Origin: Croceicoccus mobilis
GTDB taxonomy: Bacteria > Pseudomonadota > Alphaproteobacteria > Sphingomonadales > Sphingomonadaceae
Length of the DNA: 64,000 bases
NCBI RefSeq assembly: GCF_001661965.1
Contig: NZ_LYWZ01000020.1
Span: forward strand, 186,001-250,000
Reading direction: 5' to 3'
The position numbers were made by a program, and so were the translations under genes. Shown here one piece after another: positions 1 to 64,000 of this stretch; the stretch's first letter is position 1, and each line of letters begins with the position of its first letter. The notes under the pieces were generated by a model. The model worked only from the letters and a program-made list of their open reading frames with translations. It was not told where the DNA came from and did not search any database.

Positions 1-1085
1 CCGAACAGTTCTTCGTCGCGGCGTTCCATGTCGGTGGTGTCGACGATGCCGGGGCTAAGGAAGGGCAGGCCTTCCTTCATTCGCTCCAGCGGGCGGATCA
101 CCTTGCCGCCGCGGTTCACGATGCCTTCGTATCCGCGCAGCATGGTTTCCGCCGCTTGATTGTCAATGACAGGGCCCATGAAGGGGGCGGGCTGGTCGAA
201 CGGGCCGCCCACGATCATCTTGTCGACCAGCTTCGTCAGCGCGGCCATCACGTCGTCATACATGGTGTCGCGCACGATCAGCCGGCGCGCCGCGGTGCAG
301 CGTTGACCCGCGGTGGTATAGGCCGACTGCACGATGGTCGCCGCCGTGTCCTGGATCAGCGGCGTGTCCCACACGATCAGCGGGTTGTTGCCGCCCATCT
401 CGAGCGCGGTGATGACGCCGGGGCGTTCGACCAGCTGTTTCCTGATGGCGATGCCGGTGTTCGACGATCCGGTGAACAGCACGCCGTCGATGCGCGGATC
501 GGTCGTCAGCGCGCGGCCTTCGTCGGGGCCGCCCAGCAGCAGCTGAATGACATTCTTAGGGAAACCCGCCGCCTCGAAATAGGAGACGAGGCGTTCGCCC
601 ACCGCCGGGGTCTTTTCCGACGGCTTGAACACGACCGTATTGCCCGCCAGCAGGGCAGGGACGATGTGGCCGTTGGGCAGATGCGCCGGGAAATTATAGG
701 GGCCCAATACCGCCATCACGCCATGCGGCTTATGGCGCAGTCCGTTCCTTGCGCCCATCGCGCCTTCGGTCACGCGATTGCCCGCGCGCTCGGCATGGGC
801 GGCAAGCGAGATGTCGACCTTGCCGATCACCGCCTGCACTTCGGTTTCGGCTTCCCAATGCGGCTTGCCGGTTTCGCGCGCGATCAGTTTCGCAAGCCCG
901 CCCGCATCGGCACGGACCTGATTGGCGAAACGCTTGAGGAGTTCGGCCCGGCGCGCCAGCGGCTCTGCCGACCATGAAGAGAACGCGGTGCGCGAGGCGT
1001 CGAGGATTTCGTGCCGGTCGCCGGGTGTGCCGCGCCAGAAGATCTCTCCGGTCGCGGGCTCTGCTGAAGTCAGTTCGGTAGTCAA
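1..1085 (-). CDS. astD: Succinylglutamate-semialdehyde dehydrogenase, C-terminus outside the window
   Basis: NAD-dependent aldehyde dehydrogenase oxidising N-succinylglutamate semialdehyde, the fourth step of the arginine succinyltransferase (AST) route of arginine catabolism; cytoplasmic. About 361 residues are visible and the gene runs off the left edge just after an EELFG motif typical of the family. Readable marks are the cofactor-site stretch GPYNFPAHLPNG, the FTGS Rossmann motif, the LEMGGNNP catalytic-glutamate motif and the TTAGQRCTAARR catalytic-cysteine motif. The start is taken as TTG at 1085, preceded by GGAG at a suitable distance. The NFPAHLPNG stretch points to AstD rather than a generic aldehyde dehydrogenase. 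No other ast gene is in the window; they would lie to the left. Confidence 0.88.
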   Translation of the reverse strand, partial: MTTELTSAEPATGEIFWRGTPGDRHEILDASRTAFSSWSAEPLARRAELLKRFANQVRADAGGLAKLIARETGKPHWEAETEVQAVIGKVDISLAAHAERAGNRVTEGAMGARNGLRHKPHGVMAVLGPYNFPAHLPNGHIVPALLAGNTVVFKPSEKTPAVGERLVSYFEAAGFPKNVIQLLLGGPDEGRALTTDPRIDGVLFTGSSNTGIAIRKQLVERPGVITALEMGGNNPLIVWDTPLIQDTAATIVQSAYTTAGQRCTAARRLIVRDTMYDDVMAALTKLVDKMIVGGPFDQPAPFMGPVIDNQAAETMLRGYEGIVNRGGKVIRPLERMKEGLPFLSPGIVDTTDMERRDEELF

Positions 1086-1208
1086 GTTGGCTCCGTCTTG
1101 GGCGTGCCTGGTAGGAATATGTGCGCAGGACTAGCCGATCCCGCACGCGCTTACCAGTGGGGCGGAAGGGTGATTGCCTTCGCCGTTTCGCTCGCTAGAA
1201 CGGGCGCG

Positions 1209-1745
1209 ATGTCGCAGACCAGTTTGATCGCCCGCATGGCGCTTGCCGCCACCCCTGTTCTTGCCCTTGCCGCAACGCCTGCCAGCGCCCAGCAGGCCCA
1301 GCCGGCGGCAGGCACGAATGTCCCACCTGTCGCTGCAGCTCCCGTGCCGGGCGAAATGGAACTGGCGCAGCTGATCTGGTCGACGATGGTGGCGATCGAG
1401 CATGCCAATGCCAGCGGTAATTACACCGTGCTGCGCGATACCGCGGCGACCGGATTCCAGATCAACAATGACCCTGCCAAGCTGGCTCAGATCTTTGCGG
1501 GCCTGCGGTCCACCCGGATCGACCTATCGACGACGCTGGTCACTGCGCCGCGCTATACCGCGCCCCCGCGCCAGCTGCGCCCCGACGTGTTTCAGGTGCA
1601 GGGTTATTTCCCGCTGCGCCCGCGCACGGTGGTCTTCGATCTTGCCTTCCAATGGCAGAACGGACGCTGGCGCCTGTTCGGCGTCAGCGTTGAACCGCGC
1701 GTGATGCTGGACCAGGCAGAGGGCGCGAAACCCGCTGCCAAATGA
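1209..1745 (+). CDS. Small exported protein of unknown function
   Basis: A 178-residue protein starting at ATG 1209 (MSQTSLIARM). Residues 1-28 form a signal peptide ending in a PASAQQ cleavage site. A Gln/Ala/Pro-rich linker is followed by a globular part (about residues 50-170) with no motif I can name. It resembles small alphaproteobacterial periplasmic proteins with an NTF2/DUF4019-like look (QWQNGRWRLFGVSV), but that is only an impression. It is divergent from astD and ends immediately before the convergent selO stop codon. Function unknown. Confidence 0.7.
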   Translation: MSQTSLIARMALAATPVLALAATPASAQQAQPAAGTNVPPVAAAPVPGEMELAQLIWSTMVAIEHANASGNYTVLRDTAATGFQINNDPAKLAQIFAGLRSTRIDLSTTLVTAPRYTAPPRQLRPDVFQVQGYFPLRPRTVVFDLAFQWQNGRWRLFGVSVEPRVMLDQAEGAKPAAK

Positions 1746-3170
1746 TCAATGGCCCGCAGGTGCCGGGGCGGGGCCATGCGCCGCGCCCATGGCGCGCAGG
1801 GCGGTGACCTTGTCGGTCAGCATCTGCCAGTCGTCGCGTTGATCGATGGCGGACCAGATTGCCTCGACCTCTTCGATCACCATGGATTGCGCGGCGCCGC
1901 CTGACCAATAGGGGTCTGTGTCGGCAACGCGCTCGGCCTCGTCGTAAAGCTTGCGGAACGCTGCGAAGGCTTCGCTGTCCGGCAAGGTGCCGCTGCGCGC
2001 GCCAAAGAAGAACGCGTCGGGCTGCACCCCGCTTTCGCGCATGGCGCGTTCGGCGGCTTCGATGATATTGCCGGTTTCGCCGGGATGCGCCCCGGCCCAA
2101 TCGGGCGCGATGCCCAGCCGCCAGCCGAAACGCCGCCGGATCGCTTCGATATAAAGCTCGGGAAAACGTTCGAGCGCTGCGATCAGCGGCGGTGCTTCCA
2201 CCAGCTGGCGCAAGGCGATGGCAAGCTGCGCGCAGTTCCAGTGGATCGCCTCGGCCTGCCTGCCAAAGGCATAGAGCCCTGAATGATCGAAATAGGCCGC
2301 AGTAAACGCCGGGTCCCAGCGCGGCAGCCAGCGCCATGGGCCATAATCGAAGCTTTCGCCTGAAATATTCATGTTATCGGTGTTGAGCACGCCATGCACG
2401 AAGCCCGCCGCCGCATAGCTTGCCGCCATGTCGGCAAGCCTTTCAACGACGAGATGCAGCAGCCGCACCGCCGGTTCGTCGCGGCCCGGTGCATCGGCGG
2501 GTGGAGGCGGGCCGGGAAAATGCGTCAGCGCATAATCGACCAGCACCGACAGATGTTCCGTCTCCTCCAGCGCGGCGAGGCGCTGGAAGCTGCCGATGCG
2601 GATATGCCCATGACTGAGCCGAACCAGAACGGCGGAGCGGGTGGGCGAGGGTTCATCGCTGCGCTGCAGCGCCTCGCCCGTCTCGATCACGGAGAAGGTC
2701 TTGCTGGTGTTCGCGCCCAATGCCTCCAGCATTTCCGTGGCGAGGATCTCGCGCACCGCGCCCTTCAACGTCAGGCGTCCGTCGCCGAACCGGCTGTATG
2801 GGGTCTGGCCCGAACCTTTCGTGCCGAGGTCCATCAACCTGCCTGCCCCATCGCGCATCTGCGCGAACAGGAAGCCGCGACCGTCGCCGATGTCGGGATT
2901 GTAATTGCGGAACTGGTGCCCGTGATAGCGCAGCGCCAAAGGCTGCGGCAGATTATCCTCCAGCGCCTCGAACCGGCCGAAATGCCGGACCCATGCCTCG
3001 TCGCTCAGCGTGTTCAGCCCGACGGTCGCGGCCTGGCGATCATTGCGAAAGCGCAGGATCGCCTTCGGGAAATCGGCAGGCGGCACCGGGTCGGCCAGCC
3101 ATGTTGCGATTTCCTCGATTGCGGGATCGGGTTGGTAGGGCGCTGCGGAATATTGCGGTTCGCCGGTCAT
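1746..3170 (-). CDS. selO: Protein adenylyltransferase SelO (YdiU family)
   Basis: Pseudokinase-fold enzyme that transfers AMP from ATP to protein hydroxyl side chains; in bacteria it is linked to redox homeostasis and protein glutathionylation. Family marks are ALRYHGHQF, IGDGRGFLFAQ, DLGTKGSGQTPYSR-FGDGRLTLKGAVREIL near residues 85-150, and VHGVLNTDNMNISGESFDYGPW near residue 270. I start it at ATG 3170 (MTGEPQYS), giving 474 residues, near the usual 470-490. An in-frame ATG at 3215 with AAGG immediately upstream is the alternative. Its stop abuts that of the small exported protein on the other strand. Confidence 0.93.
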   Translation of the reverse strand: MTGEPQYSAAPYQPDPAIEEIATWLADPVPPADFPKAILRFRNDRQAATVGLNTLSDEAWVRHFGRFEALEDNLPQPLALRYHGHQFRNYNPDIGDGRGFLFAQMRDGAGRLMDLGTKGSGQTPYSRFGDGRLTLKGAVREILATEMLEALGANTSKTFSVIETGEALQRSDEPSPTRSAVLVRLSHGHIRIGSFQRLAALEETEHLSVLVDYALTHFPGPPPPADAPGRDEPAVRLLHLVVERLADMAASYAAAGFVHGVLNTDNMNISGESFDYGPWRWLPRWDPAFTAAYFDHSGLYAFGRQAEAIHWNCAQLAIALRQLVEAPPLIAALERFPELYIEAIRRRFGWRLGIAPDWAGAHPGETGNIIEAAERAMRESGVQPDAFFFGARSGTLPDSEAFAAFRKLYDEAERVADTDPYWSGGAAQSMVIEEVEAIWSAIDQRDDWQMLTDKVTALRAMGAAHGPAPAPAGH

Positions 3171-3277
3171 CTGGCGATAGTGGGCAGTGGCGCACCATCT
3201 TACAAGGGCGGCCATCCTTGGGTGGCATCCTGGGCCTGCATGGCCTAGGGCACCCGATAAACGCTGATGCAAAGGGC

Positions 3278-4201
3278 ATGATGACTACGCAAGAGCAAGC
3301 TGGCGCGCAGCCGGGCGACCCGTGGGTTGATGGCTGGTGGGAAAGCGCCGATGGCCTGAAGCTGCATTTCCGCGACTATCGCGCCGGGCCCGATGCCGCC
3401 CCGGATGCACTGCCCGCGATCTGCATTCCCGGGTTAACGCGAAACGCCCGCGATTTCGAAAAACTGGCCGAGGCGATGCAGCCCATGCGCCGCGTTATCT
3501 GCATCGAGCTGAGAGGCCGCGGCGAAAGCGAATATGCGCGTGAAGCCGCCAGCTACAACCCGCTGCAATATGTCGAGGATCTCGACCGCTTTTTCGATGA
3601 GACCGGCATCCCGCGCGCCGTCTTCATCGGCACGTCGCTGGGCGGGATCGTCACCATGCTCTCGGCGCTTTCGCATCCCGAGCGCATTGCGGGCGCATTG
3701 CTGAATGACGTGGGGCCGGTGCTCGATAAAAAGGGCCTGTCGCGCATTACCGAATATGTCGGGCAGGGTCGCAATTTCCCCACGTGGATGCATGCCGCCC
3801 GCGCGCTTCAGGAAGTGCATGGCGATGTTTACCCCGACTGGGGCATTCAAGAATGGATCGGTTTTGCCAAACAGCTGATGGAACTGGGCGGCAATGGCCG
3901 TATCGCGTTCGATTACGACATGCACATCGCCGATGCCTTCGTCCCTGCCAGCGGCGGCGGCGAAGTCGGCGTGCCGGGCGGCGATGCCATGTGGCCGGCT
4001 TTCGATGCGCTTTCGGGTAAGCCCGTGCTGGTCGTGCATGGTGAGACTTCGGACCTTTTGACCGGAACGGTCGCGCGCGAAATGGTGGGGCGCATTCCCG
4101 GTGTCGAGTTGGTGACGGTGCCGCGCACCGGCCATACGCCCACATTGAACGAGCCGGCGGTGCGCGAGGCGATCGACCGCCTGATCGAGCGGAGCCGCTG
4201 A
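3278..4201 (+). CDS. Alpha/beta hydrolase
   Basis: Alpha/beta-hydrolase of about 307 residues. The oxyanion-side motif ICIPGLTRNARDF is near residue 50, the nucleophile elbow is GTSLGG (Ser, near residue 125), an acid follows in VVHGETSDLLT, and the catalytic His is in RTGHTPTLNEP near the C-terminus. Substrate unknown; related proteins are annotated as esterases, epoxide hydrolases or haloalkane-dehalogenase-like proteins. Two adjacent ATGs (3278, 3281) are possible starts. It is followed after 4 nt by a glycosyltransferase-like gene, so the pair is probably co-transcribed. Confidence 0.85.
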   Translation: MMTTQEQAGAQPGDPWVDGWWESADGLKLHFRDYRAGPDAAPDALPAICIPGLTRNARDFEKLAEAMQPMRRVICIELRGRGESEYAREAASYNPLQYVEDLDRFFDETGIPRAVFIGTSLGGIVTMLSALSHPERIAGALLNDVGPVLDKKGLSRITEYVGQGRNFPTWMHAARALQEVHGDVYPDWGIQEWIGFAKQLMELGGNGRIAFDYDMHIADAFVPASGGGEVGVPGGDAMWPAFDALSGKPVLVVHGETSDLLTGTVAREMVGRIPGVELVTVPRTGHTPTLNEPAVREAIDRLIERSR

Positions 4202-4205
4202 GCCC

Positions 4206-5321
4206 ATGGCCAAGAAGGTTGCCGTCTTCCGCAAGACGCGAATCCTGCATCTGGGCTTTGATCCGGTGGCAAAGCCGTGGAGCGGCGCGCTGGTGCGCAT
4301 GATGTCGGGTCACCACAAGTTTGGCCATGTCGAACATCACGCCCCCGATCCGGGTGATGAGATCGCCGCGCGCTACCAATTCTATCGCCCTGAATTCCCC
4401 GATCTGGATGGCAGCACGGGGCCGGGCAAGCTGAACCGCATGGCCCGCGCCATGCGCAAATACGAGCTGGTGATCGTGCACGGAGAGGCAGGTTTCCCCG
4501 CGACCATGGCGCATTCCCTGTTCGGAGAAGCGCTGAAGCTTCCGCCGCTGGTGCATTACCATGACAGCCTGTCGGGCTTTGCTGGCGGGCCGATGAAGCG
4601 GTTTCGCCACAAGCTGGGTTTTGCCCGCACTTCCGCCGTGATCGCGCCTGCGCCCGCAGCCGCGAATGAAATGGCGAGCCGCTGGGCACTGGGCGGCGGG
4701 CGACTGCGCATCGCGGTGCCGCCGTTCCCGGCAAAGCCGCCCGCGCAAAAGCCCGATGCGATCCCCCAGATGATGAAGCGCAAGGGAGAAAGCTGGATCG
4801 GCGTGCGCGCCGCGCTCCTCTTGCGCGATCCGCAGCCCCTGTTGCGCGCGATGCTCAGGGTCGATGAACATTGGCGGCTGGTCGTATTCGGCACGAAGGA
4901 GGAATGCCTTGCCGTGTCCTCTGCCGCCGATGTTGAACAGGTGGCGGACCGGGTCATGACCAGCACGCGCCTTTCAGGCCCGGAAGACCGCGCCGGATTG
5001 TTCGACATCATCGCGATTGCCGGCCCAGCGCCGGGCGCGCTGATCCCGCCTGCATTATTCCATGCCGCCGCCGCAGGCGTCCCGCTGCTGGTTGAGGGCC
5101 GCGAGCTGAACCCGCTTTTGCCTGCAAAGGCATCGGATCTGGCCGTGGCAAGCGGTGGTCGCAAGGATCTGGCCGATGCGATGGTCGACCTTGCCACCAG
5201 CGAAGTGAAGCGCAAGGGCGTGGCCAGGGCGATGGAGGAATTTGCCGCCACCCATGCAAAGGGGGCAGAACACCTTGCCCTGTTCAGCGAATTGACCGGC
5301 GATGAAAGGATCGTTTGCTGA
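4206..5321 (+). CDS. Glycosyltransferase-like protein
   Basis: A 371-residue cytoplasmic protein with no signal peptide. The overall pattern (N-terminal ILHLGFDP, mid-protein VIVHGEAG and LVHYHD, C-terminal ALFHAAAAGVPLLVEGRELNPLLP) resembles a GT-B glycosyltransferase, in which the last segment would contact the donor nucleotide. The usual EX7E motif is not clearly readable, so donor and acceptor cannot be named. It starts 4 nt after the alpha/beta hydrolase. Confidence 0.55.
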   Translation: MAKKVAVFRKTRILHLGFDPVAKPWSGALVRMMSGHHKFGHVEHHAPDPGDEIAARYQFYRPEFPDLDGSTGPGKLNRMARAMRKYELVIVHGEAGFPATMAHSLFGEALKLPPLVHYHDSLSGFAGGPMKRFRHKLGFARTSAVIAPAPAAANEMASRWALGGGRLRIAVPPFPAKPPAQKPDAIPQMMKRKGESWIGVRAALLLRDPQPLLRAMLRVDEHWRLVVFGTKEECLAVSSAADVEQVADRVMTSTRLSGPEDRAGLFDIIAIAGPAPGALIPPALFHAAAAGVPLLVEGRELNPLLPAKASDLAVASGGRKDLADAMVDLATSEVKRKGVARAMEEFAATHAKGAEHLALFSELTGDERIVC

Positions 5322-5461
5322 TCAATATGTGGACGATTTAAGCCCGCGTTCAGGCGCAGGGGGCTTTGCCGTTGAAAAGCCTCCGTCCGGTCCTTAAGAC
5401 CCCCGCATTTGCGGCAGGCCGCGTTCCTGCCGATCCATGGATTTTTTGAAAGGCGTTTCCC

Positions 5462-6235
5462 TTGGCGCTTGGCCCCAGCAATAACCAGAGCGTTGCCGTA
5501 CAATCGGCCAATCGCGAACGCGCGCAGCAGGACGTGTTCCGCCGCGAGGTCGACGAGGCTGTCCGGCAGGACACCATCTCGACCTTCTTCCGTCGTTTCG
5601 GCAAGCTGCTGATCGCAGGCTTCGTGATTGTCGCGGCAGCGTTGGGCGCATGGGCGTGGTGGCACCACGAGGTGACTACCTCTGCCGAAGAGGACGCGGT
5701 CGAGCTGACCATGGCGATCGACCAGCTGCAGGCGGGCAATACCGCCGCAGCGTCCGAAAGGGCCGCGCCGCTGCTGTCCGATGCGCCTGCCGGTTACAGC
5801 GTGCCTGCCGCCTTCATCGCCGCAGCCGCCGCGCTGGAAGAAGGTGACAGCGCCAAGGCCGCCAAGCTGTTCGACGAGATCGCCGCCGACGCGGGCAATC
5901 CGCAGCCGATGCGCGACCTTGCCACGATCCGTTCGGTGAGCGCGCAATATGACACGATGGAGCCGCAGGCGGTCATCGACCGGCTGAAGCCGCTGGCGGT
6001 TCCGGGCAATGCCTTTTTCCCCAGCGCGGGCGAGATGGTCGCCATGGCTTATGTCGAGCAGGGCAAGAAGGATCTTGCCGGCCCGATGTTCGCCGAGATC
6101 GCTCGCGATGAAGACGCACCCCAGTCGCTGCGCGCGCGTGCGCGTCAGCTGGCGGGCATGATGGGTACCGACGCCGTCGACGATGCCGAGGAGGTGGCCG
6201 ATCTGGTCGCATCCGGCGGCGCGGCTGGCCAGTGA
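5462..6235 (+). CDS. YfgM-like TPR membrane protein (possible SecYEG ancillary subunit)
   Basis: 257 residues with a cytoplasmic N-terminus of about 47 residues, one transmembrane helix (LLIAGFVIVAAALGAWAWW, about residues 48-66) and a periplasmic tetratricopeptide domain. This is the YfgM/TPR_21 arrangement; in enterobacteria YfgM binds the Sec translocon and periplasmic chaperones. The start is TTG 5462, with AAAGG a few bases upstream. bamB follows 28 nt later; yfgM-bamB pairing is common in proteobacteria and supports a role in envelope protein biogenesis. Confidence 0.75.
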   Translation: MALGPSNNQSVAVQSANRERAQQDVFRREVDEAVRQDTISTFFRRFGKLLIAGFVIVAAALGAWAWWHHEVTTSAEEDAVELTMAIDQLQAGNTAAASERAAPLLSDAPAGYSVPAAFIAAAAALEEGDSAKAAKLFDEIAADAGNPQPMRDLATIRSVSAQYDTMEPQAVIDRLKPLAVPGNAFFPSAGEMVAMAYVEQGKKDLAGPMFAEIARDEDAPQSLRARARQLAGMMGTDAVDDAEEVADLVASGGAAGQ

Positions 6236-6263
6236 TTTGAGATTTTACGGAAGAGGAATGGAA

Positions 6264-7622
6264 ATGATCCGTTCGAAGGGTTCTGATTGGCAGCGCGGCA
6301 TTGCACGCCTTGCCGTGGTTGGTGTTCTGGCGGCATCGCTGGGCGCATGTGGCGCTATTGGTGGTGGCGACGGGCCGGAAACCACCCCGACCGTCGGGCA
6401 GCGCACGCCCATCCTCTCGCAGATCGAGACGACGACCGAGGTCGATCCCTCGCTGGCCAGCGTGCCGGTCGTGCTGCCAACGCCGGTCGCCAATGCCGAC
6501 TGGGCGCAGGCGGGCGGCAGCGCGGCCAAGGTCTATGGCAATCTTGCGCTCTCGACCACGCCGTCGCTGGCATGGACGCGCCGGATCGCCGGGGCCGACA
6601 AGGCAGAGCGTCTGGCCGCGGCCCCGGTCGTGGGCGATGGCAAGCTGTTCGCTTATGGCACCGATGGCACGGTTTCGGCATTTGATGCCAACACCGGCGC
6701 GCCGCTATGGACGAAATCGATGGGCGTGAAGGGCGATGGCTCCAGCTCTGTTTTCGGTGGCGGCGTCAGCTATGAAAGTGGCCGGGTCTATGTGACCACG
6801 GGCGTGGGCGAAGTCGCGGCCCTCAATGCCGCGGACGGCAGCCAGATCTGGACGATCCAGCCCGCAGGCCCGCTGCGCGGCGCGCCGACGCTGGCGTTCG
6901 GCAATGTGTTCGTGATGACGCAGGACAATCAGATCTTCGCACTGGACGCAGGCGATGGCTCGATCGTGTGGAACCGCGCCGGTTCCAGCGGCCTTTCGGG
7001 CGTGTTCGGCGTGGCTGCCCCGGCAGCGGGTGCGGGCACGGTGATCGCGGGCTATTCCAGCGGCGAGCTGATCGCCTATCGCTATGAAAACGGCACCGAA
7101 TTGTGGGGCGATGCGCTGGCACGCACCAACCTGTCGACCAGCGTGGGTTCGCTGACCGATGTCGATGCCGATCCGATCATTGATGGCGGGCGCGTCTATG
7201 CGCTGGGTCAGGGTGGCCGCATGGCCGCCTATGAGCTGCTTTCGGGCCGCCGCATCTGGGACCTGTCGCTGGCCGGTATCTCGACCCCTGCGGTGGCGGG
7301 CGACTGGATCTTCGTGCTGACCGACGATGCGCGCCTGCTGGCCATTGCCCGCAGCACGGGCAAGGTGCGCTGGATCAGCCAGATGCGCCGCTATCGTGAC
7401 CAGAAGGACGAGAAGGGCGAGATCTTCTGGTCGGGCCCCGTGCTCGCCAGCGGCAAGCTCTATCTCGCCAGCACGCGCGGCCAGCTGATGCAGGTGGATG
7501 CGCAGGACGGGTCGCAGACCCCTGTGGCAGAGCTGAAGGATGGCGTGTCGCTTGGCCCCATCGTGGCGGGGGGTACGCTCTACGTCCTCGACAACAGCGG
7601 CACGATCAGCGCCTTTCGCTGA
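6264..7622 (+). CDS. bamB: Outer membrane protein assembly factor BamB
   Basis: Lipoprotein of the BAM complex, an eight-bladed beta-propeller that helps insert beta-barrels in the outer membrane. The start is ATG 6264 because AGAGGA lies six bases upstream; an ATG at 6258 would overlap that site. The leader ends in a lipobox (SLGAC, Cys near residue 29). The rest is a series of PQQ-like blades (LFAYGTDGTVSAFDANTG, VYVTTGVGEVAALNAADG, VFVMTQDNQIFALDAGDG), about 452 residues in all. It follows the YfgM-like gene and ends at a strong bidirectional terminator. The Der GTPase gene that often follows bamB is absent. Confidence 0.92.
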   Translation: MIRSKGSDWQRGIARLAVVGVLAASLGACGAIGGGDGPETTPTVGQRTPILSQIETTTEVDPSLASVPVVLPTPVANADWAQAGGSAAKVYGNLALSTTPSLAWTRRIAGADKAERLAAAPVVGDGKLFAYGTDGTVSAFDANTGAPLWTKSMGVKGDGSSSVFGGGVSYESGRVYVTTGVGEVAALNAADGSQIWTIQPAGPLRGAPTLAFGNVFVMTQDNQIFALDAGDGSIVWNRAGSSGLSGVFGVAAPAAGAGTVIAGYSSGELIAYRYENGTELWGDALARTNLSTSVGSLTDVDADPIIDGGRVYALGQGGRMAAYELLSGRRIWDLSLAGISTPAVAGDWIFVLTDDARLLAIARSTGKVRWISQMRRYRDQKDEKGEIFWSGPVLASGKLYLASTRGQLMQVDAQDGSQTPVAELKDGVSLGPIVAGGTLYVLDNSGTISAFR

Positions 7623-7640
7623 TTGGCGCGAAGCCAATAG

Positions 7641-7679
7641 AAAAAGGGCGGCGGGTCTTCGCGACCCGCCGCCCTTTTT
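7641..7679. terminator. Bidirectional intrinsic terminator between bamB and gshA
   Basis: Perfect 17-bp inverted repeat: AAAAAGGGCGGCGGGTC at 7641-7657 and its complement at 7663-7679, with loop TTCGC. A-rich and T-rich outer ends let it work in both directions. It lies between the convergent bamB and gshA stop codons. Confidence 0.95.
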
Positions 7680-7681
7680 CG

Positions 7682-9052
7682 TTACAGGCTGTATTTGTAG
7701 ATTGGGTCCGTCGATCCGCCCCATTCGCCGTGATAACGGTCCAGCAGGTCCTGCGCGGGCACCTTGCGGCGCTGCGCGATCTCCATAAGCGGGGACAGGA
7801 AGCCGGTTTCGTTATCGCCAGAGCCATTGAGCTGCCCGCGCGCGGCAAGGCCGTTGTGGGCGATCTTCAACACTTCCGGCGCGATATCGCCCAAGGTGCC
7901 GCCGCCCGGAATCGGCGCATCCAGTGCCAGCTTCGGCACGGCATTGCGCAGCGCCTCACGCTCTTCCATCGACCAGTCCTTGACGAGGTCCCATGCCGCA
8001 TCCAGCGCGGTCTGATCGTAAAGCAGGCCGACCCAGAATGCGGGCAGGGCGCAGATCCGGCTCCACGGGCCGCCATCGGCGCCGCGCATTTCGAGGAAGC
8101 TTTTCAAACGCACTTCGGGGAAGGCGGTCGACATGTGGTCGGTCCAGTCCGACATGGTCGGCTTTTCGCCCGGCAGCACGGACAGCTCGCCCTTCATGAA
8201 GTCGCGGAAGCTGTGCCCGGCGGCGTTGATGTATTTCCCGTCGCGGAAGACGAAATACATCGGCACGTCGAGCATGTAGTCGGCCCAGCGTTCATAGCCG
8301 AAGCCATCCTCGAACACGAAGGGCAGCATGCCGGTGCGCGCCGGATCGGTGTCCGACCAGATATGGCTGCGATAGGAAAGGAAGCCATTGGGCTTGCCTT
8401 CGGTAAAGGGCGAATTGGCGAAAAGCGCGGTGGCGAGCGGCTGGAGCGCGAGGCCCACGCGGAACTTCTTCACCATGTCGGCTTCGGACGAATAGTCGAG
8501 GTTCACCTGGATCGTGCAGGTGCGAAGCATCATGTCGAGGCCGAGATCGCCGACCTTGGGCATATGCTCGGTCATGATCTTGTAGCGGCCCTTGGGCATG
8601 ATCGGCAGGTCGCTACGCGCCTTGTCGGGCCACATGCCAAGGCCGAGGAAACCGATGCCAAGCTTCTCGCCAATCGCCTTCACCTGCGTGAGGTGGCGGC
8701 CGGTTTCCGCGCAGGTCTGGTGCAGGCTGACCAGCGGCGCGCCCGATAGTTCCAGCTGACCCGCCGGTTCGAGGCTGACGGTGCCGTCCTCGCCCGCCAT
8801 GGCGATGATATTGTCGCCCTCGAACACCGGCTCCCAGCCATATTCCTTCAGCGCGAGAAGGATGTCGCGGATGCCGCCCGGCTCGTCATAGCTGGGAGCG
8901 CGATGGTCTTCGCGGCGGAAGACGAATTTCTCGTGCTCGGTCCCGATGCGCCATTCAAGGCGCGGCTTTTCGCCGCGCTGCATGGGTTCCAGCAGCTGGT
9001 CGCGGCTTTCGATGACGGGTTCGTCGGCGGTGTTTTCGGTGCGGGTGCTCAT
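7682..9052 (-). CDS. gshA: Glutamate-cysteine ligase, plant/alphaproteobacterial type
   Basis: ATP-dependent joining of glutamate and cysteine, the first step of glutathione synthesis; cytoplasmic. 456 residues, the normal length of this class. Family marks are WRIGTEHEKFVF near residue 34, EPAGQLELSGAPL near residue 95, FLGLGMWPDK, MLRTCTIQVNLDYSSEADM near residue 175 and FLEMRGADGGPW near residue 325. It differs from the enterobacterial GshA family. It lies 58 nt downstream of rsmE on the same strand and ends at the shared terminator. Confidence 0.95.
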   Translation of the reverse strand: MSTRTENTADEPVIESRDQLLEPMQRGEKPRLEWRIGTEHEKFVFRREDHRAPSYDEPGGIRDILLALKEYGWEPVFEGDNIIAMAGEDGTVSLEPAGQLELSGAPLVSLHQTCAETGRHLTQVKAIGEKLGIGFLGLGMWPDKARSDLPIMPKGRYKIMTEHMPKVGDLGLDMMLRTCTIQVNLDYSSEADMVKKFRVGLALQPLATALFANSPFTEGKPNGFLSYRSHIWSDTDPARTGMLPFVFEDGFGYERWADYMLDVPMYFVFRDGKYINAAGHSFRDFMKGELSVLPGEKPTMSDWTDHMSTAFPEVRLKSFLEMRGADGGPWSRICALPAFWVGLLYDQTALDAAWDLVKDWSMEEREALRNAVPKLALDAPIPGGGTLGDIAPEVLKIAHNGLAARGQLNGSGDNETGFLSPLMEIAQRRKVPAQDLLDRYHGEWGGSTDPIYKYSL

Positions 9053-9110
9053 TTCGCGGGTGCGTTAATCCCATGGCGTGCGATGCGAAAGGGCAAAATG
9101 ATCCGGCAAA

Positions 9111-9872
9111 TCAGTATTTCCAATCGCCCGCGATCCCCATCCAGAGCGAAATCGCCGCGATCGCCGCCGTCTCGCCGCGCAGGATACGGGGGCCCAGAGA
9201 GACAGGCCGCGCAGCCTCGGCCCCGCGAATGGCGGCGCGCTCGGCATCGTCGAAACCGCCTTCGGGGCCGATCAGGATCGCGGCGGGCGCGGCCTCGGCG
9301 GCAAAGGCGGAGGTGGCGGGCGGCGCGTCGCGGGTTTCGTCGGCGAAGAACAGCGGCTGCCCATGCCAAATACTCGCCCATTCGCGCAGCATCGCATCCA
9401 GCGTCACCGGCTCAGCAATGTGGGGAAGGGCAGTGCGGGCGCATTGTTCCGCCGCTTCGGTCACGATGGTGCGCGCCCTGTCCATGTTCAGCGCATCGGC
9501 CACGCAGCGGCGCGTGATGACTGGCTGGATCCGCGCCACGCCCAGCTCGGTCGCCTTTTCCAGCACGAGGTCGAAACGCGGTTTTTTAAGGAGCGCCGCG
9601 CACAGGGTCAGCTGCGGCACGCTCTCACGCTCACGCAGCAGTTCGGCCATCTCTACCGTCACGCTGCGTTTGCCCGCATCGGTGACGCGGGCCGCCCATT
9701 CGCCGGTTTCATCGTCGCACAGGATCACCGCATCGCCTGCCTTCACCCGCATCACGCGGGACAAATAATGCGCCTGCGGCCCATCGATCACCCGCGTTTC
9801 GCCCGCGGAAAGGGCGGGGCTGGTGAACAGGCGCGGGGCGCTTTTGGGCGGCCATGCGGGGGTAGCGGTCAT
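9111..9872 (-). CDS. rsmE: 16S rRNA (uracil-1498-N3)-methyltransferase
   Basis: SPOUT-fold enzyme that methylates U1498 of 16S rRNA using S-adenosylmethionine. 253 residues from ATG 9872 (MTATPAW). Marks are the N-terminal PUA-like part (QAHYLSRVMRVKAGDAV), KKPRFDLVLEKATELGVARIQPV near residue 100, and the SPOUT knot motifs LIGPEGGFDDAE and SLGPRILRGETAAIAA near the C-terminus. Its start codon overlaps the stop of the upstream methyltransferase by 4 nt, so the two are co-transcribed, probably with gshA. Confidence 0.94.
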   Translation of the reverse strand: MTATPAWPPKSAPRLFTSPALSAGETRVIDGPQAHYLSRVMRVKAGDAVILCDDETGEWAARVTDAGKRSVTVEMAELLRERESVPQLTLCAALLKKPRFDLVLEKATELGVARIQPVITRRCVADALNMDRARTIVTEAAEQCARTALPHIAEPVTLDAMLREWASIWHGQPLFFADETRDAPPATSAFAAEAAPAAILIGPEGGFDDAERAAIRGAEAARPVSLGPRILRGETAAIAAISLWMGIAGDWKY

Positions 9873-10654
9873 CTCGGTCTCAATTCGGCGCGGGTGGCGA
9901 TGTAGCAATCGATCAGCTGGCCGATAGCATCGCGCTCCTCGAAGTCATCCTCGAACATGTCGGTCAGCATGAAACCGGCGGCAAGCTGTCCGCCGATCTG
10001 GTCCTGCAACGTATGGGCGAAGACGACCACCGGGTCTTCGGCAAGGATCGCATTGCGCTCCTCTTCGGGCAGGTCGAAATCGCTGTATGGGATCTTGTGG
10101 CGGGCCAGCGGCTGGCCCGCCTCCACGCTGGCTTCGTCGAACAGATAGCGCAGCGGATTGGTAAAGCCTGACAGCAGCACGCCGCCCGGTCGCAGCACGC
10201 GTGCGCATTCGCGCCATACCGGCAGGATCTCGGGCGCAAAGCAGTTCGAACACGGGTGGAAGATGATATCGAAACTATCATCCGCGAACACGGAAAGATC
10301 ATGCATCAGCCCGCGCACGGTGCGGATGGTCAGGCCCTCGCGTGTCGCAACTTCGGTATCGCGGGCAAGCTGGCCGTCGCTGGCATCGAAGCTGGTCACA
10401 TTCGCCCCGGCGGCGGCAAAGATAGGGCATTGCTGCCCGCCGCCCGATGCGAGGCCCAGCAAGTCCTTGCCCGCGATGTCGCCGAACCATTCGCGCGGCA
10501 CCGGGCGCGATGGGGTCAGTACCACTTCCCACTCGCCGCGCCGGGCGGCGGCGATCGTTTCGGCGTTGACGGGAATCGACCAGCGGTCGCCGCCCTCGGC
10601 CTTGGCGTTCCAGCCCTGACGGTTGAATTCGGCGATGTCTTCGATGTCGGCCAT
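9869..10654 (-). CDS. Class I SAM-dependent methyltransferase
   Basis: 261 residues. The SAM-binding glycine loop is LLGLASGGGQQCPIFAAAGANVTSFDAS near residue 65, followed by FDIIFHPCSNCFAPEI and VLRPGGVLLSGF, typical of class I methyltransferases (Methyltransf_11 type). The N-terminus (DIAEFNRQGWNAKAEGGDRWSIP) resembles a family of small-molecule methyltransferases whose substrate is not known. It ends in a 4-nt overlap with rsmE. Confidence 0.85.
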   Translation of the reverse strand: MADIEDIAEFNRQGWNAKAEGGDRWSIPVNAETIAAARRGEWEVVLTPSRPVPREWFGDIAGKDLLGLASGGGQQCPIFAAAGANVTSFDASDGQLARDTEVATREGLTIRTVRGLMHDLSVFADDSFDIIFHPCSNCFAPEILPVWRECARVLRPGGVLLSGFTNPLRYLFDEASVEAGQPLARHKIPYSDFDLPEEERNAILAEDPVVVFAHTLQDQIGGQLAAGFMLTDMFEDDFEERDAIGQLIDCYIATRAELRPR

Positions 10655-10702
10655 CTGTGTACCCCTTTCCCTCGCTGTCCTGCCTCTCTAAAGCATGGCG
10701 CG

Positions 10703-11614
10703 ATGAATGAAACCGCATCCCTTACGCCCGACAGCCAGCACAAGGGGCTGGTGGCGCTGCTTCCCGCTTCGGCACGGCCCTATGCTCTGCTGGGGCGTTT
10801 CGACCGGCCCATCGGCTGGTGGCTGCTGTTCTGGCCCTGCGTGGCGGGGCTGTGGGCCGGCGGCGCGCTGGAACGCTGGGGCATGGCGCTATTGCTGTTG
10901 GTCGGCGCCATCGCGATGCGGGCGGCGGGCTGTGTCTATAACGACATCCTCGACCGTGACCTTGATCGAAAGGTTGCGCGCACGGCGTCGCGGCCACTGG
11001 CCAGCGGTCAGGTGTCGCTGAAGAAAGCGTGGATCTGGCTGCTTTCGCTATGTCTCGTCGGGCTGGTGGTGCTGCTGCAATTGCGATGGGAAGCGCAGCT
11101 GGTGGCGCTGGGCTCGATCCTGCCGGTCGCGCTTTATCCGCTGATGAAGCGCATCACATGGTGGCCGCAGGCGTGGCTGGGGCTGGTGTTCAGCTGGGGC
11201 GCGCTGGTCGGCTGGGTCGAGGCGACGGGCGAATTCTCGCCCGTGCTGGCGGCGATGTATGGCGGCTGCATCTTCTGGGTCATCGGTTATGACACGATCT
11301 ATGCGGTGCAGGACATGGAGGACGACGCGCTGGTCGGCGTGCGTTCCAGTGCGCTGGCCATGGGTAGTCATGTAAAGGCGGGTGTGGCGCTATGTTATGC
11401 GCTGGCGTTGACTGGCTGGGGGCTGGGCATCTGGTGGCTGCGGCCCGACTGGATCGCGCTTCTGACGCTGGTGCCGGTGGGGTTGCATCTTGCCTGGCAG
11501 GTCGCGACGCTCGACCGGGCCGATGGCGCGGGCGCATTGGCGCGTTTTCGCTCGAACCGGCTTGCCGGGCTGCTGATGGCGCTCGCATGGCTGGTCGTCG
11601 GCAATGCTGGCTGA
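10703..11614 (+). CDS. ubiA: 4-hydroxybenzoate polyprenyltransferase
   Basis: Integral membrane prenyltransferase that attaches the polyprenyl tail to 4-hydroxybenzoate in ubiquinone synthesis. 303 residues from ATG 10703. The first Asp-rich motif is NDILDRDLD at residues 80-88 and the second is YDTIYAVQDMEDD near residue 205. Eight or nine hydrophobic helices are readable (WWLLFWPCVAGLWAG, MALLLLVGAIAMRAAG and so on). It is divergent from the methyltransferase-rsmE pair with a 48-nt gap. Confidence 0.93.
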   Translation: MNETASLTPDSQHKGLVALLPASARPYALLGRFDRPIGWWLLFWPCVAGLWAGGALERWGMALLLLVGAIAMRAAGCVYNDILDRDLDRKVARTASRPLASGQVSLKKAWIWLLSLCLVGLVVLLQLRWEAQLVALGSILPVALYPLMKRITWWPQAWLGLVFSWGALVGWVEATGEFSPVLAAMYGGCIFWVIGYDTIYAVQDMEDDALVGVRSSALAMGSHVKAGVALCYALALTGWGLGIWWLRPDWIALLTLVPVGLHLAWQVATLDRADGAGALARFRSNRLAGLLMALAWLVVGNAG

Positions 11615-11869
11615 TGGGCCAGTCGGCTAGCGGGCGCTTCTACCCCTTTCGAATAGGATTTGCGCCCGTGATGCAGGGTGTAATGGCAATGGTGAACGGC
11701 GATGTGGAAATCTGCATAAACCCTTTGCCGTGCCGATTCGATTTGTGTCACAATCGAGCCTGACAAACTGATTTGCACGAAGCGGCGTTTTTTCGAGTCC
11801 GTTTCGGGGCGGTCGCCCGGGTAAGGGGCCCTGACGAACCCGTCCGACAGCGTTTTTGCGGAGACCTTA

Positions 11870-13381
11870 ATGAGCATCAATATCGGTCCGCCGGCGGTCG
11901 AGGAACTGCGTCCGCGCATTACCGTGATCGGGGTGGGCGGCGCAGGCGGCAACGCCATCGCCAACATGATCCAGGCAGAGATCGAGGGTGTCGACTTCGT
12001 CGTCGCCAATACCGACGCGCAGGCGCTGAACAGCGCATTGTGCGAGGATCGCGTCCAGCTTGGCCCCGAAATCACGCAGGGCCTTGGCGCCGGTTCGCGC
12101 CCGGAAGTCGGCCGTGCCGCGGCAGAGGAAACCCTGCACGAGCTCGACCGCATGCTTGATGGCGTGCACATGTGCTTCATCGCGGCCGGCATGGGCGGCG
12201 GCACCGGCACCGGCGCAGCTCCCGTCATCGCGAAGGCTGCGCGCGAGAAGGGCGTGCTGACCGTGGGCGTGGTGACAAAGCCCTTCATGTTCGAAGGTTC
12301 GCGCCGCATGCGCAGCGCCGAATCCGGCATCGAAGAGCTGCAGAAGCACGTCGACACGCTGATCGTCATTCCGAACCAGAACCTGTTCCTGGTCGCCAAG
12401 CCCGACACCACTTTCAAGGAAGCTTTCGGGCTGGCCGATGAAGTGCTGCAGCAGGGCGTGCGCTCGATCACCGACCTGATGGTCATGCCCGGCCTCATCA
12501 ATCTCGACTTTGCCGACGTGCGTTCGGTCATGGGCGAGATGGGCAAGGCGATGATGGGCACCGGCGAAGCGGACGGCGAAAACCGTGCGCTGGAAGCAGC
12601 GGAAAAGGCGATCGCCAACCCGCTGCTCGACGGTGTGTCGATGGCTGGCGCCAAGGGCGTCATCATCTCGATCATCGGCGGCGAAGACATGAAGCTGATG
12701 GAAGTGGACGAGGCGGCGAACCATATCCGCGACCTCGTCGACCCGGATGCGAACATCATCTGGGGTTCGGCTTTCAATCCCGACCTCGACGGCAAGATCC
12801 GCGTTTCGGTCGTCGCGACCGGCATCGACCAGTCGGCAGAGCAGCCCGCCGCGCAGGCGCGTCCGTTCTCGCTGGGTTCGGGCCGCGCGCCGATGCGCCC
12901 GGCGGCCGCTGCTCCGGCTGCACCGGCGGTCGCTCCGGAACCGGCGCCCGCGCCGGAGCCGAAGATGGCCGACCCGGCAGATGATGCCGATCATCTCAAT
13001 GTCGGTGAAGAGCGCGGCTATGCCTCGCCCGCGCCGACGGAAGAGCCGCTCGACCTCGGTCTCGAAATGGCGGAGCCCGAAGCCGAGGAGGAAGAGCTTT
13101 TGCTTGGCGACGGTTTCGAAGAACCCGCCAAGGAAGAGCCGCGGGCCGAAACCCCGCGTGGGTCGGGCCCGGTCGATGCCTCGGCCCGCACCGAAAGCCC
13201 GCGTGGCTGGCGTCCGGCTTCGGGTCAGGCTGCGGTGAATGTCGGTGGCAGCACGCTGTTCGAACGCATGGCCAGCCTGTCGCGCAACCGCGATGAGGCT
13301 CCCGAAGATGACCGTGAGGACGACGATGCGTCGGATCTCAACATCCCGCGCTTCCTTGGCCGCAACAACAACCGCCGCTGA
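11870..13381 (+). CDS. ftsZ: Cell division protein FtsZ
   Basis: Tubulin-like GTPase that forms the division ring. 503 residues: G1 loop GVGGAGGNA at 21-29, signature GGGTGTG at 109-115, a C-terminal domain to about residue 320, then a long Ala/Pro/Glu-rich linker and the conserved C-terminal peptide [14 protein letters not shown], which in other bacteria binds FtsA/ZipA-type partners. The ribosome site is GGAG seven bases before ATG. The 255-nt upstream region carries no other gene, so ftsZ has its own promoter here. ftsQ and ftsA, its usual neighbours, are not upstream. A terminator follows immediately. Confidence 0.97.
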
Positions 13382-13406
13382 TCACGCGCGAGCGGTGGTG
13401 AAAGAC

Positions 13407-14252
13407 ATGGGGGCGGCGAGGGTTCTCGCCGCCCCTGTTTTTGCGTGTGCGCTGCTGGTCGCTTTTGCTGGCGGCGTGGCATCCGCGCCGGTCGCCCATG
13501 CGCAGGGGCGCAGCATCCAGGTCTACAACCCTGACGCGCAGCGCCGTCAGCTCGACGACGCGACCGCGCGCGTCCTCAAAAACCCGTCGGACATGGATGC
13601 CCTGCGCGACGGGGCCGAGGCGGCGGCACGTCTGGGCGAATTCGAGCAGGCGCTGGGTTTCCTGAACCGGGCCGAGGTGCTGGCACCCAGCGATCCGCAG
13701 ATCCGGGCGGCGCGCGCCTCCATCCTCGTCAATCTCGGCAAGCCGCGCCTTGCGCTGCCGCTGTTTGAAGAAGCGGAGCGCATGGGCGGCGATCCGGAGG
13801 ATTTCGCGATCGACCGGGGGCTGGCGCACGATCTTCTTGGCGATCAGCCCAGCGCGCAATATTTCTATGCCATCGCCAATCGCATCGACCCGTCTGACGA
13901 GGTCACGCGCCGCTATGCCTTCAGCCTTGCCGTCGCAGGCGAAAGGGAAGCGGCGGAGGCGATGCTGAAGCCGCTGCTGCTCGAAGACGATCCTGCGGCA
14001 TGGCGGATGAAGGCGTTCATGCTGGCGGTTGCAGGGCGGCCTTCGGAAGCGGTGGCGATGCTATATGCCGTTCTGCCGCGCGGGCTGGCGGGCAATCTGG
14101 CGCCCTATATCCGCATGGTGCCGCGCCTCACGCCCGGGCAGCAAATCGCGGCGGCGCATCTTGGCATATTCCCGGCAGAGGGCGGCGACGACCCGTCGAG
14201 CGGGCTGGTGCCGGGCGGCGCGCCGTTCGGAACGGCATCTGCGGGGCAATAG
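13407..14252 (+). CDS. Exported TPR protein downstream of ftsZ
   Basis: 281 residues from ATG 13407. A signal peptide occupies about residues 1-33 (hydrophobic VFACALLVAFAGG, cleavage near VAHAQG). Tetratricopeptide-like repeats follow (MDALRDGAEAAARLGEFEQALGFLNRAEVLAPSDPQ and later copies). The C-terminus is Gly/Pro-rich. Role unknown; it probably acts in the periplasm. Its first codons overlap a perfect intrinsic terminator, so expression may depend on translation keeping the hairpin open. GTG codons at 13395 and 13398 are alternative starts. Confidence 0.78.
   Translation: MGAARVLAAPVFACALLVAFAGGVASAPVAHAQGRSIQVYNPDAQRRQLDDATARVLKNPSDMDALRDGAEAAARLGEFEQALGFLNRAEVLAPSDPQIRAARASILVNLGKPRLALPLFEEAERMGGDPEDFAIDRGLAHDLLGDQPSAQYFYAIANRIDPSDEVTRRYAFSLAVAGEREAAEAMLKPLLLEDDPAAWRMKAFMLAVAGRPSEAVAMLYAVLPRGLAGNLAPYIRMVPRLTPGQQIAAAHLGIFPAEGGDDPSSGLVPGGAPFGTASAGQ
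13410..13441 (+). terminator. Intrinsic terminator after ftsZ, inside the start of the TPR gene
   Basis: GGGGCGGCGAG (13410-13420), loop GGTT, CTCGCCGCCCC (13425-13435), then TGTTTTTG. The 11-bp stem with a T-rich tail starts 29 nt after the ftsZ stop. The same bases encode residues 2-12 of the TPR protein's signal peptide. Confidence 0.88.
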
Positions 14253-14488
14253 GGCTGGGCAATCGGGCAGGACGGGTAGGTGGGCCGGGCCCGCCCGTGT
14301 TGCAGTCATGCCGCACCTTTGGGGGTGCAACATTTCCTTATCCACATGGTCTGAACAACCCATATCGCGTTATCCGCCACGGCGATAGATTAACCCATTG
14401 TAAAGCCGCTGGCGAAAGTTGCACCAAGGCCATGGACAAGCCGCGGTGCCTGATCATGGGGGTCTGCCGCGGTCGGTAAAGGACGGAT

Positions 14489-14995
14489 ATGACGAGCGAA
14501 ACCCACGCCGAATCCCGCCACGACGACGCGGCACCGGTCGATATGCTGATCGCGCTCTTCGAAGCGCGTGGCTGGCCTTATGAAGTCATCGGCGAAGACG
14601 AGATCGGCGGCGAAGTGCAGGGTGCCTGGGCAAAGTACCAGCTGCGCGCGATCTGGCGGCGCGAGGATAACGTGCTCCAGCTCCTCTGCCTGCCCGAAGT
14701 CAAGGTGGCCGACGACAAGCGCGTCGCCATGTTCGAATTGATGAGCCTTGTGAACGAGCAGCTGTGGCTTGGCCATTTCGACCTGTGGTCGGCGGGTTCG
14801 GTCCTGCTCTATCGCCATGGGTTGATGCTGGGCGATGACGGGCTGCTGTCGATCAGCCAGGCGCAGATGGCGGTGGAACATGCGGTCGAGGAATGCGACC
14901 GGTTTTATCCCGCCTTCCAGTTCGTGCTGTGGGGCGGAAGAACGCCTGCCGAAGCACTGGCGGGCGCGCTCGTCGATGCGGCGGGTGAGGCCTGA
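14489..14995 (+). CDS. YbjN-domain protein
   Basis: 168 residues with no signal peptide. The pattern (VDMLIALFEARGWPYEVIGEDEI, LQLLCLPEVKVADDKRVAMFELMSLVNEQLWLGHFDL, ECDRFYPAFQFVLWGG) matches the alphaproteobacterial YbjN family, fold-related to type III secretion chaperones; molecular role not established. AAAGGA precedes ATG 14489. The 236-nt gap upstream holds only a short hairpin-like stretch near 14310. It is probably a single-gene unit. Confidence 0.78.
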   Translation: MTSETHAESRHDDAAPVDMLIALFEARGWPYEVIGEDEIGGEVQGAWAKYQLRAIWRREDNVLQLLCLPEVKVADDKRVAMFELMSLVNEQLWLGHFDLWSAGSVLLYRHGLMLGDDGLLSISQAQMAVEHAVEECDRFYPAFQFVLWGGRTPAEALAGALVDAAGEA

Positions 14996-15199
14996 AACGG
15001 CTCCTGTTTTGCCGGCAGGCATCCAATAGTTTCACGATTGGTACATCAGCGCGGTGTTAAGGGTCTGAATTATCGGGCCGGACGGTCTTTGTAACAAACC
15101 GTTGCTCATACCGGTTTTGCTTGAAATCGGGCCTTCAGGCTCCGATATTGTACCCAACGCCCCCGATTGGAGGGGCGCCTAGAGGAGTTTTACAAAGCT

Positions 15200-15952
15200 A
15201 TGGCAAACTGGAACGATCCCCAGCCAACGCGGCGGGACCCGCGCGCCGGCTTCGGTGCGTCCATGGGCCAGGGCGCAAGCGTGCCGCGCACCGGCTATGA
15301 CGCCGGGCTGCGCAAATACATGCTTTCGATCTATAACTACATGGCATCGGCCGTGCTGCTGTCGGGCGTTGTCGCGCTGGTCATGGCCAGCACCGGCATG
15401 ACGGTCGCGATGATGGGCTCGCCGCTGGTGTGGCTGGTCATGCTCTCGCCGATCGTTGTCGTTATCGCGATGAGCTTCGGTGCGAACCGTTTCTCCACCG
15501 GCACTCTCCAGATGCTGTTCTGGGGCTTTGCGGTGCTGATGGGGATGAGCCTGTCGACGATCTTCCTTGTCTACACCGGCGGGTCGATCGCGGCGACCTT
15601 CTTCGCCACCGCAGGCGCTTTCGCCGGCCTGTCGCTTTTCGGCTACACGACCAAGAAGGACCTGTCGGGTTTCGGCAGCTTCCTGATCATGGGCGTCATC
15701 GGCCTGCTCATCGCGTCGGTCATCAACATCTTCGTGCAGTCGACGGCCCTGATGTGGGCGGTCAGCTTCCTGGGCGTGCTGATCTTCGCCGGTCTCACTG
15801 CCTATGACACGCAGCGCCTGAAGATGCAGTACTACCAGCTGGCCGGAACCGAGTTCATGGGCAAGGCCGTGGTGCTGGGCGCGCTGTCGCTCTATCTCGA
15901 CTTCATCAACATGTTCCAGTTCCTGCTCATGTTCATGGGCCAGAGGGACTGA
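15200..15952 (+). CDS. Bax inhibitor-1 / YccA family membrane protein
   Basis: 250 residues from ATG 15200 (MANWNDPQ), with AGAGGAG upstream. After a hydrophilic N-terminus of about 40 residues there are seven membrane helices. The family's C-terminal motifs GLTAYDTQRLKMQYYQ and ALSLYLDFINMFQFLLMFMG are present. TMBIM/BI-1 proteins form pH-dependent calcium leak channels in some bacteria and interact with FtsH in enterobacteria (YccA). Single-gene unit ended by a terminator. Confidence 0.9.
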   Translation: MANWNDPQPTRRDPRAGFGASMGQGASVPRTGYDAGLRKYMLSIYNYMASAVLLSGVVALVMASTGMTVAMMGSPLVWLVMLSPIVVVIAMSFGANRFSTGTLQMLFWGFAVLMGMSLSTIFLVYTGGSIAATFFATAGAFAGLSLFGYTTKKDLSGFGSFLIMGVIGLLIASVINIFVQSTALMWAVSFLGVLIFAGLTAYDTQRLKMQYYQLAGTEFMGKAVVLGALSLYLDFINMFQFLLMFMGQRD

Positions 15953-16019
15953 GGTCAGGATTGATCTGAAGTCTGAAAACGTTCCGCGGCAAACACTGCG
16001 GTCGTCGTAAAAACGGAAC

Positions 16020-16053
16020 GCCCGGTCGAAGCACTGCTTCGGCCGGGCTTTTC
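16020..16053 (+). terminator. Intrinsic terminator after the Bax-inhibitor-1 gene
   Basis: GCCCGGTCGAAGC (16020-16032), loop ACT, GCTTCGGCCGGGC (16036-16048), then TTTTCC. 13-bp stem with one G-T pair. Confidence 0.9.
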
Positions 16054-16193
16054 CTTGTGGACCATTCACATGCCCCGGATGCGAAGGGCGGGACGAGGCG
16101 GCATGATGCTCTTCAGCAAGGGGTAAGGCCGATATGCTATAAGGCACATATCGGCCCATGGCCCAACGATACGAAAGAACAGGACAAGCCCCC

Positions 16194-17027
16194 GTGTCAC
16201 AGATCATCGCGTCTCGACGTAAGACCATCACCACCGCGCTGACCGTGGCGACTGCCGCGACGCTCGCATCCTGCGCGCCGCCGCCGCCGCCCGCGCCTCC
16301 TCCGCCGCCGCCGCCGGTTGAGCAGGAAGCGTTCCGCGCGCGGCCGATCGCGCCGGGCTATGCGCAGGATACGCTGGTCGTGCCGGGCAAGAACGAGCTG
16401 GGCATCCGCCAGACGGTCAACGCTGATCTGACCCCCTCGCAGATGGTGTGGAACCTGCGCTCTGCCTATAATGTCGCGGCGCTGAACTGCCATGGCCCTG
16501 AAAACGCGGTGCTGGCCGAACGTTACGGCGATTTCCTCAAGACCCATGCCAAGGAGCTGGCGACCGCCAATCGCAAGGTCGACAGCGAATTCCGCGAGGA
16601 ATACGGACGCGGCGAGTACAAGAGCGTGCGCGATGCCTATGTGACGCAGGTCTACAACTACTTCGCCCTGCCGCCCGCGCTGTCGCGGTTCTGCCCCGCT
16701 GCGCGAGAGGTCAGCCTTGAACTTGCCGCCGTGCCCAAGGGTGAGCTTGGCACGGCCGCGATGACTGAATTGCCCAAGCTGGAGAACGTGTTCCTCGGCT
16801 ATTTCGACGATTACGAAGCCTATCGGCAGGAAGCGGCGATCTGGGATGCGGATTACCTTGCCACCTATGGCAAGCCCTATCAGCATCGTTACATGATCCC
16901 GAAACCGATCGACCCCAATGCGCCGCTGGCCCCTGCTGCCGATGCATCGGGCGTGACGGCAGAGGCGGACGCTTCCGGCCCCGGCGTTTCGCAGGCGGTG
17001 GTGCAGCCGCTGAACAGCACGCAATAA
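16194..17027 (+). CDS. Poly-proline outer-membrane lipoprotein, function unknown
   Basis: 277 residues if started at GTG 16194, where AGGA lies nine bases upstream; ATG 16158 in the same frame has no ribosome site and would spoil the signal peptide. The leader ends in lipobox TLASC. A tract of prolines (about residues 28-42, broken by one Ala) would space the protein from the membrane. The mature part contains two Cys residues (ALNCHG, SRFCPAA) that could pair. A YFDDYEAYRQ segment lies near residue 215. I do not recognise the family. Confidence 0.72.
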   Translation: MSQIIASRRKTITTALTVATAATLASCAPPPPPAPPPPPPPVEQEAFRARPIAPGYAQDTLVVPGKNELGIRQTVNADLTPSQMVWNLRSAYNVAALNCHGPENAVLAERYGDFLKTHAKELATANRKVDSEFREEYGRGEYKSVRDAYVTQVYNYFALPPALSRFCPAAREVSLELAAVPKGELGTAAMTELPKLENVFLGYFDDYEAYRQEAAIWDADYLATYGKPYQHRYMIPKPIDPNAPLAPAADASGVTAEADASGPGVSQAVVQPLNSTQ

Positions 17028-17161
17028 GCGCCCTTAGCGGCGGATTACGGGCAATCGCGGCGAATGGCGCGCGCAAATAGGCTTTGACCATGCGCGCGCC
17101 ATTCGCTAATCGCCCGCTCGCACCGGCGTCGGGCATCGTGCCGATCCGGTCGGAATGGAAC

Positions 17162-17237
<76 letters not shown>

Positions 17238-17323
17238 TCCATTCGTTTTCCGCCAGATCCAACGGCACAGCGGGCAGCGGCGCATTCGGCGCCTTGCTTG
17301 AGCGTTTCGCCATTATCGGATAG

Positions 17324-18460
<1,137 letters not shown>

Positions 18461-18535
18461 TTTATGCCCGACTGGGGGCTCGTATCCCAAAATCCCCCCT
18501 TTCAAAGCGCGCGATCACTTCCTAACTCCTTGGCC

Positions 18536-19699
18536 ATGAACACGCCGGACCACATGATCGCCCATCTGACCGACCTGCAATCGCCCGAGGCCTGCAAGCG
18601 CCTCGTGATCAAGGTCGGCTCCGCCCTGCTTGTCGGGAAGGACGGACAGCCCAACCGCAAATGGCTGACGGGCCTTGCCAATGAAATCGCGCAGGCCAAG
18701 GCGCGCGGGCAGGACGTGATCATCGTGTCATCGGGCGCGATCGCGCTGGGCGCGGCGATCCTGGGCTTTGAAAAGGGCGGGCGCGGCAGCCTTGCCGACG
18801 CGCAGGCCAGCGCCGCCGTCGGGCAGATCGCATTGTCGAGCCTGTGGGCCGAACTTCTCGGCAATCACGAGCTGACTGCCGCGCAGGTGCTGATTACGCT
18901 GGAGGATCTGGAAGGTCGCCGCCGCTATCTCAACGCATCGGCCACCCTGAACCGCCTGCTGGAAGCGGGCGCGATCCCGGTGGTGAATGAAAACGATACC
19001 GTCGCCACCCACGAAATCCGTTTCGGCGACAATGACCGGCTGGCCTCGCGCGTGGCGCAGGCGTCAAAGGCGCAGGCCGTCATCCTGCTGTCCGATATCG
19101 ACGGTCTTTATGACAAGCATCCGTCGGAGCCGGGCGCATCGCGCATTCCCATGGTCTGGGGCGTGGATGACGAGGTGCGCGCCATGGCCACCGGCGACAG
19201 CGATTCCGGTATCGGTTCGGGCGGCATGCGTACCAAGGTGAACGCAGTCGAGATCGCCGAACGCGCAGGCATCGCCCTGGTGATCGCCAACGGCAAATAT
19301 GATGCCCCCATCGCGCGGGCCATCGGCCTCCATGGTGATGACGGCATCGGCACGCTTTTCCTGCCGCGCCGCCACGATACGGGCCGCAAGGCATGGATCG
19401 GCGGACGCCTGCGGATGAAGGGCACCATCGTCATCGACGAGGGCGCAGTCGCCGCGCTGCGCGATGGCAATAGCCTGCTGGCCAAGGGCGTCACCCGCGT
19501 CGAGGGCCGCTTTACCCGCGGCGATCCGGTGCGGATCGAGGGGCCTGATGGCGAATGGCTGGCCAAGGGGCTGATCGAATATGACGCGCCCGAATGCGTG
19601 GCGCTGGTAGGCCTGCACACCGATGAGCAGGAAGAAGTGCTGGGCTATGCCCCGCGCAGCGCGGTCGTGCACCGTGACAGCCTGGTCATGCTGCGGTGA
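18536..19699 (+). CDS. proB: Glutamate 5-kinase
   Basis: Phosphorylates glutamate in the first step of proline synthesis. 387 residues: amino-acid kinase domain (RLVIKVGSALLVG near residue 23, IIVSSGAIALGA, PVVNENDTVATHEIRFGDND, LLSDIDGLYD, GIGSGGMRTKVNA) followed by a C-terminal PUA domain from about residue 285. It belongs to the obg-proB unit. The next gene (SDR) starts 10 nt after its stop. proA is not in the window. Confidence 0.96.
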   Translation: MNTPDHMIAHLTDLQSPEACKRLVIKVGSALLVGKDGQPNRKWLTGLANEIAQAKARGQDVIIVSSGAIALGAAILGFEKGGRGSLADAQASAAVGQIALSSLWAELLGNHELTAAQVLITLEDLEGRRRYLNASATLNRLLEAGAIPVVNENDTVATHEIRFGDNDRLASRVAQASKAQAVILLSDIDGLYDKHPSEPGASRIPMVWGVDDEVRAMATGDSDSGIGSGGMRTKVNAVEIAERAGIALVIANGKYDAPIARAIGLHGDDGIGTLFLPRRHDTGRKAWIGGRLRMKGTIVIDEGAVAALRDGNSLLAKGVTRVEGRFTRGDPVRIEGPDGEWLAKGLIEYDAPECVALVGLHTDEQEEVLGYAPRSAVVHRDSLVMLR

Positions 19700-19709
19700 G
19701 GTTCGCCCC

Positions 19710-20615
19710 ATGAGGTTGGCCCTGACCGGGGCAACCGGCTTCGTCGGCTCGACGCTGATGGATCTGGCGCTTGCCGAGGGGCATGAGTTGAAGGCCCTGA
19801 CCCGGCGCGATCAGCCGTCACGCGCTAATGTCGAATGGGTACGCGGCGATCTGTCCGCGCATGACGCGCTGGCTGAATTGGCCAGTGGCTGCGATGCCGT
19901 CGTCCATGTCGCGGGCGTGGTCAACGCGCCCGACCGCGCCGGGTTCGAGGCGGGCAATATCGCGGGCACGCAGGCGATGGTCGCTGCCGCCCGAAAGACG
20001 AATGTGCCGCGTTTCGTCCATGTCTCCTCGCTTGCCGCGCGTGAACCGCAACTGTCCGATTACGGCTGGTCCAAGGCTGGCGCCGAAGAGGCCGCCAGAG
20101 AGGCCGAGGGCTGGGTAGCTGTGCGACCGCCAGCGATCTATGGCCCCCGCGATACCGAGATGTTCGAGATTTTCCGCGCCGCAAAGGCCGGCATCGTGCC
20201 GCTGCCGCCAAGGGGGCGGGCATCGCTTATCCACGCGCAGGATCTGGCGCGCCTGCTGCTGACCTTGGCGGTCGCCGCCGATGCGCCGCGGGGCGTGGTC
20301 TATGAGGCGGACGACAATCGCCTCAACGGCTGGAGCCATGCCGAAATGGCGCGGCTGATCGGCGATGCGGTGGGGCGGAAAGTCTATCCGCTGCATATGC
20401 CCAAATCGGTTCTGGAGCTGGCTGCGAAGGGCGACCGGCTCATTCGTGGGGGCAAGGCCAAGCTGACGCCAGACCGCGTTAGTTACATGACGCATCCTGA
20501 CTGGGTGTCACGCGCCGAAATGCGCCCGCCCGCCAGCCTGTGGCAGCCGCAGATCCCATCGCCCGAAGGCATGAAACAGACCGCCGACTGGTATCGCGCC
20601 GAAGGCTGGCTCTAG
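19710..20615 (+). CDS. NAD(P)-dependent epimerase/dehydratase (extended SDR family)
   Basis: 301 residues from ATG 19710. N-terminal Rossmann motif LALTGATGFVGSTL (TGxxGxxG). The catalytic Ser and Tyr-x3-Lys are in VHVSSLAAREPQLSDYGWSKAGAE (Y and K near residues 119 and 123). RPPAIYGP follows, as in NAD-dependent epimerases. The substrate cannot be read. It sits close behind proB in the same direction and converges on cysH with a 3-nt gap. Confidence 0.85.
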   Translation: MRLALTGATGFVGSTLMDLALAEGHELKALTRRDQPSRANVEWVRGDLSAHDALAELASGCDAVVHVAGVVNAPDRAGFEAGNIAGTQAMVAAARKTNVPRFVHVSSLAAREPQLSDYGWSKAGAEEAAREAEGWVAVRPPAIYGPRDTEMFEIFRAAKAGIVPLPPRGRASLIHAQDLARLLLTLAVAADAPRGVVYEADDNRLNGWSHAEMARLIGDAVGRKVYPLHMPKSVLELAAKGDRLIRGGKAKLTPDRVSYMTHPDWVSRAEMRPPASLWQPQIPSPEGMKQTADWYRAEGWL

Positions 20616-20618
20616 GCC

Positions 20619-21422
20619 TTAGAATACCGGTTCGTAATCCGGCGGCAGATCGCCATCGTCGCCAAGCCCCGGCACATTGTGAATGCCGCATTCGGTCTTG
20701 TCCCAACCGCGCCAGCGGCCCGAACGCGGGTCTTCGCCCTTTGCCACCTTGCTGGTGCAGGGCATGCAGCCGATCGAGGGATAGCCTTCGGCAACCAGCG
20801 GGTGGCGCGGCAGGTCATGCGCGTCCAGATGGTCCTGAAGCTCCTGCGCGCTCCAGCCGATCAACGGGTTCACTTTCAGCCGTCCGGCCGCATCGCTGTC
20901 GTCGATCTCGAAGATCGGCAGATCGGCGCGGGTCGAGGACTGGAACGCCTTGCGCCCGGTGATCGAGGCATCGAAATCGACCATGGCCTTTGCCAGCGGC
21001 GCGACCTTGCGGATTTCGCAGCAGCCGTCCGGGTCATAAGACCAGCGCAGGCCGCTCTCATCCTTGGCCGCCAATAAGTCGGCGTCGGGGCGGAGATTGA
21101 CCAGGTTGGTCAGCCCCATCCGTTCGACCAGCGTATCGCGATAGGCCAGTGTTTCGGGAAAATGCTTGCCCGTTTCAAGAAAGAGCACCGGCACATCCGC
21201 ATCAACCCCAGAGGCGAGGTGCAGCAGAACAGCGCTTTCCGCGCCAAAGCTGGAAACAAGCGCGATCCGGCTGTCCGAACCCAGCACGCCATCAACCAGA
21301 ACGGCGCGCAGGATCTCTTCCGCGCTTGCATCCGCAAAGCGCGCATTAAGGGCTGCGGCATCCTCGTGCGTGAAACGCACGGAGGTGTCGATACGGTCGA
21401 TGGCGCGCTTCGGTTCAGCCAT
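20619..21422 (-). CDS. cysH: Assimilatory (adenylyl) sulfate reductase
   Basis: Reduces activated sulfate (APS or PAPS) to sulfite with thioredoxin or glutathione. 267 residues from ATG 21422. The PP-loop-like region VSSFGAESAVLLHL is near residue 55. Two cysteine pairs, GCCEIRKVAPL and IGCMPCTSKVAKGEDPRSGRW, are the ligand set of a [4Fe-4S] cluster, pointing to the APS-using type. The ECGIH catalytic motif lies near the C-terminus. It overlaps the DUF934 gene by 8 nt and is last in a five-gene sulfate-assimilation operon. Confidence 0.93.
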   Translation of the reverse strand: MAEPKRAIDRIDTSVRFTHEDAAALNARFADASAEEILRAVLVDGVLGSDSRIALVSSFGAESAVLLHLASGVDADVPVLFLETGKHFPETLAYRDTLVERMGLTNLVNLRPDADLLAAKDESGLRWSYDPDGCCEIRKVAPLAKAMVDFDASITGRKAFQSSTRADLPIFEIDDSDAAGRLKVNPLIGWSAQELQDHLDAHDLPRHPLVAEGYPSIGCMPCTSKVAKGEDPRSGRWRGWDKTECGIHNVPGLGDDGDLPPDYEPVF

Positions 21423-21867
21423 CCGCTTCACCATGACGCAGGGCCCAGATCGGCACGCGGCCATCGCTGGTCTTCTGATAGACATTTTCCCAGCGCGTGA
21501 AGGCGGCCTCCACATCGGCCTCGTTCATTGGCACTTCGGGTTGGAAAGCGTCGAAACCGCAGCGGCGCATATAGCCGAGCTGGTCCACTGCCACATCGCC
21601 CACTGCTCGGACTTCGCCGGTATAGCCAGCCTCGCGCAGGATCTGCGCTGCGGAATAGCCGCGCCCGTCGGTAAAGCTGGGGAAGTTCACCTCCACCCGC
21701 GTCACATGATCCAGATGGGGCAGCAGCAGGCGCGCATCGTCGCCCGGCTCGATCCTGACCGCGCCCGCATTGGACTGGTCGGCAAAGCTGTCGACGGTCA
21801 CGGCAGGGGCGTCCGAAGCCTCGTCATCACGCAGGCGAACGAGTTCGGTGAAACTTGCGTCAGTCAT
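21415..21867 (-). CDS. DUF934 protein of the sulfite-reduction operon
   Basis: 150 residues from ATG 21867 with a full AAGGAGG upstream. Family stretch: NFPSFTDGRGYSAAQILREAGYTGEVRAVGDVAVDQLGYMRRCGFDAF. DUF934 genes lie between cysI and cysH in many alpha- and betaproteobacteria and are thought to serve sulfite reduction, perhaps in electron supply or assembly; biochemistry not settled. It overlaps its neighbours by 8 nt on each side. Confidence 0.87.
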   Translation of the reverse strand: MTDASFTELVRLRDDEASDAPAVTVDSFADQSNAGAVRIEPGDDARLLLPHLDHVTRVEVNFPSFTDGRGYSAAQILREAGYTGEVRAVGDVAVDQLGYMRRCGFDAFQPEVPMNEADVEAAFTRWENVYQKTSDGRVPIWALRHGEADG

Positions 21868-23494
21868 AAAGAGCCTCCTTGAACGGGGCCATGCCGATAC
21901 GGCGATAGGTGTCGAGGAAGCGTTCCCCGTCGGTGCGCTGGGCGAGATAGACATCGGTCACGGTCTCGACCGCGCCGACGATGCCATCCTCGTCGAAACC
22001 GGGGCCGGTGATCTTGGCGAGCGAGGTGTCCTCCGCCTCCGATCCGCCGAGCAGCAGCTGATAGTTTTCGGTGCCCTTGCGGTCGACGCCCAGGATGCCG
22101 ATGTGGCCCGCGTGGTGATGACCGCAGGCGTTAATGCAGCCGGAGATTTTCAGCTTCAGCTGGCCCAGTTCCGCACCCTTGCCATTGGCGGCAAAGCGCT
22201 CCGAAATCTTCTGCGCGACCGGGATCGAACGGGCGTTTGCAAGGCTGCAATAATCGAGGCCGGGGCACGCGATGATATCGTCGATCTGGTCGAGGTTCGG
22301 GGTCGACAGGCCAGCCGCATCGAGCTTTGCGAACAGCGCCGGCAGATCGGCGATCTTCACATGCGGCAGCACGATATTCTGCGTGTGCATCACGCGCAGT
22401 TCGTCAAAGCTGTATTCGGTGGCGAGATCGGCCATCAAATGGATCTGCTCGTCACTGGCATCGCCGGGGATACCGCCAACGGGCTTCAGCGAGATGACCG
22501 CGCTGACATAGCCGTCCGCCTTGTGCGGGTGCGTGTTGCGATCGACCCAGAGAGCGAAATCGGGATCGCTGCGATCCACTTCGGTCGAAAGCCCCGTCTC
22601 GAACGCGGGGTCGGCGAAATAGGTCTTGATCCGCTCAAGCTCGGCGAAGGGCGGCTCGACGCCCTGTTCCAGCATGTGGGCGTATTCGTCCTCGACCTGG
22701 CGCGTGTATTCGTCCTTGCCCAGCTCGTGGACGAGGATCTTGATGCGCGCCTTGTACTTGTTGTCGCGGCGGCCATAGCGGTTGTAAACGCGCAGGCACG
22801 CCTCGGCATAGGTGATCAGGCGGTCGAGGGGCACGAATTCATTGATGCAGGGCGCGATCATCGGGGTGCGGCCCATGCCGCCGCCGACATAGAAGGCAGC
22901 GCCGATTTCGCCTTCCGCATTCTTCACGATCTGGATGCCGATATCGTGCAGGCGCATGGCGGCACGGTCAGTGTCGCTGGCGATCACGGCGATCTTGAAT
23001 TTGCGCGGCAGATAGCTGAATTCCGGGTGGAAGCTCGACCACTGGCGCATCAGCTCGGCATAGGGGCGCGGGTCGATCAGCTCGTCACGGGCGGCACCGG
23101 CGAAATGGTCCGAACTGATGTTGCGGATGCAATTGCCGCTGGTCTGGATGGCATGCATTTCGACCTTCGCCAGATCGGCGAGGAGGTCGGGTGCATCCTC
23201 CAGCTTGATCCAGTTGTACTGGATGTTCTGGCGCGTGGTGAAATGGCCATAGCCGCGGTCATATTTCGTCGCGATATCGGCCAGCGCATGCATCTGCGCA
23301 CCGTTCAGCGTGCCATAGGGCACGGCGACGCGCAGCATATAAGCGTGCAGCTGCAAATAGAGGCCGTTCATCAGCCGCAGCGGACGGAACTTCTCCTCCG
23401 GCAGCTCGCCCGAAAGGCGGCGGCGGGTCTGGTCGCGGAATTCCTCGACGCGGGTGTCGACCATCTGCTGGTCCCAGGAATCATACTTGTACAT
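21860..23494 (-). CDS. cysI: Sulfite reductase hemoprotein (nitrite/sulfite reductase family)
   Basis: Six-electron reduction of sulfite to sulfide on a coupled siroheme/[4Fe-4S] centre; cytoplasmic. 544 residues. Siroheme-binding TTRQNIQYNW lies near residue 85 and the cluster ligands are CPGLDYCSLANARS near residue 405 and GCINACGHHHAGHIGI near residue 450. The context (SUMT for siroheme upstream, cysH downstream) supports sulfite rather than nitrite as substrate. No cysJ flavoprotein is in the operon, so electrons may come from ferredoxin or via DUF2849/DUF934 partners. Confidence 0.92.
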   Translation of the reverse strand: MYKYDSWDQQMVDTRVEEFRDQTRRRLSGELPEEKFRPLRLMNGLYLQLHAYMLRVAVPYGTLNGAQMHALADIATKYDRGYGHFTTRQNIQYNWIKLEDAPDLLADLAKVEMHAIQTSGNCIRNISSDHFAGAARDELIDPRPYAELMRQWSSFHPEFSYLPRKFKIAVIASDTDRAAMRLHDIGIQIVKNAEGEIGAAFYVGGGMGRTPMIAPCINEFVPLDRLITYAEACLRVYNRYGRRDNKYKARIKILVHELGKDEYTRQVEDEYAHMLEQGVEPPFAELERIKTYFADPAFETGLSTEVDRSDPDFALWVDRNTHPHKADGYVSAVISLKPVGGIPGDASDEQIHLMADLATEYSFDELRVMHTQNIVLPHVKIADLPALFAKLDAAGLSTPNLDQIDDIIACPGLDYCSLANARSIPVAQKISERFAANGKGAELGQLKLKISGCINACGHHHAGHIGILGVDRKGTENYQLLLGGSEAEDTSLAKITGPGFDEDGIVGAVETVTDVYLAQRTDGERFLDTYRRIGMAPFKEALYD

Positions 23495-23495
23495 A

Positions 23496-23792
23496 TCAGA
23501 TCACCCAGTTGCCGGCGGCGGGGTCGGCGGGTTTCAAAGTCAGGTCGGGTCGCACCGTGGGGCCAAGCGCGCGGACGCGCTCCTTGATATGGGCGGGGCG
23601 CACGCCGTTCTCGTCCTGCGTGGCGTCGATGGCATAGGGCACGTTGACGTTGCGCAGTGCTTCCTCGCGCTTCGCGATTTCGTCGGCCTTGTCGCCCACG
23701 TCGATGGCGTCATTGACGTGGAGCGACCAGTATTCGCCGGTCCACCACACGACCTGTCCGGTCTTGAGGTCGTTGCCTGTCAGGATCTTCAT
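23496..23792 (-). CDS. DUF2849 protein
   Basis: 98 residues from ATG 23792 (MKILTGNDLKTGQVVWW). The start overlaps the SUMT stop by 4 nt and the stop lies 1 nt before cysI, so it is translationally linked to both. DUF2849 is a small alphaproteobacterial family found almost always in this place; role unknown. Confidence 0.87.
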   Translation of the reverse strand: MKILTGNDLKTGQVVWWTGEYWSLHVNDAIDVGDKADEIAKREEALRNVNVPYAIDATQDENGVRPAHIKERVRALGPTVRPDLTLKPADPAAGNWVI

Positions 23793-24559
23793 GAGTTTGC
23801 TTCCATGGCAATGCGGGCGAGCGCTGCATCTGGCTCGCGGGTGACTTCGCCGATCACGATCAGCGCCGGAGAGCGCACTGCGTTTTCGGCCACGATATCG
23901 GGAAGACCGGCGAGTACGCCGCGCAATACGCGCATGCCGGGGAGCGAGGCGCGCTCGATCACCGCGACGGCGGCGTCGGGGGCAAGCCCGTCTTCCATGA
24001 GTTTTTCCGAGATCTGCGCGGCGGTGGCGACGCCCATGTAGATGACCAGCGTCCGGCCCACGCCTGCAAGGCCGGACCAGTCCTGTTCGGACAGTCCCTT
24101 GCACTGGCCCGCGACGAAGCTGACGATGCTGGCATGGTCGCGGTGAGTCAGCGGGATCTGGCTGAGCGAGGCGGCGGCCTGCGCCGCGGAAATGCCGGGC
24201 ACGAATTCGACCGGTACGCCAGCGGCATGGCAGGCATCGGCCTCTTCGCCGCCGCGCCCGAAGATCAGCGGATCGCCGCCCTTCAGCCGCACGACATCGT
24301 TTCCGGCCAGCGCTTCGGCCACCAGCAGGGCGCAGATGTCCTCCTGCCGCATGGTGTGGCGCGAACGGCTTTTCGCCACGCTGATCAGCCGCGCATCGGG
24401 ACGGGCCATCGCCATGATTTCCGGGCCGACCAGACCGTCATGCACGATCACGCCAGCGCCTTCGATCAGGCGGGCTGCGCGCAGGGTAAGAAGGTCCGGA
24501 TCGCCCGGACCTGCGCCGACGAGGAACACTCGTCCGATAGGGGATTCGCCTTTGGCCAT
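23789..24559 (-). CDS. cobA: Uroporphyrinogen-III C-methyltransferase (SUMT)
   Basis: Methylates uroporphyrinogen III twice to precorrin-2, the branch point to siroheme and cobalamin. 256 residues: VFLVGAGPGDPDLLTLRA near residue 11, VRLKGGDPLIFGRGGEE near residue 90, FVPGISAAQAAASLSQIPLTHRDHA near residue 118. It lacks the CysG dehydrogenase/chelatase domain, so siroheme must be finished elsewhere. First gene of the cobA-DUF2849-cysI-DUF934-cysH operon; its promoter should lie in the 148-nt gap upstream. Confidence 0.94.
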   Translation of the reverse strand: MAKGESPIGRVFLVGAGPGDPDLLTLRAARLIEGAGVIVHDGLVGPEIMAMARPDARLISVAKSRSRHTMRQEDICALLVAEALAGNDVVRLKGGDPLIFGRGGEEADACHAAGVPVEFVPGISAAQAAASLSQIPLTHRDHASIVSFVAGQCKGLSEQDWSGLAGVGRTLVIYMGVATAAQISEKLMEDGLAPDAAVAVIERASLPGMRVLRGVLAGLPDIVAENAVRSPALIVIGEVTREPDAALARIAMEANS

Positions 24560-24707
24560 GGGTGGCAGATGCGCGCATGGACCGGGCGATGCCAGCCAGA
24601 ATGGTTTACAGGGGGGCTAGATCAGCTTTCAACGCCATGATGGGCTGTTGTTATCATCTTGATTTGAAAAGATTACTCGTTACCCATGCCACTGGCGGGC
24701 GCAGGCC

Positions 24708-25847
24708 CTATTCGCCTGACTTGTTTTCCACCCGCTGGGCAATCGCTGCGACAAGCTGGTCGAATTTTTCATTCCCGCGCAGGTTGATGTCGCGCTGCGG
24801 GAAGGGGATTTCGATCCCGCGTTCCTGAAACAGGTCCCAAAGTTTCTTCAACACTTCAGATTTCACATTGCCGACACCGTTTTCCGGATCGCGGATCCAG
24901 CAATGGATCGTGAAATTGACCGAGCTGTCGCCATATTCATTGAGCCATACGGTCGGCGGCGGCAGTTCCAGCACGCGCTTGCAGCTCTTGGCAGCTTCCA
25001 GCATCAACTCCTCGGCCAGCTTGATGTCGCAGTTGTATGACACGCCGACCGTCACCTGCATGCGCACGTTGCGGCTGGAGTATGACCAGTTCTCGACCTG
25101 ATTGGTCATCAGGTTCTCGTTCGGGATCAGATATTCCTTTTCATCGCGGGTCACGATGGACACCGCGCGAATGCCGATCCGGCGGATCTGGCCGAATGTC
25201 TGGTTGCCAGCGGCATCGGCAACCGCGATCACGTCGCCCGGCTTGATCGAGCGATCCATCAGCAGGATGATGCCGGAAATCAGATTGCCGAAGGTCTTTT
25301 GCAGGCCGAAACCGATGGCAAGGCCGAACGCGCCCGAAAACACGGCCAGCGCGGTCAGGTCGATCCCCAATATGTCGATCCCGACAAGGATCGCGATGGC
25401 CCAAACCGACAGCGTCAGCAGCTTTTCGGCCAGCAGGCTCTGCGTCGGTGACAGGCGGGTGAAACGTTTCAGCAGCGCATGGGCCAGCCGCACGCCAAGC
25501 CGACCAAACACATAGATGCCCACCAGCACCATCACGACCAGCAGCGCGGTCCACAGGGAGAACCGCGTATCGCCGACATTCAGGCCGATGGAATCGAGCT
25601 GGCTGATGATCTCGGCCAGCGTCAGGCTCTTTTGCCCGATTGCCTCGCTGATCTTCTCCACCCCTTCCAGCGGGGCGGCGTCGGTTGCGGCGGAGGCGAC
25701 CGGGTCTGCGGCCTGCGTCACGCTTTCGGCAGCCTGCGAGACGCTATCGGCGGCTTGCGAGGCGCTATCGGCGGCGGCGGCTGTCTGCTGCGAGGCCGTT
25801 TCCTGCACCTCTGTCGTTGCTGCTGCCAATGCCGACCAGAAACCCAT
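24708..25847 (-). CDS. MscS-family mechanosensitive channel
   Basis: 379 residues from ATG 25847 (a TTG at 25853 is in frame). A low-complexity Ala/Ser/Gln N-terminus (about residues 10-60) precedes membrane helices TALLVVMVLVGIYVFGRL and LLTLSVWAIAILVGIDIL and the pore helix AVFSGAFGLAIGFGLQKTFGN. The beta domain (DRSIKPGDVIAV...GQIRRIGIRAVSIVTRDEKEYLIPNENLMTN) and a C-terminal alpha/beta domain follow. Small-conductance channel protecting against osmotic downshift. It starts 2 nt after the stop of the preceding PLP enzyme gene. Confidence 0.93.
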   Translation of the reverse strand: MGFWSALAAATTEVQETASQQTAAAADSASQAADSVSQAAESVTQAADPVASAATDAAPLEGVEKISEAIGQKSLTLAEIISQLDSIGLNVGDTRFSLWTALLVVMVLVGIYVFGRLGVRLAHALLKRFTRLSPTQSLLAEKLLTLSVWAIAILVGIDILGIDLTALAVFSGAFGLAIGFGLQKTFGNLISGIILLMDRSIKPGDVIAVADAAGNQTFGQIRRIGIRAVSIVTRDEKEYLIPNENLMTNQVENWSYSSRNVRMQVTVGVSYNCDIKLAEELMLEAAKSCKRVLELPPPTVWLNEYGDSSVNFTIHCWIRDPENGVGNVKSEVLKKLWDLFQERGIEIPFPQRDINLRGNEKFDQLVAAIAQRVENKSGE

Positions 25848-25849
25848 CG

Positions 25850-27106
25850 TCAAATTGCCCCCATCGCGGCCAAACCCTGCTTGAGATCGGCAATCAGATC
25901 GCCTGCATCCTCAAGCCCGATCGACAGACGTATCGCAAAACGATCGCTTTCGTCCAATCCGTCCCACGCGCCGCCTTCGCCATGGCTGGGCGGCCAGCTG
26001 CGGACAGAGCGGCAGGTGCCGGGATCGACAGGCAGCGCAAGGCTTTCGAAACCGCCCCAGCTATAGCCGATGCCGAACAATTGCAGCGCATCGATCAGCC
26101 GCGCGCGCGCATCGGCATCGCGGCCCTTCAGCACAAAGGAAAACAGACCGCACCCGCCGGTGAAATCGCGATTCCACATATCATGTCCCGGCGCGCCTTC
26201 CAGCATCGGGCAAAGCACGGCGGCGACTTCTTCGCGCGTGGACAGGAACTGCGCGATGGCAAGCGCGCTTTCGCTTTCCTGTTTCAGCCTGACGCGAAGG
26301 GTGCGCAGTCCGCGCAGCGCCAGCGCTGCATCGTCTGGCGATACGACTTGGCCCAATTGCTGCGCGGTGCGGCGAAGACGGCGATAGAGGCGTTCATTCG
26401 CGGTGACCGCGCCCATCATCAGGTCCGAATGTCCGCCGACATGTTTGGTCAGCGCGTTGATCGAACCGTCGCAGCCATGGGCCAAAGGCTGGAATCCGGT
26501 CGGCCCCGCCCATGTATTGTCGCACAGCACAAAGGCCCCGGCCTCCCTGGCGATGGCGGCAAGGGCGGGAACGTCGCAAACCTCGAATGTCAGGCTGCCC
26601 GGCGCTTCCAGCAGGACGGCTCCGATCTTGCCTTCCTGCGCGCACAGGGCGCGAAACCCATCGATATCCATGGGATCGAAGAATTCCGGCACCACGCCGA
26701 AATTCTTCATCAGCCCCGTGCCGATATTGCGCGAAGGGTCATAGGCATTGTCGGTGATCAGCAGCCTTTGCCCCGGTCGCATCACCGCCAGATAGGACCC
26801 GGTGATCGCCGCCACGCCAGAGGGGTAGAGCATGGCGCCGAAGGCCCCGTCCTCAAGGCTGGTCAGCGCCTCTGCCAGCGCCCATTGCGTCGGCGCGCCG
26901 CGGCGGCCGTAATAGAACCGGCCCTCGGCGTTATTGCCGACCTCCGCCTTCAGATCGGCGCAATTGTCATAGAGATGGGTGCTGGCCCGCCATACCGGCG
27001 GATTGACCGTGCCGCCGGGCAGGCCGGGCGCGCTGGTCCATTGCCGGCGGCGCCCTGCCGTGGCGAGGCGGGTGGCGATCTGCTTGTCGCTGGTATCCTC
27101 AGCCAA
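25850..27106 (-). CDS. metC: Cystathionine beta-lyase-like PLP enzyme
   Basis: Cys/Met-metabolism PLP enzyme, about 418 residues if started at TTG 27106 (LAEDTSDKQ), which has GGAG nine bases upstream and overlaps the sulfurtransferase stop by 8 nt. Marks are PPVWRASTHLYD near residue 37, YYGRRGAPTQWALAEALTSLE and FVLCDNTWAGP (Asp holding the PLP ring); the Schiff-base lysine is in ALTKHVGGHSDLMMG near residue 205. Most likely it cleaves cystathionine to homocysteine. Lyase or synthase identity in this family is not certain from sequence alone. Confidence 0.85.
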   Translation of the reverse strand: MAEDTSDKQIATRLATAGRRRQWTSAPGLPGGTVNPPVWRASTHLYDNCADLKAEVGNNAEGRFYYGRRGAPTQWALAEALTSLEDGAFGAMLYPSGVAAITGSYLAVMRPGQRLLITDNAYDPSRNIGTGLMKNFGVVPEFFDPMDIDGFRALCAQEGKIGAVLLEAPGSLTFEVCDVPALAAIAREAGAFVLCDNTWAGPTGFQPLAHGCDGSINALTKHVGGHSDLMMGAVTANERLYRRLRRTAQQLGQVVSPDDAALALRGLRTLRVRLKQESESALAIAQFLSTREEVAAVLCPMLEGAPGHDMWNRDFTGGCGLFSFVLKGRDADARARLIDALQLFGIGYSWGGFESLALPVDPGTCRSVRSWPPSHGEGGAWDGLDESDRFAIRLSIGLEDAGDLIADLKQGLAAMGAI

Positions 27107-27959
27107 GGGATGCCGCTCCCGCAGGGCCGCTTTGCTTGGGCGTGTCGGGATCGCTGCCCCAATCCGACCAGCTGCCGTCGTAAAGCGACACATCGCGCTT
27201 CCCCAGCATCGCAAGGCCGAGCGAGAGCACGGCAGCAGTCACGCCCGATCCGCAGGAGGTGATGACCGGGCGGTGCAGGTCGACACCTGCGCCAATGAAT
27301 TCGGCCTCGATCCCGGCGGCGTCCTTCATGGTGCCATCCGCTTCATATAGCAGCCCGATCGGCAGATTGCGCGCGCCGGGGATATGGCCCGATGCCATGC
27401 CGGGGCGCGGTTCCGGATCGGTGCCGCTGAACCGGCCCGCGCCGCGCGCATCGACCACCTGTTCATCGCTGCCGAGCGAGGCAAGCACCGCGCTCTTGTC
27501 GCGCAGCAGGCCGGGGTTCGGCGCCGCGATGAAATCGCCCGTCGTGGGCAAGGGGACGTCGCCGGTTTCGGGCCTGCTTTCCGCTTTCCATTTGGCAAGC
27601 CCGCCATCGAGGATGCGCACGTCCGTTGCGCCGAACAGGGTGAAGAGGAACCAGCCGCGCGCCGCGCTGTGCAGCGGGGAATCGTCATAAAGAACGACGC
27701 GGCTGTCATTGGAAACGCCCAAGGCGCGAACCCTTGCCTCGAATTGCTGCGCCGTCGGCACCGTATTGTCGAGCGCGCTGGCATCGTCGCAAAGCGTACC
27801 GAGATCGAGGAATGCGGCGCCGGGAATATGCCCTGCCTCATATTCCGCCCTTGCATCCCGGCCCGTGCCCGAGAGGTGATAGCTCGCGTCGAGGAGTATG
27901 ACGTTGCCTGCTTCAAGGGAATCGGCAAGCTCTGCGGTCGAAATCAGCAATTTGTCCAT
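27099..27959 (-). CDS. sseA: 3-mercaptopyruvate/thiosulfate sulfurtransferase
   Basis: Two rhodanese domains, 286 residues from ATG 27959 (MDKLLIS). The N-terminal domain is inactive. The C-terminal domain carries the active-site loop [11 protein letters not shown] near residue 230; CGSGVT is the mercaptopyruvate-type loop (rhodaneses have CRxGxR or similar). It transfers sulfane sulfur to thiols or cyanide. First gene of the sseA-metC-mscS run. Confidence 0.92.
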
Positions 27960-28046
27960 GGTGTGAGTGCTAGCGCAGGCGCGGCCCCCGCGTCGAGAGG
28001 CGCAAGACATCTTGAGCGGATCGCGGCGTCGTGCCAATGGCGGGCC

Positions 28047-28505
28047 ATGGCCGACGATCTCAATCCATTGCACCTCGGGCAATCCAGCGCCCTGCCTGCC
28101 TCGCCCGAAGAGGCCGTGCTCGACTATGTACCGAACCCGCGCGAGGGGTCGCTTTATCTCGTGCGCTTTGCAGCGCCCGAATTCACCTCGCTTTGTCCGG
28201 TGACCGGGCAGCCCGATTTCGCGCATATCGTCATCGATTACGCGCCGGGCGCATCCATCGTGGAATCGAAATCGCTGAAGCTGTTCCTCGGCGCGTTCCG
28301 CAATCACTGCGGTTTTCACGAGGATGTGACCGTGGGCATCGGCCAGCGGCTGATGGACGAGATGAAGCCGGTGTGGCTGCGCATCGGCGGGTACTGGTAT
28401 CCGCGCGGCGGCATTCCCATCGATGTGTTCTGGCAATCGGGCGAAGCGCCCAAGGGGCTGTGGGTGCCCGATCAGGGCGTCGCTTCCTATCGCGGGCGCG
28501 GCTGA
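28047..28505 (+). CDS. queF: NADPH-dependent 7-cyano-7-deazaguanine reductase
   Basis: Reduces the nitrile of preQ0 to the amine preQ1 in queuosine synthesis. 152 residues, the short single-domain type. The catalytic Cys is in [14 protein letters not shown] near residue 50, and the family motif [20 protein letters not shown] lies near residue 73. Divergent from sseA with an 87-nt gap. A single-gene unit. Confidence 0.96.
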
Positions 28506-28721
28506 CTCCCATCCATCGCCGATGTGTCTGAAATGGCACGTTTCCATGCTTTGCCACGGTTAATGCGGCGTGGAACCTGCGCTCAGTATTGACTTTAACC
28601 CCGTTTTCATCTGCCAAACGCCAAGTTGCGCCTGAATTCGGGGGCGATACGCGCAACAGGCCCATGGGATCGGGCCAGACCTTTCGGAAACAAGGTCACG
28701 CCTCCGCACAAGGGGTCGGAC

Positions 28722-31454
28722 ATGCGAAATCGGATGGTGAATTGCGCGCGGCTTGCGGCTGGTGGCGGCATGCTGGCGCTGGCCATGGGGCTGATGGCTC
28801 CGCAAAGCGCATGGGCCGACGAATGCCTGATCGACACCAATAATGACGGCAGCGCCACCGCCAATAGCGACGACACGGCAGGGGCGTGGTCGGCCAATCA
28901 GCCCGACCGGCTTGCCTGCGGCCTGTATGCGCAATCGGGCGGCAGCGGCGCGGTGGCGATCGGTATCTCGGTCAATGCTGCATCACCTTTTTCGGTGGCG
29001 CTGGGCTATCTGGCCAGCGCCTATCAGCAGGACGGCATCGCTATCGGCAATAGCGCGGATTCGACCGCGAAGCAGGGCATTGCGATCGGCGCATCGTCGC
29101 AGGTCGACAATAGCGGCGCGCTTGCGACCGGAACCGGCGGCGTTGCCATCGGCACGGGCGCCTATGCCGATAACGCAGGCGTCGCGATGGGCCGCAATGC
29201 GAGCGGCAATGGGGGTGTCGCAGTCGGCAATGCCAGTTCGGTAACCTCCACGACGGGCCTTGCACTGGGCGCGTCATCCTCGGCGACAAGCAATTCCACG
29301 GCGGCGGGCTATGGTGCGGTCGCGACCAGCCGGGCCGTCGCGGTCGGCACCGATGCACGGGCCAGCGCATCGGGTTCGGTCGCCATGGGCAGCTATGCCG
29401 CCAATGGCGCGACACAAGTCGCAGAGGCGAGCGCCACCAATGCCACCGCGATTGGCGCCAGCGCGCTTGCCACGGGCAATGGCTCGGTCGCACTGGGCGC
29501 CAATTCCGAAGCTGACGAGGCCGATATCGTCTCGGTCGGCAGCGACAGCCAGCAGCGGCGCATCGTGCAGGTCGCCGATGGCACGGGCGATCATGACGCG
29601 GTGAACCTTGGCCAGATGAACAGTGCGATCAGCACGGCGGTCGCGGGTATCGATACCGGCGCGCAGCCGTTCCTCGTGGTGAATTCGGCGCTTTCCGATT
29701 CGGTTGCCACAGGCAGTGAGGCAATCGCCATCGGCGGCAATGCCGAGGCCGCGGGCGATGGTTCCGTCGCGATCGGTTCCGCCGGGACCGAAGGGGTGGA
29801 TGCGATCGCCATGGGCACCGATGCTTTTGCCGGTAACGCGAATGCCGTCGCCATCGGCGGCGATGCCAATGCCGAGGCGGATGGCGCGTTGGCGCTGGGC
29901 GCCGGGGCTGGCGTGAGCGCGACGAATGCCGTTGCGCTGGGGGCGGGGTCCAGCGCGACACGCGCCGATAGCGTATCGGTCGGCACGGCAGAGGCGATGC
30001 GCCAGATCGTCAATGTCGCGGCCGGGACCGAAGCGGGTGACGCAGTGAACCTTGGCCAGATGAACAGCGCGATCAGCACGGCGGTCGCGGGTATCGATAC
30101 CCGCGCGCAGCCGTTCCTTTCCATCAGTTCGGGCGGCAGCGACGCCAGCGTCACCGGCAGCGAGGCCATCGCGCTCGGCGGGAACGCTTCGGCCTCTGCC
30201 GACAGGGCGGTCGCGCTGGGCAGCGGATCTGCGGCAACGCGGGCCGATACGGTCTCGATCGGGACGGCAGAGGCGATGCGCCAGCTCGTCAACCTTGCCG
30301 CGGGGAGCGAGGACAGCGATGCGGTGAACCTCGGCCAGATGAACGCGGCGATCGCGACGGCAGTGGCTGGGCTCGACACCGGCGGCGGGGCGGGCAGCTA
30401 TCTTGCGGTCAACAGTGTCGGGACATTGCCCGACGCAGCCGGAGTGGAAGCCATCGCCGCCGGGGCGCAAAGCGCGGCGAGCGGTGAAGCTGCCATCGCG
30501 CTCGGGCTGCAGGCCGATGCACAGGGAAATCGCTCAATCGCCATCGGCGAACAGGCCGCAGTCGCGGCATCTTCGGATGGGGCGCTGGCGTTCGGCAATC
30601 TTTCGTCCAGTGCGGGGACTGGCTCTTCCGCCATCGGTTACAGCGCACAGGCGACAGGGCCGCGCAGCACCGCGATCGGGCTGCTTGCCCGCGCCAACGG
30701 ATATGAGGGTGCCGCCGTCGGCGGGCTGGCAAAGGCAGCCGGTCGCAGTTCTGCCGCTGTGGGCATCCGCGCCAGTTCCAGTGGAACCTATGCCACCGCC
30801 GTCGGCGCCAGCTCGGTGGCAAGCGGGGGACGCTCCACCGCCGTGGGCGTGGCGGCTCAGTCGGCGGGCGAGGCATCGGCGGCGCTCGGCGCCTATGCCG
30901 ATGCGAGTTATGCAAGCTCGACCGCCGTCGGCTATCGCGCCGCGACCAGCCGGGCAAACGAGGTCGCGCTGGGCGGTAGCGGTTCGTCGGTGCGCATCGG
31001 CGACATCGATGCATCCACGCAGGCGCAAAGCGGTCAGCTTTACGCCGTGACCGTGGATGACAGCGGCACGCTGGGCCGCGGAAGCGCGCTTGCCACCAGC
31101 CAGCAGGTCGCATCGCTGGGCGCATCGATGCAGGCGATCGCAGCGGTAGGGGATGAGCAGTTCGCCATGCTGGAGGGGCAGGTGGACGAGCTGTTCGATC
31201 TTGCCGCCATCGACCGGCGCGACATGCGACAGGCGATCGCTGCCAGCACCGCCATGGCCGATCCGCATTTCCCCAGCACGCCGGGGCGCACCAGCTATGC
31301 CAGTAATGTCGCTTATTTCCGGGGGCAGGTCGGCGTGTCGGCAGGCTTCATGCACCGCATCGCCAGCGACACGCCCTTCGCCATCACGGCGGGCGCAACC
31401 TATGGCGGCGGCAAGAACACGGCAGTCAAGGCGGGCGTCGCCGGCGAATTCTAG
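28722..31454 (+). CDS. Trimeric autotransporter adhesin (YadA-like)
   Basis: 910 residues from ATG 28722, with AGGGG seven bases upstream. A signal peptide covers about residues 1-33 (LALAMGLMAPQSAWA). A long head follows of head-type repeats of about 14 residues (AIGxxAxAxGxxSVALG). Three neck/stalk modules of the form RQIVxVAxGTExxDAVNLGQMN end at about residues 310, 455 and 545, then more head repeats (about 560-770). A short coiled stalk and the YadA membrane anchor occupy roughly the last 70 residues, ending in Phe as outer-membrane barrels do. Such proteins trimerise on the surface and bind surfaces or other cells. Confidence 0.9.
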   Translation: MRNRMVNCARLAAGGGMLALAMGLMAPQSAWADECLIDTNNDGSATANSDDTAGAWSANQPDRLACGLYAQSGGSGAVAIGISVNAASPFSVALGYLASAYQQDGIAIGNSADSTAKQGIAIGASSQVDNSGALATGTGGVAIGTGAYADNAGVAMGRNASGNGGVAVGNASSVTSTTGLALGASSSATSNSTAAGYGAVATSRAVAVGTDARASASGSVAMGSYAANGATQVAEASATNATAIGASALATGNGSVALGANSEADEADIVSVGSDSQQRRIVQVADGTGDHDAVNLGQMNSAISTAVAGIDTGAQPFLVVNSALSDSVATGSEAIAIGGNAEAAGDGSVAIGSAGTEGVDAIAMGTDAFAGNANAVAIGGDANAEADGALALGAGAGVSATNAVALGAGSSATRADSVSVGTAEAMRQIVNVAAGTEAGDAVNLGQMNSAISTAVAGIDTRAQPFLSISSGGSDASVTGSEAIALGGNASASADRAVALGSGSAATRADTVSIGTAEAMRQLVNLAAGSEDSDAVNLGQMNAAIATAVAGLDTGGGAGSYLAVNSVGTLPDAAGVEAIAAGAQSAASGEAAIALGLQADAQGNRSIAIGEQAAVAASSDGALAFGNLSSSAGTGSSAIGYSAQATGPRSTAIGLLARANGYEGAAVGGLAKAAGRSSAAVGIRASSSGTYATAVGASSVASGGRSTAVGVAAQSAGEASAALGAYADASYASSTAVGYRAATSRANEVALGGSGSSVRIGDIDASTQAQSGQLYAVTVDDSGTLGRGSALATSQQVASLGASMQAIAAVGDEQFAMLEGQVDELFDLAAIDRRDMRQAIAASTAMADPHFPSTPGRTSYASNVAYFRGQVGVSAGFMHRIASDTPFAITAGATYGGGKNTAVKAGVAGEF
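29600..30117 (+). repeat. Two near-identical 75-bp direct repeats inside the adhesin gene
   Basis: Bases 29600-29674 and 30045-30117 are almost identical and encode the neck module VNLGQMNSAISTAVAGIDT plus the following residues. A third, more diverged copy lies near 30317-30380. In-frame repeats like these allow domain gain or loss by recombination. Confidence 0.85.
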
Positions 31455-31499
31455 GGCGTTTCCACTAGCGTTTTCGATTGCACCGGGGGATGCGGACCT

Positions 31500-31932
31500 T
31501 CCGCCACTGGCAGCAGGCGGCGGGCGGCCCAGTGACCCGGCATCGTCCCGCAGGCCCCGATGCCGCCGTGATCGCGAAGATGGCGGCGAGCGGGCTCGAC
31601 AGTCCGGAATGTTCGTCGGCAGGCCGCCTTTTCGACGCCGTGGCAGCGGCTATCCATGCGCGATCATCGGTGCGAATGCCCCGCGGCTCGCCTTCGCGCC
31701 GCTGCGGCTGGCGATGGGGCGGGACATGGCGGCGGGCGTCGATGCCGGGATCGTCGCGGCTCGCCTTCGCGCCGGGTTCGGCGATGCGCTGATGACTCTG
31801 CTCGATGCCTGCGATGCGCTGGCCGCGCACCGTCTCATACTATCGGGCGGGGTGATGCAGAACCGTATCCTGCGCCATGGACTACGCGAACGGCTTTGGG
31901 CGAAGTGTATCGAGCCGGCGCGGCTGATCTGA
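31500..31932 (+). pseudogene. hypF: Remnant of hypF (carbamoyltransferase, hydrogenase maturation)
   Basis: No intact gene is present, but two frames read as the C-terminal part of HypF. The first (to about 31660) gives KMAASGLDSPECSSAGRLFDAVAAAIH, matching the SSxGRLFDAVAA motif. The second, one frame over, gives GRDMAAGVDAGIVAARLRAG, then ALMTLLDA and LILSGGVMQNRIL, matching the SGGVxxNRLL motif. The YEGxAAxxLE stretch between them and the final NDGGLxLGQ motif are missing, so it has suffered a deletion, a frameshift and loss of both ends. No hydrogenase gene is in the window. It lies between the adhesin and the DUF3422 gene. Confidence 0.78.
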
Positions 31933-31956
31933 CGGCGCAGCATGAGGGGACGGACC

Positions 31957-33258
31957 ATGTTGAAGGAACACGAGCTGCGACAGACCATCGTGGCTGAAAT
32001 GCATCTCAGGCGCTGGCCGGTGCTGGAGGGCGAATGCGCGATCTTCCAGATCCTGCGCCAGCTGGCAGATGATGAGCGCGATGCTGAACAGGCGGCGCTT
32101 CGCGACCTGCCTGCTGGCGGCGCGATCGAAGAGAGCCCCAATCCGCGCCATCTGCAGGGCACTTTGGCCGAAGGCGTCACTTTCAACTGGGAACGGCATA
32201 GCGAGGCCAGCGTCACCACCATCTATGTCTGGGGCAGGGCGCAGCCGGCGCTCGACCCGACGGTGGCGCCGCAGGTAAGGGCGGCGCTCGACTGGGCACT
32301 GGGACTGCCGGGCAGCGTGGTGCGCGCCACCCGCATCGCCATCGTGCCTGACGAGGAGCGAGCGCTGGCGCTGGTGCCGCATTATCACTTCGAACCGCTC
32401 GACCTCGTGTCCTGCCATATCGGACCGGAAGCGACGGATAATAATGGCCGCCAGCGCGGCCCTGCGCGAATCTGGTCGGATTTCCTCCTGCGCGAGGATG
32501 GCTTTGGCGCGCTGCTGATCGCGGCGAACTGGATGCATGGCGCCGATCTGTCACGCACGATCCAGCGGCTGCAGGAACTGGGCAATTACCGGAACATGGC
32601 GCTGCTGGGCTTTCCGGTGGCGCAGGCGGGATGGAAGGTGCTCGACCGTATCGAGACCGAACTTTCCCAGCTTGGCGAACGGGTTTCTCATCCCGAGCTG
32701 ACCGATGACCGCCTGCTGGAGGAGGTGACCAGCCTGTCGATGCAGCTGATGACCGAGACGGCGGCGTCCGACTATCGCATGAGCGCAACCGAGGCCTATG
32801 CCACGCTGGTCGAAGAAAGGCTGGAGGATCTGTGTATCCGCCCGTGCGCCGGTTTCCAGTCGCTGGAGGATTTCACCCAGCGCCGGTTCCAGCCCGCGAT
32901 CCGCACCTGCGCCGCGCATCGCCGTCGCTCGGCCCTGCTTGCTGACAGGACATCGCAGTTCATCTCGCTCTTTCGGTCGCGCGTCGAAACCCGGATCGAG
33001 AACCAGAACGGGCGGTTGTTGCATTCAATGGAACGCTCGATCGCGACCCAGCTGCGCATGCAGGAGCTGGTCGAAGGATTGTCGGTCGTGGCGTTGAGCT
33101 ATTACGCGATCGGGCTTCTTGGCTATGTGCTGAAAGGCATTGAGAAATATGTCGAGGGCGTGCCCCACGCCCTCGTGCTGGCTGCGCTGGTGCCGGTGTG
33201 CGTCATCGCAATCTGGTATGCGATTCACGCGATGAAGCGGCGGGTGCTGGGGCATTAG
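31957..33258 (+). CDS. DUF3422 family membrane-anchored protein
   Basis: 433 residues from ATG 31957, with GAGGGGA upstream (ATG 31942 also possible). Family stretches: NWERHSEASVTTIYVWGRA near residue 80, LDLVSCHIGPEATDNNGRQRGPARIWSDFLLREDGFGALLIAANWM near residue 145, and a long helical region with ALLADRTSQFISLFRSRVETRIENQNGRLLHSMERS. Two transmembrane helices sit at the C-terminus (VVALSYYAIGLLGYVLKG, ALVLAALVPVCVIAIWYAI). The fold resembles membrane-anchored coiled-coil proteins; function unknown. Confidence 0.85.
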   Translation: MLKEHELRQTIVAEMHLRRWPVLEGECAIFQILRQLADDERDAEQAALRDLPAGGAIEESPNPRHLQGTLAEGVTFNWERHSEASVTTIYVWGRAQPALDPTVAPQVRAALDWALGLPGSVVRATRIAIVPDEERALALVPHYHFEPLDLVSCHIGPEATDNNGRQRGPARIWSDFLLREDGFGALLIAANWMHGADLSRTIQRLQELGNYRNMALLGFPVAQAGWKVLDRIETELSQLGERVSHPELTDDRLLEEVTSLSMQLMTETAASDYRMSATEAYATLVEERLEDLCIRPCAGFQSLEDFTQRRFQPAIRTCAAHRRRSALLADRTSQFISLFRSRVETRIENQNGRLLHSMERSIATQLRMQELVEGLSVVALSYYAIGLLGYVLKGIEKYVEGVPHALVLAALVPVCVIAIWYAIHAMKRRVLGH

Positions 33259-33352
33259 CCTGCCCGGAGAGAGGTGATTAGGGGGATGCTAACAGCCACT
33301 TGCTAATAATCGCGGCGATGGACGGGGAAACGCATCTGCAAACGCCGGTTAT

Positions 33353-33382
33353 GGGCACGGGCACGGGCACGGGCACGGGCAG
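33353..33382. repeat. Hexanucleotide tandem repeat (GGGCAC)n
   Basis: Four perfect GGGCAC units and a fifth with one change (GGGCAG), ending 12 nt before the start codon of the next gene. Length change by slippage would alter leader spacing, not reading frame. Confidence 0.9.
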
Positions 33383-33394
33383 GACGGCGGCGGC

Positions 33395-33871
33395 ATGAAA
33401 AAGGCGCTTGGCTGCGGCTGTGCCGCGCTGGTGCTGGTCGTGCTGGGGGCGGCCGCTTTGATCTTTGCCTTGGCGCAGTCGGACGCGGGCCAATGGATGA
33501 TGGGGCTGATCCTCGTCTATGGCGGCGCGATGCTGGCGGGTGCGTTGGCGCATGACGTGGTCACGGGAGAGGTTACCGATATCTATCGGTCCGACGTGCC
33601 AGGCTCTATCAATGCAGGCGCGATCGAATTCGCCTATGAAGACACGGACGGCATCCGGCACGTGGAAAAGCGGCGGGTGATGTATGACGCTTCCAAATTC
33701 CAGACGCTGAGGCCCGGCGACCCGATCGAAGTCTGGGTCTGCAAGAATGAGCGAGGTAAGGTCAAGCTGGTCGGCTATGGCACTTACGAGCCGGAGACTT
33801 GCGGTGCGCTGCCCGGCGGCCGAGGACAGAGCCAGGGTGCAGCGGATCAGGCGATGGACAATCCGCCGTAA
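33395..33871 (+). CDS. Small membrane protein with DUF3592-like soluble part
   Basis: 158 residues with two N-terminal helices (CAALVLVVLGAAALIFALA and MMGLILVYGGAMLAGALA), then a soluble beta-rich part (EVTDIYRSDVPGS...IEFAYEDTDGIRHVEKRRVMYDASKFQTLRPGDPIEVWVCKNERGKVKLVGYGTYE). That part resembles DUF3592 proteins, whose role is unknown. AGGA lies about ten bases before ATG. Its last 25 bases overlap the convergent gene that follows. Confidence 0.65.
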   Translation: MKKALGCGCAALVLVVLGAAALIFALAQSDAGQWMMGLILVYGGAMLAGALAHDVVTGEVTDIYRSDVPGSINAGAIEFAYEDTDGIRHVEKRRVMYDASKFQTLRPGDPIEVWVCKNERGKVKLVGYGTYEPETCGALPGGRGQSQGAADQAMDNPP

Positions 33872-34185
33872 ATCATGGCGGAGCCGGAAGCCGTCAGCGA
33901 CAAGCCCATCAGCACGCAGGTGAGGACGGCCAGCGGATTATGCGTATTGCCGCGTCCAGGCATTGCGGAAAAGAGGAAAGCGCCGCCCATGACCATCAGG
34001 AACACGCCGCCGCCCGCAAATGCCATGCCAGAGGTGATGCACTGCCCCGGCCTTACAAAGATATTCGCACAGCGATCGAATGCGAGCGCCTGATCCCACG
34101 CCATATAGGCGATAAACGGCAAGGCGCTGCCGAACACTGCCAGAAAGGCGAGCAGTGAGGCATTTCCGCTTTTCCCTTCGTCCAT
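33847..34185 (-). CDS. Small multi-pass membrane protein, unknown
   Basis: 112 residues with three or four hydrophobic helices ([66 protein letters not shown]) and two Cys in a loop ([13 protein letters not shown]). I do not recognise a family. It faces the previous gene and overlaps it tail to tail by 25 bp. Confidence 0.55.
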
Positions 34186-34310
34186 CGCCGCGCCTCCCTG
34201 CCTTTACGATCGCGTCGTGCCGCCGCGCCACCATTGCCATATCAAAGCAAGGTTAAGGCGCGGTTCTTCAGGCCTGTTCGAGGGAATGGTTCGCGAAAGG
34301 TTCCGCATTC

Positions 34311-34326
34311 GACCAAAGGTACAATA
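34311..34326 (-). promoter_or_regulatory. Quinoprotein-cluster motif before the aldehyde dehydrogenase gene
   Basis: On the minus strand this reads TATTGTACCTTTGGTC, one base longer in the centre than the recurring ATTGgACyTTGGtCC motif. It lies 70 nt upstream of the start at 34396. Confidence 0.5.
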
Positions 34327-34395
34327 GCGGCGCCAACGCGCGCGGAGCATCCTCCCCTTCGAGTCAAAACATCCCGGCGAGAGGAGATCCTTAGG

Positions 34396-35916
34396 ATGCT
34401 GGAACAGGCCATGAGCAAGTTCAGCGGGCAGTCGATGATCCGCGAAAAGTTCGACAACTTCATTGGGGGCAAGTGGGTCGCGCCTGTGCGCGGCGAATAT
34501 TTCGATAATATCTCGCCCGTCACCGGCCAGCCGGTGTGCAAGGTCGCGCGCGGCACTGCGGAGGATATCGAACTGGCGCTTGATGCAGCCCATGCGGCGA
34601 AGGATGCGTGGGGGAAGACCAGCTCGACCGAACGGGCGAACATCCTCAACAAGATCGCCGACCGCATGGAAGCGAACCTCGACATGCTGGCGATGGTGGA
34701 GACCATCGACAACGGCAAGCCGATCCGCGAAACCACCGCGGCCGATCTGCCGCTGGGCGTCGATCACTTCCGCTATTTCGCTGGCTGCCTGCGCGCGCAG
34801 GAGGGCGGCATTTCCGAAATCGACCACGATACCGTGGCCTATCACTTCCACGAGCCGCTGGGCGTGGTGGGGCAGATCATTCCGTGGAACTTCCCGCTGC
34901 TGATGGCGGTGTGGAAGCTCGCTCCCGCTCTGGCGGCTGGCAACTGCGTCGTGCTGAAACCTGCCGAGCAGACCCCGATGTCGATCATGGTGCTGATGGA
35001 AGTCATCGGCGACCTGCTGCCCGAAGGCGTGCTGAACGTCGTCAACGGCTTTGGCGTCGAGGCTGGCAAGCCGCTCGCATCAAACCCGCGCATCGCCAAG
35101 ATCGCCTTCACCGGGGAGACGACGACCGGCCGCCTCATCATGCAGTATGCTTCGGAAAACCTCATTCCCTGCACGCTGGAACTGGGCGGAAAGAGCCCGA
35201 ACATCTTCTTTGCCGACGTGATGCGCGAAGAAGATGATTTCTTCGACAAGGCGCTCGAAGGCTTCGCCATGTTCGCGCTCAATCAGGGTGAGGTCTGCAC
35301 CTGCCCGAGCCGCGCGCTGGTGCACGAATCGATCTATGACGCTTTCATGGAAAAGGCGATCAAGCGCGTCGAGGCGATCAAGCTGGGCAGCCCGCTCGAT
35401 CCTGAAACCATGATCGGTGCGCAGGCTTCGAACGACCAGCTCGAAAAGATCCTGTCCTATATCGACATCGGCAAGAACGAAGGCGCCAAGGTGCTGACCG
35501 GCGGTTCGCGCCACATGCAGGACGGCGAGCTTTCGGAAGGCTATTACGTCAAGCCGACCGTTCTGGAAGGCCACAACAAGATGCGCGTGTTCCAGGAAGA
35601 AATCTTCGGCCCGGTCCTGTCGGTCACGAAGTTCTCCTCGGACGAGGAAGCGCTCTCGATCGCCAATGACACGCTTTATGGCCTTGGTGCCGGCGTGTGG
35701 AGCCGCGATGCCAACACCTGCTACCGCTTTGGCCGTGCCATCCAGGCGGGCCGCGTGTGGACCAACTGCTATCACGCCTATCCGGCCCATGCCGCGTTCG
35801 GCGGTTACAAGCAGTCGGGCATCGGCCGCGAAAACCATAAGATGATGCTGGAGCATTACCAGCAGACCAAGAACATGCTGGTCAGCTACAGCCCGAAAAA
35901 GCTGGGCTTCTTCTGA
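34396..35916 (+). CDS. exaC: NAD-dependent acetaldehyde dehydrogenase (ExaC/AcoD type)
   Basis: Oxidises acetaldehyde, the product of the quinoprotein alcohol dehydrogenase encoded nearby, to acetate; cytoplasmic. 506 residues from ATG 34396 with AGGAG upstream. Marks are [22 protein letters not shown] near residue 165, FTGETTTGR near residue 240, catalytic Glu in LELGGKSPN and catalytic Cys in [14 protein letters not shown] (near residue 302), all typical of the ExaC/AldB/AcoD group. Its DUF779 partner follows, and a cluster-type motif lies upstream. Confidence 0.92.
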
Positions 35917-35947
35917 TGCCACGGGGGGATCCGGCTGATCCCCGCCG

Positions 35948-35990
35948 TCCGTTCGATACTTTCCCCCACTCCGCTTGAGTATCGTGCGGA
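35948..35990. terminator. Imperfect inverted repeat after the aldehyde dehydrogenase gene
   Basis: TCCGTTCGATACT (35948-35960) and AGTATCGTGCGGA (35978-35990) pair at 11 of 13 positions around a 17-nt loop. No T tract follows. It could be a terminator, an mRNA-stabilising hairpin or an operator. Confidence 0.4.
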
Positions 35991-35999
35991 CCTCTCCAG

Positions 36000-36030
36000 G
36001 CGGTGGACGATCCCAAGGATCGTCCACCGC
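36000..36030 (+). terminator. Perfect 13-bp hairpin between exaC and the DUF779 gene
   Basis: GCGGTGGACGATC (36000-36012), loop CCAAG, GATCGTCCACCGC (36018-36030), followed by TTCGG rather than a T run. It is probably a transcript-end or processing hairpin that uncouples exaC from the DUF779 gene. Confidence 0.6.
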
Positions 36031-36110
36031 TTCGGCGTTGAGGGAGAAGGAGCGGAAATACCCGCCCGCGAAATCCGTAATGGCGGGAACGACATTGGAG
36101 GGCTGATGCC

Positions 36111-36542
36111 ATGACGACCGAAACAGCTGAAATGGCGGGTACGAATCTGCCGCCGCGCATTCTTGCCACTCCGGCCGCCGAAGAATGGATCGAAAAGCTG
36201 ATCGAGAGGCACGGGCCGTTGATGTTCCACCAGTCCGGCGGCTGCTGCGATGGCAGCGCGCCCATGTGCTTTCCGCGCGGCGAATTCCGCGTCAGCGCAC
36301 AGGATATCCTGCTGGGTCGGCTGATCGGCGACACGCCGGTATGGATCGGCAAGGCGCAATTCGAATATTGGCGGCACACGCAGGTTACCATCGACGTGGT
36401 GCCGGGCCGCGGGTCGGGAATGAGCCTTGAAGCGCCCGAAGGCATCCGCTTCATCGTCCGCAGCCGCGTGTTTACCGACGAGGAGAATGACGCGCTGGAA
36501 GCGGCGGGCGAACCGCCGCGCGGCGATACCGTCCAGGAATGA
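36111..36542 (+). CDS. DUF779 protein, partner of acetaldehyde dehydrogenase
   Basis: 143 residues with GGAGGG upstream. It contains the family's Cys-rich motif QSGGCCDGSAPMCFPRGEF near residue 42. DUF779 genes almost always sit beside acetaldehyde dehydrogenase genes of the ExaC/AcoD type; the biochemical role is unknown and the cysteines suggest metal or redox chemistry. Confidence 0.88.
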   Translation: MTTETAEMAGTNLPPRILATPAAEEWIEKLIERHGPLMFHQSGGCCDGSAPMCFPRGEFRVSAQDILLGRLIGDTPVWIGKAQFEYWRHTQVTIDVVPGRGSGMSLEAPEGIRFIVRSRVFTDEENDALEAAGEPPRGDTVQE

Positions 36543-36562
36543 GGCGGGACAGGCAAATGTGC

Positions 36563-36577
36563 ATGGCACTTTGGTCT
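36563..36577 (+). promoter_or_regulatory. Quinoprotein-cluster motif before the FIST gene
   Basis: ATGGCACTTTGGTCT, 14 of 15 consensus-compatible positions by eye against ATTGgACyTTGGtCC. It lies 99 nt upstream of the FIST gene start. Confidence 0.55.
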
Positions 36578-36675
36578 CACAGGCGCTAGGATCGCAAGCC
36601 ACGGATGAAGAGCGCCGCAAGAGCGCCGGTAACGTCCGGACAAATGGGAGAGAGACGCTGGGCCAGAACGTCACG

Positions 36676-37830
36676 ATGGAAGATCTGCGCAGCACGGCCG
36701 GGGCCGGTGCAGGGCTTGTCGCCGTATCCACGCATGTCGGTGATCCCGCCGAAGCGGTGGCCGAAGTGCTCGATGCATGCGATGGGCGCGAGCTCGCGGG
36801 CGGTGTGCTGTTCTGTTCGGGTAAATATGATCGCAACGCGCTGGCCGACGCCTTCAGGCAGACCTTTGGCGACATGCCGCTGATCGGATGCACCAGCGCA
36901 GGTGAATTGACCAGCCGCGGCTACGACAGCGACAGCCTCGTCTTCATCGGTTTCCCGGCAGGGGATTTCGAGATGGCGACGCTGCGCTTTACCGATCTCG
37001 ACAATTTCAATGCCCGCGATGCGCAGCAGACGATCCGCCAGCTGGTGGCGGAAACGCGCCGCGGGCATGAAAGCGAAGACATGCATCAGGTCGCGCTGTT
37101 CTTCGTCGACGGGCTTTCTCATCGTGAGGAACTGCTGACCATGACCGCGCAAGAGGCGCTGGGCGATGTGAAGCTGATCGGCGGGTCGAGCGGCGATGAA
37201 ATGGCCTTCCACCAGACCGGCGTGCTGCATGAAGGCGCCTTTTACGAGGATGCCGCCGTGATCGCGGTATTGACCAGCAAGCGGCCCATGCATGTTTTCT
37301 GCGCCAGCCATTACCGGCCCGGAGAGGCGCGTATGGTCGTCACCGAGGCGGACCCCGAAACCCGTACCGTGTTCGAGATCAATGCCGCCCCGGCGGCCGA
37401 GGAATATTTGCGCCTGACGGGCATTCCCGCGACCACGATGGACGAGCATTTCTTTGCCGCTCATCCGCCGATGGTGCGCATCGGCGGCAATTACCACGTC
37501 CGCTCGATCCAGTCGGTGAACCCCGATGGCAGTCTTACCTTTTATTGCGCGATCGACACCGGGATCGTGCTGGCCATCGGCGACCCGGTGGACCGCATCG
37601 CCGGGATCAAGGAATTGTTGAACAAGGTGCGCGCCGAGGTGGGCGAGATCGATCACATCATCGGTTTCGACTGCGTGCTGAACCGGCTGGATGCCGAGGA
37701 TCGCCAGCTCGCCCGCGAGGTGTCGCGCCTTTATGCCGATAATAAGGTGCTGGGCTTCAACACCTATGGCGAGCAGTTTCTTGCTGGCCACATGAACCAG
37801 ACGTTTTCGGGGCTGGTGATCGGGCGCTGA
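36676..37830 (+). CDS. FIST-domain sensor protein (NosP-like)
   Basis: 384 residues from ATG 36676 (MEDLRSTAG). FIST N-terminal domain (GVLFCSGKYDRNALADAFRQTF, PLIGCTSAGELTSRGY, GGSSGDEMAFHQTGVL) and FIST C-terminal domain (LTFYCAIDTGIVLAIGDPVDRIAG, FDCVLNRL, VLGFNTYGEQFLAGHMNQTFSGLVIG). In Pseudomonas aeruginosa the FIST protein NosP is a haem-based NO sensor encoded beside the hybrid kinase NahK/ErcS'. The same gene order here, with stop and start overlapping (TGATG), suggests it controls the next kinase. No ribosome site is clear; an earlier start is possible. Confidence 0.85.
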   Translation: MEDLRSTAGAGAGLVAVSTHVGDPAEAVAEVLDACDGRELAGGVLFCSGKYDRNALADAFRQTFGDMPLIGCTSAGELTSRGYDSDSLVFIGFPAGDFEMATLRFTDLDNFNARDAQQTIRQLVAETRRGHESEDMHQVALFFVDGLSHREELLTMTAQEALGDVKLIGGSSGDEMAFHQTGVLHEGAFYEDAAVIAVLTSKRPMHVFCASHYRPGEARMVVTEADPETRTVFEINAAPAAEEYLRLTGIPATTMDEHFFAAHPPMVRIGGNYHVRSIQSVNPDGSLTFYCAIDTGIVLAIGDPVDRIAGIKELLNKVRAEVGEIDHIIGFDCVLNRLDAEDRQLAREVSRLYADNKVLGFNTYGEQFLAGHMNQTFSGLVIGR

Positions 37831-40082
37831 TGGCAAATAGGGCTGAATTGGGCGGGTTGGAGCTGGGCAGGCTCGAAGTCGAGGGCGAGGGAAAGGACCG
37901 CGACGAGGAACTGGCCGCGCTGCGCGAAAAAGTGCGCCGCCTCGAAAAGATCAATGCCGCGCTGATCGACCGGGTTGAAAGGTCGAGCGATATACAGGGC
38001 GGCGCCTATTCGATGTTCGAGACCGCGATATCACTCGAAGCCATGGTGCGCGACCGGACGCAGGCACTGGAAGAGGCGCTCTCACGTCTCAATGTCGTCA
38101 ATTCTGAACTGCAGGCCGCGCACGCGGATGCCAATGCCGCCCGTTCGCGCCTGCGCGATGCGATCGAGTCCCTGTCTGACGGTTTCGCCCTGTTCGACGG
38201 TTCGGATCGCATGATCATGTGTAACAAGGCCTTCCTCGAAATCTGGCCCGATTTCGAACCCATGGCGCACAATGGCCCCGAATTCAGCGAGCTGGTATCC
38301 GCAGCCGCCGACAAGGGCCGCACTATGGGATCGCTGCTGGAGCGGGAACGCTGGGTGAGCGAGCGGGTCGACCGCCACCGCCGCGCCGATGGCGCGCATG
38401 TGCAGGCGTTGTCAGACGGACGCTGGATCCAGATCAACGAGATGCGCACGAGTGAGGGCGGGATCGTGGGCATCTATACCGACATTACCTCGGTCAAGGC
38501 CGAGGACGCGCGCGAACGGGCCCGCGAACTGGCCGAACGCAATCTTTCGCTTCAGGCGACGCTGGATACGCTTTCCGAAGGGGTGTGCCTGTTTGATGCG
38601 GGGCACCGGCTGCAGGCATGGAATGGCGTTCTGTTGCGCATGCTGGGGATCGGCCAGCAAGACGTGTCGCGCATCGCCACTCATGCCGCCCTTCGCGCAT
38701 GGTGCGTCGAAAGCCGCAAGCTGGAGTGCGAGGCCGGGCTGACATGGCGCGACAGGGAAGGCAGCCGTGCCAGCAGCGAATGCATGATGGGCGGACGCCA
38801 TTTCGTGATCCGCTCTGTCCCGCTGTCGAGTGGGGGCATGGTTTTCACCTTCGACGATGTGACGGACCGCGTGCGTTTCCAAAGGTCGCTGACGGAAACT
38901 GCCGAAACGCTGGAGCGCCGCGTTGCCGAACGCACGGCGGAACTGGTCCGCGTCAACCGCGAACTGATCGACGCCAAGAACGAGGCGGAGCAGGCGAACC
39001 GGTCGAAGACCAGCTTCATCGCAGCGGCCAGCCACGATCTGCTTCAGCCGCTGAATGCCGCGCGCCTATTCGTGTCCGCGCTGGAAGGGCGGCCCATGGC
39101 GTCGCGTTCGCGCAGTCTTGTCGACCAGACCTCTACCGCGCTGGATTCGGTGGAGGATCTGCTGGAGGCATTGTTCGAGATTTCCCGCCTCGACGCAGGC
39201 GCGATCCAGCCTGAAATATCGCGCTTTCCGCTCGACCATATATTGTCCGCGCTGCGCACCGAATTCACCCCGCTCGCCACACGGGCGCATTTGCGTTTCA
39301 GCGTGCCGGAAACGGGGCTTTGGGTGCAGTCCGATCCGCGCCTCTTGCGCCGGGTGCTGCAGAACTTCGTTTCCAATGCCATCCGCTATACCCAGCAAGG
39401 CTGCGTCACGGTCGAGCTGGAGCAGAAAGACAGCGAAGTCGTGGTCACCGTGCGCGATACCGGCCCGGGTATCGCCCCTGAAAACCGCGAACGCATATTC
39501 GAGGAGTTCCGCCGCCTTGGCAGCACTCAGGGCATTCCGGGCAAGGGGCTTGGGCTTGCCATCGTGCGCCGCGTGACGACGATGCTGGGGCACGAAATCT
39601 CGGTCGATACCGAAGTGGGCAAGGGGTCCGCATTTTCGATCACTCTGCCTTTCGTGGAGCCCGAGGCTGTGACCGAAGAGGAAGCGCAGAGCGTGCCCGA
39701 GGCGAAGGAGAAGGCTGGCGGGCTGGTGCTGGTCGTCGACAATGACGCCTCGATCCTGGCAGGGATGGAGGCGTTGCTGGAGAACTGGGGGCTGGAAGTC
39801 ATCGCGGTCAGCGACCCTGCCGGCAAGGCGGCCACGCGCGCGCTTGAGCAGGGACCGGCCCTATTGATGGTGAACTATCACCTCGACAACGATCTGACCG
39901 GCGTGGAGGCGATTGCAGGGCTGCGCCAGCGTGCCGGCACTGCGATTCCGGCGCTGGTCATCACGGCCGATCGGGGCGAGGAGACCAAGGCGCTGCTGGC
40001 GGCAGAGGGTTTGCCCCTGCTCAACAAGCCGGTGAAGCCCGCGCAATTGCGCGCGCTGCTGCGTCAACTCGATATCTTGTAA
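37830..40082 (+). CDS. Hybrid sensor histidine kinase (NahK/ErcS'-like) with degenerate receiver
   Basis: 750 residues with no membrane segment. An N-terminal coiled coil (residues 12-110) precedes two PAS domains (about 112-230 and 235-350), another coiled coil and a HisKA domain with phospho-accepting His402 in SHDLLQPLNAARLF. The HATPase domain has N box NFVSNAIRYT and G boxes DTGPGIAPENRERIFEEF and GKGLGLAIV (about 500-605). The C-terminal receiver covers about 630-748. The receiver's phospho-acceptor position is Asn682 (LLMVNYHLDND) where the family has Asp, so it probably cannot be phosphorylated. ATG overlaps the FIST stop. Likely regulator of alcohol oxidation, with the LuxR-type response regulator as target. 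Confidence 0.9.
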   Translation: MANRAELGGLELGRLEVEGEGKDRDEELAALREKVRRLEKINAALIDRVERSSDIQGGAYSMFETAISLEAMVRDRTQALEEALSRLNVVNSELQAAHADANAARSRLRDAIESLSDGFALFDGSDRMIMCNKAFLEIWPDFEPMAHNGPEFSELVSAAADKGRTMGSLLERERWVSERVDRHRRADGAHVQALSDGRWIQINEMRTSEGGIVGIYTDITSVKAEDARERARELAERNLSLQATLDTLSEGVCLFDAGHRLQAWNGVLLRMLGIGQQDVSRIATHAALRAWCVESRKLECEAGLTWRDREGSRASSECMMGGRHFVIRSVPLSSGGMVFTFDDVTDRVRFQRSLTETAETLERRVAERTAELVRVNRELIDAKNEAEQANRSKTSFIAAASHDLLQPLNAARLFVSALEGRPMASRSRSLVDQTSTALDSVEDLLEALFEISRLDAGAIQPEISRFPLDHILSALRTEFTPLATRAHLRFSVPETGLWVQSDPRLLRRVLQNFVSNAIRYTQQGCVTVELEQKDSEVVVTVRDTGPGIAPENRERIFEEFRRLGSTQGIPGKGLGLAIVRRVTTMLGHEISVDTEVGKGSAFSITLPFVEPEAVTEEEAQSVPEAKEKAGGLVLVVDNDASILAGMEALLENWGLEVIAVSDPAGKAATRALEQGPALLMVNYHLDNDLTGVEAIAGLRQRAGTAIPALVITADRGEETKALLAAEGLPLLNKPVKPAQLRALLRQLDIL

Positions 40083-40095
40083 AGGGGAAGGGCGC

Positions 40096-40779
40096 TTAGC
40101 CCTCTTCGCCGAAACCCACCTTGTTGGCGAGGATCACGGCCTGCGTGCGGCTGAATACATTCAGCTTTTGCAGGATGGCAGAGACATGCGCCTTCACCGT
40201 CGTCATCGAGACGTCGAGTTCATGCGCAATCTGCTTGTTAAGCTTGCCGTCGACGAGATGGCCAAGGACGACCTTCTGCTGCGGGGTCAGGCTCTCGATC
40301 TTCGCGCGGATTGCCTCCTCTTCCTGAACAGCGCTGTCTTCGCCTTCAAGTTCGGGCACATAGATCTCGCCCGCCATGACATGTTCCAATGCCTCGACAA
40401 TGGCGGAACGCTTCAGCGATTTGGGCACGAAACCGGCGGCGCCGGCGGCCAGCGCGTCATGGACGATGCGGCGGTCGAGAACGCCCGACACCATCACCAC
40501 GGGGCTTGATGGAAACCGTTCGAGCAATTGCTGGAGACCCGAAAGGCGCGTGACATTTGGCATGTTGAGGTCGAGCAGGACCAGATCGACATCGGATGTA
40601 TGGGAAAGCGTTTCGAGCGCGCTTTCCATGCTGTCGGCTTCAAGGATCTGGCAGTTGGGATAGGTGTCGACGAATATCGAGCGCAGCCCATCGCGGATCA
40701 GCGAGTGATCGTCGACGATCAGCACCCGGTCAGGCGGTGACACTTCCCCCATCGTATTTTCCATCTGGGCCAGTTCCAT
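40096..40779 (-). CDS. NarL/LuxR-type response regulator
   Basis: 227 residues from ATG 40779, chosen because AGGAAG lies upstream; TTG 40800 is in frame. The receiver domain has an intact acidic pocket (VLIVDDHSLIRDG), phospho-acceptor Asp in LVLLDLNMP and Lys in GFVPKSL. The C-terminal LuxR helix-turn-helix is SLTPQQKVVLGHLVDGKLNKQIAHELDVSMTTVKAHVSAILQKL. Convergent with the hybrid kinase and next to the alcohol dehydrogenase. By position it resembles the LuxR-type regulators of quinoprotein ethanol oxidation in Pseudomonas (ErdR/AgmR) and is the best candidate to bind the recurring motif. Confidence 0.9.
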   Translation of the reverse strand: MELAQMENTMGEVSPPDRVLIVDDHSLIRDGLRSIFVDTYPNCQILEADSMESALETLSHTSDVDLVLLDLNMPNVTRLSGLQQLLERFPSSPVVMVSGVLDRRIVHDALAAGAAGFVPKSLKRSAIVEALEHVMAGEIYVPELEGEDSAVQEEEAIRAKIESLTPQQKVVLGHLVDGKLNKQIAHELDVSMTTVKAHVSAILQKLNVFSRTQAVILANKVGFGEEG

Positions 40780-40809
40780 ATCGGCTTCTTCCTGCGACAA
40801 TAGCCGTGA

Positions 40810-40854
40810 GTGCAGGGCGCGTCACCTTCGTCCTTTATCGGACGCGCCCTGCAC
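40810..40854 (-). terminator. Perfect 14-bp hairpin after the alcohol dehydrogenase gene
   Basis: GTGCAGGGCGCGTC (40810-40823) and its exact complement (40841-40854) around a 17-nt loop, just downstream of the stop at 40864 on the minus strand. No T run. It probably ends or stabilises the dehydrogenase mRNA. Confidence 0.6.
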
Positions 40855-40863
40855 CGGGAGAGA

Positions 40864-42606
40864 TCAGTTGTTCAGCTTGAACACCCAGAGCATGCCGCCC
40901 TGGCTGATTTCCTTGAACGTCTTGGCAACTTCACCGCCCCAGAGCGGAACCGCGCCGCCCCAGCCGGACATGACGGCCACATATTGCTCGCCATCCTGTT
41001 CCCAGGTGACGGGCGAGCCGACCACGCCCGAACCGGTCTGGAACTTCCACAGCTCCTGCCCGGTCTTGGCGTCGAAGGCCTTCAGATAGCCTTCGGGCGT
41101 GCCGGTGAAGACGAGATTGCCGCGGGTGGCGAGGACACCGCCCCACAGCGGGGCAGGGTTCTTGTATTCCCACACGATCTTGCCGGTCTTGGGATCCATG
41201 GCGCGCAGGGCGCCGATGTGGTCTTCTGCGATCGGCTTGATGGTGAAGCCCGCACCCAGATAGGCCGCGCCCTTCTTGTAGGCGATGGGCTCGTTCCAGA
41301 TGTCCATGCCCCAGTCGTTCGACGGGATATAGAACAGCTCGGTGTCCTGACTATATGCCATGGGCATCCAATTCTTGCCGCCAAGGAAGGACGGCGAGGA
41401 GAACACCACTTCACCCTTTTCCGCACCGCTCGGGGCACCGGGGCGACCGCCTTCGGTGAAGTTCGGGCGGCCGGTCTTCAGGTCTATGCTGTCGGCCCAG
41501 GTCGTCTGCATGACGAACTTGTGCGCGCCCATCAGCTTACCGTTGGTGCGGTCCAGCACATAGAAGAAGCCGTTACGGTCCGCCTTGGCGCCCAGCTTCA
41601 TGTTCTTGCCGCCCATCTTCGCGTCGAACGGGATGAATTCGTTCACGCCGTCGAAGTCCCAGCCGTCATGCGGGGTGGTCTGGTAGTGCCACTTGATCTT
41701 GCCGGTGTCGGCATCGATGGCCAGCGTCGAGGAGGTGTAGAGGTTGTCGCCCGGGCGCAAATGGCTGTTCCACGGAGCGGGGTTGCCGGTGCCGAAATAG
41801 ACGAGATTCGTGCCAGGGTCATAGGTGCCGCCCAGCCAGGTCGCGCCGCCGCCGGTCTTCCAGAGGTCACCTTCCCAGGTGGCATTGGTCTTGCCGGTGA
41901 TGCCGTTGTCCTGACCGTTCAGGGTGCCCATGTGGCCCTCGATCGTGGGACGGTGCCAGACCAGTTCGCCGGTATCGACATTGCGTGCCTCGACAGCGCC
42001 GACGATGCCGAATTCACCGCCCGAATTGCCGGTGATGACCATGTCCTTGACGATGATCGGGGCGGCCGTGGCCGAATAGCCGGCCTGGTAGTCGCCGATC
42101 TTCTTGTTCCAGATGACCTTGCCGTTTTCACGGTTGAGCGCGATCAGGCGCGCGTCGAGCGTGGCGAAGATGATCTTGTCGCCATGGATGGCGGCGCCGC
42201 GGTTGACCACGTCGCAGCAGGGCATGATGCCATCGGGGAGGCGGGCGTTATATTCCCACTTCTTCTCGCCGGTCTTCGCATCGAATGCGAACACGCGCGA
42301 ATAGGAGCCGGTGACGTATATCGTGCCATCATAGACGATCGGCTGCGATTCCTGCCCACGCTGCTTTTCACCGCCGAGCGAGGCGGCGAAGGCAGGGACG
42401 AGTTTCGAGACATTGGTGCTGTTCAGCTTGTCGAGCGTCGAAAAGCGCTGCTGCCAGGGCCCCATGCCATAGCTGATGACATCGCCGGGCGTGTTGGCGT
42501 CGTTCATGATGTCTGCCGTGGTCGGCCCTTCGGCCATGGCCGGTACGGCCAGCGCGCTGCCGGCTGCTGCCAGCGCGGCCATGATATGAGTGAAACGCCG
42601 CTTCAT
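40864..42606 (-). CDS. PQQ-dependent alcohol dehydrogenase, probable lanthanide type
   Basis: Periplasmic quinoprotein oxidising alcohols to aldehydes. 580 residues from ATG 42606 with GGAGGG upstream; signal peptide about 1-25 (cleavage PAMAEG). Eight-bladed propeller with tryptophan-docking motifs. The vicinal disulfide pair is Cys130-Cys131 ([10 protein letters not shown]). Metal/PQQ ligands by family alignment are Glu198 (GNSGGEFG), Asn275 ([10 protein letters not shown]) and catalytic Asp317. The second Asp319 ([11 protein letters not shown]) gives the D-x-D signature of lanthanide enzymes (XoxF, ExaF, PedH). Upstream are two cluster motifs; on both sides lie cytochrome c, XoxJ-like and acetaldehyde dehydrogenase genes. 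Ethanol or another short primary alcohol is the likely substrate. Confidence 0.9.
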
Positions 42607-42692
42607 CGGTATCCCTCCTGAGTGGTTCTTCGCGCCGAGGTGCAGGATTGAAGCGTCCATCGCCCATCTGCCCCCGGTCGTCGCGGGTCAGC

Positions 42693-42731
42693 CTAGACCT
42701 TGGGTGAGGGCGGACAATTGCACCTTGGACC
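42693..42731 (+). promoter_or_regulatory. Two tandem quinoprotein-cluster motifs before the alcohol dehydrogenase gene
   Basis: ATTGCACCTTGGACC at 42717-42731 and a weaker copy, TAGACCTTGGGT, near 42694-42705, same orientation, about 25 bp apart. They lie 90-125 bp upstream of the dehydrogenase start (minus strand). Confidence 0.6.
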
Positions 42732-42765
42732 AAGAAGGGCAGGTAACACCGGCAGATTTGCAGCA

Positions 42766-42798
42766 CGAAAAAGCCGCGGCACCATCAGGCGCGCGGCT
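42766..42798 (-). terminator. Intrinsic terminator after the binding-protein gene
   Basis: On the minus strand AGCCGCG (42798-42792), a 13-nt loop and CGCGGCT (42778-42772), followed by a run of T. It ends the cytochrome c/binding-protein operon before the alcohol dehydrogenase gene. Confidence 0.7.
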
Positions 42799-42862
42799 CT
42801 TCGCGGTATCATATGGAAACTAACGGGGGCGCCGGTCGCAGCTTGGCGCCCCCGGCGCGTCA

Positions 42863-43747
42863 CTAGGTGTTCGGTTGCAACGCAAGTGCGTTACGCCACT
42901 CCACCCCGTGACGTGCAAAGATGTCCTTGAGCTGGCCGCTTTCGGCCATGCCGTGGATCAGGTCTTCCAGCCGGAAGCCCAGCGATCTGCTATCTTCGCG
43001 CACGGCGATGCCGATGTCCCATCCCGGAGAGAGCATGGCGGGCAGGGGGCCCTGTCGCGGCACGATATCCGCGCCGCCGTTGGCCTTGTTCCCGGCCATC
43101 GCCGATTCCACCTGCGCTCGGGTGGCAACGGCGATGTCCGCCTTGCCCTCGCCCAATGCGCTCACCGCTTCATAGCCGGTGGTGTAATGGCCGACATCGG
43201 GACGCAATATGCCGCCGAAACTGCCGACGAGATAGAAATCGGGGATAGAGTCGATTTCGGCCGCCAGCCTTTTGCCGCGAAATTGCGTCGGCACGCCCTC
43301 GCAATCCGTTGCCGCGTCATTGGCGCAGGCCGCGGTAAAGCTTTCCCGGTAATAAGGGGCAAGTATGACGACTTCCGTCTCTTGCGCGGCGAACTGCCGG
43401 TCGAAGGGGACATGCATCATGACGTCGCAGCGGCGAAAGCCCAAGAGGCCACCGCGCCACACGACATTGCGCAGATCGTCGGATACTTCTTCGTCAGCGG
43501 GGAACAGGGCGAGATCGGTTTTCACGCCCAGCGCGTCAGCGCAGGCGCGGGCGATGTCGGCATCGATCCCCATCACCTGCCCGTCCTCTTCCCATGACCA
43601 TGGGCGGTTCTTCTGATAGAGCCCGACGCGCAGCACGCCGAGCTCTTTCACTCTCGCCAATGGGGCGGCATTGCCGAGCGCTGGCAAGGCCAGCGCACCG
43701 GCAGCCGCCGAAATTCCGCCAAGGAATGCGCGACGCGACGGGCGCAT
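42863..43747 (-). CDS. Quinoprotein-associated periplasmic binding protein (MoxJ/XoxJ-like)
   Basis: 294 residues from ATG 43747. Twin-arginine leader SRRAFLGGISAAAGALALPALG (RR at residues 5-6). Solute-binding type II fold (LGVLRVGLYQKNRPWSWEEDGQVMGIDADIARACADALGV near the mature N-terminus; GWDIGIAVREDSRSLG later). This family is encoded with PQQ dehydrogenases and is thought to help activate the enzyme or load it with cofactor or metal, not to feed an ABC transporter; no permease or ATPase is present here. It lies 5 nt after the cytochrome c gene. Confidence 0.88.
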   Translation of the reverse strand: MRPSRRAFLGGISAAAGALALPALGNAAPLARVKELGVLRVGLYQKNRPWSWEEDGQVMGIDADIARACADALGVKTDLALFPADEEVSDDLRNVVWRGGLLGFRRCDVMMHVPFDRQFAAQETEVVILAPYYRESFTAACANDAATDCEGVPTQFRGKRLAAEIDSIPDFYLVGSFGGILRPDVGHYTTGYEAVSALGEGKADIAVATRAQVESAMAGNKANGGADIVPRQGPLPAMLSPGWDIGIAVREDSRSLGFRLEDLIHGMAESGQLKDIFARHGVEWRNALALQPNT

Positions 43748-43752
43748 CGCGA

Positions 43753-44196
43753 CTACTCGTCCGTGTACTTGGTTTCGAGCCAGCTGCGGATCGTCCAGCC
43801 TGCCTTCTGGCCCAGCGATTCCTCGAACGGGGGCATGTAGACCTTGCCGTCGTGGCTGGAGCCGTTCTTGAAGCGCTCGATGAACCATTCATCGCCCGAG
43901 GGGCCGAGTTCAAGGTAGCGCAGGTCCGGTGCGATGCCGCCCGAGATGCCTTCGAGGCCATGGCAGCGCGCACAGTTCTGGTTATAGGCCGAGGCGCCGA
44001 TCTCGATCGCTTTCTCGTTCCCCGAATAGGGGTTTTCCATGACCCAGTTGTCGTTGCCGCCTTCGATGTCGGGCAGGGCCGAGGTGTCGACAGCCTGCGG
44101 CGTCACGTCGCCATGCGCATTCAGCTGGCTGGCGGCGGCGAAAGTGAGAGAGGCAGCGGCGCCCATGAGGCACGCGCGACGGAACGTGATTTTCAT
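43753..44196 (-). CDS. Periplasmic cytochrome c, electron acceptor of the alcohol dehydrogenase
   Basis: 147 residues from ATG 44196, with AGAGGA upstream. Signal peptide about 1-27. A single haem site CARCHG (near residue 73), with a possible axial Met in VYMPPF. This is the ExaB/XoxG type of cytochrome c550 that takes electrons from quinoprotein dehydrogenases and passes them to the terminal oxidase chain. First gene of the cytochrome/binding-protein operon, divergent from the beta-propeller gene. Confidence 0.88.
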   Translation of the reverse strand: MKITFRRACLMGAAASLTFAAASQLNAHGDVTPQAVDTSALPDIEGGNDNWVMENPYSGNEKAIEIGASAYNQNCARCHGLEGISGGIAPDLRYLELGPSGDEWFIERFKNGSSHDGKVYMPPFEESLGQKAGWTIRSWLETKYTDE

Positions 44197-44285
44197 AATA
44201 GTCATCCTCTGCGACCACGGGCCCACTCTTGCTGGCGGCGAACCCGAGCTGTCTTTGGAATAGGGGATCGGGCGGGGCGGCAACC

Positions 44286-44316
44286 ATAGGACTATGGTAC
44301 GAGACCAAGGTCCTAT
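44286..44316. promoter_or_regulatory. Palindromic operator between cytochrome c and beta-propeller genes
   Basis: Inverted pair of the cluster motif: ATAGGACTATGGT (44286-44298), spacer ACGAG, ACCAAGGTCCTAT (44304-44316), matching at 11 of 13 positions. It lies 90 bp from the cytochrome start and 38 bp from the propeller start, so one site may serve both. Confidence 0.65.
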
Positions 44317-44353
44317 TTAACGGTGCGGGTCCGGCAGGTTAGACCTTTGTCCC

Positions 44354-45364
44354 ATGGAGAAGAGATGCCTGAAAACCCGCGCGCTGGTCGCATGCGCCGC
44401 GCTGTCGTTCGCCCTTGCCGGACTGCCCGGAGCAGCATCCGCGCAGGACCTGTCGGGTCCGGGCATCGCTTATGTCTCGGATGAGCGATCCTCGACCATC
44501 ACCGTGATCGACTATCTCTCGGGTGAGCAGCTTGCATCGTGGGAGGTGGGTAATCGCCCGCGCGGCATAACGCTGACCCCTGACGGCAAATATCTGCTCA
44601 TCTGCGCCAGCCTCGACAACACAGTCGAAATGCGCGACCGGCTGACGGGCGAGCTGGTGGCGACCCTGCCGTCGGGCAATGATCCCGAACAATTCTTCAT
44701 GGGCCGCGACGGGCGCCTGCTGTTCGTCGCGAACGAGGATAATGCCGCCGTCACCGCCGTCGACTGGCGGGAACGCCGCGTCGCGTGGCAGGTCGCCGTG
44801 GGTGAGGAGCCGGAAGGCGTCACCGAAAGCCCCGATGGCAAATGGCTGCTGGTCACCAGCGAGGAAGACCATACCGTCGCGTGGATCGACACCGCCAGCC
44901 GGGAGGTCGTGAAGGAAGTCGAGACCGACGCCCGCCCGCGCCATGTCGAATTCGTGCCCTCGGGCAAGGAGGTCTGGGTGGCGGCCGAGATGGGCGGCAC
45001 CGTGCAGGTGATGGATACCGCGACGCAGGAGATCACCGACACGATCAGCTTTGCGCCATCGGGCGTGGCATCCTATCGTGTGCTGCCTTGCGGCATTCGC
45101 TTTACCCCTGATGGCAAGACGGCGGTGATCGCCCTGGGCCGCGCCGACATGATCGCCATCGTCGATGTCGCGAGCCGCGAAGTGCTGGATTATGTCGCGA
45201 CGGGTGGGCGGCCATGGCACCTTGCCATCACGCCCGATGGCAAGACCGCGCTGGTCGCCAATGGCACCAGCGACGATGTCGCCGTGGTCGATCTGGCCAG
45301 CCGTAAGGTCATGCGAACTATTGCGGCCGGAAATGGGCCGTGGGGCGTAGTCCTCGCGCCCTGA
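44354..45364 (+). CDS. PQQ-dependent catabolism-associated beta-propeller protein
   Basis: 336 residues, signal peptide about 1-28 (GAASAQD), then seven YVTN-type blades (GIAYVSDERSSTITVIDYLSGE, PRGITLTPDGKYLLICASLDNTVEM, PWHLAITPDGKTALVANGTSDDVAVVDLASRKV). It matches the propeller family found with quinoprotein alcohol oxidation genes; proposed to be periplasmic and to bind a partner protein or cofactor, function unproved. Confidence 0.87.
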   Translation: MEKRCLKTRALVACAALSFALAGLPGAASAQDLSGPGIAYVSDERSSTITVIDYLSGEQLASWEVGNRPRGITLTPDGKYLLICASLDNTVEMRDRLTGELVATLPSGNDPEQFFMGRDGRLLFVANEDNAAVTAVDWRERRVAWQVAVGEEPEGVTESPDGKWLLVTSEEDHTVAWIDTASREVVKEVETDARPRHVEFVPSGKEVWVAAEMGGTVQVMDTATQEITDTISFAPSGVASYRVLPCGIRFTPDGKTAVIALGRADMIAIVDVASREVLDYVATGGRPWHLAITPDGKTALVANGTSDDVAVVDLASRKVMRTIAAGNGPWGVVLAP

Positions 45365-45382
45365 TTTTGGTCGGTTTGGGGC

Positions 45383-45415
45383 ATTGGCCTAAGGTCTAAG
45401 GACCCAAAGTCCAAT
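45383..45415. promoter_or_regulatory. Palindromic operator before the porin gene
   Basis: ATTGGCCTAAGGTC (45383-45396), short spacer, GACCCAAAGTCCAAT (45401-45415): an imperfect inverted pair of the cluster motif, 75 nt before the porin start. Confidence 0.65.
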
Positions 45416-45489
45416 ATCGCCACCAACAGGCCCGCTGCATCTTTCCCTTCGCCGCACAAGACGGCGTCAAATACATAAGGAGGGGAAGG

Positions 45490-46920
45490 ATGAAGGTCTC
45501 CAGGATGATTCTGTCCGGTTCGGCCGCATTGGGTGCACTCGCACTCGCCATCGCGCCGGCACACGCAAGCCCGGGCGAAAACCTGCTCAAAAGACTGCAC
45601 GAAAAAGGCATTCTGACCGACGAGGAATATACAGAGCTGCTGGCGGATTATCGCGCCGACGAGGCGGCCGATGCCGAGGCTATGGCCAGCATGCAGGCAG
45701 CGACCCCGACGCCGATGCAAAGCGCCGAGAACGCGCTCGATTCCAGCCGCATGGTCAAGATGACCGATAGCGGAATCGGGCTGGAGGTTGGCCCCGCAAC
45801 GATCAAGTTCGCAGGCTCCGTCAACGGTTTCTACGTGCATGACAATGCCGACACGCCCAGTGCCACCACCAGCGTGGTAGGCGGCGTCGCCAATGTCGGC
45901 GACAATAATTCCAGCGCCATCCGCAACGGCCTTCTGCCCGGTTTCCTGACGGTGTCGGTGACGACCCAGCAGGAGGGATGGGACGTGGGCGCCTTCTTCG
46001 GTATGTATCCGGGCATCAACTCGACCGCATGGGGTGCGCTGGGCGCGAACAATGGCGGGCAGCCGACCGCGCTTGCCACCTCGGGCATCGATTTCCGCCA
46101 GACCTACATGACCTTCGGCAAGCCATCGCTCGGCACGATCAAGATCGGGCGCGACATCGGCCTGTTTGGCTCTGACGCGATCCTTAACGACATCACCCTT
46201 CTTTCCAGCGGCACACCGGGCGGCAATGTCGCACCGGGCAATACGACGCTGGGCCGGATCGGCGTGGGCTATATCTACACCGATTTCCAGCCGCAGATCA
46301 CCTATACCACTCCGAATTTCAGCGGTTTCCAGGCATCGGTCGGCGTGTTCCAGCCGCTGTCCTCGCTGACGGGCCCGGCGCAGGCCAATTCCAGCCCCGG
46401 TTTCCAGGGCAAGCTGACCTATGACGGCGATTTCGGCGGCGTTGCCACCCATCTGTGGGCAGGCGGCATCACGCAGAAGCACGATACGCTGACCGGCATG
46501 GACTACACCGGCAAGGGCCTCGACCTTGGCGCCAAGGTCACTGCAGGGCCCGTGGCCGTCACCGGCTACTGGTACACGGCCAAGGGTCTGGGCACCACGG
46601 TGCTGGGCCTGTTCGACACCGACGCCGATGGCAAGCCGCGTGAGAGCGATGGCTTCTACGTCCAGGCGCTGGCCACCTTCGGCAAGCTGTCGGTGGGCGG
46701 CAGCTATGGCGAAAGCTCGCTCGACCATACCGATGCGGATGATGCCGCGGCATTGCCCAACCTGGTCGAGACGAACTCCAGCTATGTCGGCCAGCTTCGC
46801 TATGGCCTGACCCCGTGGGTCACGCTGATCGGCGAATATGTCCACTCCAAGGCCGAGGCGCATAACGGCAATGAAGCCGAAAGCGACGCGATCGCCCTTG
46901 GCGGTATCCTGTTCTTCTGA
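45490..46920 (+). CDS. Outer-membrane porin-like protein
   Basis: 476 residues with GGAGGGG upstream. Signal peptide about 1-26 (PAHASP). A short helical segment LLKRLHEKGILTDEEYTELLADYR is followed by a beta-barrel with alternating hydrophobic strands (IKFAGSVNGFYVHDN, QTYMTFGKPSLGTIKIGRDIGLFGSDA) ending in LGGILFF, the terminal Phe of outer-membrane barrels. It resembles DcaP/PorA-like porins. It likely admits substrate or cofactor for periplasmic oxidation. Confidence 0.85.
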   Translation: MKVSRMILSGSAALGALALAIAPAHASPGENLLKRLHEKGILTDEEYTELLADYRADEAADAEAMASMQAATPTPMQSAENALDSSRMVKMTDSGIGLEVGPATIKFAGSVNGFYVHDNADTPSATTSVVGGVANVGDNNSSAIRNGLLPGFLTVSVTTQQEGWDVGAFFGMYPGINSTAWGALGANNGGQPTALATSGIDFRQTYMTFGKPSLGTIKIGRDIGLFGSDAILNDITLLSSGTPGGNVAPGNTTLGRIGVGYIYTDFQPQITYTTPNFSGFQASVGVFQPLSSLTGPAQANSSPGFQGKLTYDGDFGGVATHLWAGGITQKHDTLTGMDYTGKGLDLGAKVTAGPVAVTGYWYTAKGLGTTVLGLFDTDADGKPRESDGFYVQALATFGKLSVGGSYGESSLDHTDADDAAALPNLVETNSSYVGQLRYGLTPWVTLIGEYVHSKAEAHNGNEAESDAIALGGILFF

Positions 46921-46939
46921 TCGAGGAACAGCCCATGAT

Positions 46940-46974
46940 CCGGGCCGGCCAATGATCTGGCGATGCCGGCCCGG
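46940..46974 (+). terminator. Hairpin after the porin gene
   Basis: CCGGGCCGGC (46940-46949) and GCCGGCCCGG (46965-46974), perfect 10-bp stem with 15-nt loop, 20 nt after the porin stop. No T run. Confidence 0.55.
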
Positions 46975-47048
46975 TCACAGGAGCGTTATCCGCGCTCTCC
47001 TTCCCGGAAGCTTGCCGGTTCGACAAAAACACCATACCGGCAGGCTTT

Positions 47049-47084
47049 GGCCGGCGGCGATCCAAATCGGCGCCGCCGGCCTTT
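47049..47084 (+). terminator. Intrinsic terminator between porin and TonB receptor genes
   Basis: GGCCGGCGGCG (47049-47059), loop of 11 nt, CGCCGCCGGCC (47071-47081), followed by TTTCC. A further 7-bp hairpin (TGCCGGT/ACCGGCA, 47013-47042) lies just upstream. Confidence 0.65.
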
Positions 47085-47146
47085 CCGTCTCGCGGTTCCG
47101 GATCCCCCACAGGCGCGCCAGGCCGAACGAATAACAGGAGGACATC

Positions 47147-49213
47147 TTGAGGAAGCACGCGCAAGCGCGCATCCCGACGGTCGCAGCCGTCGCCCTTATC
47201 GCAGCACTGACACCAGCAGCGGCATTCGGGCAGACGAGCGATGCGGAGGCGAGCGCAGGCAAGGACGAGGATGAAGGAGGCGAGACGCCCATCATCGTCA
47301 CCGGCAAGGGACTTGAGGCCAGCATCGCCGCGCCCGCCTATGCCACGATGGAGATCGATCGTGAGCAGATCATCTCCTCTTCCTCCGGCCGGATCGAGGA
47401 TGTTCTCTCCAATGTGGCCGGGTTTCAGCAATACAGGCGTTCGGACAGCCGTTCATCCAACCCCAGCGCGCAGGGCGTGACTTTGCGTTCGCTGGGCGGC
47501 AATGCGACCAGCCGCGCGCTGGTGCTGCTGGATGGCGTGCCGATGAGCGATCCGTTCTTCGGCTATGTGCCCCTGTCGGCGCTCGCGCCCGAACGGCTGG
47601 GCAATGTCACCGTCACCCGTGGCGGCGGTTCGGGCCCGTTTGGCGCGGGCGCGCTTACCGGCACGATCGAACTGGAAAGCGCCGATGCCGAGACATTGGG
47701 CCTGGTGTCGGCCCGCGCGCTGGTGAATGAGCGTGGAGAGACCGAGACGGCGGCGACCATCGCACCGAAGCTTGGTTCCGGCTTTGTCGAGGTTTCGGGC
47801 CGCTGGGACCGGGGCAAGGGTTTCTACACCACGCCCAAGGACCAGCGCGTCGATGCAAGCGCGCGCGCAGCCTATGACAGCTGGTCGGCGGGGGTTCGCG
47901 GGGTCGCCCCGATCTCGAGCGACATGGAGCTGCAGGCCAAGGTGCTGGTCTGGCGCGACGACCGTACGCTCCGCTTCGACGGGGCCGACAGCACGACCGA
48001 GGGGCAGGATGCCTCGCTCCGCCTTGTGAAGCGCGGCGACTGGTCGTTCGATGCCATCGCCTATGTGCAGGCGCGCAATTTCTCGAACGTGGTGATTTCC
48101 TCCAGCCGGTTCACCCCGGTGCTCGACCAGTACAACACCCCCAGCACGGGCGTCGGCGGCAAGTTCGAATTGCGTCCGCCCGAAATGGCAGGGCACCAGC
48201 TACGGCTTGGCGTCGATTATCGCAGCGCGTCGGGCACGATGAACGAAAATGCGATCAGCGCCTTTTCCGGCCTCATCACCGCGCGGCGCAAGGCTGGCGG
48301 CAGGAACGAGGACCTAGGCTTCTTCGCGGAGGATGATTACACGCTGGGCGCGCTGGTGCTGACAGGCGGCGTGCGCGCAGATCGCACCGCGATCACCGGC
48401 GGCTATTACACCGCGCGCAATCCCGACGGGACGATCGACACCAGTACGCAATATGATGACCGCAGCGACTGGACCGTCACATGGCGCGGCGGTGCGGTCT
48501 TTAACGTCAGCGAGGCGCTGGCCGTGCGCGGCGCGGTCTATCGCGGCATTCGCCTCCCCACGCTGAACGAGCTTTATCGACCCTTCGTCGTCTTCCCGGT
48601 CGTCACGCAGGCCAATGCCGGGCTGAAGAACGAAGAGATCTTCGGTTACGAGGCAGGCGTCGACCTGACCCCGCTGCCGGGCGTGAAGCTGTCACTGACC
48701 GCGTTCGACAACCGGATCGAGGATGCCATCGCCAATGTCACCATCGGCGAGAACCTGCGCCAGCGGCAGAATCTGCCCGCGATCGACGCGCAGGGGGTCG
48801 AGTTCGACGCGAATATCGGTGCAGGGCCGATCAGCCTTCTGGCCTCGGTCGCCTATACCGATGCGAAGGTCGACGGGAAGGGCGATGCCGCCGTTCTGGA
48901 TGGCCTGCGCCCCGCCCAGACGCCCAAGCTGACGGCAAGCGCGACGCTGGCCTACCAGCCTGCCGCCGGAACCCGGCTTGCCGCGACATTGCGCCATGTC
49001 GGCAAGCAATACGAGGACGATCTCGAAACCTATGTGCTGCCATCGGCAACGACCGTGGACGCGTTCGCCAGTGTGCGTCTATACCGTCAGCTGTCGGTGA
49101 TCGTTCGCGGCGAGAACCTGTTCGACGAGACCATCGTCACCAGGAACTCGGCGGGCTCCATCGACCTTGGCGTGCCGCGCACGATCTGGGCGGGCGTCAA
49201 ATGGGGCTTTTGA
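47147..49213 (+). CDS. TonB-dependent receptor of the quinoprotein cluster
   Basis: 688 residues from TTG 47147 with AGGAGG upstream. Signal peptide about 1-25. A TonB-box-like TPIIVTG is followed by the plug (GRIEDVLSNVAGFQQYRRSDSR, VLLDGVPMSDPFFGYVPLSAL, GNVTVTRGGGSGPFGAGALTG, about residues 65-180) and a 22-strand-type barrel ending KWGF. No N-terminal STN signalling domain. Within a PQQ/lanthanide enzyme cluster, the cargo could be PQQ (as for PqqU), a lanthanide-chelator complex (as for LutH) or another metal; sequence alone does not decide. Confidence 0.88.
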   Translation: MRKHAQARIPTVAAVALIAALTPAAAFGQTSDAEASAGKDEDEGGETPIIVTGKGLEASIAAPAYATMEIDREQIISSSSGRIEDVLSNVAGFQQYRRSDSRSSNPSAQGVTLRSLGGNATSRALVLLDGVPMSDPFFGYVPLSALAPERLGNVTVTRGGGSGPFGAGALTGTIELESADAETLGLVSARALVNERGETETAATIAPKLGSGFVEVSGRWDRGKGFYTTPKDQRVDASARAAYDSWSAGVRGVAPISSDMELQAKVLVWRDDRTLRFDGADSTTEGQDASLRLVKRGDWSFDAIAYVQARNFSNVVISSSRFTPVLDQYNTPSTGVGGKFELRPPEMAGHQLRLGVDYRSASGTMNENAISAFSGLITARRKAGGRNEDLGFFAEDDYTLGALVLTGGVRADRTAITGGYYTARNPDGTIDTSTQYDDRSDWTVTWRGGAVFNVSEALAVRGAVYRGIRLPTLNELYRPFVVFPVVTQANAGLKNEEIFGYEAGVDLTPLPGVKLSLTAFDNRIEDAIANVTIGENLRQRQNLPAIDAQGVEFDANIGAGPISLLASVAYTDAKVDGKGDAAVLDGLRPAQTPKLTASATLAYQPAAGTRLAATLRHVGKQYEDDLETYVLPSATTVDAFASVRLYRQLSVIVRGENLFDETIVTRNSAGSIDLGVPRTIWAGVKWGF

Positions 49214-49227
49214 CGGGAAGGTAGTTG

Positions 49228-49773
49228 ATGGCATCGATTGCGAATGGTCACGTTGTGGACGTGGTGAAATACAATTCCGTTGCCCGCATGCTTCACTGGA
49301 TCATCGCGATCCTTATCATTGGCAATATCGCGGGTGGATTGCTGCACGATCCGCTTGAGGACATCGTGAGCCTGATGCCGACGCACAAGGCGATCGGCAT
49401 CACGGTTCTCGTCCTCTCCATCGTGCGGGTGATCTGGCGCTTTTCCACCAGCCACCCGCCATTGCCTGCCAGCGTCACCGCGTTTCAGCGCGTCGCGTCG
49501 AAGATCGTGCAATTCGTGCTGTATCTGCTGATGTTCATCATGCCGCTTTCGGGCTGGGTCATGACATCGGCGGGGACCTATCCGCTTACCTGGTTCGGGC
49601 TGTTCTCCATCCCGAAATTCGACGTGACGAAAAGTGATCCCATCTATGGGATCAGCCATGAAGCGCATGAATTGCTGGGCTGGGTGATGCTGGCGTTGGT
49701 GATCGGCCATGTCGCGGCGGCGCTTTATCATCATTTCGTGATGAAGGACGCGGTGCTGAAGCAGATGGCCTGA
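49228..49773 (+). CDS. Cytochrome b561
   Basis: 181 residues from ATG 49228 (an adjacent TTG at 49225 is in frame). Four membrane helices carry the family's haem-ligand histidines (ARMLHW, PTHKAIG, GISHEAHELLGW, IGHVAAALYHHF). Membrane di-haem protein that can move electrons between periplasmic carriers and quinone. It lies 14 nt after the TonB receptor gene, so it is probably co-transcribed and may link the periplasmic oxidation module to the quinone pool. Confidence 0.9.
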   Translation: MASIANGHVVDVVKYNSVARMLHWIIAILIIGNIAGGLLHDPLEDIVSLMPTHKAIGITVLVLSIVRVIWRFSTSHPPLPASVTAFQRVASKIVQFVLYLLMFIMPLSGWVMTSAGTYPLTWFGLFSIPKFDVTKSDPIYGISHEAHELLGWVMLALVIGHVAAALYHHFVMKDAVLKQMA

Positions 49774-49779
49774 GCCAGC

Positions 49780-50793
49780 TTACAGGCGGGGCAGCAGCTC
49801 CGCCTCCAGCGCCGGGTAGAAGTGCGAGACGCTGCGCTGCAGCTCATAGCGGGCGAGCTTTACGCCTGCGAAGCGGCCGGGGATGGCGATATTGCCCGCC
49901 TCGGCCATGTCGAGCCCTTGTGCCACCGCATCATGCAGCGCCCCATCCAGCCAGCCGAGCCAATCCGCCGTCTGCGCGATGGCATCCTGCCCGCCAGTAT
50001 CCAGCCCGCCAGTATCCAGCCCGCCAGTATTTAGCCCGCCAGTATCCAGCGGGCCGTGGCCGGGCAGCAGGATGTTATGCGGCACCGCAGCCAGTTCGGT
50101 CAGCGATTTCTGCCATGCGGCGATATCGGCGTGGGGCGTTGCGGGGGCGCGGTTGTTAAAGACGAGATCGCCCGCGATCAGCGTGCCTGTCGCGTGATCG
50201 AGCAATGCCAGATCGCCGCCGCTGTGACCCTGCAGCGCCAGCAGGCGCAGCTTGCGCCCGCCATAGGTGACGTCTCCCGGCTTTACATCGCCATTGGGCA
50301 GGACGAGCGCCGTGCCCTTCATCCAGTCGGCAAGGATCCGGTACATGCCATCGGCAAAGCCTTCGCCTTCATCCACCAGTTCCCGGCGTGTTTCGGGCAG
50401 GGCGTGGAGGAGTTCGGGCGCAAAACCGGCCGCGCCCAATGCGTGATCGGGATGCAGATGGCTGACATAGACACGCGTGACCGGCTTGCCGGTCACCTCT
50501 TCCGCCAATGCCGTGAGTGCCAGCGCATATTCGCGTGAGGGACCGGGATCGAACAGGATCGTCCCTTCATCGGTTGCGATAAAGGCGCTGTTGGCGATCG
50601 CGCCGCCATTGGTCATGGCGATCGCTTCATCGGCGCCGCGCACCATCCAGATACCGTCCGCGATGCTTTCGGCGCGCGGGTGATAGCCAGTCGCGAATTG
50701 CTGGGCCAGCGCCGTGGCGGCAAGCCCGTGACCGGCAACCGCCACAGGCAAGCTGGCCGCAGCCGCCAACAGGGCGCGCCGGGAAATCGTCAC
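49780..50793 (-). CDS. Quinoprotein relay system zinc metallohydrolase (MBL fold)
   Basis: 337 residues. Twin-arginine leader TISRRALLAAAASLPVAVAGHGLA. Metallo-beta-lactamase fold with metal motif SHLHPDH near residue 110, GHSGGD, GDLVFNN and LLPGHGPL. It matches the SoxH-like hydrolases that accompany PQQ dehydrogenases and SoxYZ-like carriers. An in-frame tandem repeat (units LDTGG/LNTGG) sits right after the GHGP metal motif. Not PqqB, which has no leader. It ends 6 nt from the convergent b561 gene; the SoxYZ-like gene is just upstream. Confidence 0.87.
   Translation of the reverse strand: MTISRRALLAAAASLPVAVAGHGLAATALAQQFATGYHPRAESIADGIWMVRGADEAIAMTNGGAIANSAFIATDEGTILFDPGPSREYALALTALAEEVTGKPVTRVYVSHLHPDHALGAAGFAPELLHALPETRRELVDEGEGFADGMYRILADWMKGTALVLPNGDVKPGDVTYGGRKLRLLALQGHSGGDLALLDHATGTLIAGDLVFNNRAPATPHADIAAWQKSLTELAAVPHNILLPGHGPLDTGGLNTGGLDTGGLDTGGQDAIAQTADWLGWLDGALHDAVAQGLDMAEAGNIAIPGRFAGVKLARYELQRSVSHFYPALEAELLPRL
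49991..50050. repeat. 15-bp tandem repeat, four copies, inside the metallohydrolase gene
   Basis: Unit CCGCCAGTATCCAGC; three perfect copies and one (third) with CC changed to TT. Encodes repeats of LDTGG on the minus strand. In-frame, so copy number changes alter a surface loop without a frameshift. Confidence 0.95.
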
Positions 50794-50800
50794 CGCCGCG

Positions 50801-51598
50801 TCACCGTGCCTGCGCCAACAGGTCGACGCCTGCGCGCCGCGAAACCGATCCGTCGAACTCCAGCCCGGCCGTGTCGCGCGCGCTGACTGCGATCGGGGCC
50901 TCGCCCGCGTCCTTGACGATCATGGTGAAGACAGGGTCCTCTGCCACTGCGCCGAACACTGACATCTCGGCCAGCTTCGTGCCGTCGGCCGCGGTGACCG
51001 AAAGGGTGTCGATGTTATAGGCCGAGATGTTCTCGACGAGGCCCGTGTCCATCGGATGGCGAAAGCTGACGCGGATGCGGGTGTCGTCATGGTCGGGCCA
51101 TGCCGCACCGCGCATTTCGCCCAGATGCTGCGCCCAGTCACCCTTTACACGGCTGACCGGCGGTGCCGAGCAGCCGCCGCCTGCCGCATCGACCCAGACG
51201 CCCGATACATGCCAGCGGCCATCACCGGTCTGCACCGCCGCGCGCACCGGCGTGCGCTGGTCGAGCTTTATGCGCGTGGCGACAAAGGCGCGCGCATTTA
51301 TCGGGCGATAGTCGATGGCGACCGGAATGGGATTGAGATCGGCAAAGATCACGATCCGTTTCACATCGGGAAGTGCGCTGGCGTCGACCGTTACGGGAAA
51401 GACGTGCTGGTTTTCTGCCAGTTGCGGCACGATCACCTGCACCGCGTCGTCGAACACGACCTCGGCGTCGCCCAGTATCTCGTTTGCGCGATAATCCCAC
51501 ATCGGTGAATCGAGCGGGTCTGCCGGATATTCTCCGGCCCATGCCGCGCCGGACCAGACCAGCACGGATGCAAGGCAGCAGATCATCGATTTCTTCAT
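50801..51598 (-). CDS. Quinoprotein dehydrogenase-associated SoxYZ-like carrier
   Basis: 265 residues, signal peptide about 1-21 (AAWAGE). A fused SoxY-like domain (about 25-155), ending in a GGGCSAP carrier-cysteine motif, is joined to a SoxZ-like domain (about 165-265). In the Sox system SoxY holds substrate on its C-terminal Cys. This fused relative occurs with PQQ dehydrogenases and presumably carries a covalently bound intermediate to the metallohydrolase encoded 7 nt downstream. Confidence 0.87.
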   Translation of the reverse strand: MKKSMICCLASVLVWSGAAWAGEYPADPLDSPMWDYRANEILGDAEVVFDDAVQVIVPQLAENQHVFPVTVDASALPDVKRIVIFADLNPIPVAIDYRPINARAFVATRIKLDQRTPVRAAVQTGDGRWHVSGVWVDAAGGGCSAPPVSRVKGDWAQHLGEMRGAAWPDHDDTRIRVSFRHPMDTGLVENISAYNIDTLSVTAADGTKLAEMSVFGAVAEDPVFTMIVKDAGEAPIAVSARDTAGLEFDGSVSRRAGVDLLAQAR

Positions 51599-51636
51599 AC
51601 CAAAGAAGAATGTAAGTCAGCGATGCACGCGGTCAT

Positions 51637-51651
51637 ATTGGACCATAGGCC
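51637..51651 (+). promoter_or_regulatory. Quinoprotein-cluster motif between SoxYZ-like and CW-motif genes
   Basis: ATTGGACCATAGGCC, related to ATTGgACyTTGGtCC. It lies in the divergent promoter region, 38 nt from the SoxYZ-like start and 33 nt from the GTG start of the next gene. Confidence 0.5.
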
Positions 51652-51684
51652 CAGATCTGGGGTGGGCAAAAGGGGAGAAGCCAG

Positions 51685-52326
51685 GTGGCAGCAAGGCGCG
51701 TCGGCCAATCCATGCTTGCCCCTTGCATTGCTCTGGTGCTGGCAGGTCCCGCAATGGTCGGCTGCACCATGGAACGCGCCATGCCATCCCCTACGAAAAC
51801 GGCTGATGCCGGTCAGGCTATCTCTGCCGATTTCAACGCTGAGGGCTATCGCACCCGCCGCTTTCGCGCGCCGATCGACCGCAGCCCGGACCCTGCGCGG
51901 CAGATGCCGCTATCGGCGGCGCTGATGGTGCAGCCGGGGCGTGACGCGCTTTTCATCGATGTCCTGCCGGTGGAAAGCGGGGTGCGCGATCCTGAAACGG
52001 GCATCTGGCGCGTGGCATCGCCGCACAGCACCATCCCCGGATCGCTATGGCATCCCGAAACCGGCCGCGCTCCGCCCGATCCGCTGCTGTGGCGCGGGCT
52101 GAGGGATGAGATCGCGAAGGCGCGGATGGAACGCCCCGATCTGCCGGTCGTGCTGTTTTGCCGCACCGATTGCTGGATGGGATGGAACGCGGCGCGCCGG
52201 CTCGCCCGCGAAGGGGTGGAGGATGTGCACTGGCTGGCCGAAGGGGTGGAGGGCTGGCACGCTGCCGGTCGCGCCCTCGAACCCGCGACGCCCCGGACAA
52301 TCGCGCCGGATTTGACGAAACGATAA
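51685..52326 (+). CDS. PQQ-dependent catabolism-associated C-x3-C-W motif protein (rhodanese-like)
   Basis: 213 residues from GTG 51685 with GGGGAG upstream. The leader ends in a possible lipobox (AMVGC). Rhodanese-like domain with loop LFCRTDCWMGWNAARRLAREG near residue 152, the double-cysteine/Trp motif that defines the family found with quinoprotein catabolism genes. The cysteines suggest sulfur transfer or disulfide chemistry tied to the SoxYZ-like carrier. The EthD-like gene starts 20 nt downstream. Confidence 0.85.
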   Translation: MAARRVGQSMLAPCIALVLAGPAMVGCTMERAMPSPTKTADAGQAISADFNAEGYRTRRFRAPIDRSPDPARQMPLSAALMVQPGRDALFIDVLPVESGVRDPETGIWRVASPHSTIPGSLWHPETGRAPPDPLLWRGLRDEIAKARMERPDLPVVLFCRTDCWMGWNAARRLAREGVEDVHWLAEGVEGWHAAGRALEPATPRTIAPDLTKR

Positions 52327-52346
52327 TCAGAACAAGGAGAAACAGG

Positions 52347-52640
52347 ATGCCTGCATTGATCGTGGCCTATCCGCGCAAGGCCGATACGCAGTTCGACGAG
52401 AGTTATTATGCCGGCGCGCATACCGATCTCGTCAAGCAGACTTGGGGGCCGCACGGGCTGACGGGGGCCGAGATCCATTTCCCGGCCGATAGCGCTCAAC
52501 CCTATGCCGCGATGGTCGTGCTGGACTTTTCCGGGGCAGAGGGGATCGATGCCGCTCTTGGCGATCCCGCCACGCCTGCCGTGCTGGCCGATATTCCCAA
52601 TTTCACCAATGCCGAACCGCTGATCTATCGGGCGCGTTGA
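52347..52640 (+). CDS. EthD-family small protein
   Basis: 97 residues with AAGGAGA upstream of ATG. The ferredoxin-like dimeric alpha/beta barrel pattern (MPALIVAYPRKADTQFDESYYAGAHTDLVKQTWGPHGL, AMVVLDFSG) matches the EthD family. Members appear in many catabolic clusters; reaction unknown. It ends at a strong terminator. Confidence 0.8.
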   Translation: MPALIVAYPRKADTQFDESYYAGAHTDLVKQTWGPHGLTGAEIHFPADSAQPYAAMVVLDFSGAEGIDAALGDPATPAVLADIPNFTNAEPLIYRAR

Positions 52641-52656
52641 GGGGATGCAGAAACGC

Positions 52657-52693
52657 AAAAGGGGCGCGGCCCGATGGCACGCGCCCCTTTTTT
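52657..52693. terminator. Bidirectional intrinsic terminator
   Basis: AAAAGGGGCGCG (52657-52668), 11-nt loop, CGCGCCCCTTTTTT. It serves both the EthD-like gene (plus) and the convergent cytochrome c gene (minus). Confidence 0.92.
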
Positions 52694-52742
52694 GATCGGA
52701 TAACGTCCGGCACCCCGCACTGCGGGATGCCGGCGCCTCCCG

Positions 52743-53363
52743 TCACTTGTTGTTCTTGAGGAACTCGATGATTTCCTGCCGCTGTTCGGGGTTCTTCAGG
52801 CCGGGGAAGCTCATGCGGTTGCCCGGCACCATCTTGCGCGGGTTCTCAAGCCAGCTGTCGAGGGTGGCCTCGTCCCAGGTGATGCCCGATTCCTTGAGCG
52901 CGCTGGAGAAGTTGAAATCGGCCGGATGCTCGCCCGCCTTGGTGCCATAGACGCCATGGAGATTGGGGCCGAGCTTGTTCGCGCCGCCCTTTTCCCAGGT
53001 GTGGCATACCGCGCAGCGGCTCTTGTAGATCTGCGGCGGCGAGGACGCGACGGCGGCGGCCACCTTTACCGGTTCGGGCTTGGGCTCGGGTGCCGGTTCG
53101 GCCTTTGCCACCGGCTTGGGCGCGGGTTCCGGTTCGGGTGCCGGCTCGGGTTCTTCCGCGGCTTCCTCGACGATGGCCTCTTCAGTCGCTTCAGTCGCTT
53201 CAGCCTCTGCGGCCGCATCGGCGACTTCCACGGTTTCCGTGCCGGTGTCGGCAGCCGCTTCTGCGGTGTCGGTGGCATCGGCTTCCTCAGGCGAGCCGGA
53301 GCAGGCGGCAAGGGAGATCGTGCAGGTCAGCGCGAGCAGGCTGGAGGTCAGGGCGGGGCGCAT
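52743..53363 (-). CDS. Lipoprotein cytochrome c with long charged linker
   Basis: 206 residues from ATG 53363 with GAGAGGA upstream. Lipobox SLAACSG near residue 20. An Ala/Glu/Thr-rich then Pro/Glu/Lys-rich linker (about 25-100, with repeated EPAPEPEP units) precedes a C-terminal class I cytochrome c of about 100 residues with haem site CAVCH and axial Met in PGNRMSFPG. Mitochondrial-like cytochrome c on a membrane tether, probably shuttling electrons from periplasmic quinoproteins to an oxidase. A cluster motif lies about 70 bp upstream. Confidence 0.9.
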   Translation of the reverse strand: MRPALTSSLLALTCTISLAACSGSPEEADATDTAEAAADTGTETVEVADAAAEAEATEATEEAIVEEAAEEPEPAPEPEPAPKPVAKAEPAPEPKPEPVKVAAAVASSPPQIYKSRCAVCHTWEKGGANKLGPNLHGVYGTKAGEHPADFNFSSALKESGITWDEATLDSWLENPRKMVPGNRMSFPGLKNPEQRQEIIEFLKNNK

Positions 53364-53430
53364 AAAAGTCCTCTCGAAACAGCGTCGTGTGATTTGCGGC
53401 GACATTGACATGGCACCGCACGACAAGGCT

Positions 53431-53445
53431 ATTGCACTTTGGTCC
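53431..53445 (+). promoter_or_regulatory. Quinoprotein-cluster motif before the lipoprotein cytochrome c gene
   Basis: ATTGCACTTTGGTCC, the copy closest to the consensus. It lies 68 bp upstream of the cytochrome start (minus strand). Confidence 0.6.
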
Positions 53446-53557
53446 GCCGCGATGAAGGTGCTTTTATGTTTTGAGCGGTGACCTGCCGATCCGGGCAGAA
53501 CGATCCGCCTTCTGGAGGCGCAGGGCCAAAGCGCTGCAAGCTGCATGTCGGGATAAA

Positions 53558-53603
53558 TGGTGCCGACTATAGGATTCGACCCCGTGGCCCCCTGATTACA
53601 AAA
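53558..53603 (-). other. Decayed 3' half of a tRNA-Thr (probable attachment-site relic)
   Basis: On the minus strand it reads TTTTGTAATCAGG (anticodon loop with TGT and the 3' anticodon stem), a GGGCC variable region, ACGGG/GTCGAAT/CCTAT and AGTCGGCACCA. This is the 3' half of a tRNA-Thr(TGT) ending in CCA, with a changed T loop and a mismatched T stem. No 5' half precedes it. Integrative elements using tRNA genes leave such 3' fragments at one end. Confidence 0.7.
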
Positions 53604-54079
53604 TGGTCTTTGGCTCTAAGCATCTTTACCCAAACCGACGGTATTCGTCGCATGGATCGCCGCATGCCAAGCTTTGAGCCTTTGCTAGTCGTTGCGGCCT
53701 GTTGCAGTCGATAGCACGCAATTGTCTGCTGCTGGAACCCCGTTGGGACCCCACTCGGTTTGCGCACTTATGCTATCTCTGATTATTTGAAAGCTATCGT
53801 AAGGAAACTGTTCGCCGCAAAGTGCCTTGCTTTCCGGCTTTAGCGACCTTGCTGTTCTTGAAGCACTTTAAGTGCCAACCCTGATGCAGGTATGGGGCAG
53901 CTGTCCATTGAGTGCCAACAGCTGCGATTGGTGCGCACAGTGCTGGTTGGCAGTGATGCACGTGGTTTCGGTTATGCGCGGATGATTGCCAAATCGGCAA
54001 AAAGGCGACATTGGCGCGCACTAGCTAGCAGCTTCAGGCAGTTATATCCGCTCTTGAGCTTGCAAACCGTCGATGGTCC
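53604..54079. other. Gene-free stretch at the island edge
   Basis: No reading frame here resembles a protein I can name. Base composition is more AT-rich than the region to the left. It lies between the tRNA-Thr fragment and the nitrile hydratase beta stop codon and probably holds decayed mobile-element sequence. I see no clear integrase remnant. Confidence 0.5.
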
Positions 54080-54769
54080 CTAGCCCTTACAGGTCAGATA
54101 GTCGTCTAACAGGTCTACCTCGAAAAAATCGTTGCGATGTCCATCGACGCCCCACAACTCTACACCATCGAAACTTACAGTATACGCATGCTGGACGCGC
54201 CCGCGCTCTGACAACGGTCGTGCGTCGGGTAGGTGATGGGGGCCAAGGTCGTCTGTGATGGTTCCGGTTTTCCCTCTAACATAGCCGGGACAGCGCGTAT
54301 GTCCGACCGGGTTCATCGCGATGACGGTGACCACATCGCCCACTTTGTGTCGAGCAGGTGCCGCTTCCTCCGGCCGAGGCCAGCGGGTCTTAACGGACCG
54401 GATCGCTTCTTCTGCTGTCACAGCTGCTGGAACAGCCCGTGACTGAGCGGCTATCCGCTCCGGTTTGACGTATAAGGCTGCTTCGATCTCTCGTGGGGTC
54501 AGTATGCCCGCGGCATACATGGTCTCAAGGATGACGATTAGGTGCTTGGCCCAATAACCCTCGGAAAACGCAATGGCAGGCGTCATCTCCTCCAGCTTCT
54601 TGCGGATGTCGATCGGTGTGATGAAATCCTTTTTGCTCTTAGATGAATAGCCCCATATGAGCGGCTCCATGCAATGCATGTGCAGTTCCCAGGGTTCGAT
54701 TTCCCGATCGTCGGGCACATTGGGCAGCGTCGAGCCGATCCGAAGGCCTGCCACGTCCTGAACATTCAT
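54080..54769 (-). CDS. nthB: Nitrile hydratase beta subunit
   Basis: Second subunit of the nitrile-to-amide hydratase. 229 residues. The helical N-terminal domain is WELHMHCMEPLIWGYSSKS...TPAIAFSEGYWAKHLIVILETMYAAGILTPREIEAAL. The C-terminal SH3-like barrel is HKVGDVVTVIAMNPVGHTRCPGYVRGKTGTITDDLGPHHLPD...AYTVSFDGVELWGVDGHRNDFFEVDLLDDYL. No export signal of its own. Its start overlaps the alpha stop by 4 nt, giving tight alpha-beta coupling. Thiocyanate hydrolase subunits are related, but the amidase and accessory genes nearby favour nitrile hydratase. Confidence 0.9.
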   Translation of the reverse strand: MNVQDVAGLRIGSTLPNVPDDREIEPWELHMHCMEPLIWGYSSKSKKDFITPIDIRKKLEEMTPAIAFSEGYWAKHLIVILETMYAAGILTPREIEAALYVKPERIAAQSRAVPAAVTAEEAIRSVKTRWPRPEEAAPARHKVGDVVTVIAMNPVGHTRCPGYVRGKTGTITDDLGPHHLPDARPLSERGRVQHAYTVSFDGVELWGVDGHRNDFFEVDLLDDYLTCKG

Positions 54770-55539
54770 GCCTGGACCTCCGGCGCTGTCCCCGATTGCG
54801 GGGCAAGGATCTCCGTTCCGATCATCGCGTTTCGCGTCACGATCGTTTCGAGTTGCTCTATGCTCCAGCCTTCGGTTCCTGCGGGACGTTCGGGCAGGAC
54901 CATGTAGCGCTGGTCGGCGATGCTGTCCCAGACGTGCACTTTCACGTCGTCTGACAGTTCGATACCGAATTCCTTGAGTACACCGCGCGGGTCGACGGCG
55001 ACGCGCGACCTATACTCAGGCGATTTGTACCAGCTCGGCGGCAGGCCGAGGACCGGCCACGGATAGCAGGAGCACAACGTACACACTACCAGATGGTGGT
55101 CCGTTGGCGAATTGGCTACGATCTTGATCATTGAAGTCAGCACGCCGCCAATCCCCATCGACCAGAGAGCGTCCGTTCCGTTTTCAAGCAATTCGGCGCA
55201 GAATTCTGGATCGGTCCAAGCGCGCGCCACGACTTTCGCGCCAATATGGGGGCCCACATCACGGCCATAATGCTCGACCAATGCGGCCAGCGCCGCAGGA
55301 TCGATGATGCCCTTGCCAATCAGTACACTTTCCAGCGCCATCGCGGTTAGAGCCGCGTCCGAGGGAACGTGAGAGTGGTCATGCGCATGATTGTGATCGT
55401 CGTGACTATGCCTGCTCGTCTGCGCCTTGACCGGTGAGGTGGCGAGGGCACCTGCCCCAGCGCCGGCACCTGCCGCTACGAAGCCTCTGCGATCGATACT
55501 GAGGCCGGCGGGCCGGGACTTGTCATCTGGATGGGGCAT
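54766..55539 (-). CDS. nthA: Cobalt-type nitrile hydratase alpha subunit with twin-arginine leader
   Basis: Metal-bearing subunit. 257 residues from ATG 55539. The catalytic claw is CTLCSC at 153-158; Thr in second place marks the cobalt type (iron enzymes have Ser). GLPPSWYKSPEYRSRVAVDPRGVLKEFG follows, as in the family. Unusually the protein starts with a Tat-like leader: DRRGF (RR at 17-18), an Ala/Gly-rich hydrophobic run to about 34 and a PVKAQ cleavage site. A His/Asp-rich stretch (HSHDDHNHAHDHSHV, 44-58) comes next. Most nitrile hydratases are cytoplasmic. Last two genes of the sigma-FecR-alpha-beta arm. Confidence 0.9.
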   Translation of the reverse strand: MPHPDDKSRPAGLSIDRRGFVAAGAGAGAGALATSPVKAQTSRHSHDDHNHAHDHSHVPSDAALTAMALESVLIGKGIIDPAALAALVEHYGRDVGPHIGAKVVARAWTDPEFCAELLENGTDALWSMGIGGVLTSMIKIVANSPTDHHLVVCTLCSCYPWPVLGLPPSWYKSPEYRSRVAVDPRGVLKEFGIELSDDVKVHVWDSIADQRYMVLPERPAGTEGWSIEQLETIVTRNAMIGTEILAPQSGTAPEVQA

Positions 55540-55582
55540 CGGAAATAGAGCTCCGCTTGTGGTGATGGGACAGAGGCCCGGC

Positions 55583-56581
55583 CTAGGGGGCGGCCTGTCC
55601 ATCGGTGATGTGGATGGTTCTGCCCTCTCGGTTCACCTGGAGGTCCAGAATGCTGGCCACTGAATTGGTGAATGCTTCAGGGTCATCGAGCGCGAAATAG
55701 CCCGCAATCTTGCGGTCGCCGATTTCAGCGCCGTCAAGAATAATGGGGGTGTTGGTATAGCGGGAGAATTCCGCCACGGCCTCGCGGAGCGGCGTGCCGG
55801 TAAATGCGATCTTGCCTTCACGCCAAGCCAGATCATTGTTGATCAGGCTCGGATTAAAATGGCTGACCTGTAGGAGGCGACCGCCCTCTTCTGCTTCGAC
55901 CCGCATGTTTTCACGCAGCTGAAATGGCGCGAACGTGCTTTGATCGTTCGCAAGCTCGACCACACCTTCCTCGACCACGACATGAAACTTGTCCGCCCCC
56001 GTATTGCGGACGGCAAACGCAGTGCCGACCGCCCGCACGTTTGCAAACGGGGTGGAAACGATGAACGGTCGCTCCTTGTTCTTGGCGACTTTGAAGAAAG
56101 CCTCGCCCGATGTCAGTCGGATCGACCGCTCCGAATCGCTATACGCCACCTCGAGGCGGCTTTGCGTGTTGAGATCGACGGCAGAGCCATCTTCGAGGAT
56201 GATCCTGCGCATTTCGCCCTTGCCGGTTGTGTAGACGGTCGGCGCAGGCACAAAGAAATTGCCGAAGCTGAAGGCCCAGATAAGCACCGAAGCGACCAAT
56301 GCCATGCCGACCGCGCGTTTCCAGTACCGAGAGGCAATGGGTGCGGATTCGTAAAATTGCTCATCAGGTAAATGCGCATCGTCATTGTCCGCAACGGGAT
56401 CGCTGCTCAAACGGGTTGCCTCGACGATTGCGCAGGCCCTGAGCAGCGCGCCTTCATGGCGGGGGCTTTGGCTTAACCAGCTTTCGAATTCCTGTTCGAC
56501 GTCAGGATCGAGCGGGCCGCAATCGAGCCGGACCGCCCAACGGGCAGCTTCGGCATCAATTTCTTGAGATGTATCTTTCAT
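55583..56581 (-). CDS. FecR-type anti-sigma factor
   Basis: 332 residues from ATG 56581. A cytoplasmic N-terminal domain (DUF4880-like: EAARWAVRLDCGPLDPDVEQEFESWLSQSPRHEGAL) precedes one membrane helix (AVGMALVASVLIWAFSFGNFF, about 88-110), the periplasmic FecR domain (RIILEDGSAVDLNTQSRLEVAY...VSTPFANVRAVGTAFAVR) and a C-terminal DUF4974/STN-like domain. It receives the signal from the receptor's STN domain and controls the sigma factor. Its start lies 26 nt inside the sigma gene. Nitrile hydratase alpha follows 43 nt later. Confidence 0.92.
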   Translation of the reverse strand: MKDTSQEIDAEAARWAVRLDCGPLDPDVEQEFESWLSQSPRHEGALLRACAIVEATRLSSDPVADNDDAHLPDEQFYESAPIASRYWKRAVGMALVASVLIWAFSFGNFFVPAPTVYTTGKGEMRRIILEDGSAVDLNTQSRLEVAYSDSERSIRLTSGEAFFKVAKNKERPFIVSTPFANVRAVGTAFAVRNTGADKFHVVVEEGVVELANDQSTFAPFQLRENMRVEAEEGGRLLQVSHFNPSLINNDLAWREGKIAFTGTPLREAVAEFSRYTNTPIILDGAEIGDRKIAGYFALDDPEAFTNSVASILDLQVNREGRTIHITDGQAAP

Positions 56582-57152
56582 CTTGCTCTTCGGCTTTTCT
56601 CGTCCTGCTCCCGGTAGATGTCTTGAGGGCGCTTTTTCCTCCACGCCCGAATATTTGCATCAATTCCCGGATACCCTTGATCACATGTTTTTCGACCGTG
56701 CTTTCGGCGATCTGGAGGCGTGCGGCGATCTCCTTTTGAGAAAAGCCATGGACCTTGCGCAGCACGAAAACCTCGCGGCATTTGGGGGAAAGCTGTTCGA
56801 TCGCATCCATGACGAGATCGAGCTCCTGACGATCCTGAACCCTCTTGTCGGGCAAAGGGTCAGTGCTTGCGATCTCGAGTTCGTCAATGACGGTCAGATG
56901 ATCGATCGGAACCGCCTTGGCCCTGCGCAACTGCTGCAGCATGACCGAATTCGCGACTGAATAGAAATAGCTGCGTGCAGAGCGGATTTCATCCACATTC
57001 TCTAGTCGGCCCAGTACGACATAGGCCTCGTGGATGATGTCATCCACGTCGAGATTAGGCGGCACCCGCCGTTCAAGCCAACGGCGCACCGACGCTTCAT
57101 GGGGTAAAATGTTTCGCGCCAGCCAGGCGGCGCGAATTCTCCTGTCGTCCAT
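56556..57152 (-). CDS. ECF sigma factor (FecI type)
   Basis: 198 residues. Sigma region 2 is VDDIIHEAYVVLGRLENVDEIRSARSYFYSVANSVMLQQLRRAKA (about 36-80). Region 4 is LSPKCREVFVLRKVHGFSQKEIAARLQIAESTVEKHVIKGIRELM (about 120-165). A basic C-terminal tail follows. It pairs with the FecR gene it overlaps and probably transcribes both divergent arms of the nitrile island when the receptor is occupied. Confidence 0.9.
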   Translation of the reverse strand: MDDRRIRAAWLARNILPHEASVRRWLERRVPPNLDVDDIIHEAYVVLGRLENVDEIRSARSYFYSVANSVMLQQLRRAKAVPIDHLTVIDELEIASTDPLPDKRVQDRQELDLVMDAIEQLSPKCREVFVLRKVHGFSQKEIAARLQIAESTVEKHVIKGIRELMQIFGRGGKSALKTSTGSRTRKAEEQDERYISRN

Positions 57153-57442
57153 GCTTTAAGCAAAAACGAAATCTCGCACATGCACAAGAGGCTTTCGTAT
57201 ACAATTTTTCTCGAAGCCGAAAAATTTTTGCTGCAATTGTATGGAGGAAGGGAGGGTCTGCTGCATCTACCCAGTAAGATGACCGTTTTCTGTATGCATA
57301 GCGTGCGTTCGCTTTGAATTTTTTCCTACTGAATTCAAGATCTACTCTTGATCAGGTTTGTAGAACATTTTTTTCTAAAGAAAAAAATTCATTCGGTCAT
57401 TTTTTATTGAAAAATTCTAGAGTAAATTAAGGGGCTAGAATA
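57153..57442. promoter_or_regulatory. AT-rich divergent promoter region of the nitrile island
   Basis: 290 bp without a gene between the sigma factor and the TonB receptor, much richer in A+T than the rest of the window. It contains a perfect palindrome, ATTTTTTTC (57367-57375), spacer TAAA, GAAAAAAAT (57380-57388), 55 nt before the receptor start. Promoters for both arms must lie here; I cannot place -35/-10 boxes with confidence. Confidence 0.6.
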
Positions 57443-60411
57443 GTGGCGGGACAATTCATCAAGCAGGCTTCGTTAATTGGATGTTGCGCCGCAGCAATTG
57501 CTGTATCTTCAAGTGCGGCTAATGCGCAGACGCGGGTTTTCGATTTGCCGCCTGCCAATGCTGTCGAGACAATTCCTGCATTCGCCCAGCAAAGCGGTCT
57601 CCAGATCCTGGCTCCTGCGGATCGCATCGTCGGTGTTAGAACACCGGCGATAAAGGGGGCCTATGATGCCCGCGCGGCCTTGCGAAAGCTCATTGCGAAT
57701 ACAGGTCTGGTGATCAGTTCAGACACTGGCTCCACCATCATCCTCAAATGGCAGGAGCCGAAGCGTGTGTCTGCCACGACAGCAGCGCCTTTGTCTGCAG
57801 CGAAGAGTGTCACGAGCACGGCTGCGGTCCAGCCTGTCGCCGAGGCTGCTGCGCTTGAGCCACCATTGGAAGACATCGTCGTTCTGGGCAGCCGTATCCG
57901 CGGCGCGGCACCGGTGGGCTCGACCGTGCTTGATCTCGATCGCGCTGACATCGAGGAACTTCCTGCTGTCACGACAGGTGACATTATTCAGACGATGCCT
58001 TCGGTCATCAATCTCGGGAACAGCGAATCCTCTCGCGCTGCAGGTGGTGGTGGTAACTTCACCTTCGCGCAGGGCATCAACATCCATGGCGTAGGCAATG
58101 GCGCCACTCTAATGTTGATCGACGGCCGACGAGTCGTGCCGCAGGGCACCATTGGCTCGATCAACGATTCCTCTCTCATTCCTGCAAACGCGCTAGAGCG
58201 TGTGGAGATCGTGCCTGATGGCGCGTCTGCCCTGTACGGATCGGATGCCATGGCCGGTGTGGCCAATCTGGTAATTAGACGTGACTATGATGGCCTTGAA
58301 CTCACTGGGCGGCAGGGTTTTGCCGACGATTATTCCGAAACGCAGCTCGGCGCTTCGTTCGGAGCGGATTGGAGCAGCGGCAAGTTCGGACTCGTTTACA
58401 ACTACTCCTATCATACTGATCTCAACGCGTCGGACCGCGGTTATGCGACGGCAGATCTGTCGGGGCGGGGTGGTGATGATTACCGCGGGAGCCAGTGTTC
58501 CCCCCCGACCCTTGTTGCGGGCGGCGTCACCTATGCACTGCCCAGTGGTGGCCTTAACGAGGCCAATGCCGGTGATCTTGTTGCCGGTTCGATCAACAGC
58601 TGTGACATTTATGCCAATGCCGACTTGATCCCGGAAGTGGAGCGGCACAATGTCGTGGCGACCTTCGACCAGGACATCACCGATACGCTTTCCGTCGCGG
58701 CGACAGGGTTCTACGCAAAGCGTAGCGTATACATGACTGCGGGTCTGACGACTGCGACGTTCACGGTGCCTGATACGAATGCATATTACGTGTCCTCGAT
58801 CTCTGGACCACAGACAATCCAGTATGCCTTTGCCGATATGGCGACGAATGACACTGATGCCTCTAACGAATTCTATCAGGGGACCGTTGAAGCTGACTGG
58901 GTTCTGCCGTTTGACTGGCGCATCAACGGCGCCTTCACTTATGGCTACAGCGAAGATGCGCGGGCCATTACGCGCGGCCTCTACAATTCGGCGTTCACCG
59001 CAGCTTTGGCGAGTTCCGATCCGGCAACCGCATTCAATCCCTATGGCGGTGCCAACGATCCGGCCTTGCTCGACTCTCTAGCGCAAAGCGTTGGCGGCTA
59101 TTTCACCGGCGACAGCAAGCAGTGGGTGGTCGACCTCGGCGCTGATGGTCCGCTATTCGATCTACCCGGCGGCACCGTCAGACTGGCCGCTGGCTACCAG
59201 CACCTGAATGTCCGCTCGCGGATTTTCGTGCGGATCGGAACCAACGATTCCTATTTTATTAGCACCGCTGCCGATCATACCCGCAAGGTGGATTCAGGCT
59301 ACGCCGAACTTCTGGTGCCGATTTTCGGTCCAGGCAATGCGATTCCGGGTTTCCAGCGCCTTGATCTCAATATCGCGGGTCGCTTCGACAGCTACAACGA
59401 CTCCGGCTCCACTACGAATCCGAAAATCGGCGTGACCTGGGAGCCGGTAAGCGGACTGTCGCTGCATGGTAGCTATGGCAAATCATTCAGAGCGCCGAAT
59501 ATCGCTTCGGCCTCGCGTCAGGCGGCCTGCAGGTGGGGCAGTTCGTCGATCCGCTAGCAGGCGGTGCAATCGTCGACGGGATTCTTAACAATGGGGGCCG
59601 TCCTGGTCTGGAACCCGAAACAGCGACCACCTTCTCGTTTGGAGCGGATTTCCGGACCGGTGAAACCGTGCGTTTCAGTGGCTCAGTCAATTACTTCAAC
59701 ATCAAGTACAAGGACATTGTCACCGGAATTGGTACGAATTATCAGGTGCTGAACCAGGCTGATCTTTACGATGGTCTCGGCTTAATCGTCCGCGACCCTT
59801 CTGATGAGTATCTCGACCAGTTGTTCGCCTCGTTCCCGTTCCTGGGAAGCGTCCTGCCAGAGGATATAGCGGTCTATGTCGACGGGCGGTCCATCAACAT
59901 GTCGACCAAGGATATCGACGGCATTGATTTTTCAGCGGATGTCATGATCCCGTTGGATGGATCCGATCTGCAAATCGGAGTTAATGGCCTCTTTCTCCTG
60001 ACCTACGACACCATGGTAACACCCAATGCTCCAGTCGCGGACCAGTTGAATACCATTCTTTATCCTGTGGCCTTTACTGCGCGGCAGTTCACGCGCTGGT
60101 CCAATGATACATTCAATGTCGGCGCCTATCTGAACTACACCGGCTCCTACACCAACAATCTGGTGTCGCCGTCGGAAAAGGTAGGCGACTTCATGACTGT
60201 CGACGCCCATTTTGGTGTCGAGCTTGAGGATCTGATCCCGGGCCCAATCGGACGTGATTTCAGCCTGTCGTTCGACGTCAAGAACCTGTTCGACGCAGAC
60301 CCGCCGTTCGTCAACGTGGCACCTTCGTCGCTGGCTGGTGGCGGCTACGATGCCAGCATGGCCAGCCCGCTGGGTCGGATCGTGATGATCGGATTCAAGA
60401 AAACCTTCTGA
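57443..60411 (+). pseudogene. FecA-type TonB-dependent receptor with STN domain, frameshifted
   Basis: GTG start with AAGGGG upstream. Frame one (57443-59557, 704 residues) has a signal peptide (about 1-29), an STN signalling domain (RVFDLPPANAVETIPAFAQQSGLQIL, about 33-105), a linker, plug (VLGSRIRGAAPVG, MLIDGRRVVPQGTIGSIND, GASALYGSDAMAGVANLV) and much of the barrel to YGKSFRAPN. It then goes out of frame and stops. The rest of the barrel (EPETATTFSFGADFR... to IGFKKTF) continues in the next frame to 60411. The shift lies between about 59500 and 59530 and equals loss of one base or gain of two. Both halves are otherwise well conserved, so it is recent or a sequencing error. It would signal to the FecR/sigma pair. 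Confidence 0.85.
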
Positions 60412-60426
60412 CGGAGAGTTTCCCTC

Positions 60427-60454
60427 GCGGGCGGGGCTGCAATGCCTCGCCCGC
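60427..60454 (+). terminator. Hairpin between TonB receptor and amidase genes
   Basis: GCGGGCGGGGC (60427-60437), loop TGCAAT, GCCTCGCCCGC (60444-60454); 11-bp stem with one G-T pair, 16 nt after the receptor stop. No T run. It may lower rather than stop transcription into the amidase gene. Confidence 0.5.
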
Positions 60455-60499
60455 ATATGGGTTACCTATTGTCTGCAACCAAATGCGAGGGGTTTAGTC

Positions 60500-62044
60500 T
60501 TGTCCATTGCCAAAGCGCCATCCGCCGATTTTTCGGCAAGTCGCCGTCGGGTTCTCAAGCTGACCGCAGCCGCTGCGGTTGGAATTGCATCAGCACCGAC
60601 GATGGCTGCTCCCATCACCAGTCCCATTCGCAAGCTTGATCCGAATTCTCCTGATCCTGTCGACTGGACTATGCGCAAGGCAGCCGCGATGCTCGGCGAT
60701 GGACAGATTTCCAGCATCGAGCTGACTGAGGCCATTCTAGCCCGGATCCAGCGAATTAATCCGGACTATAATGCGTTTCTGACGGTGACCGGTGACGTGG
60801 CTCTTGTTTCGGCGCGGCAGGCTGATGCGAATTTTGCCAAGGGCATCAGGCTGAGCGCGATGCAAGGCATTCCGTTTGGCCTCAAGGACAATATCGACAC
60901 TGGTGGTATTCGCACCACTGTCGGCATGAAACAGTTCTTTGATCGTGTTCCCGACACGGATGCGACGGTCGCGGCACGGTTGAAGTCGGGCGGCGCGGTG
61001 CTGGTGGGCAAGAACCACCTCGCAGAAGCGGCGACCACCGTGCACCATCCGATCTATGGCAGGGCACCCAAGAGCCCATGGCGTGATGGCATGTGGACGG
61101 GTACCTCGTCGTCGGGTTCGGGTGTAGCCGTTGCAACTGGAATGTGTTTCGGCAGCCTCGGAACCGATACGGGCGGTTCGATCCGTCTTCCGGCAATGTC
61201 GAATGGTATTACCGGGCTCAAGCCGACGTGGGAGCGAGTGAGCGCCGCCGGCATTTTTCCACTTGTGCGTATGAGCGATGCCGTAGGCCCCCTGACCCGA
61301 GATGCCTGGGGTGCAGCCGCGATGATGTCGGTAATCGCGGGTGAAGACGATCGTGACATGATCACCTCGATCCGTCCGGTTCCCGATTACCTTGCCAGTC
61401 TCGAGGCGCCGCTGGATGCGGGCAATATTCGCATCGGCATCGACAGGGAGTTCAATACCGCAAATGTCACGCCCGATGTGCTTGCCTCGATGAGCCACGT
61501 GGAAGAGGTCCTGCGCGAACTCGGATTTACAATCGTCGAGTTCAAGATGCCCGATGTTTCGCGCTTCGAATTTGGCAAGTCCAAACCGACGGCGCATGTC
61601 GCTTATAGTCACCGGGACATCTATCCTGAACAGGCGGCGGATTACACCGAAGGCTTTGCCAAGGGGCTAGAAGCAGGCCGGAACGCCGATCCCCTGGACA
61701 TGGCCGCCGCCGAACTTCGCCGAGCGGGCTTCAAGGGCGAGATGGCGCGCACCATGCGCGAACTCGACCTGATCCTTTCGCCCGTCGCGCCGAGGCCTAC
61801 GCCCAACTGGAACGATGTCATGTCGATGATGGGCAGTGGCACTTACGGCAAGTTCCTACCCTATCTTGGCTATGTGAACGTAGCAGGTCTTCCCTCGATT
61901 GCCTTCCCTGCAGGGTTCAGTTCGGAAGGAACACCCTTGTCGGCACAGTTGATCGGCCGGCCATTCGGCGAGGACCTGTTGCTCAATTCCGTAGACGCCT
62001 TTCAACAGGTGACCGACTGGCATTTACATACCGCGGTGATTTGA
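60500..62044 (+). CDS. Amidase (amidase-signature family) with twin-arginine leader
   Basis: 514 residues from TTG 60500 with GAGGGG upstream. Tat leader SRRRVLKLTAAAAVGIASAPTMA (Arg 15-17, cleavage near residue 37). Amidase-signature core: Lys129 in GIPFGLKDNID, cis-Ser region TSSSGSGVAVATG (203-204) and nucleophile Ser227 in GTDTGGSIRLPA. C-terminal LDLILSPVAPRPTPNW and GLPSIAFPAGF. It hydrolyses amides to acids and so can finish the pathway opened by nitrile hydratase. The accessory gene starts 1 nt after its stop. Confidence 0.92.
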   Translation: MSIAKAPSADFSASRRRVLKLTAAAAVGIASAPTMAAPITSPIRKLDPNSPDPVDWTMRKAAAMLGDGQISSIELTEAILARIQRINPDYNAFLTVTGDVALVSARQADANFAKGIRLSAMQGIPFGLKDNIDTGGIRTTVGMKQFFDRVPDTDATVAARLKSGGAVLVGKNHLAEAATTVHHPIYGRAPKSPWRDGMWTGTSSSGSGVAVATGMCFGSLGTDTGGSIRLPAMSNGITGLKPTWERVSAAGIFPLVRMSDAVGPLTRDAWGAAAMMSVIAGEDDRDMITSIRPVPDYLASLEAPLDAGNIRIGIDREFNTANVTPDVLASMSHVEEVLRELGFTIVEFKMPDVSRFEFGKSKPTAHVAYSHRDIYPEQAADYTEGFAKGLEAGRNADPLDMAAAELRRAGFKGEMARTMRELDLILSPVAPRPTPNWNDVMSMMGSGTYGKFLPYLGYVNVAGLPSIAFPAGFSSEGTPLSAQLIGRPFGEDLLLNSVDAFQQVTDWHLHTAVI

Positions 62045-62045
62045 G

Positions 62046-62444
62046 ATGACATCGATGCAAAACGGTAAAGTACAGATGGAATACTCTACCGCTACGCCGT
62101 TCCGGTTGGGCGAGGCTAGGAATGATCTGCCGAATTTTGACGAGCCTTGGCAGGCCTATGTCTTTTCGCTGACGGTGGCGTTGGTGGAATCGGGAAAGTT
62201 TGACTGGCCGGAATGGATATCCAGCTTTGGCTGCTTGCGCAGTCCCGAGGTGCTCGGTTCAGACGAAGAGGAGCCAGGGGCGTATTACGAGCACTGGATA
62301 CAGAGCTTGTGCGGCATCCTTCAGGAAAAAGGCGTGGCTTCTATCGCCGAGGTGACAAGCTGTGCGGAACGCTGGCGTCGTGCCTATCTGGCTACTCCGC
62401 ATGGACATCCGGTCAAGCTGGAAGCCGGTAAACCAATTTTCTGA
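62046..62444 (+). CDS. Nitrile hydratase accessory protein (cobalt activator type)
   Basis: 132 residues. It resembles the N-terminal domain of the beta subunit (NFDEPWQAYVFSLTVALVESGKFDWPEWISSFG, YYEHWIQSLCGILQEKGVASIAEVTSCAERWRRAYLATPHGHPVKL), the pattern of the p14K/NhlE-type activators that swap with beta to deliver cobalt to alpha. No leader, so it acts in the cytoplasm. It follows the amidase by 1 nt. Confidence 0.87.
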   Translation: MTSMQNGKVQMEYSTATPFRLGEARNDLPNFDEPWQAYVFSLTVALVESGKFDWPEWISSFGCLRSPEVLGSDEEEPGAYYEHWIQSLCGILQEKGVASIAEVTSCAERWRRAYLATPHGHPVKLEAGKPIF

Positions 62445-62471
62445 GCCTGGCACTTCTGAAGGGAAAAGCAA

Positions 62472-63149
62472 ATGCATATCGAACCGGGCGTGGTCGTAGG
62501 GGCAAAGGCGATACTTGGATTGGTCACCGCGGCGGCGGCTGTCTTCAAGACTGGACGGGCATTCCGTAATGACCGGCACCGCGATGCTCTCGCAACTATC
62601 GCGATGCGCAGTCTGGTAGCAACCATGATCGTGATCGCGATTTTCCAGTTCCTTCCGCATCCGCCCGTCGGCGTTTCCGAAGTGCATTTGATCCTGGGAT
62701 CCACCCTGTTGCTGACTTTGGGTGTGGCACCGGCGGCCATCGGCCTTGGGGTGGGCCTGCTGTTGCAAGGGATACTCTTCGCGCCCGCGGATCTGCCGCA
62801 ATTCGGCATGAATCTGACCACGTTGCTCCTTCCGCTCTTCGCAGTCGATGCACTCGCGCAGAGAATTGTTCCCATCGAGACCGCTTATGTGGATTTGACC
62901 TACAGCCAGGTCTTGCGCCTCTCAGCCACATATCAGGCCGGGATCGTAGGCTGGGTCGCTTTCTGGGTCCTTTACGGAGAAGGCGTATCCGTTGGCAGCC
63001 TCCAGTCCCTTGCTTCCTTTGCAGCAGTGTATGCGAGTATCATCGTGATTGAGCCGATCATCGATCTCGCAGTTCTCGCGGCGGCACGCAGCGGTAAGGG
63101 GAGTCTGATTGAGACGGTCTTCGACGCCAAGGTATTTGCGCCCAGTTGA
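62472..63149 (+). CDS. CbiM-family cobalt/nickel permease
   Basis: 225 residues, six or so membrane helices. It begins [12 protein letters not shown], where Met1-His2 form the metal-binding start typical of CbiM/NikM-type permeases. [39 protein letters not shown] is a family core. The usual energising CbiQ/CbiO partners are not seen. As the last gene of the arm it most likely supplies cobalt for the nitrile hydratase. The IS remnant begins immediately after its stop codon. Confidence 0.82.
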
Positions 63150-63278
63150 AGCTACTGTCAGCGGATCCTGCGGATCCTGCGGACACTCGAGGCCGAGAAC
63201 GCGAAGCTCAAGCGGCTTCTGGCCGATGCGATGCTGGACCAGGCTGCCTTGAAGGATCTTCTGGCAAAAAAGTTGTGA
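63150..63278 (+). pseudogene. IS3-family orfA, C-terminal fragment
   Basis: Only the leucine-zipper-like end remains: [35 protein letters not shown], ending TGA 63276-63278. The helix-turn-helix part is gone, so transposition by this copy is unlikely. Confidence 0.85.
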
Positions 63279-64000
63279 CGCCCGCCGCCAAGCGGGAAGC
63301 TGTCGCTCATCTCCAGCTATGTCGCGGGATGAGCGAACGGCGGGCGTGCCGTGTCATCGATGCCAATCGCAAGAGCATGCGTTACCGTTCGACCCGGGAC
63401 GATGATGCCGGTCTGCGCGAGAAGCTGCGCCAACTGGCCAACCAGCGTCGCCGGTTCGGCTATCGGCGTTTGCATATCCTGCTGCGCCGCGAGGGGATCA
63501 TGATCAACCGGAAGAAGACCCAGCGGCTTTATCGCGAGGAAGGCTTGGCGGTCAGGCGACGACGGGGCCGCAGGCGTGCTGTTGGCACAAGAGCACCTGC
63601 TACGGTTCTGGCTCTGCCGAACCAGCGCTGGAGCCTCGACTTCGTCCATGATCAGATAGCCTCGGGCAGACGGTTCCGGATCCTCAACGTGGTCGATGGC
63701 GTGACGAGGGAGTGCTTGGCCGCACTGCCGGACACCTCGATCTCGGGGCACCGTGTCGTACGCGAGTTGACCCGGCTGATTGCCCAGCGGGGCAAGCCCG
63801 GCATGATCGTCAGCGATAATGAGACTGAGCTCACCAGCAACGCCGTGCTGGCCTGGTGCGGCGAGATCGGCATTGAGTGGCATTACATCGCTCCGGGAAG
63901 GCCGATGCAGAATGGCTATGTCGAGAGCTTCAACGGCCGCATGCGCGACGAGCTTCTCAACGAGACCCTGTTCCTCAGCATGGCACATGCACGAGTCGAG
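63275..64000 (+). CDS. IS3-family orfB transposase, C-terminus outside the window
   Basis: GTG 63275 overlaps the orfA stop by 4 nt (GTGA). 242 residues are visible: HTH_21 region ([34 protein letters not shown]) and the rve integrase core with catalytic Asp in WSLDFVHD, Asp in [12 protein letters not shown] and Glu in [15 protein letters not shown]. The second motif has Glu where Gly is usual (SDNGTE). Reading frame intact to the edge. Confidence 0.9.

What the first reader, a model, noticed from the sequence alone, without database searches (positions are those of the whole stretch)
54080..63149. Candidate new system: surface-signalled, exported nitrile hydratase-amidase pathway
Seen: one divergent island encodes an ECF sigma, FecR, nitrile hydratase alpha/beta, a FecA-type TonB receptor with STN domain, an amidase, a nitrile hydratase activator and a CbiM-type cobalt permease. 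Alpha and amidase both carry twin-arginine leaders. Known: nitrile hydratases are normally cytoplasmic and are found beside amidase and activator genes, and STN-FecR-FecI sets sense a ligand at the cell surface. Inference: a nitrile (or nitrile-bearing chelate) is bound by the receptor, imported to the periplasm, hydrated and hydrolysed there, and its presence switches on the genes.
Basis: partly seen in the sequence, partly recalled or inferred. Interest (0 to 1): 0.93.

Follow-up and report, generated by a model that had tools for sequence, protein, structure and literature searches.

The report
Exported nitrile-degrading enzymes with surface sensor
A marine bacterium carries an apparently imported gene block that seems to send a cobalt enzyme for breaking down nitriles, and a partner amidase, across the inner membrane under control of a surface sensor; such enzymes are normally kept inside the cell, so where and on what they act becomes a testable question.

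Summary
The island is real: FecI, FecR, cobalt-type nitrile hydratase (NHase) alpha and beta on one strand; STN TonB receptor, amidase, NHase activator and CbiM-like permease on the other. G+C is low, an IS3 element adjoins, and FecR and NHase alpha are the genome's only ones. Alpha and amidase carry Tat-type leaders; beta has none and would have to travel with alpha. New here: 6 of 197 other distinct alphas read also carry a Tat leader, five in the order of a Woeseiaceae genome and one in an acidobacterial MAG, so exported NHase looks like a recurring, apparently undescribed variant. STN-covering relatives of the receptor lie in lasso-peptide loci next to a peptidase in 8 of 8 annotated cases inspected, of 15 listed. 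Best model: that sense-import-cleave plan with exported amidase and NHase in place of the peptidase. Export, activity and ligand are untested.

The parts
54080..54769 (-). NHase beta subunit, no leader; ATGA overlap with alpha
   Evidence: Pfam PF02211/PF21006; R56, Y72, R159 kept; A67 where 169 of 169 other rows have Y, H76 where 160 of 169 have W, also A7 and I24
54766..55602 (-). NHase alpha subunit, CTLCSC metal site; likely start ATG at 55539 with a GGAG site
   Evidence: TIGR01323 above cut-off; cysteines 174, 177, 179 kept; starts
55423..55539 (-). Tat-type leader of alpha: MPHPDDKSRPAGLSIDRRGFVAAGAGAGAGALATSPVKA, then Q
   Evidence: sequence; comparable leaders on L064, L109, L211, L214, L217, L241
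55583..56644 (-). FecR sensor/anti-sigma with DUF4880; one hydrophobic span by eye
   Evidence: PF04773 87.1 bits, PF16220; only FecR match in the genome
56556..57152 (-). FecI-type ECF sigma factor
   Evidence: TIGR02937 and sigma-70 regions 2 and 4
57153..57442 (.). A+T-rich divergent gap, presumed control region
   Evidence: coordinates; no sigma-70-like site listed inside it
57443..59557 (+). STN TonB-dependent receptor, N-terminal part, ends at a stop after a frame slip
   Evidence: Plug 64.4 bits, STN 27.4 bits; compared homologues continuous
59533..60411 (+). C-terminal barrel part of the receptor in another frame
   Evidence: PF00593; frames shown apart
60500..62044 (+). amidase-signature amidase; Tat-type leader at about 60500-60607 (SRRRVLKLTAAAAVGIASAPTMA)
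   Evidence: PF01425 304.9 bits; TTG start with GAGGGG site
62046..62444 (+). NHase activator/accessory protein, no leader
   Evidence: TIGR03889 62.4 bits vs 46
62472..63149 (+). CbiM-like permease of the NHase-linked kind
   Evidence: PF01891; 51-56% identical genes after NHase activators in L073, L089, L116, L121
63150..64000 (+). IS3-family element: tail of OrfA, then OrfB; 5' end seems missing; runs past the window
   Evidence: NF033516; OrfA tail by eye; 78-88% identity to plasmid records in the 8 rows listed of 22

Best explanation
A horizontally acquired island joins a FecI-FecR-STN-receptor sensing and uptake set, of the kind found in alphaproteobacterial lasso-peptide loci, to a cobalt NHase-amidase set. 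CbiM brings in cobalt, the activator loads it into alpha in the cytoplasm, folded alpha-beta leaves through Tat on alpha's leader with beta riding along, and the amidase leaves on its own leader. In the periplasm they turn a compound brought in by the receptor from nitrile to amide to acid plus ammonia, while receptor occupancy signals through FecR to FecI to switch on both operons. Shown: genes, order, leaders, TatC, uniqueness in the genome, leaders on other alphas. Inferred: export, co-export, cobalt use, induction, ligand class.
For: Families; no start for alpha that skips the leader and spares the core; TatC; Tat-type leaders on six other alphas; metal cysteines and R56, Y72, R159 of beta kept; sole FecR and sole NHase alpha of the genome, side by side; low-G+C block; CbiM like those next to other NHases; receptor relatives covering STN in lasso-peptide loci next to a peptidase, 8 of 8 annotated ones inspected, with signal-like N-termini on the two peptidases read.
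Against: Receptor frameshifted in this assembly. Full arrangement seen only here. 23 of 23 amidase ORFs near other NHases, repeats included, lack a Tat-like leader, and so do three well-covered plasmid amidase relatives. Window alpha is a long branch, which fits new function or decay. Beta misses its equivalog cut-off and four near-invariant residues. Receptor is only 26-37% identical to the lasso-locus receptors and closer (42-46%) to receptors aligned only from the plug onward. No ligand evidence.
Confidence: 0.5

Rival explanations
1. The NHase set is an ordinary cytoplasmic nitrile or aldoxime-nitrile pathway whose leaders do little; sensor and receptor are neighbours by recombination.
For: The best-listed plasmid alpha (59.8%) sits in an aldoxime dehydratase-amidase-nthA-accessory-cobalt transporter cluster. 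Amidase, alpha, beta, activator and CbiM without leader or FecIR occur together in four loci (L073, L089, L116, L121).
Against: Alpha cannot start after its leader without losing part of the core; leaders recur on six other alphas; alpha and beta follow FecR on the same strand at most 43 nt away.
Confidence: 0.2
2. The receptor imports a cobalt chelate or corrinoid that feeds cobalt to the NHase; the sensed signal is metal supply, not a nitrile.
For: Best NCBIfam match of the receptor is the B12 receptor model, though far below cut-off (71.5 vs 599.7 bits); a CbiM-like permease is in the same gene set.
Against: Receptor relatives inspected lie beside peptidases or other hydrolases; no Rfam family, so no cobalamin riboswitch, at gathering score in 49000-64000; NHase-CbiM sets without such a receptor exist.
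Confidence: 0.15
3. The island is decaying after transfer: the sensor is dead by frameshift and the enzymes drift.
For: Receptor frame slip, long alpha branch, IS3 element at the edge.
Against: The other genes are open and show three-base periodicity in G+C (alpha and FecR computed from shifted starts); catalytic residues kept. A draft assembly error is possible: the slip region includes a run of four G.
Confidence: 0.15

Closest known systems
Alphaproteobacterial isopeptidase-type lasso-peptide loci (Caulobacter, Novosphingobium, Polymorphobacter, Sphingopyxis, Asticcacaulis plasmids)
   Same: FecI-FecR-STN TonB receptor with an adjacent peptidase; receptor 33-36% identical over 91-94% of the query in the four best inspected and 26-28% in the other four
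   Different: No precursor, B2, asparagine synthetase or isopeptidase among the island proteins; divergent instead of collinear; Tat-led amidase and NHase instead
Cobalt NHase gene sets with amidase, activator and CbiM-like transporter
   Same: Same enzyme set; alpha 56-60% identical
   Different: In the four loci scanned alpha and amidase have no Tat-like leader and no FecIR or receptor hit
FecIRA-type surface signalling (described in PMC3621798, passages read)
   Same: ECF sigma, FecR, STN receptor
   Different: Would control exported catabolic enzymes; receptor frameshifted here
Tat hitchhiker enzymes such as PaoABC (PMC4273604, search listing with start of abstract only)
   Same: Several subunits moved on one Tat leader; cofactor enzyme (recalled)
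   Different: Not described for NHase in the listings and passages seen

Membership tests
Cobalt-type nitrile hydratase | alpha family score and CTLCSC metal site | tested here: met
   TIGR01323 above cut-off; cysteines invariant in 195 other rows and kept; that CTLCSC marks the cobalt type is recalled
Cobalt-type nitrile hydratase | beta family score and residues | tested here: inconclusive
   TIGR03888 104.1 vs 152.2 bits, Pfam beta C-domain met, R56, Y72, R159 kept, Y67A and W76H changed; role of these residues recalled
Cobalt-type nitrile hydratase | nitrile hydration activity | not testable with these tools
   no assay
Tat substrate | RR motif, uncharged hydrophobic region, A-x-A-like site, Tat machinery | tested here: met
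   sequence; TatC 6.8e-73; no signal-peptide predictor was at hand
Tat substrate | actual Tat-dependent export | not testable with these tools
   no fractionation
FecIRA-type surface signalling | FecI, FecR and STN receptor together | tested here: met
   STN 27.4 bits, just under cut-off 28.4
FecIRA-type surface signalling | uninterrupted receptor gene | tested here: not met
   frame slip; error or mutation not decided
Lasso-peptide locus | B2 protease, asparagine synthetase, precursor, isopeptidase | tested here: not met
   none among the island proteins scanned; a short precursor ORF was not specifically sought

The most novel reading that the evidence does not exclude
Periplasmic nitrile hydratases exist as a recurring class: Tat leaders on alpha arose or spread in at least three groups of bacteria, with beta and cobalt carried along, and here the exported NHase and amidase were wired into a lasso-locus-type sense-import-cleave circuit for an imported nitrile-bearing natural product.
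Probability: 0.4. Interest if true: 0.82.

Novelty: new variant of a known kind. Interest (0 to 1): 0.62.

Why it matters
The NHases that I know of act in the cytoplasm (recalled). A Tat-led alpha with a leaderless beta and a leaderless cobalt activator is a natural test of whether a metal-loaded alpha-beta enzyme is co-exported. If true, some nitriles, perhaps natural products that do not cross the inner membrane, are processed in the periplasm, and a Tat-exported NHase could serve as a biocatalyst. It also suggests that lasso-locus receptors with their FecIR pair are a re-usable front end for other exported hydrolases.

Tried and rejected
The single-protein scan of genome contigs found no relative. 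The most similar alpha segment seen is 62% identical (L092). No closer orthologue turned up in samples of 396 order, 385 class, 14 genus and 397 family genomes (samples overlap). Of the class-level matches only 81 were read for leaders (29 loci and 52 fetched); of the 41 matches listed, 33 were read (30 loci, plus L241, L251 and L210/L250). Some rows are cut at contig ends before any leader could show (for example L225, L231, L233). Leader flags on L026, L028, L065, L069, L084, L096/L161 and L099 were dropped by eye as lying upstream of the likely start. A single origin of the leaders is neither shown nor rejected (5 changes; AU p 0.132). Three plasmid amidase relatives covering 91-93% of the query show no Tat leader; others of like coverage were not read. 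Amidase search in 269 family genomes: 2 other matches at E 1e-75, 34-39% identical. Receptor search in 269 family genomes: 8 others at E 1e-125, 43-46%. Both scored only the first few candidates of each genome. No Rfam hit; promoter and terminator scans gave fewer sites than shuffles; the left intergenic stretch matched no plasmid; no convincing repeats frame the island at the settings used. Structure prediction was not used. The empty site in congeners was not tested: the last genome search went to TatC.

The profile screen of neighbours covered 155 loci: some cut short, some the same place twice, L287 added because of its FecR. Besides FecR in L152 and L287 it flagged ECF-sigma-like ORFs in L092, L128 and L136 and a receptor-like ORF in L057. 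It is weak for TonB receptors: it missed receptor-like ORFs in L246 and L287.
Full report
What is there. The window lies on contig C13 of a 4.2 Mb draft genome in 32 contigs. Its genus is probably Croceicoccus: contig C2 of congener G779 has 761,621 bases, the length of Croceicoccus marinus plasmid NZ_CP019603, with a receptor match at nearly the same place. From 54080 to 63149 two divergent gene sets face away from a 290-base A+T-rich gap. Leftward: FecI, FecR, NHase alpha, NHase beta. Rightward: STN TonB receptor, amidase, NHase activator, CbiM-like permease, then an IS3 element that by eye lacks its 5' part. G+C is 0.543-0.592 in the five 2-kb windows from 54001 to 64000 against 0.607-0.688 in the 27 windows before. 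With sporadic occurrence (1 of 14 genus genomes, the own one) this points to horizontal gain. NHase alpha and FecR are each single in the genome by Pfam model.

Enzymes. Alpha scores above the NHase equivalog cut-off and keeps CTLCSC; its best PDB match is a cobalt NHase. In an alignment of 196 alphas, the window included, it keeps 51 of the 54 columns that are at least 93% conserved in the others (N170H, V202A and E230D differ). Beta is divergent: among 170 rows, some the same place twice, it keeps R56, Y72 and R159 but has A67 where 169 of 169 others have Y, H76 where 160 of 169 have W, A7 for G (169 of 169) and I24 for F (159 of 169). I recall that residues near 67 and 76 line the substrate pocket, so an unusual substrate is possible. 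The amidase is of the amidase-signature family; its best PDB match is GatA.

Leaders. Alpha's leader (SIDRRGFVAAGAGAGAGALATSPVKA-Q) is followed by the His-rich stretch and core seen in ordinary NHases. Alpha has no start codon between leader and core. The amidase leader reads SRRRVLKLTAAAAVGIASAPTMA. TatC is present. Beta and activator have no leader. In the first sets read (182 alpha ORFs, repeats included) two other convincing leaders appeared: L064 from an acidobacterial MAG and L109 from a Woeseiaceae MAG. A search of 196 genomes of the order of L109's genome found NHase alpha in 37. Of its 41 listed matches 33 were read, and L211, L214, L217 and L241 carry leaders too: with L109, five leadered alphas in four genomes. 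In all, 6 of 197 distinct alphas other than the window's carry one, after two of eight flags were dropped by eye. The fraction is biased, because part of the set was fetched with a leadered query, and some rows are cut before a leader could show. The closest sisters L212 and L213 keep VADDK, and L215 VADHK, directly before the core and lack the leader that follows VADDK in L211, so the leader seems gained or lost as a block. On both trees the leader needs 5 changes; one origin is not rejected (AU p 0.132).

Sensor and receptor. Of the plasmid matches listed, 15 align from before residue 60 and so cover STN. Eight of them were inspected with annotation (H60, H63, H64, H65, H67, H68, H70, H72): 8 of 8 lie in lasso-peptide loci next to a peptidase. 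FecI and FecR are in the stretch shown in 7 of 8 (not H70; in H72 an insertion sequence lies between them and the receptor). H66 has no annotation; six were not inspected. Congener G778 has the same plan: FecI-FecR-STN receptor-S9 peptidase-asparagine synthase-transglutaminase-like protein (L054). The review PMC9266682 (passages read) describes TonB transporters and sigma/anti-sigma pairs in isopeptidase clusters. Receptors that align only from the plug onward are closer (42-46%). Of five such loci looked at, four (L060, L061, L265, L282) hold a CocE or X-Pro-type hydrolase, next to the receptor or, in L060, 3.5 kb away, and L264 has an unidentified ORF with a signal-like N-terminus; signal-like N-termini were read on L060, L061 and L265. 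So the receptor family often partners hydrolases that look exported, which fits the model. The window receptor itself is broken by a frame slip in a loop that varies among homologues; the draft cannot tell error from mutation.

Linkage elsewhere. Among 155 NHase loci screened with profiles (limits given under Tried and rejected), FecR occurs in two: G105 (L152) and G672 (L287), with leaderless alphas and other layouts. The complete arrangement was seen only in this genome. CbiM-like genes 51-56% identical to the window's follow NHase activators in Marinobacterium, Xanthomonas, Halotalea and Cypionkella loci, and the best-listed plasmid alpha lies in an aldoxime dehydratase-amidase-NHase-cobalt transporter cluster. 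The enzyme half therefore looks taken from such a set; this is inference.

Literature. Full-text searches for NHase with twin-arginine, periplasm, Tat plus signal peptide, TonB-dependent, Tat signal, FecI, and four phrases for an exported NHase (20 of 62 papers listed, 15 of 17) showed no exported NHase in the listings, or in the passages read in PMC11928666, PMC5744179, PMC6504805, PMC3621798, PMC2667541 and PMC7689651. The library lacks most subscription papers.

Verdict. Ordinary parts, unusual joining. My estimates: alpha and amidase exported about 0.8, control of the hydratase by FecI about 0.7, a nitrile as the receptor's ligand about 0.35.

Noticed in passing
window 49780-53546: A metallo-beta-lactamase-fold protein with a Tat-like leader (by eye) next to a SoxY-SoxZ fusion protein, near a rhodanese-domain protein and a cytochrome c: possibly a sulfur or quinoprotein-linked redox set.
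   Followed up: partly
L246 (G1167), 2-6730: A TonB receptor-like ORF and an amidohydrolase-like ORF (both by eye), an amidase and NHase genes lie side by side in a genome of the Woeseiaceae order whose alpha has no leader.
   Followed up: no
L287, 1364-10476: NHase activator-beta-alpha genes between a FecI-FecR-STN receptor set and a second, orphan FecR on the other strand from alpha.
   Followed up: partly
L054 (congener G778), 1706-10819: A lasso-peptide-type locus with FecI-FecR-STN receptor and S9 peptidase.
   Followed up: partly
L212, L213, L215 against L109, L211: Leaderless sister NHase alphas that keep nearly the same first residues (VADDK, VADDK, VADHK) but lack the whole Tat leader: a natural presence/absence pair for testing export.
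   Followed up: partly
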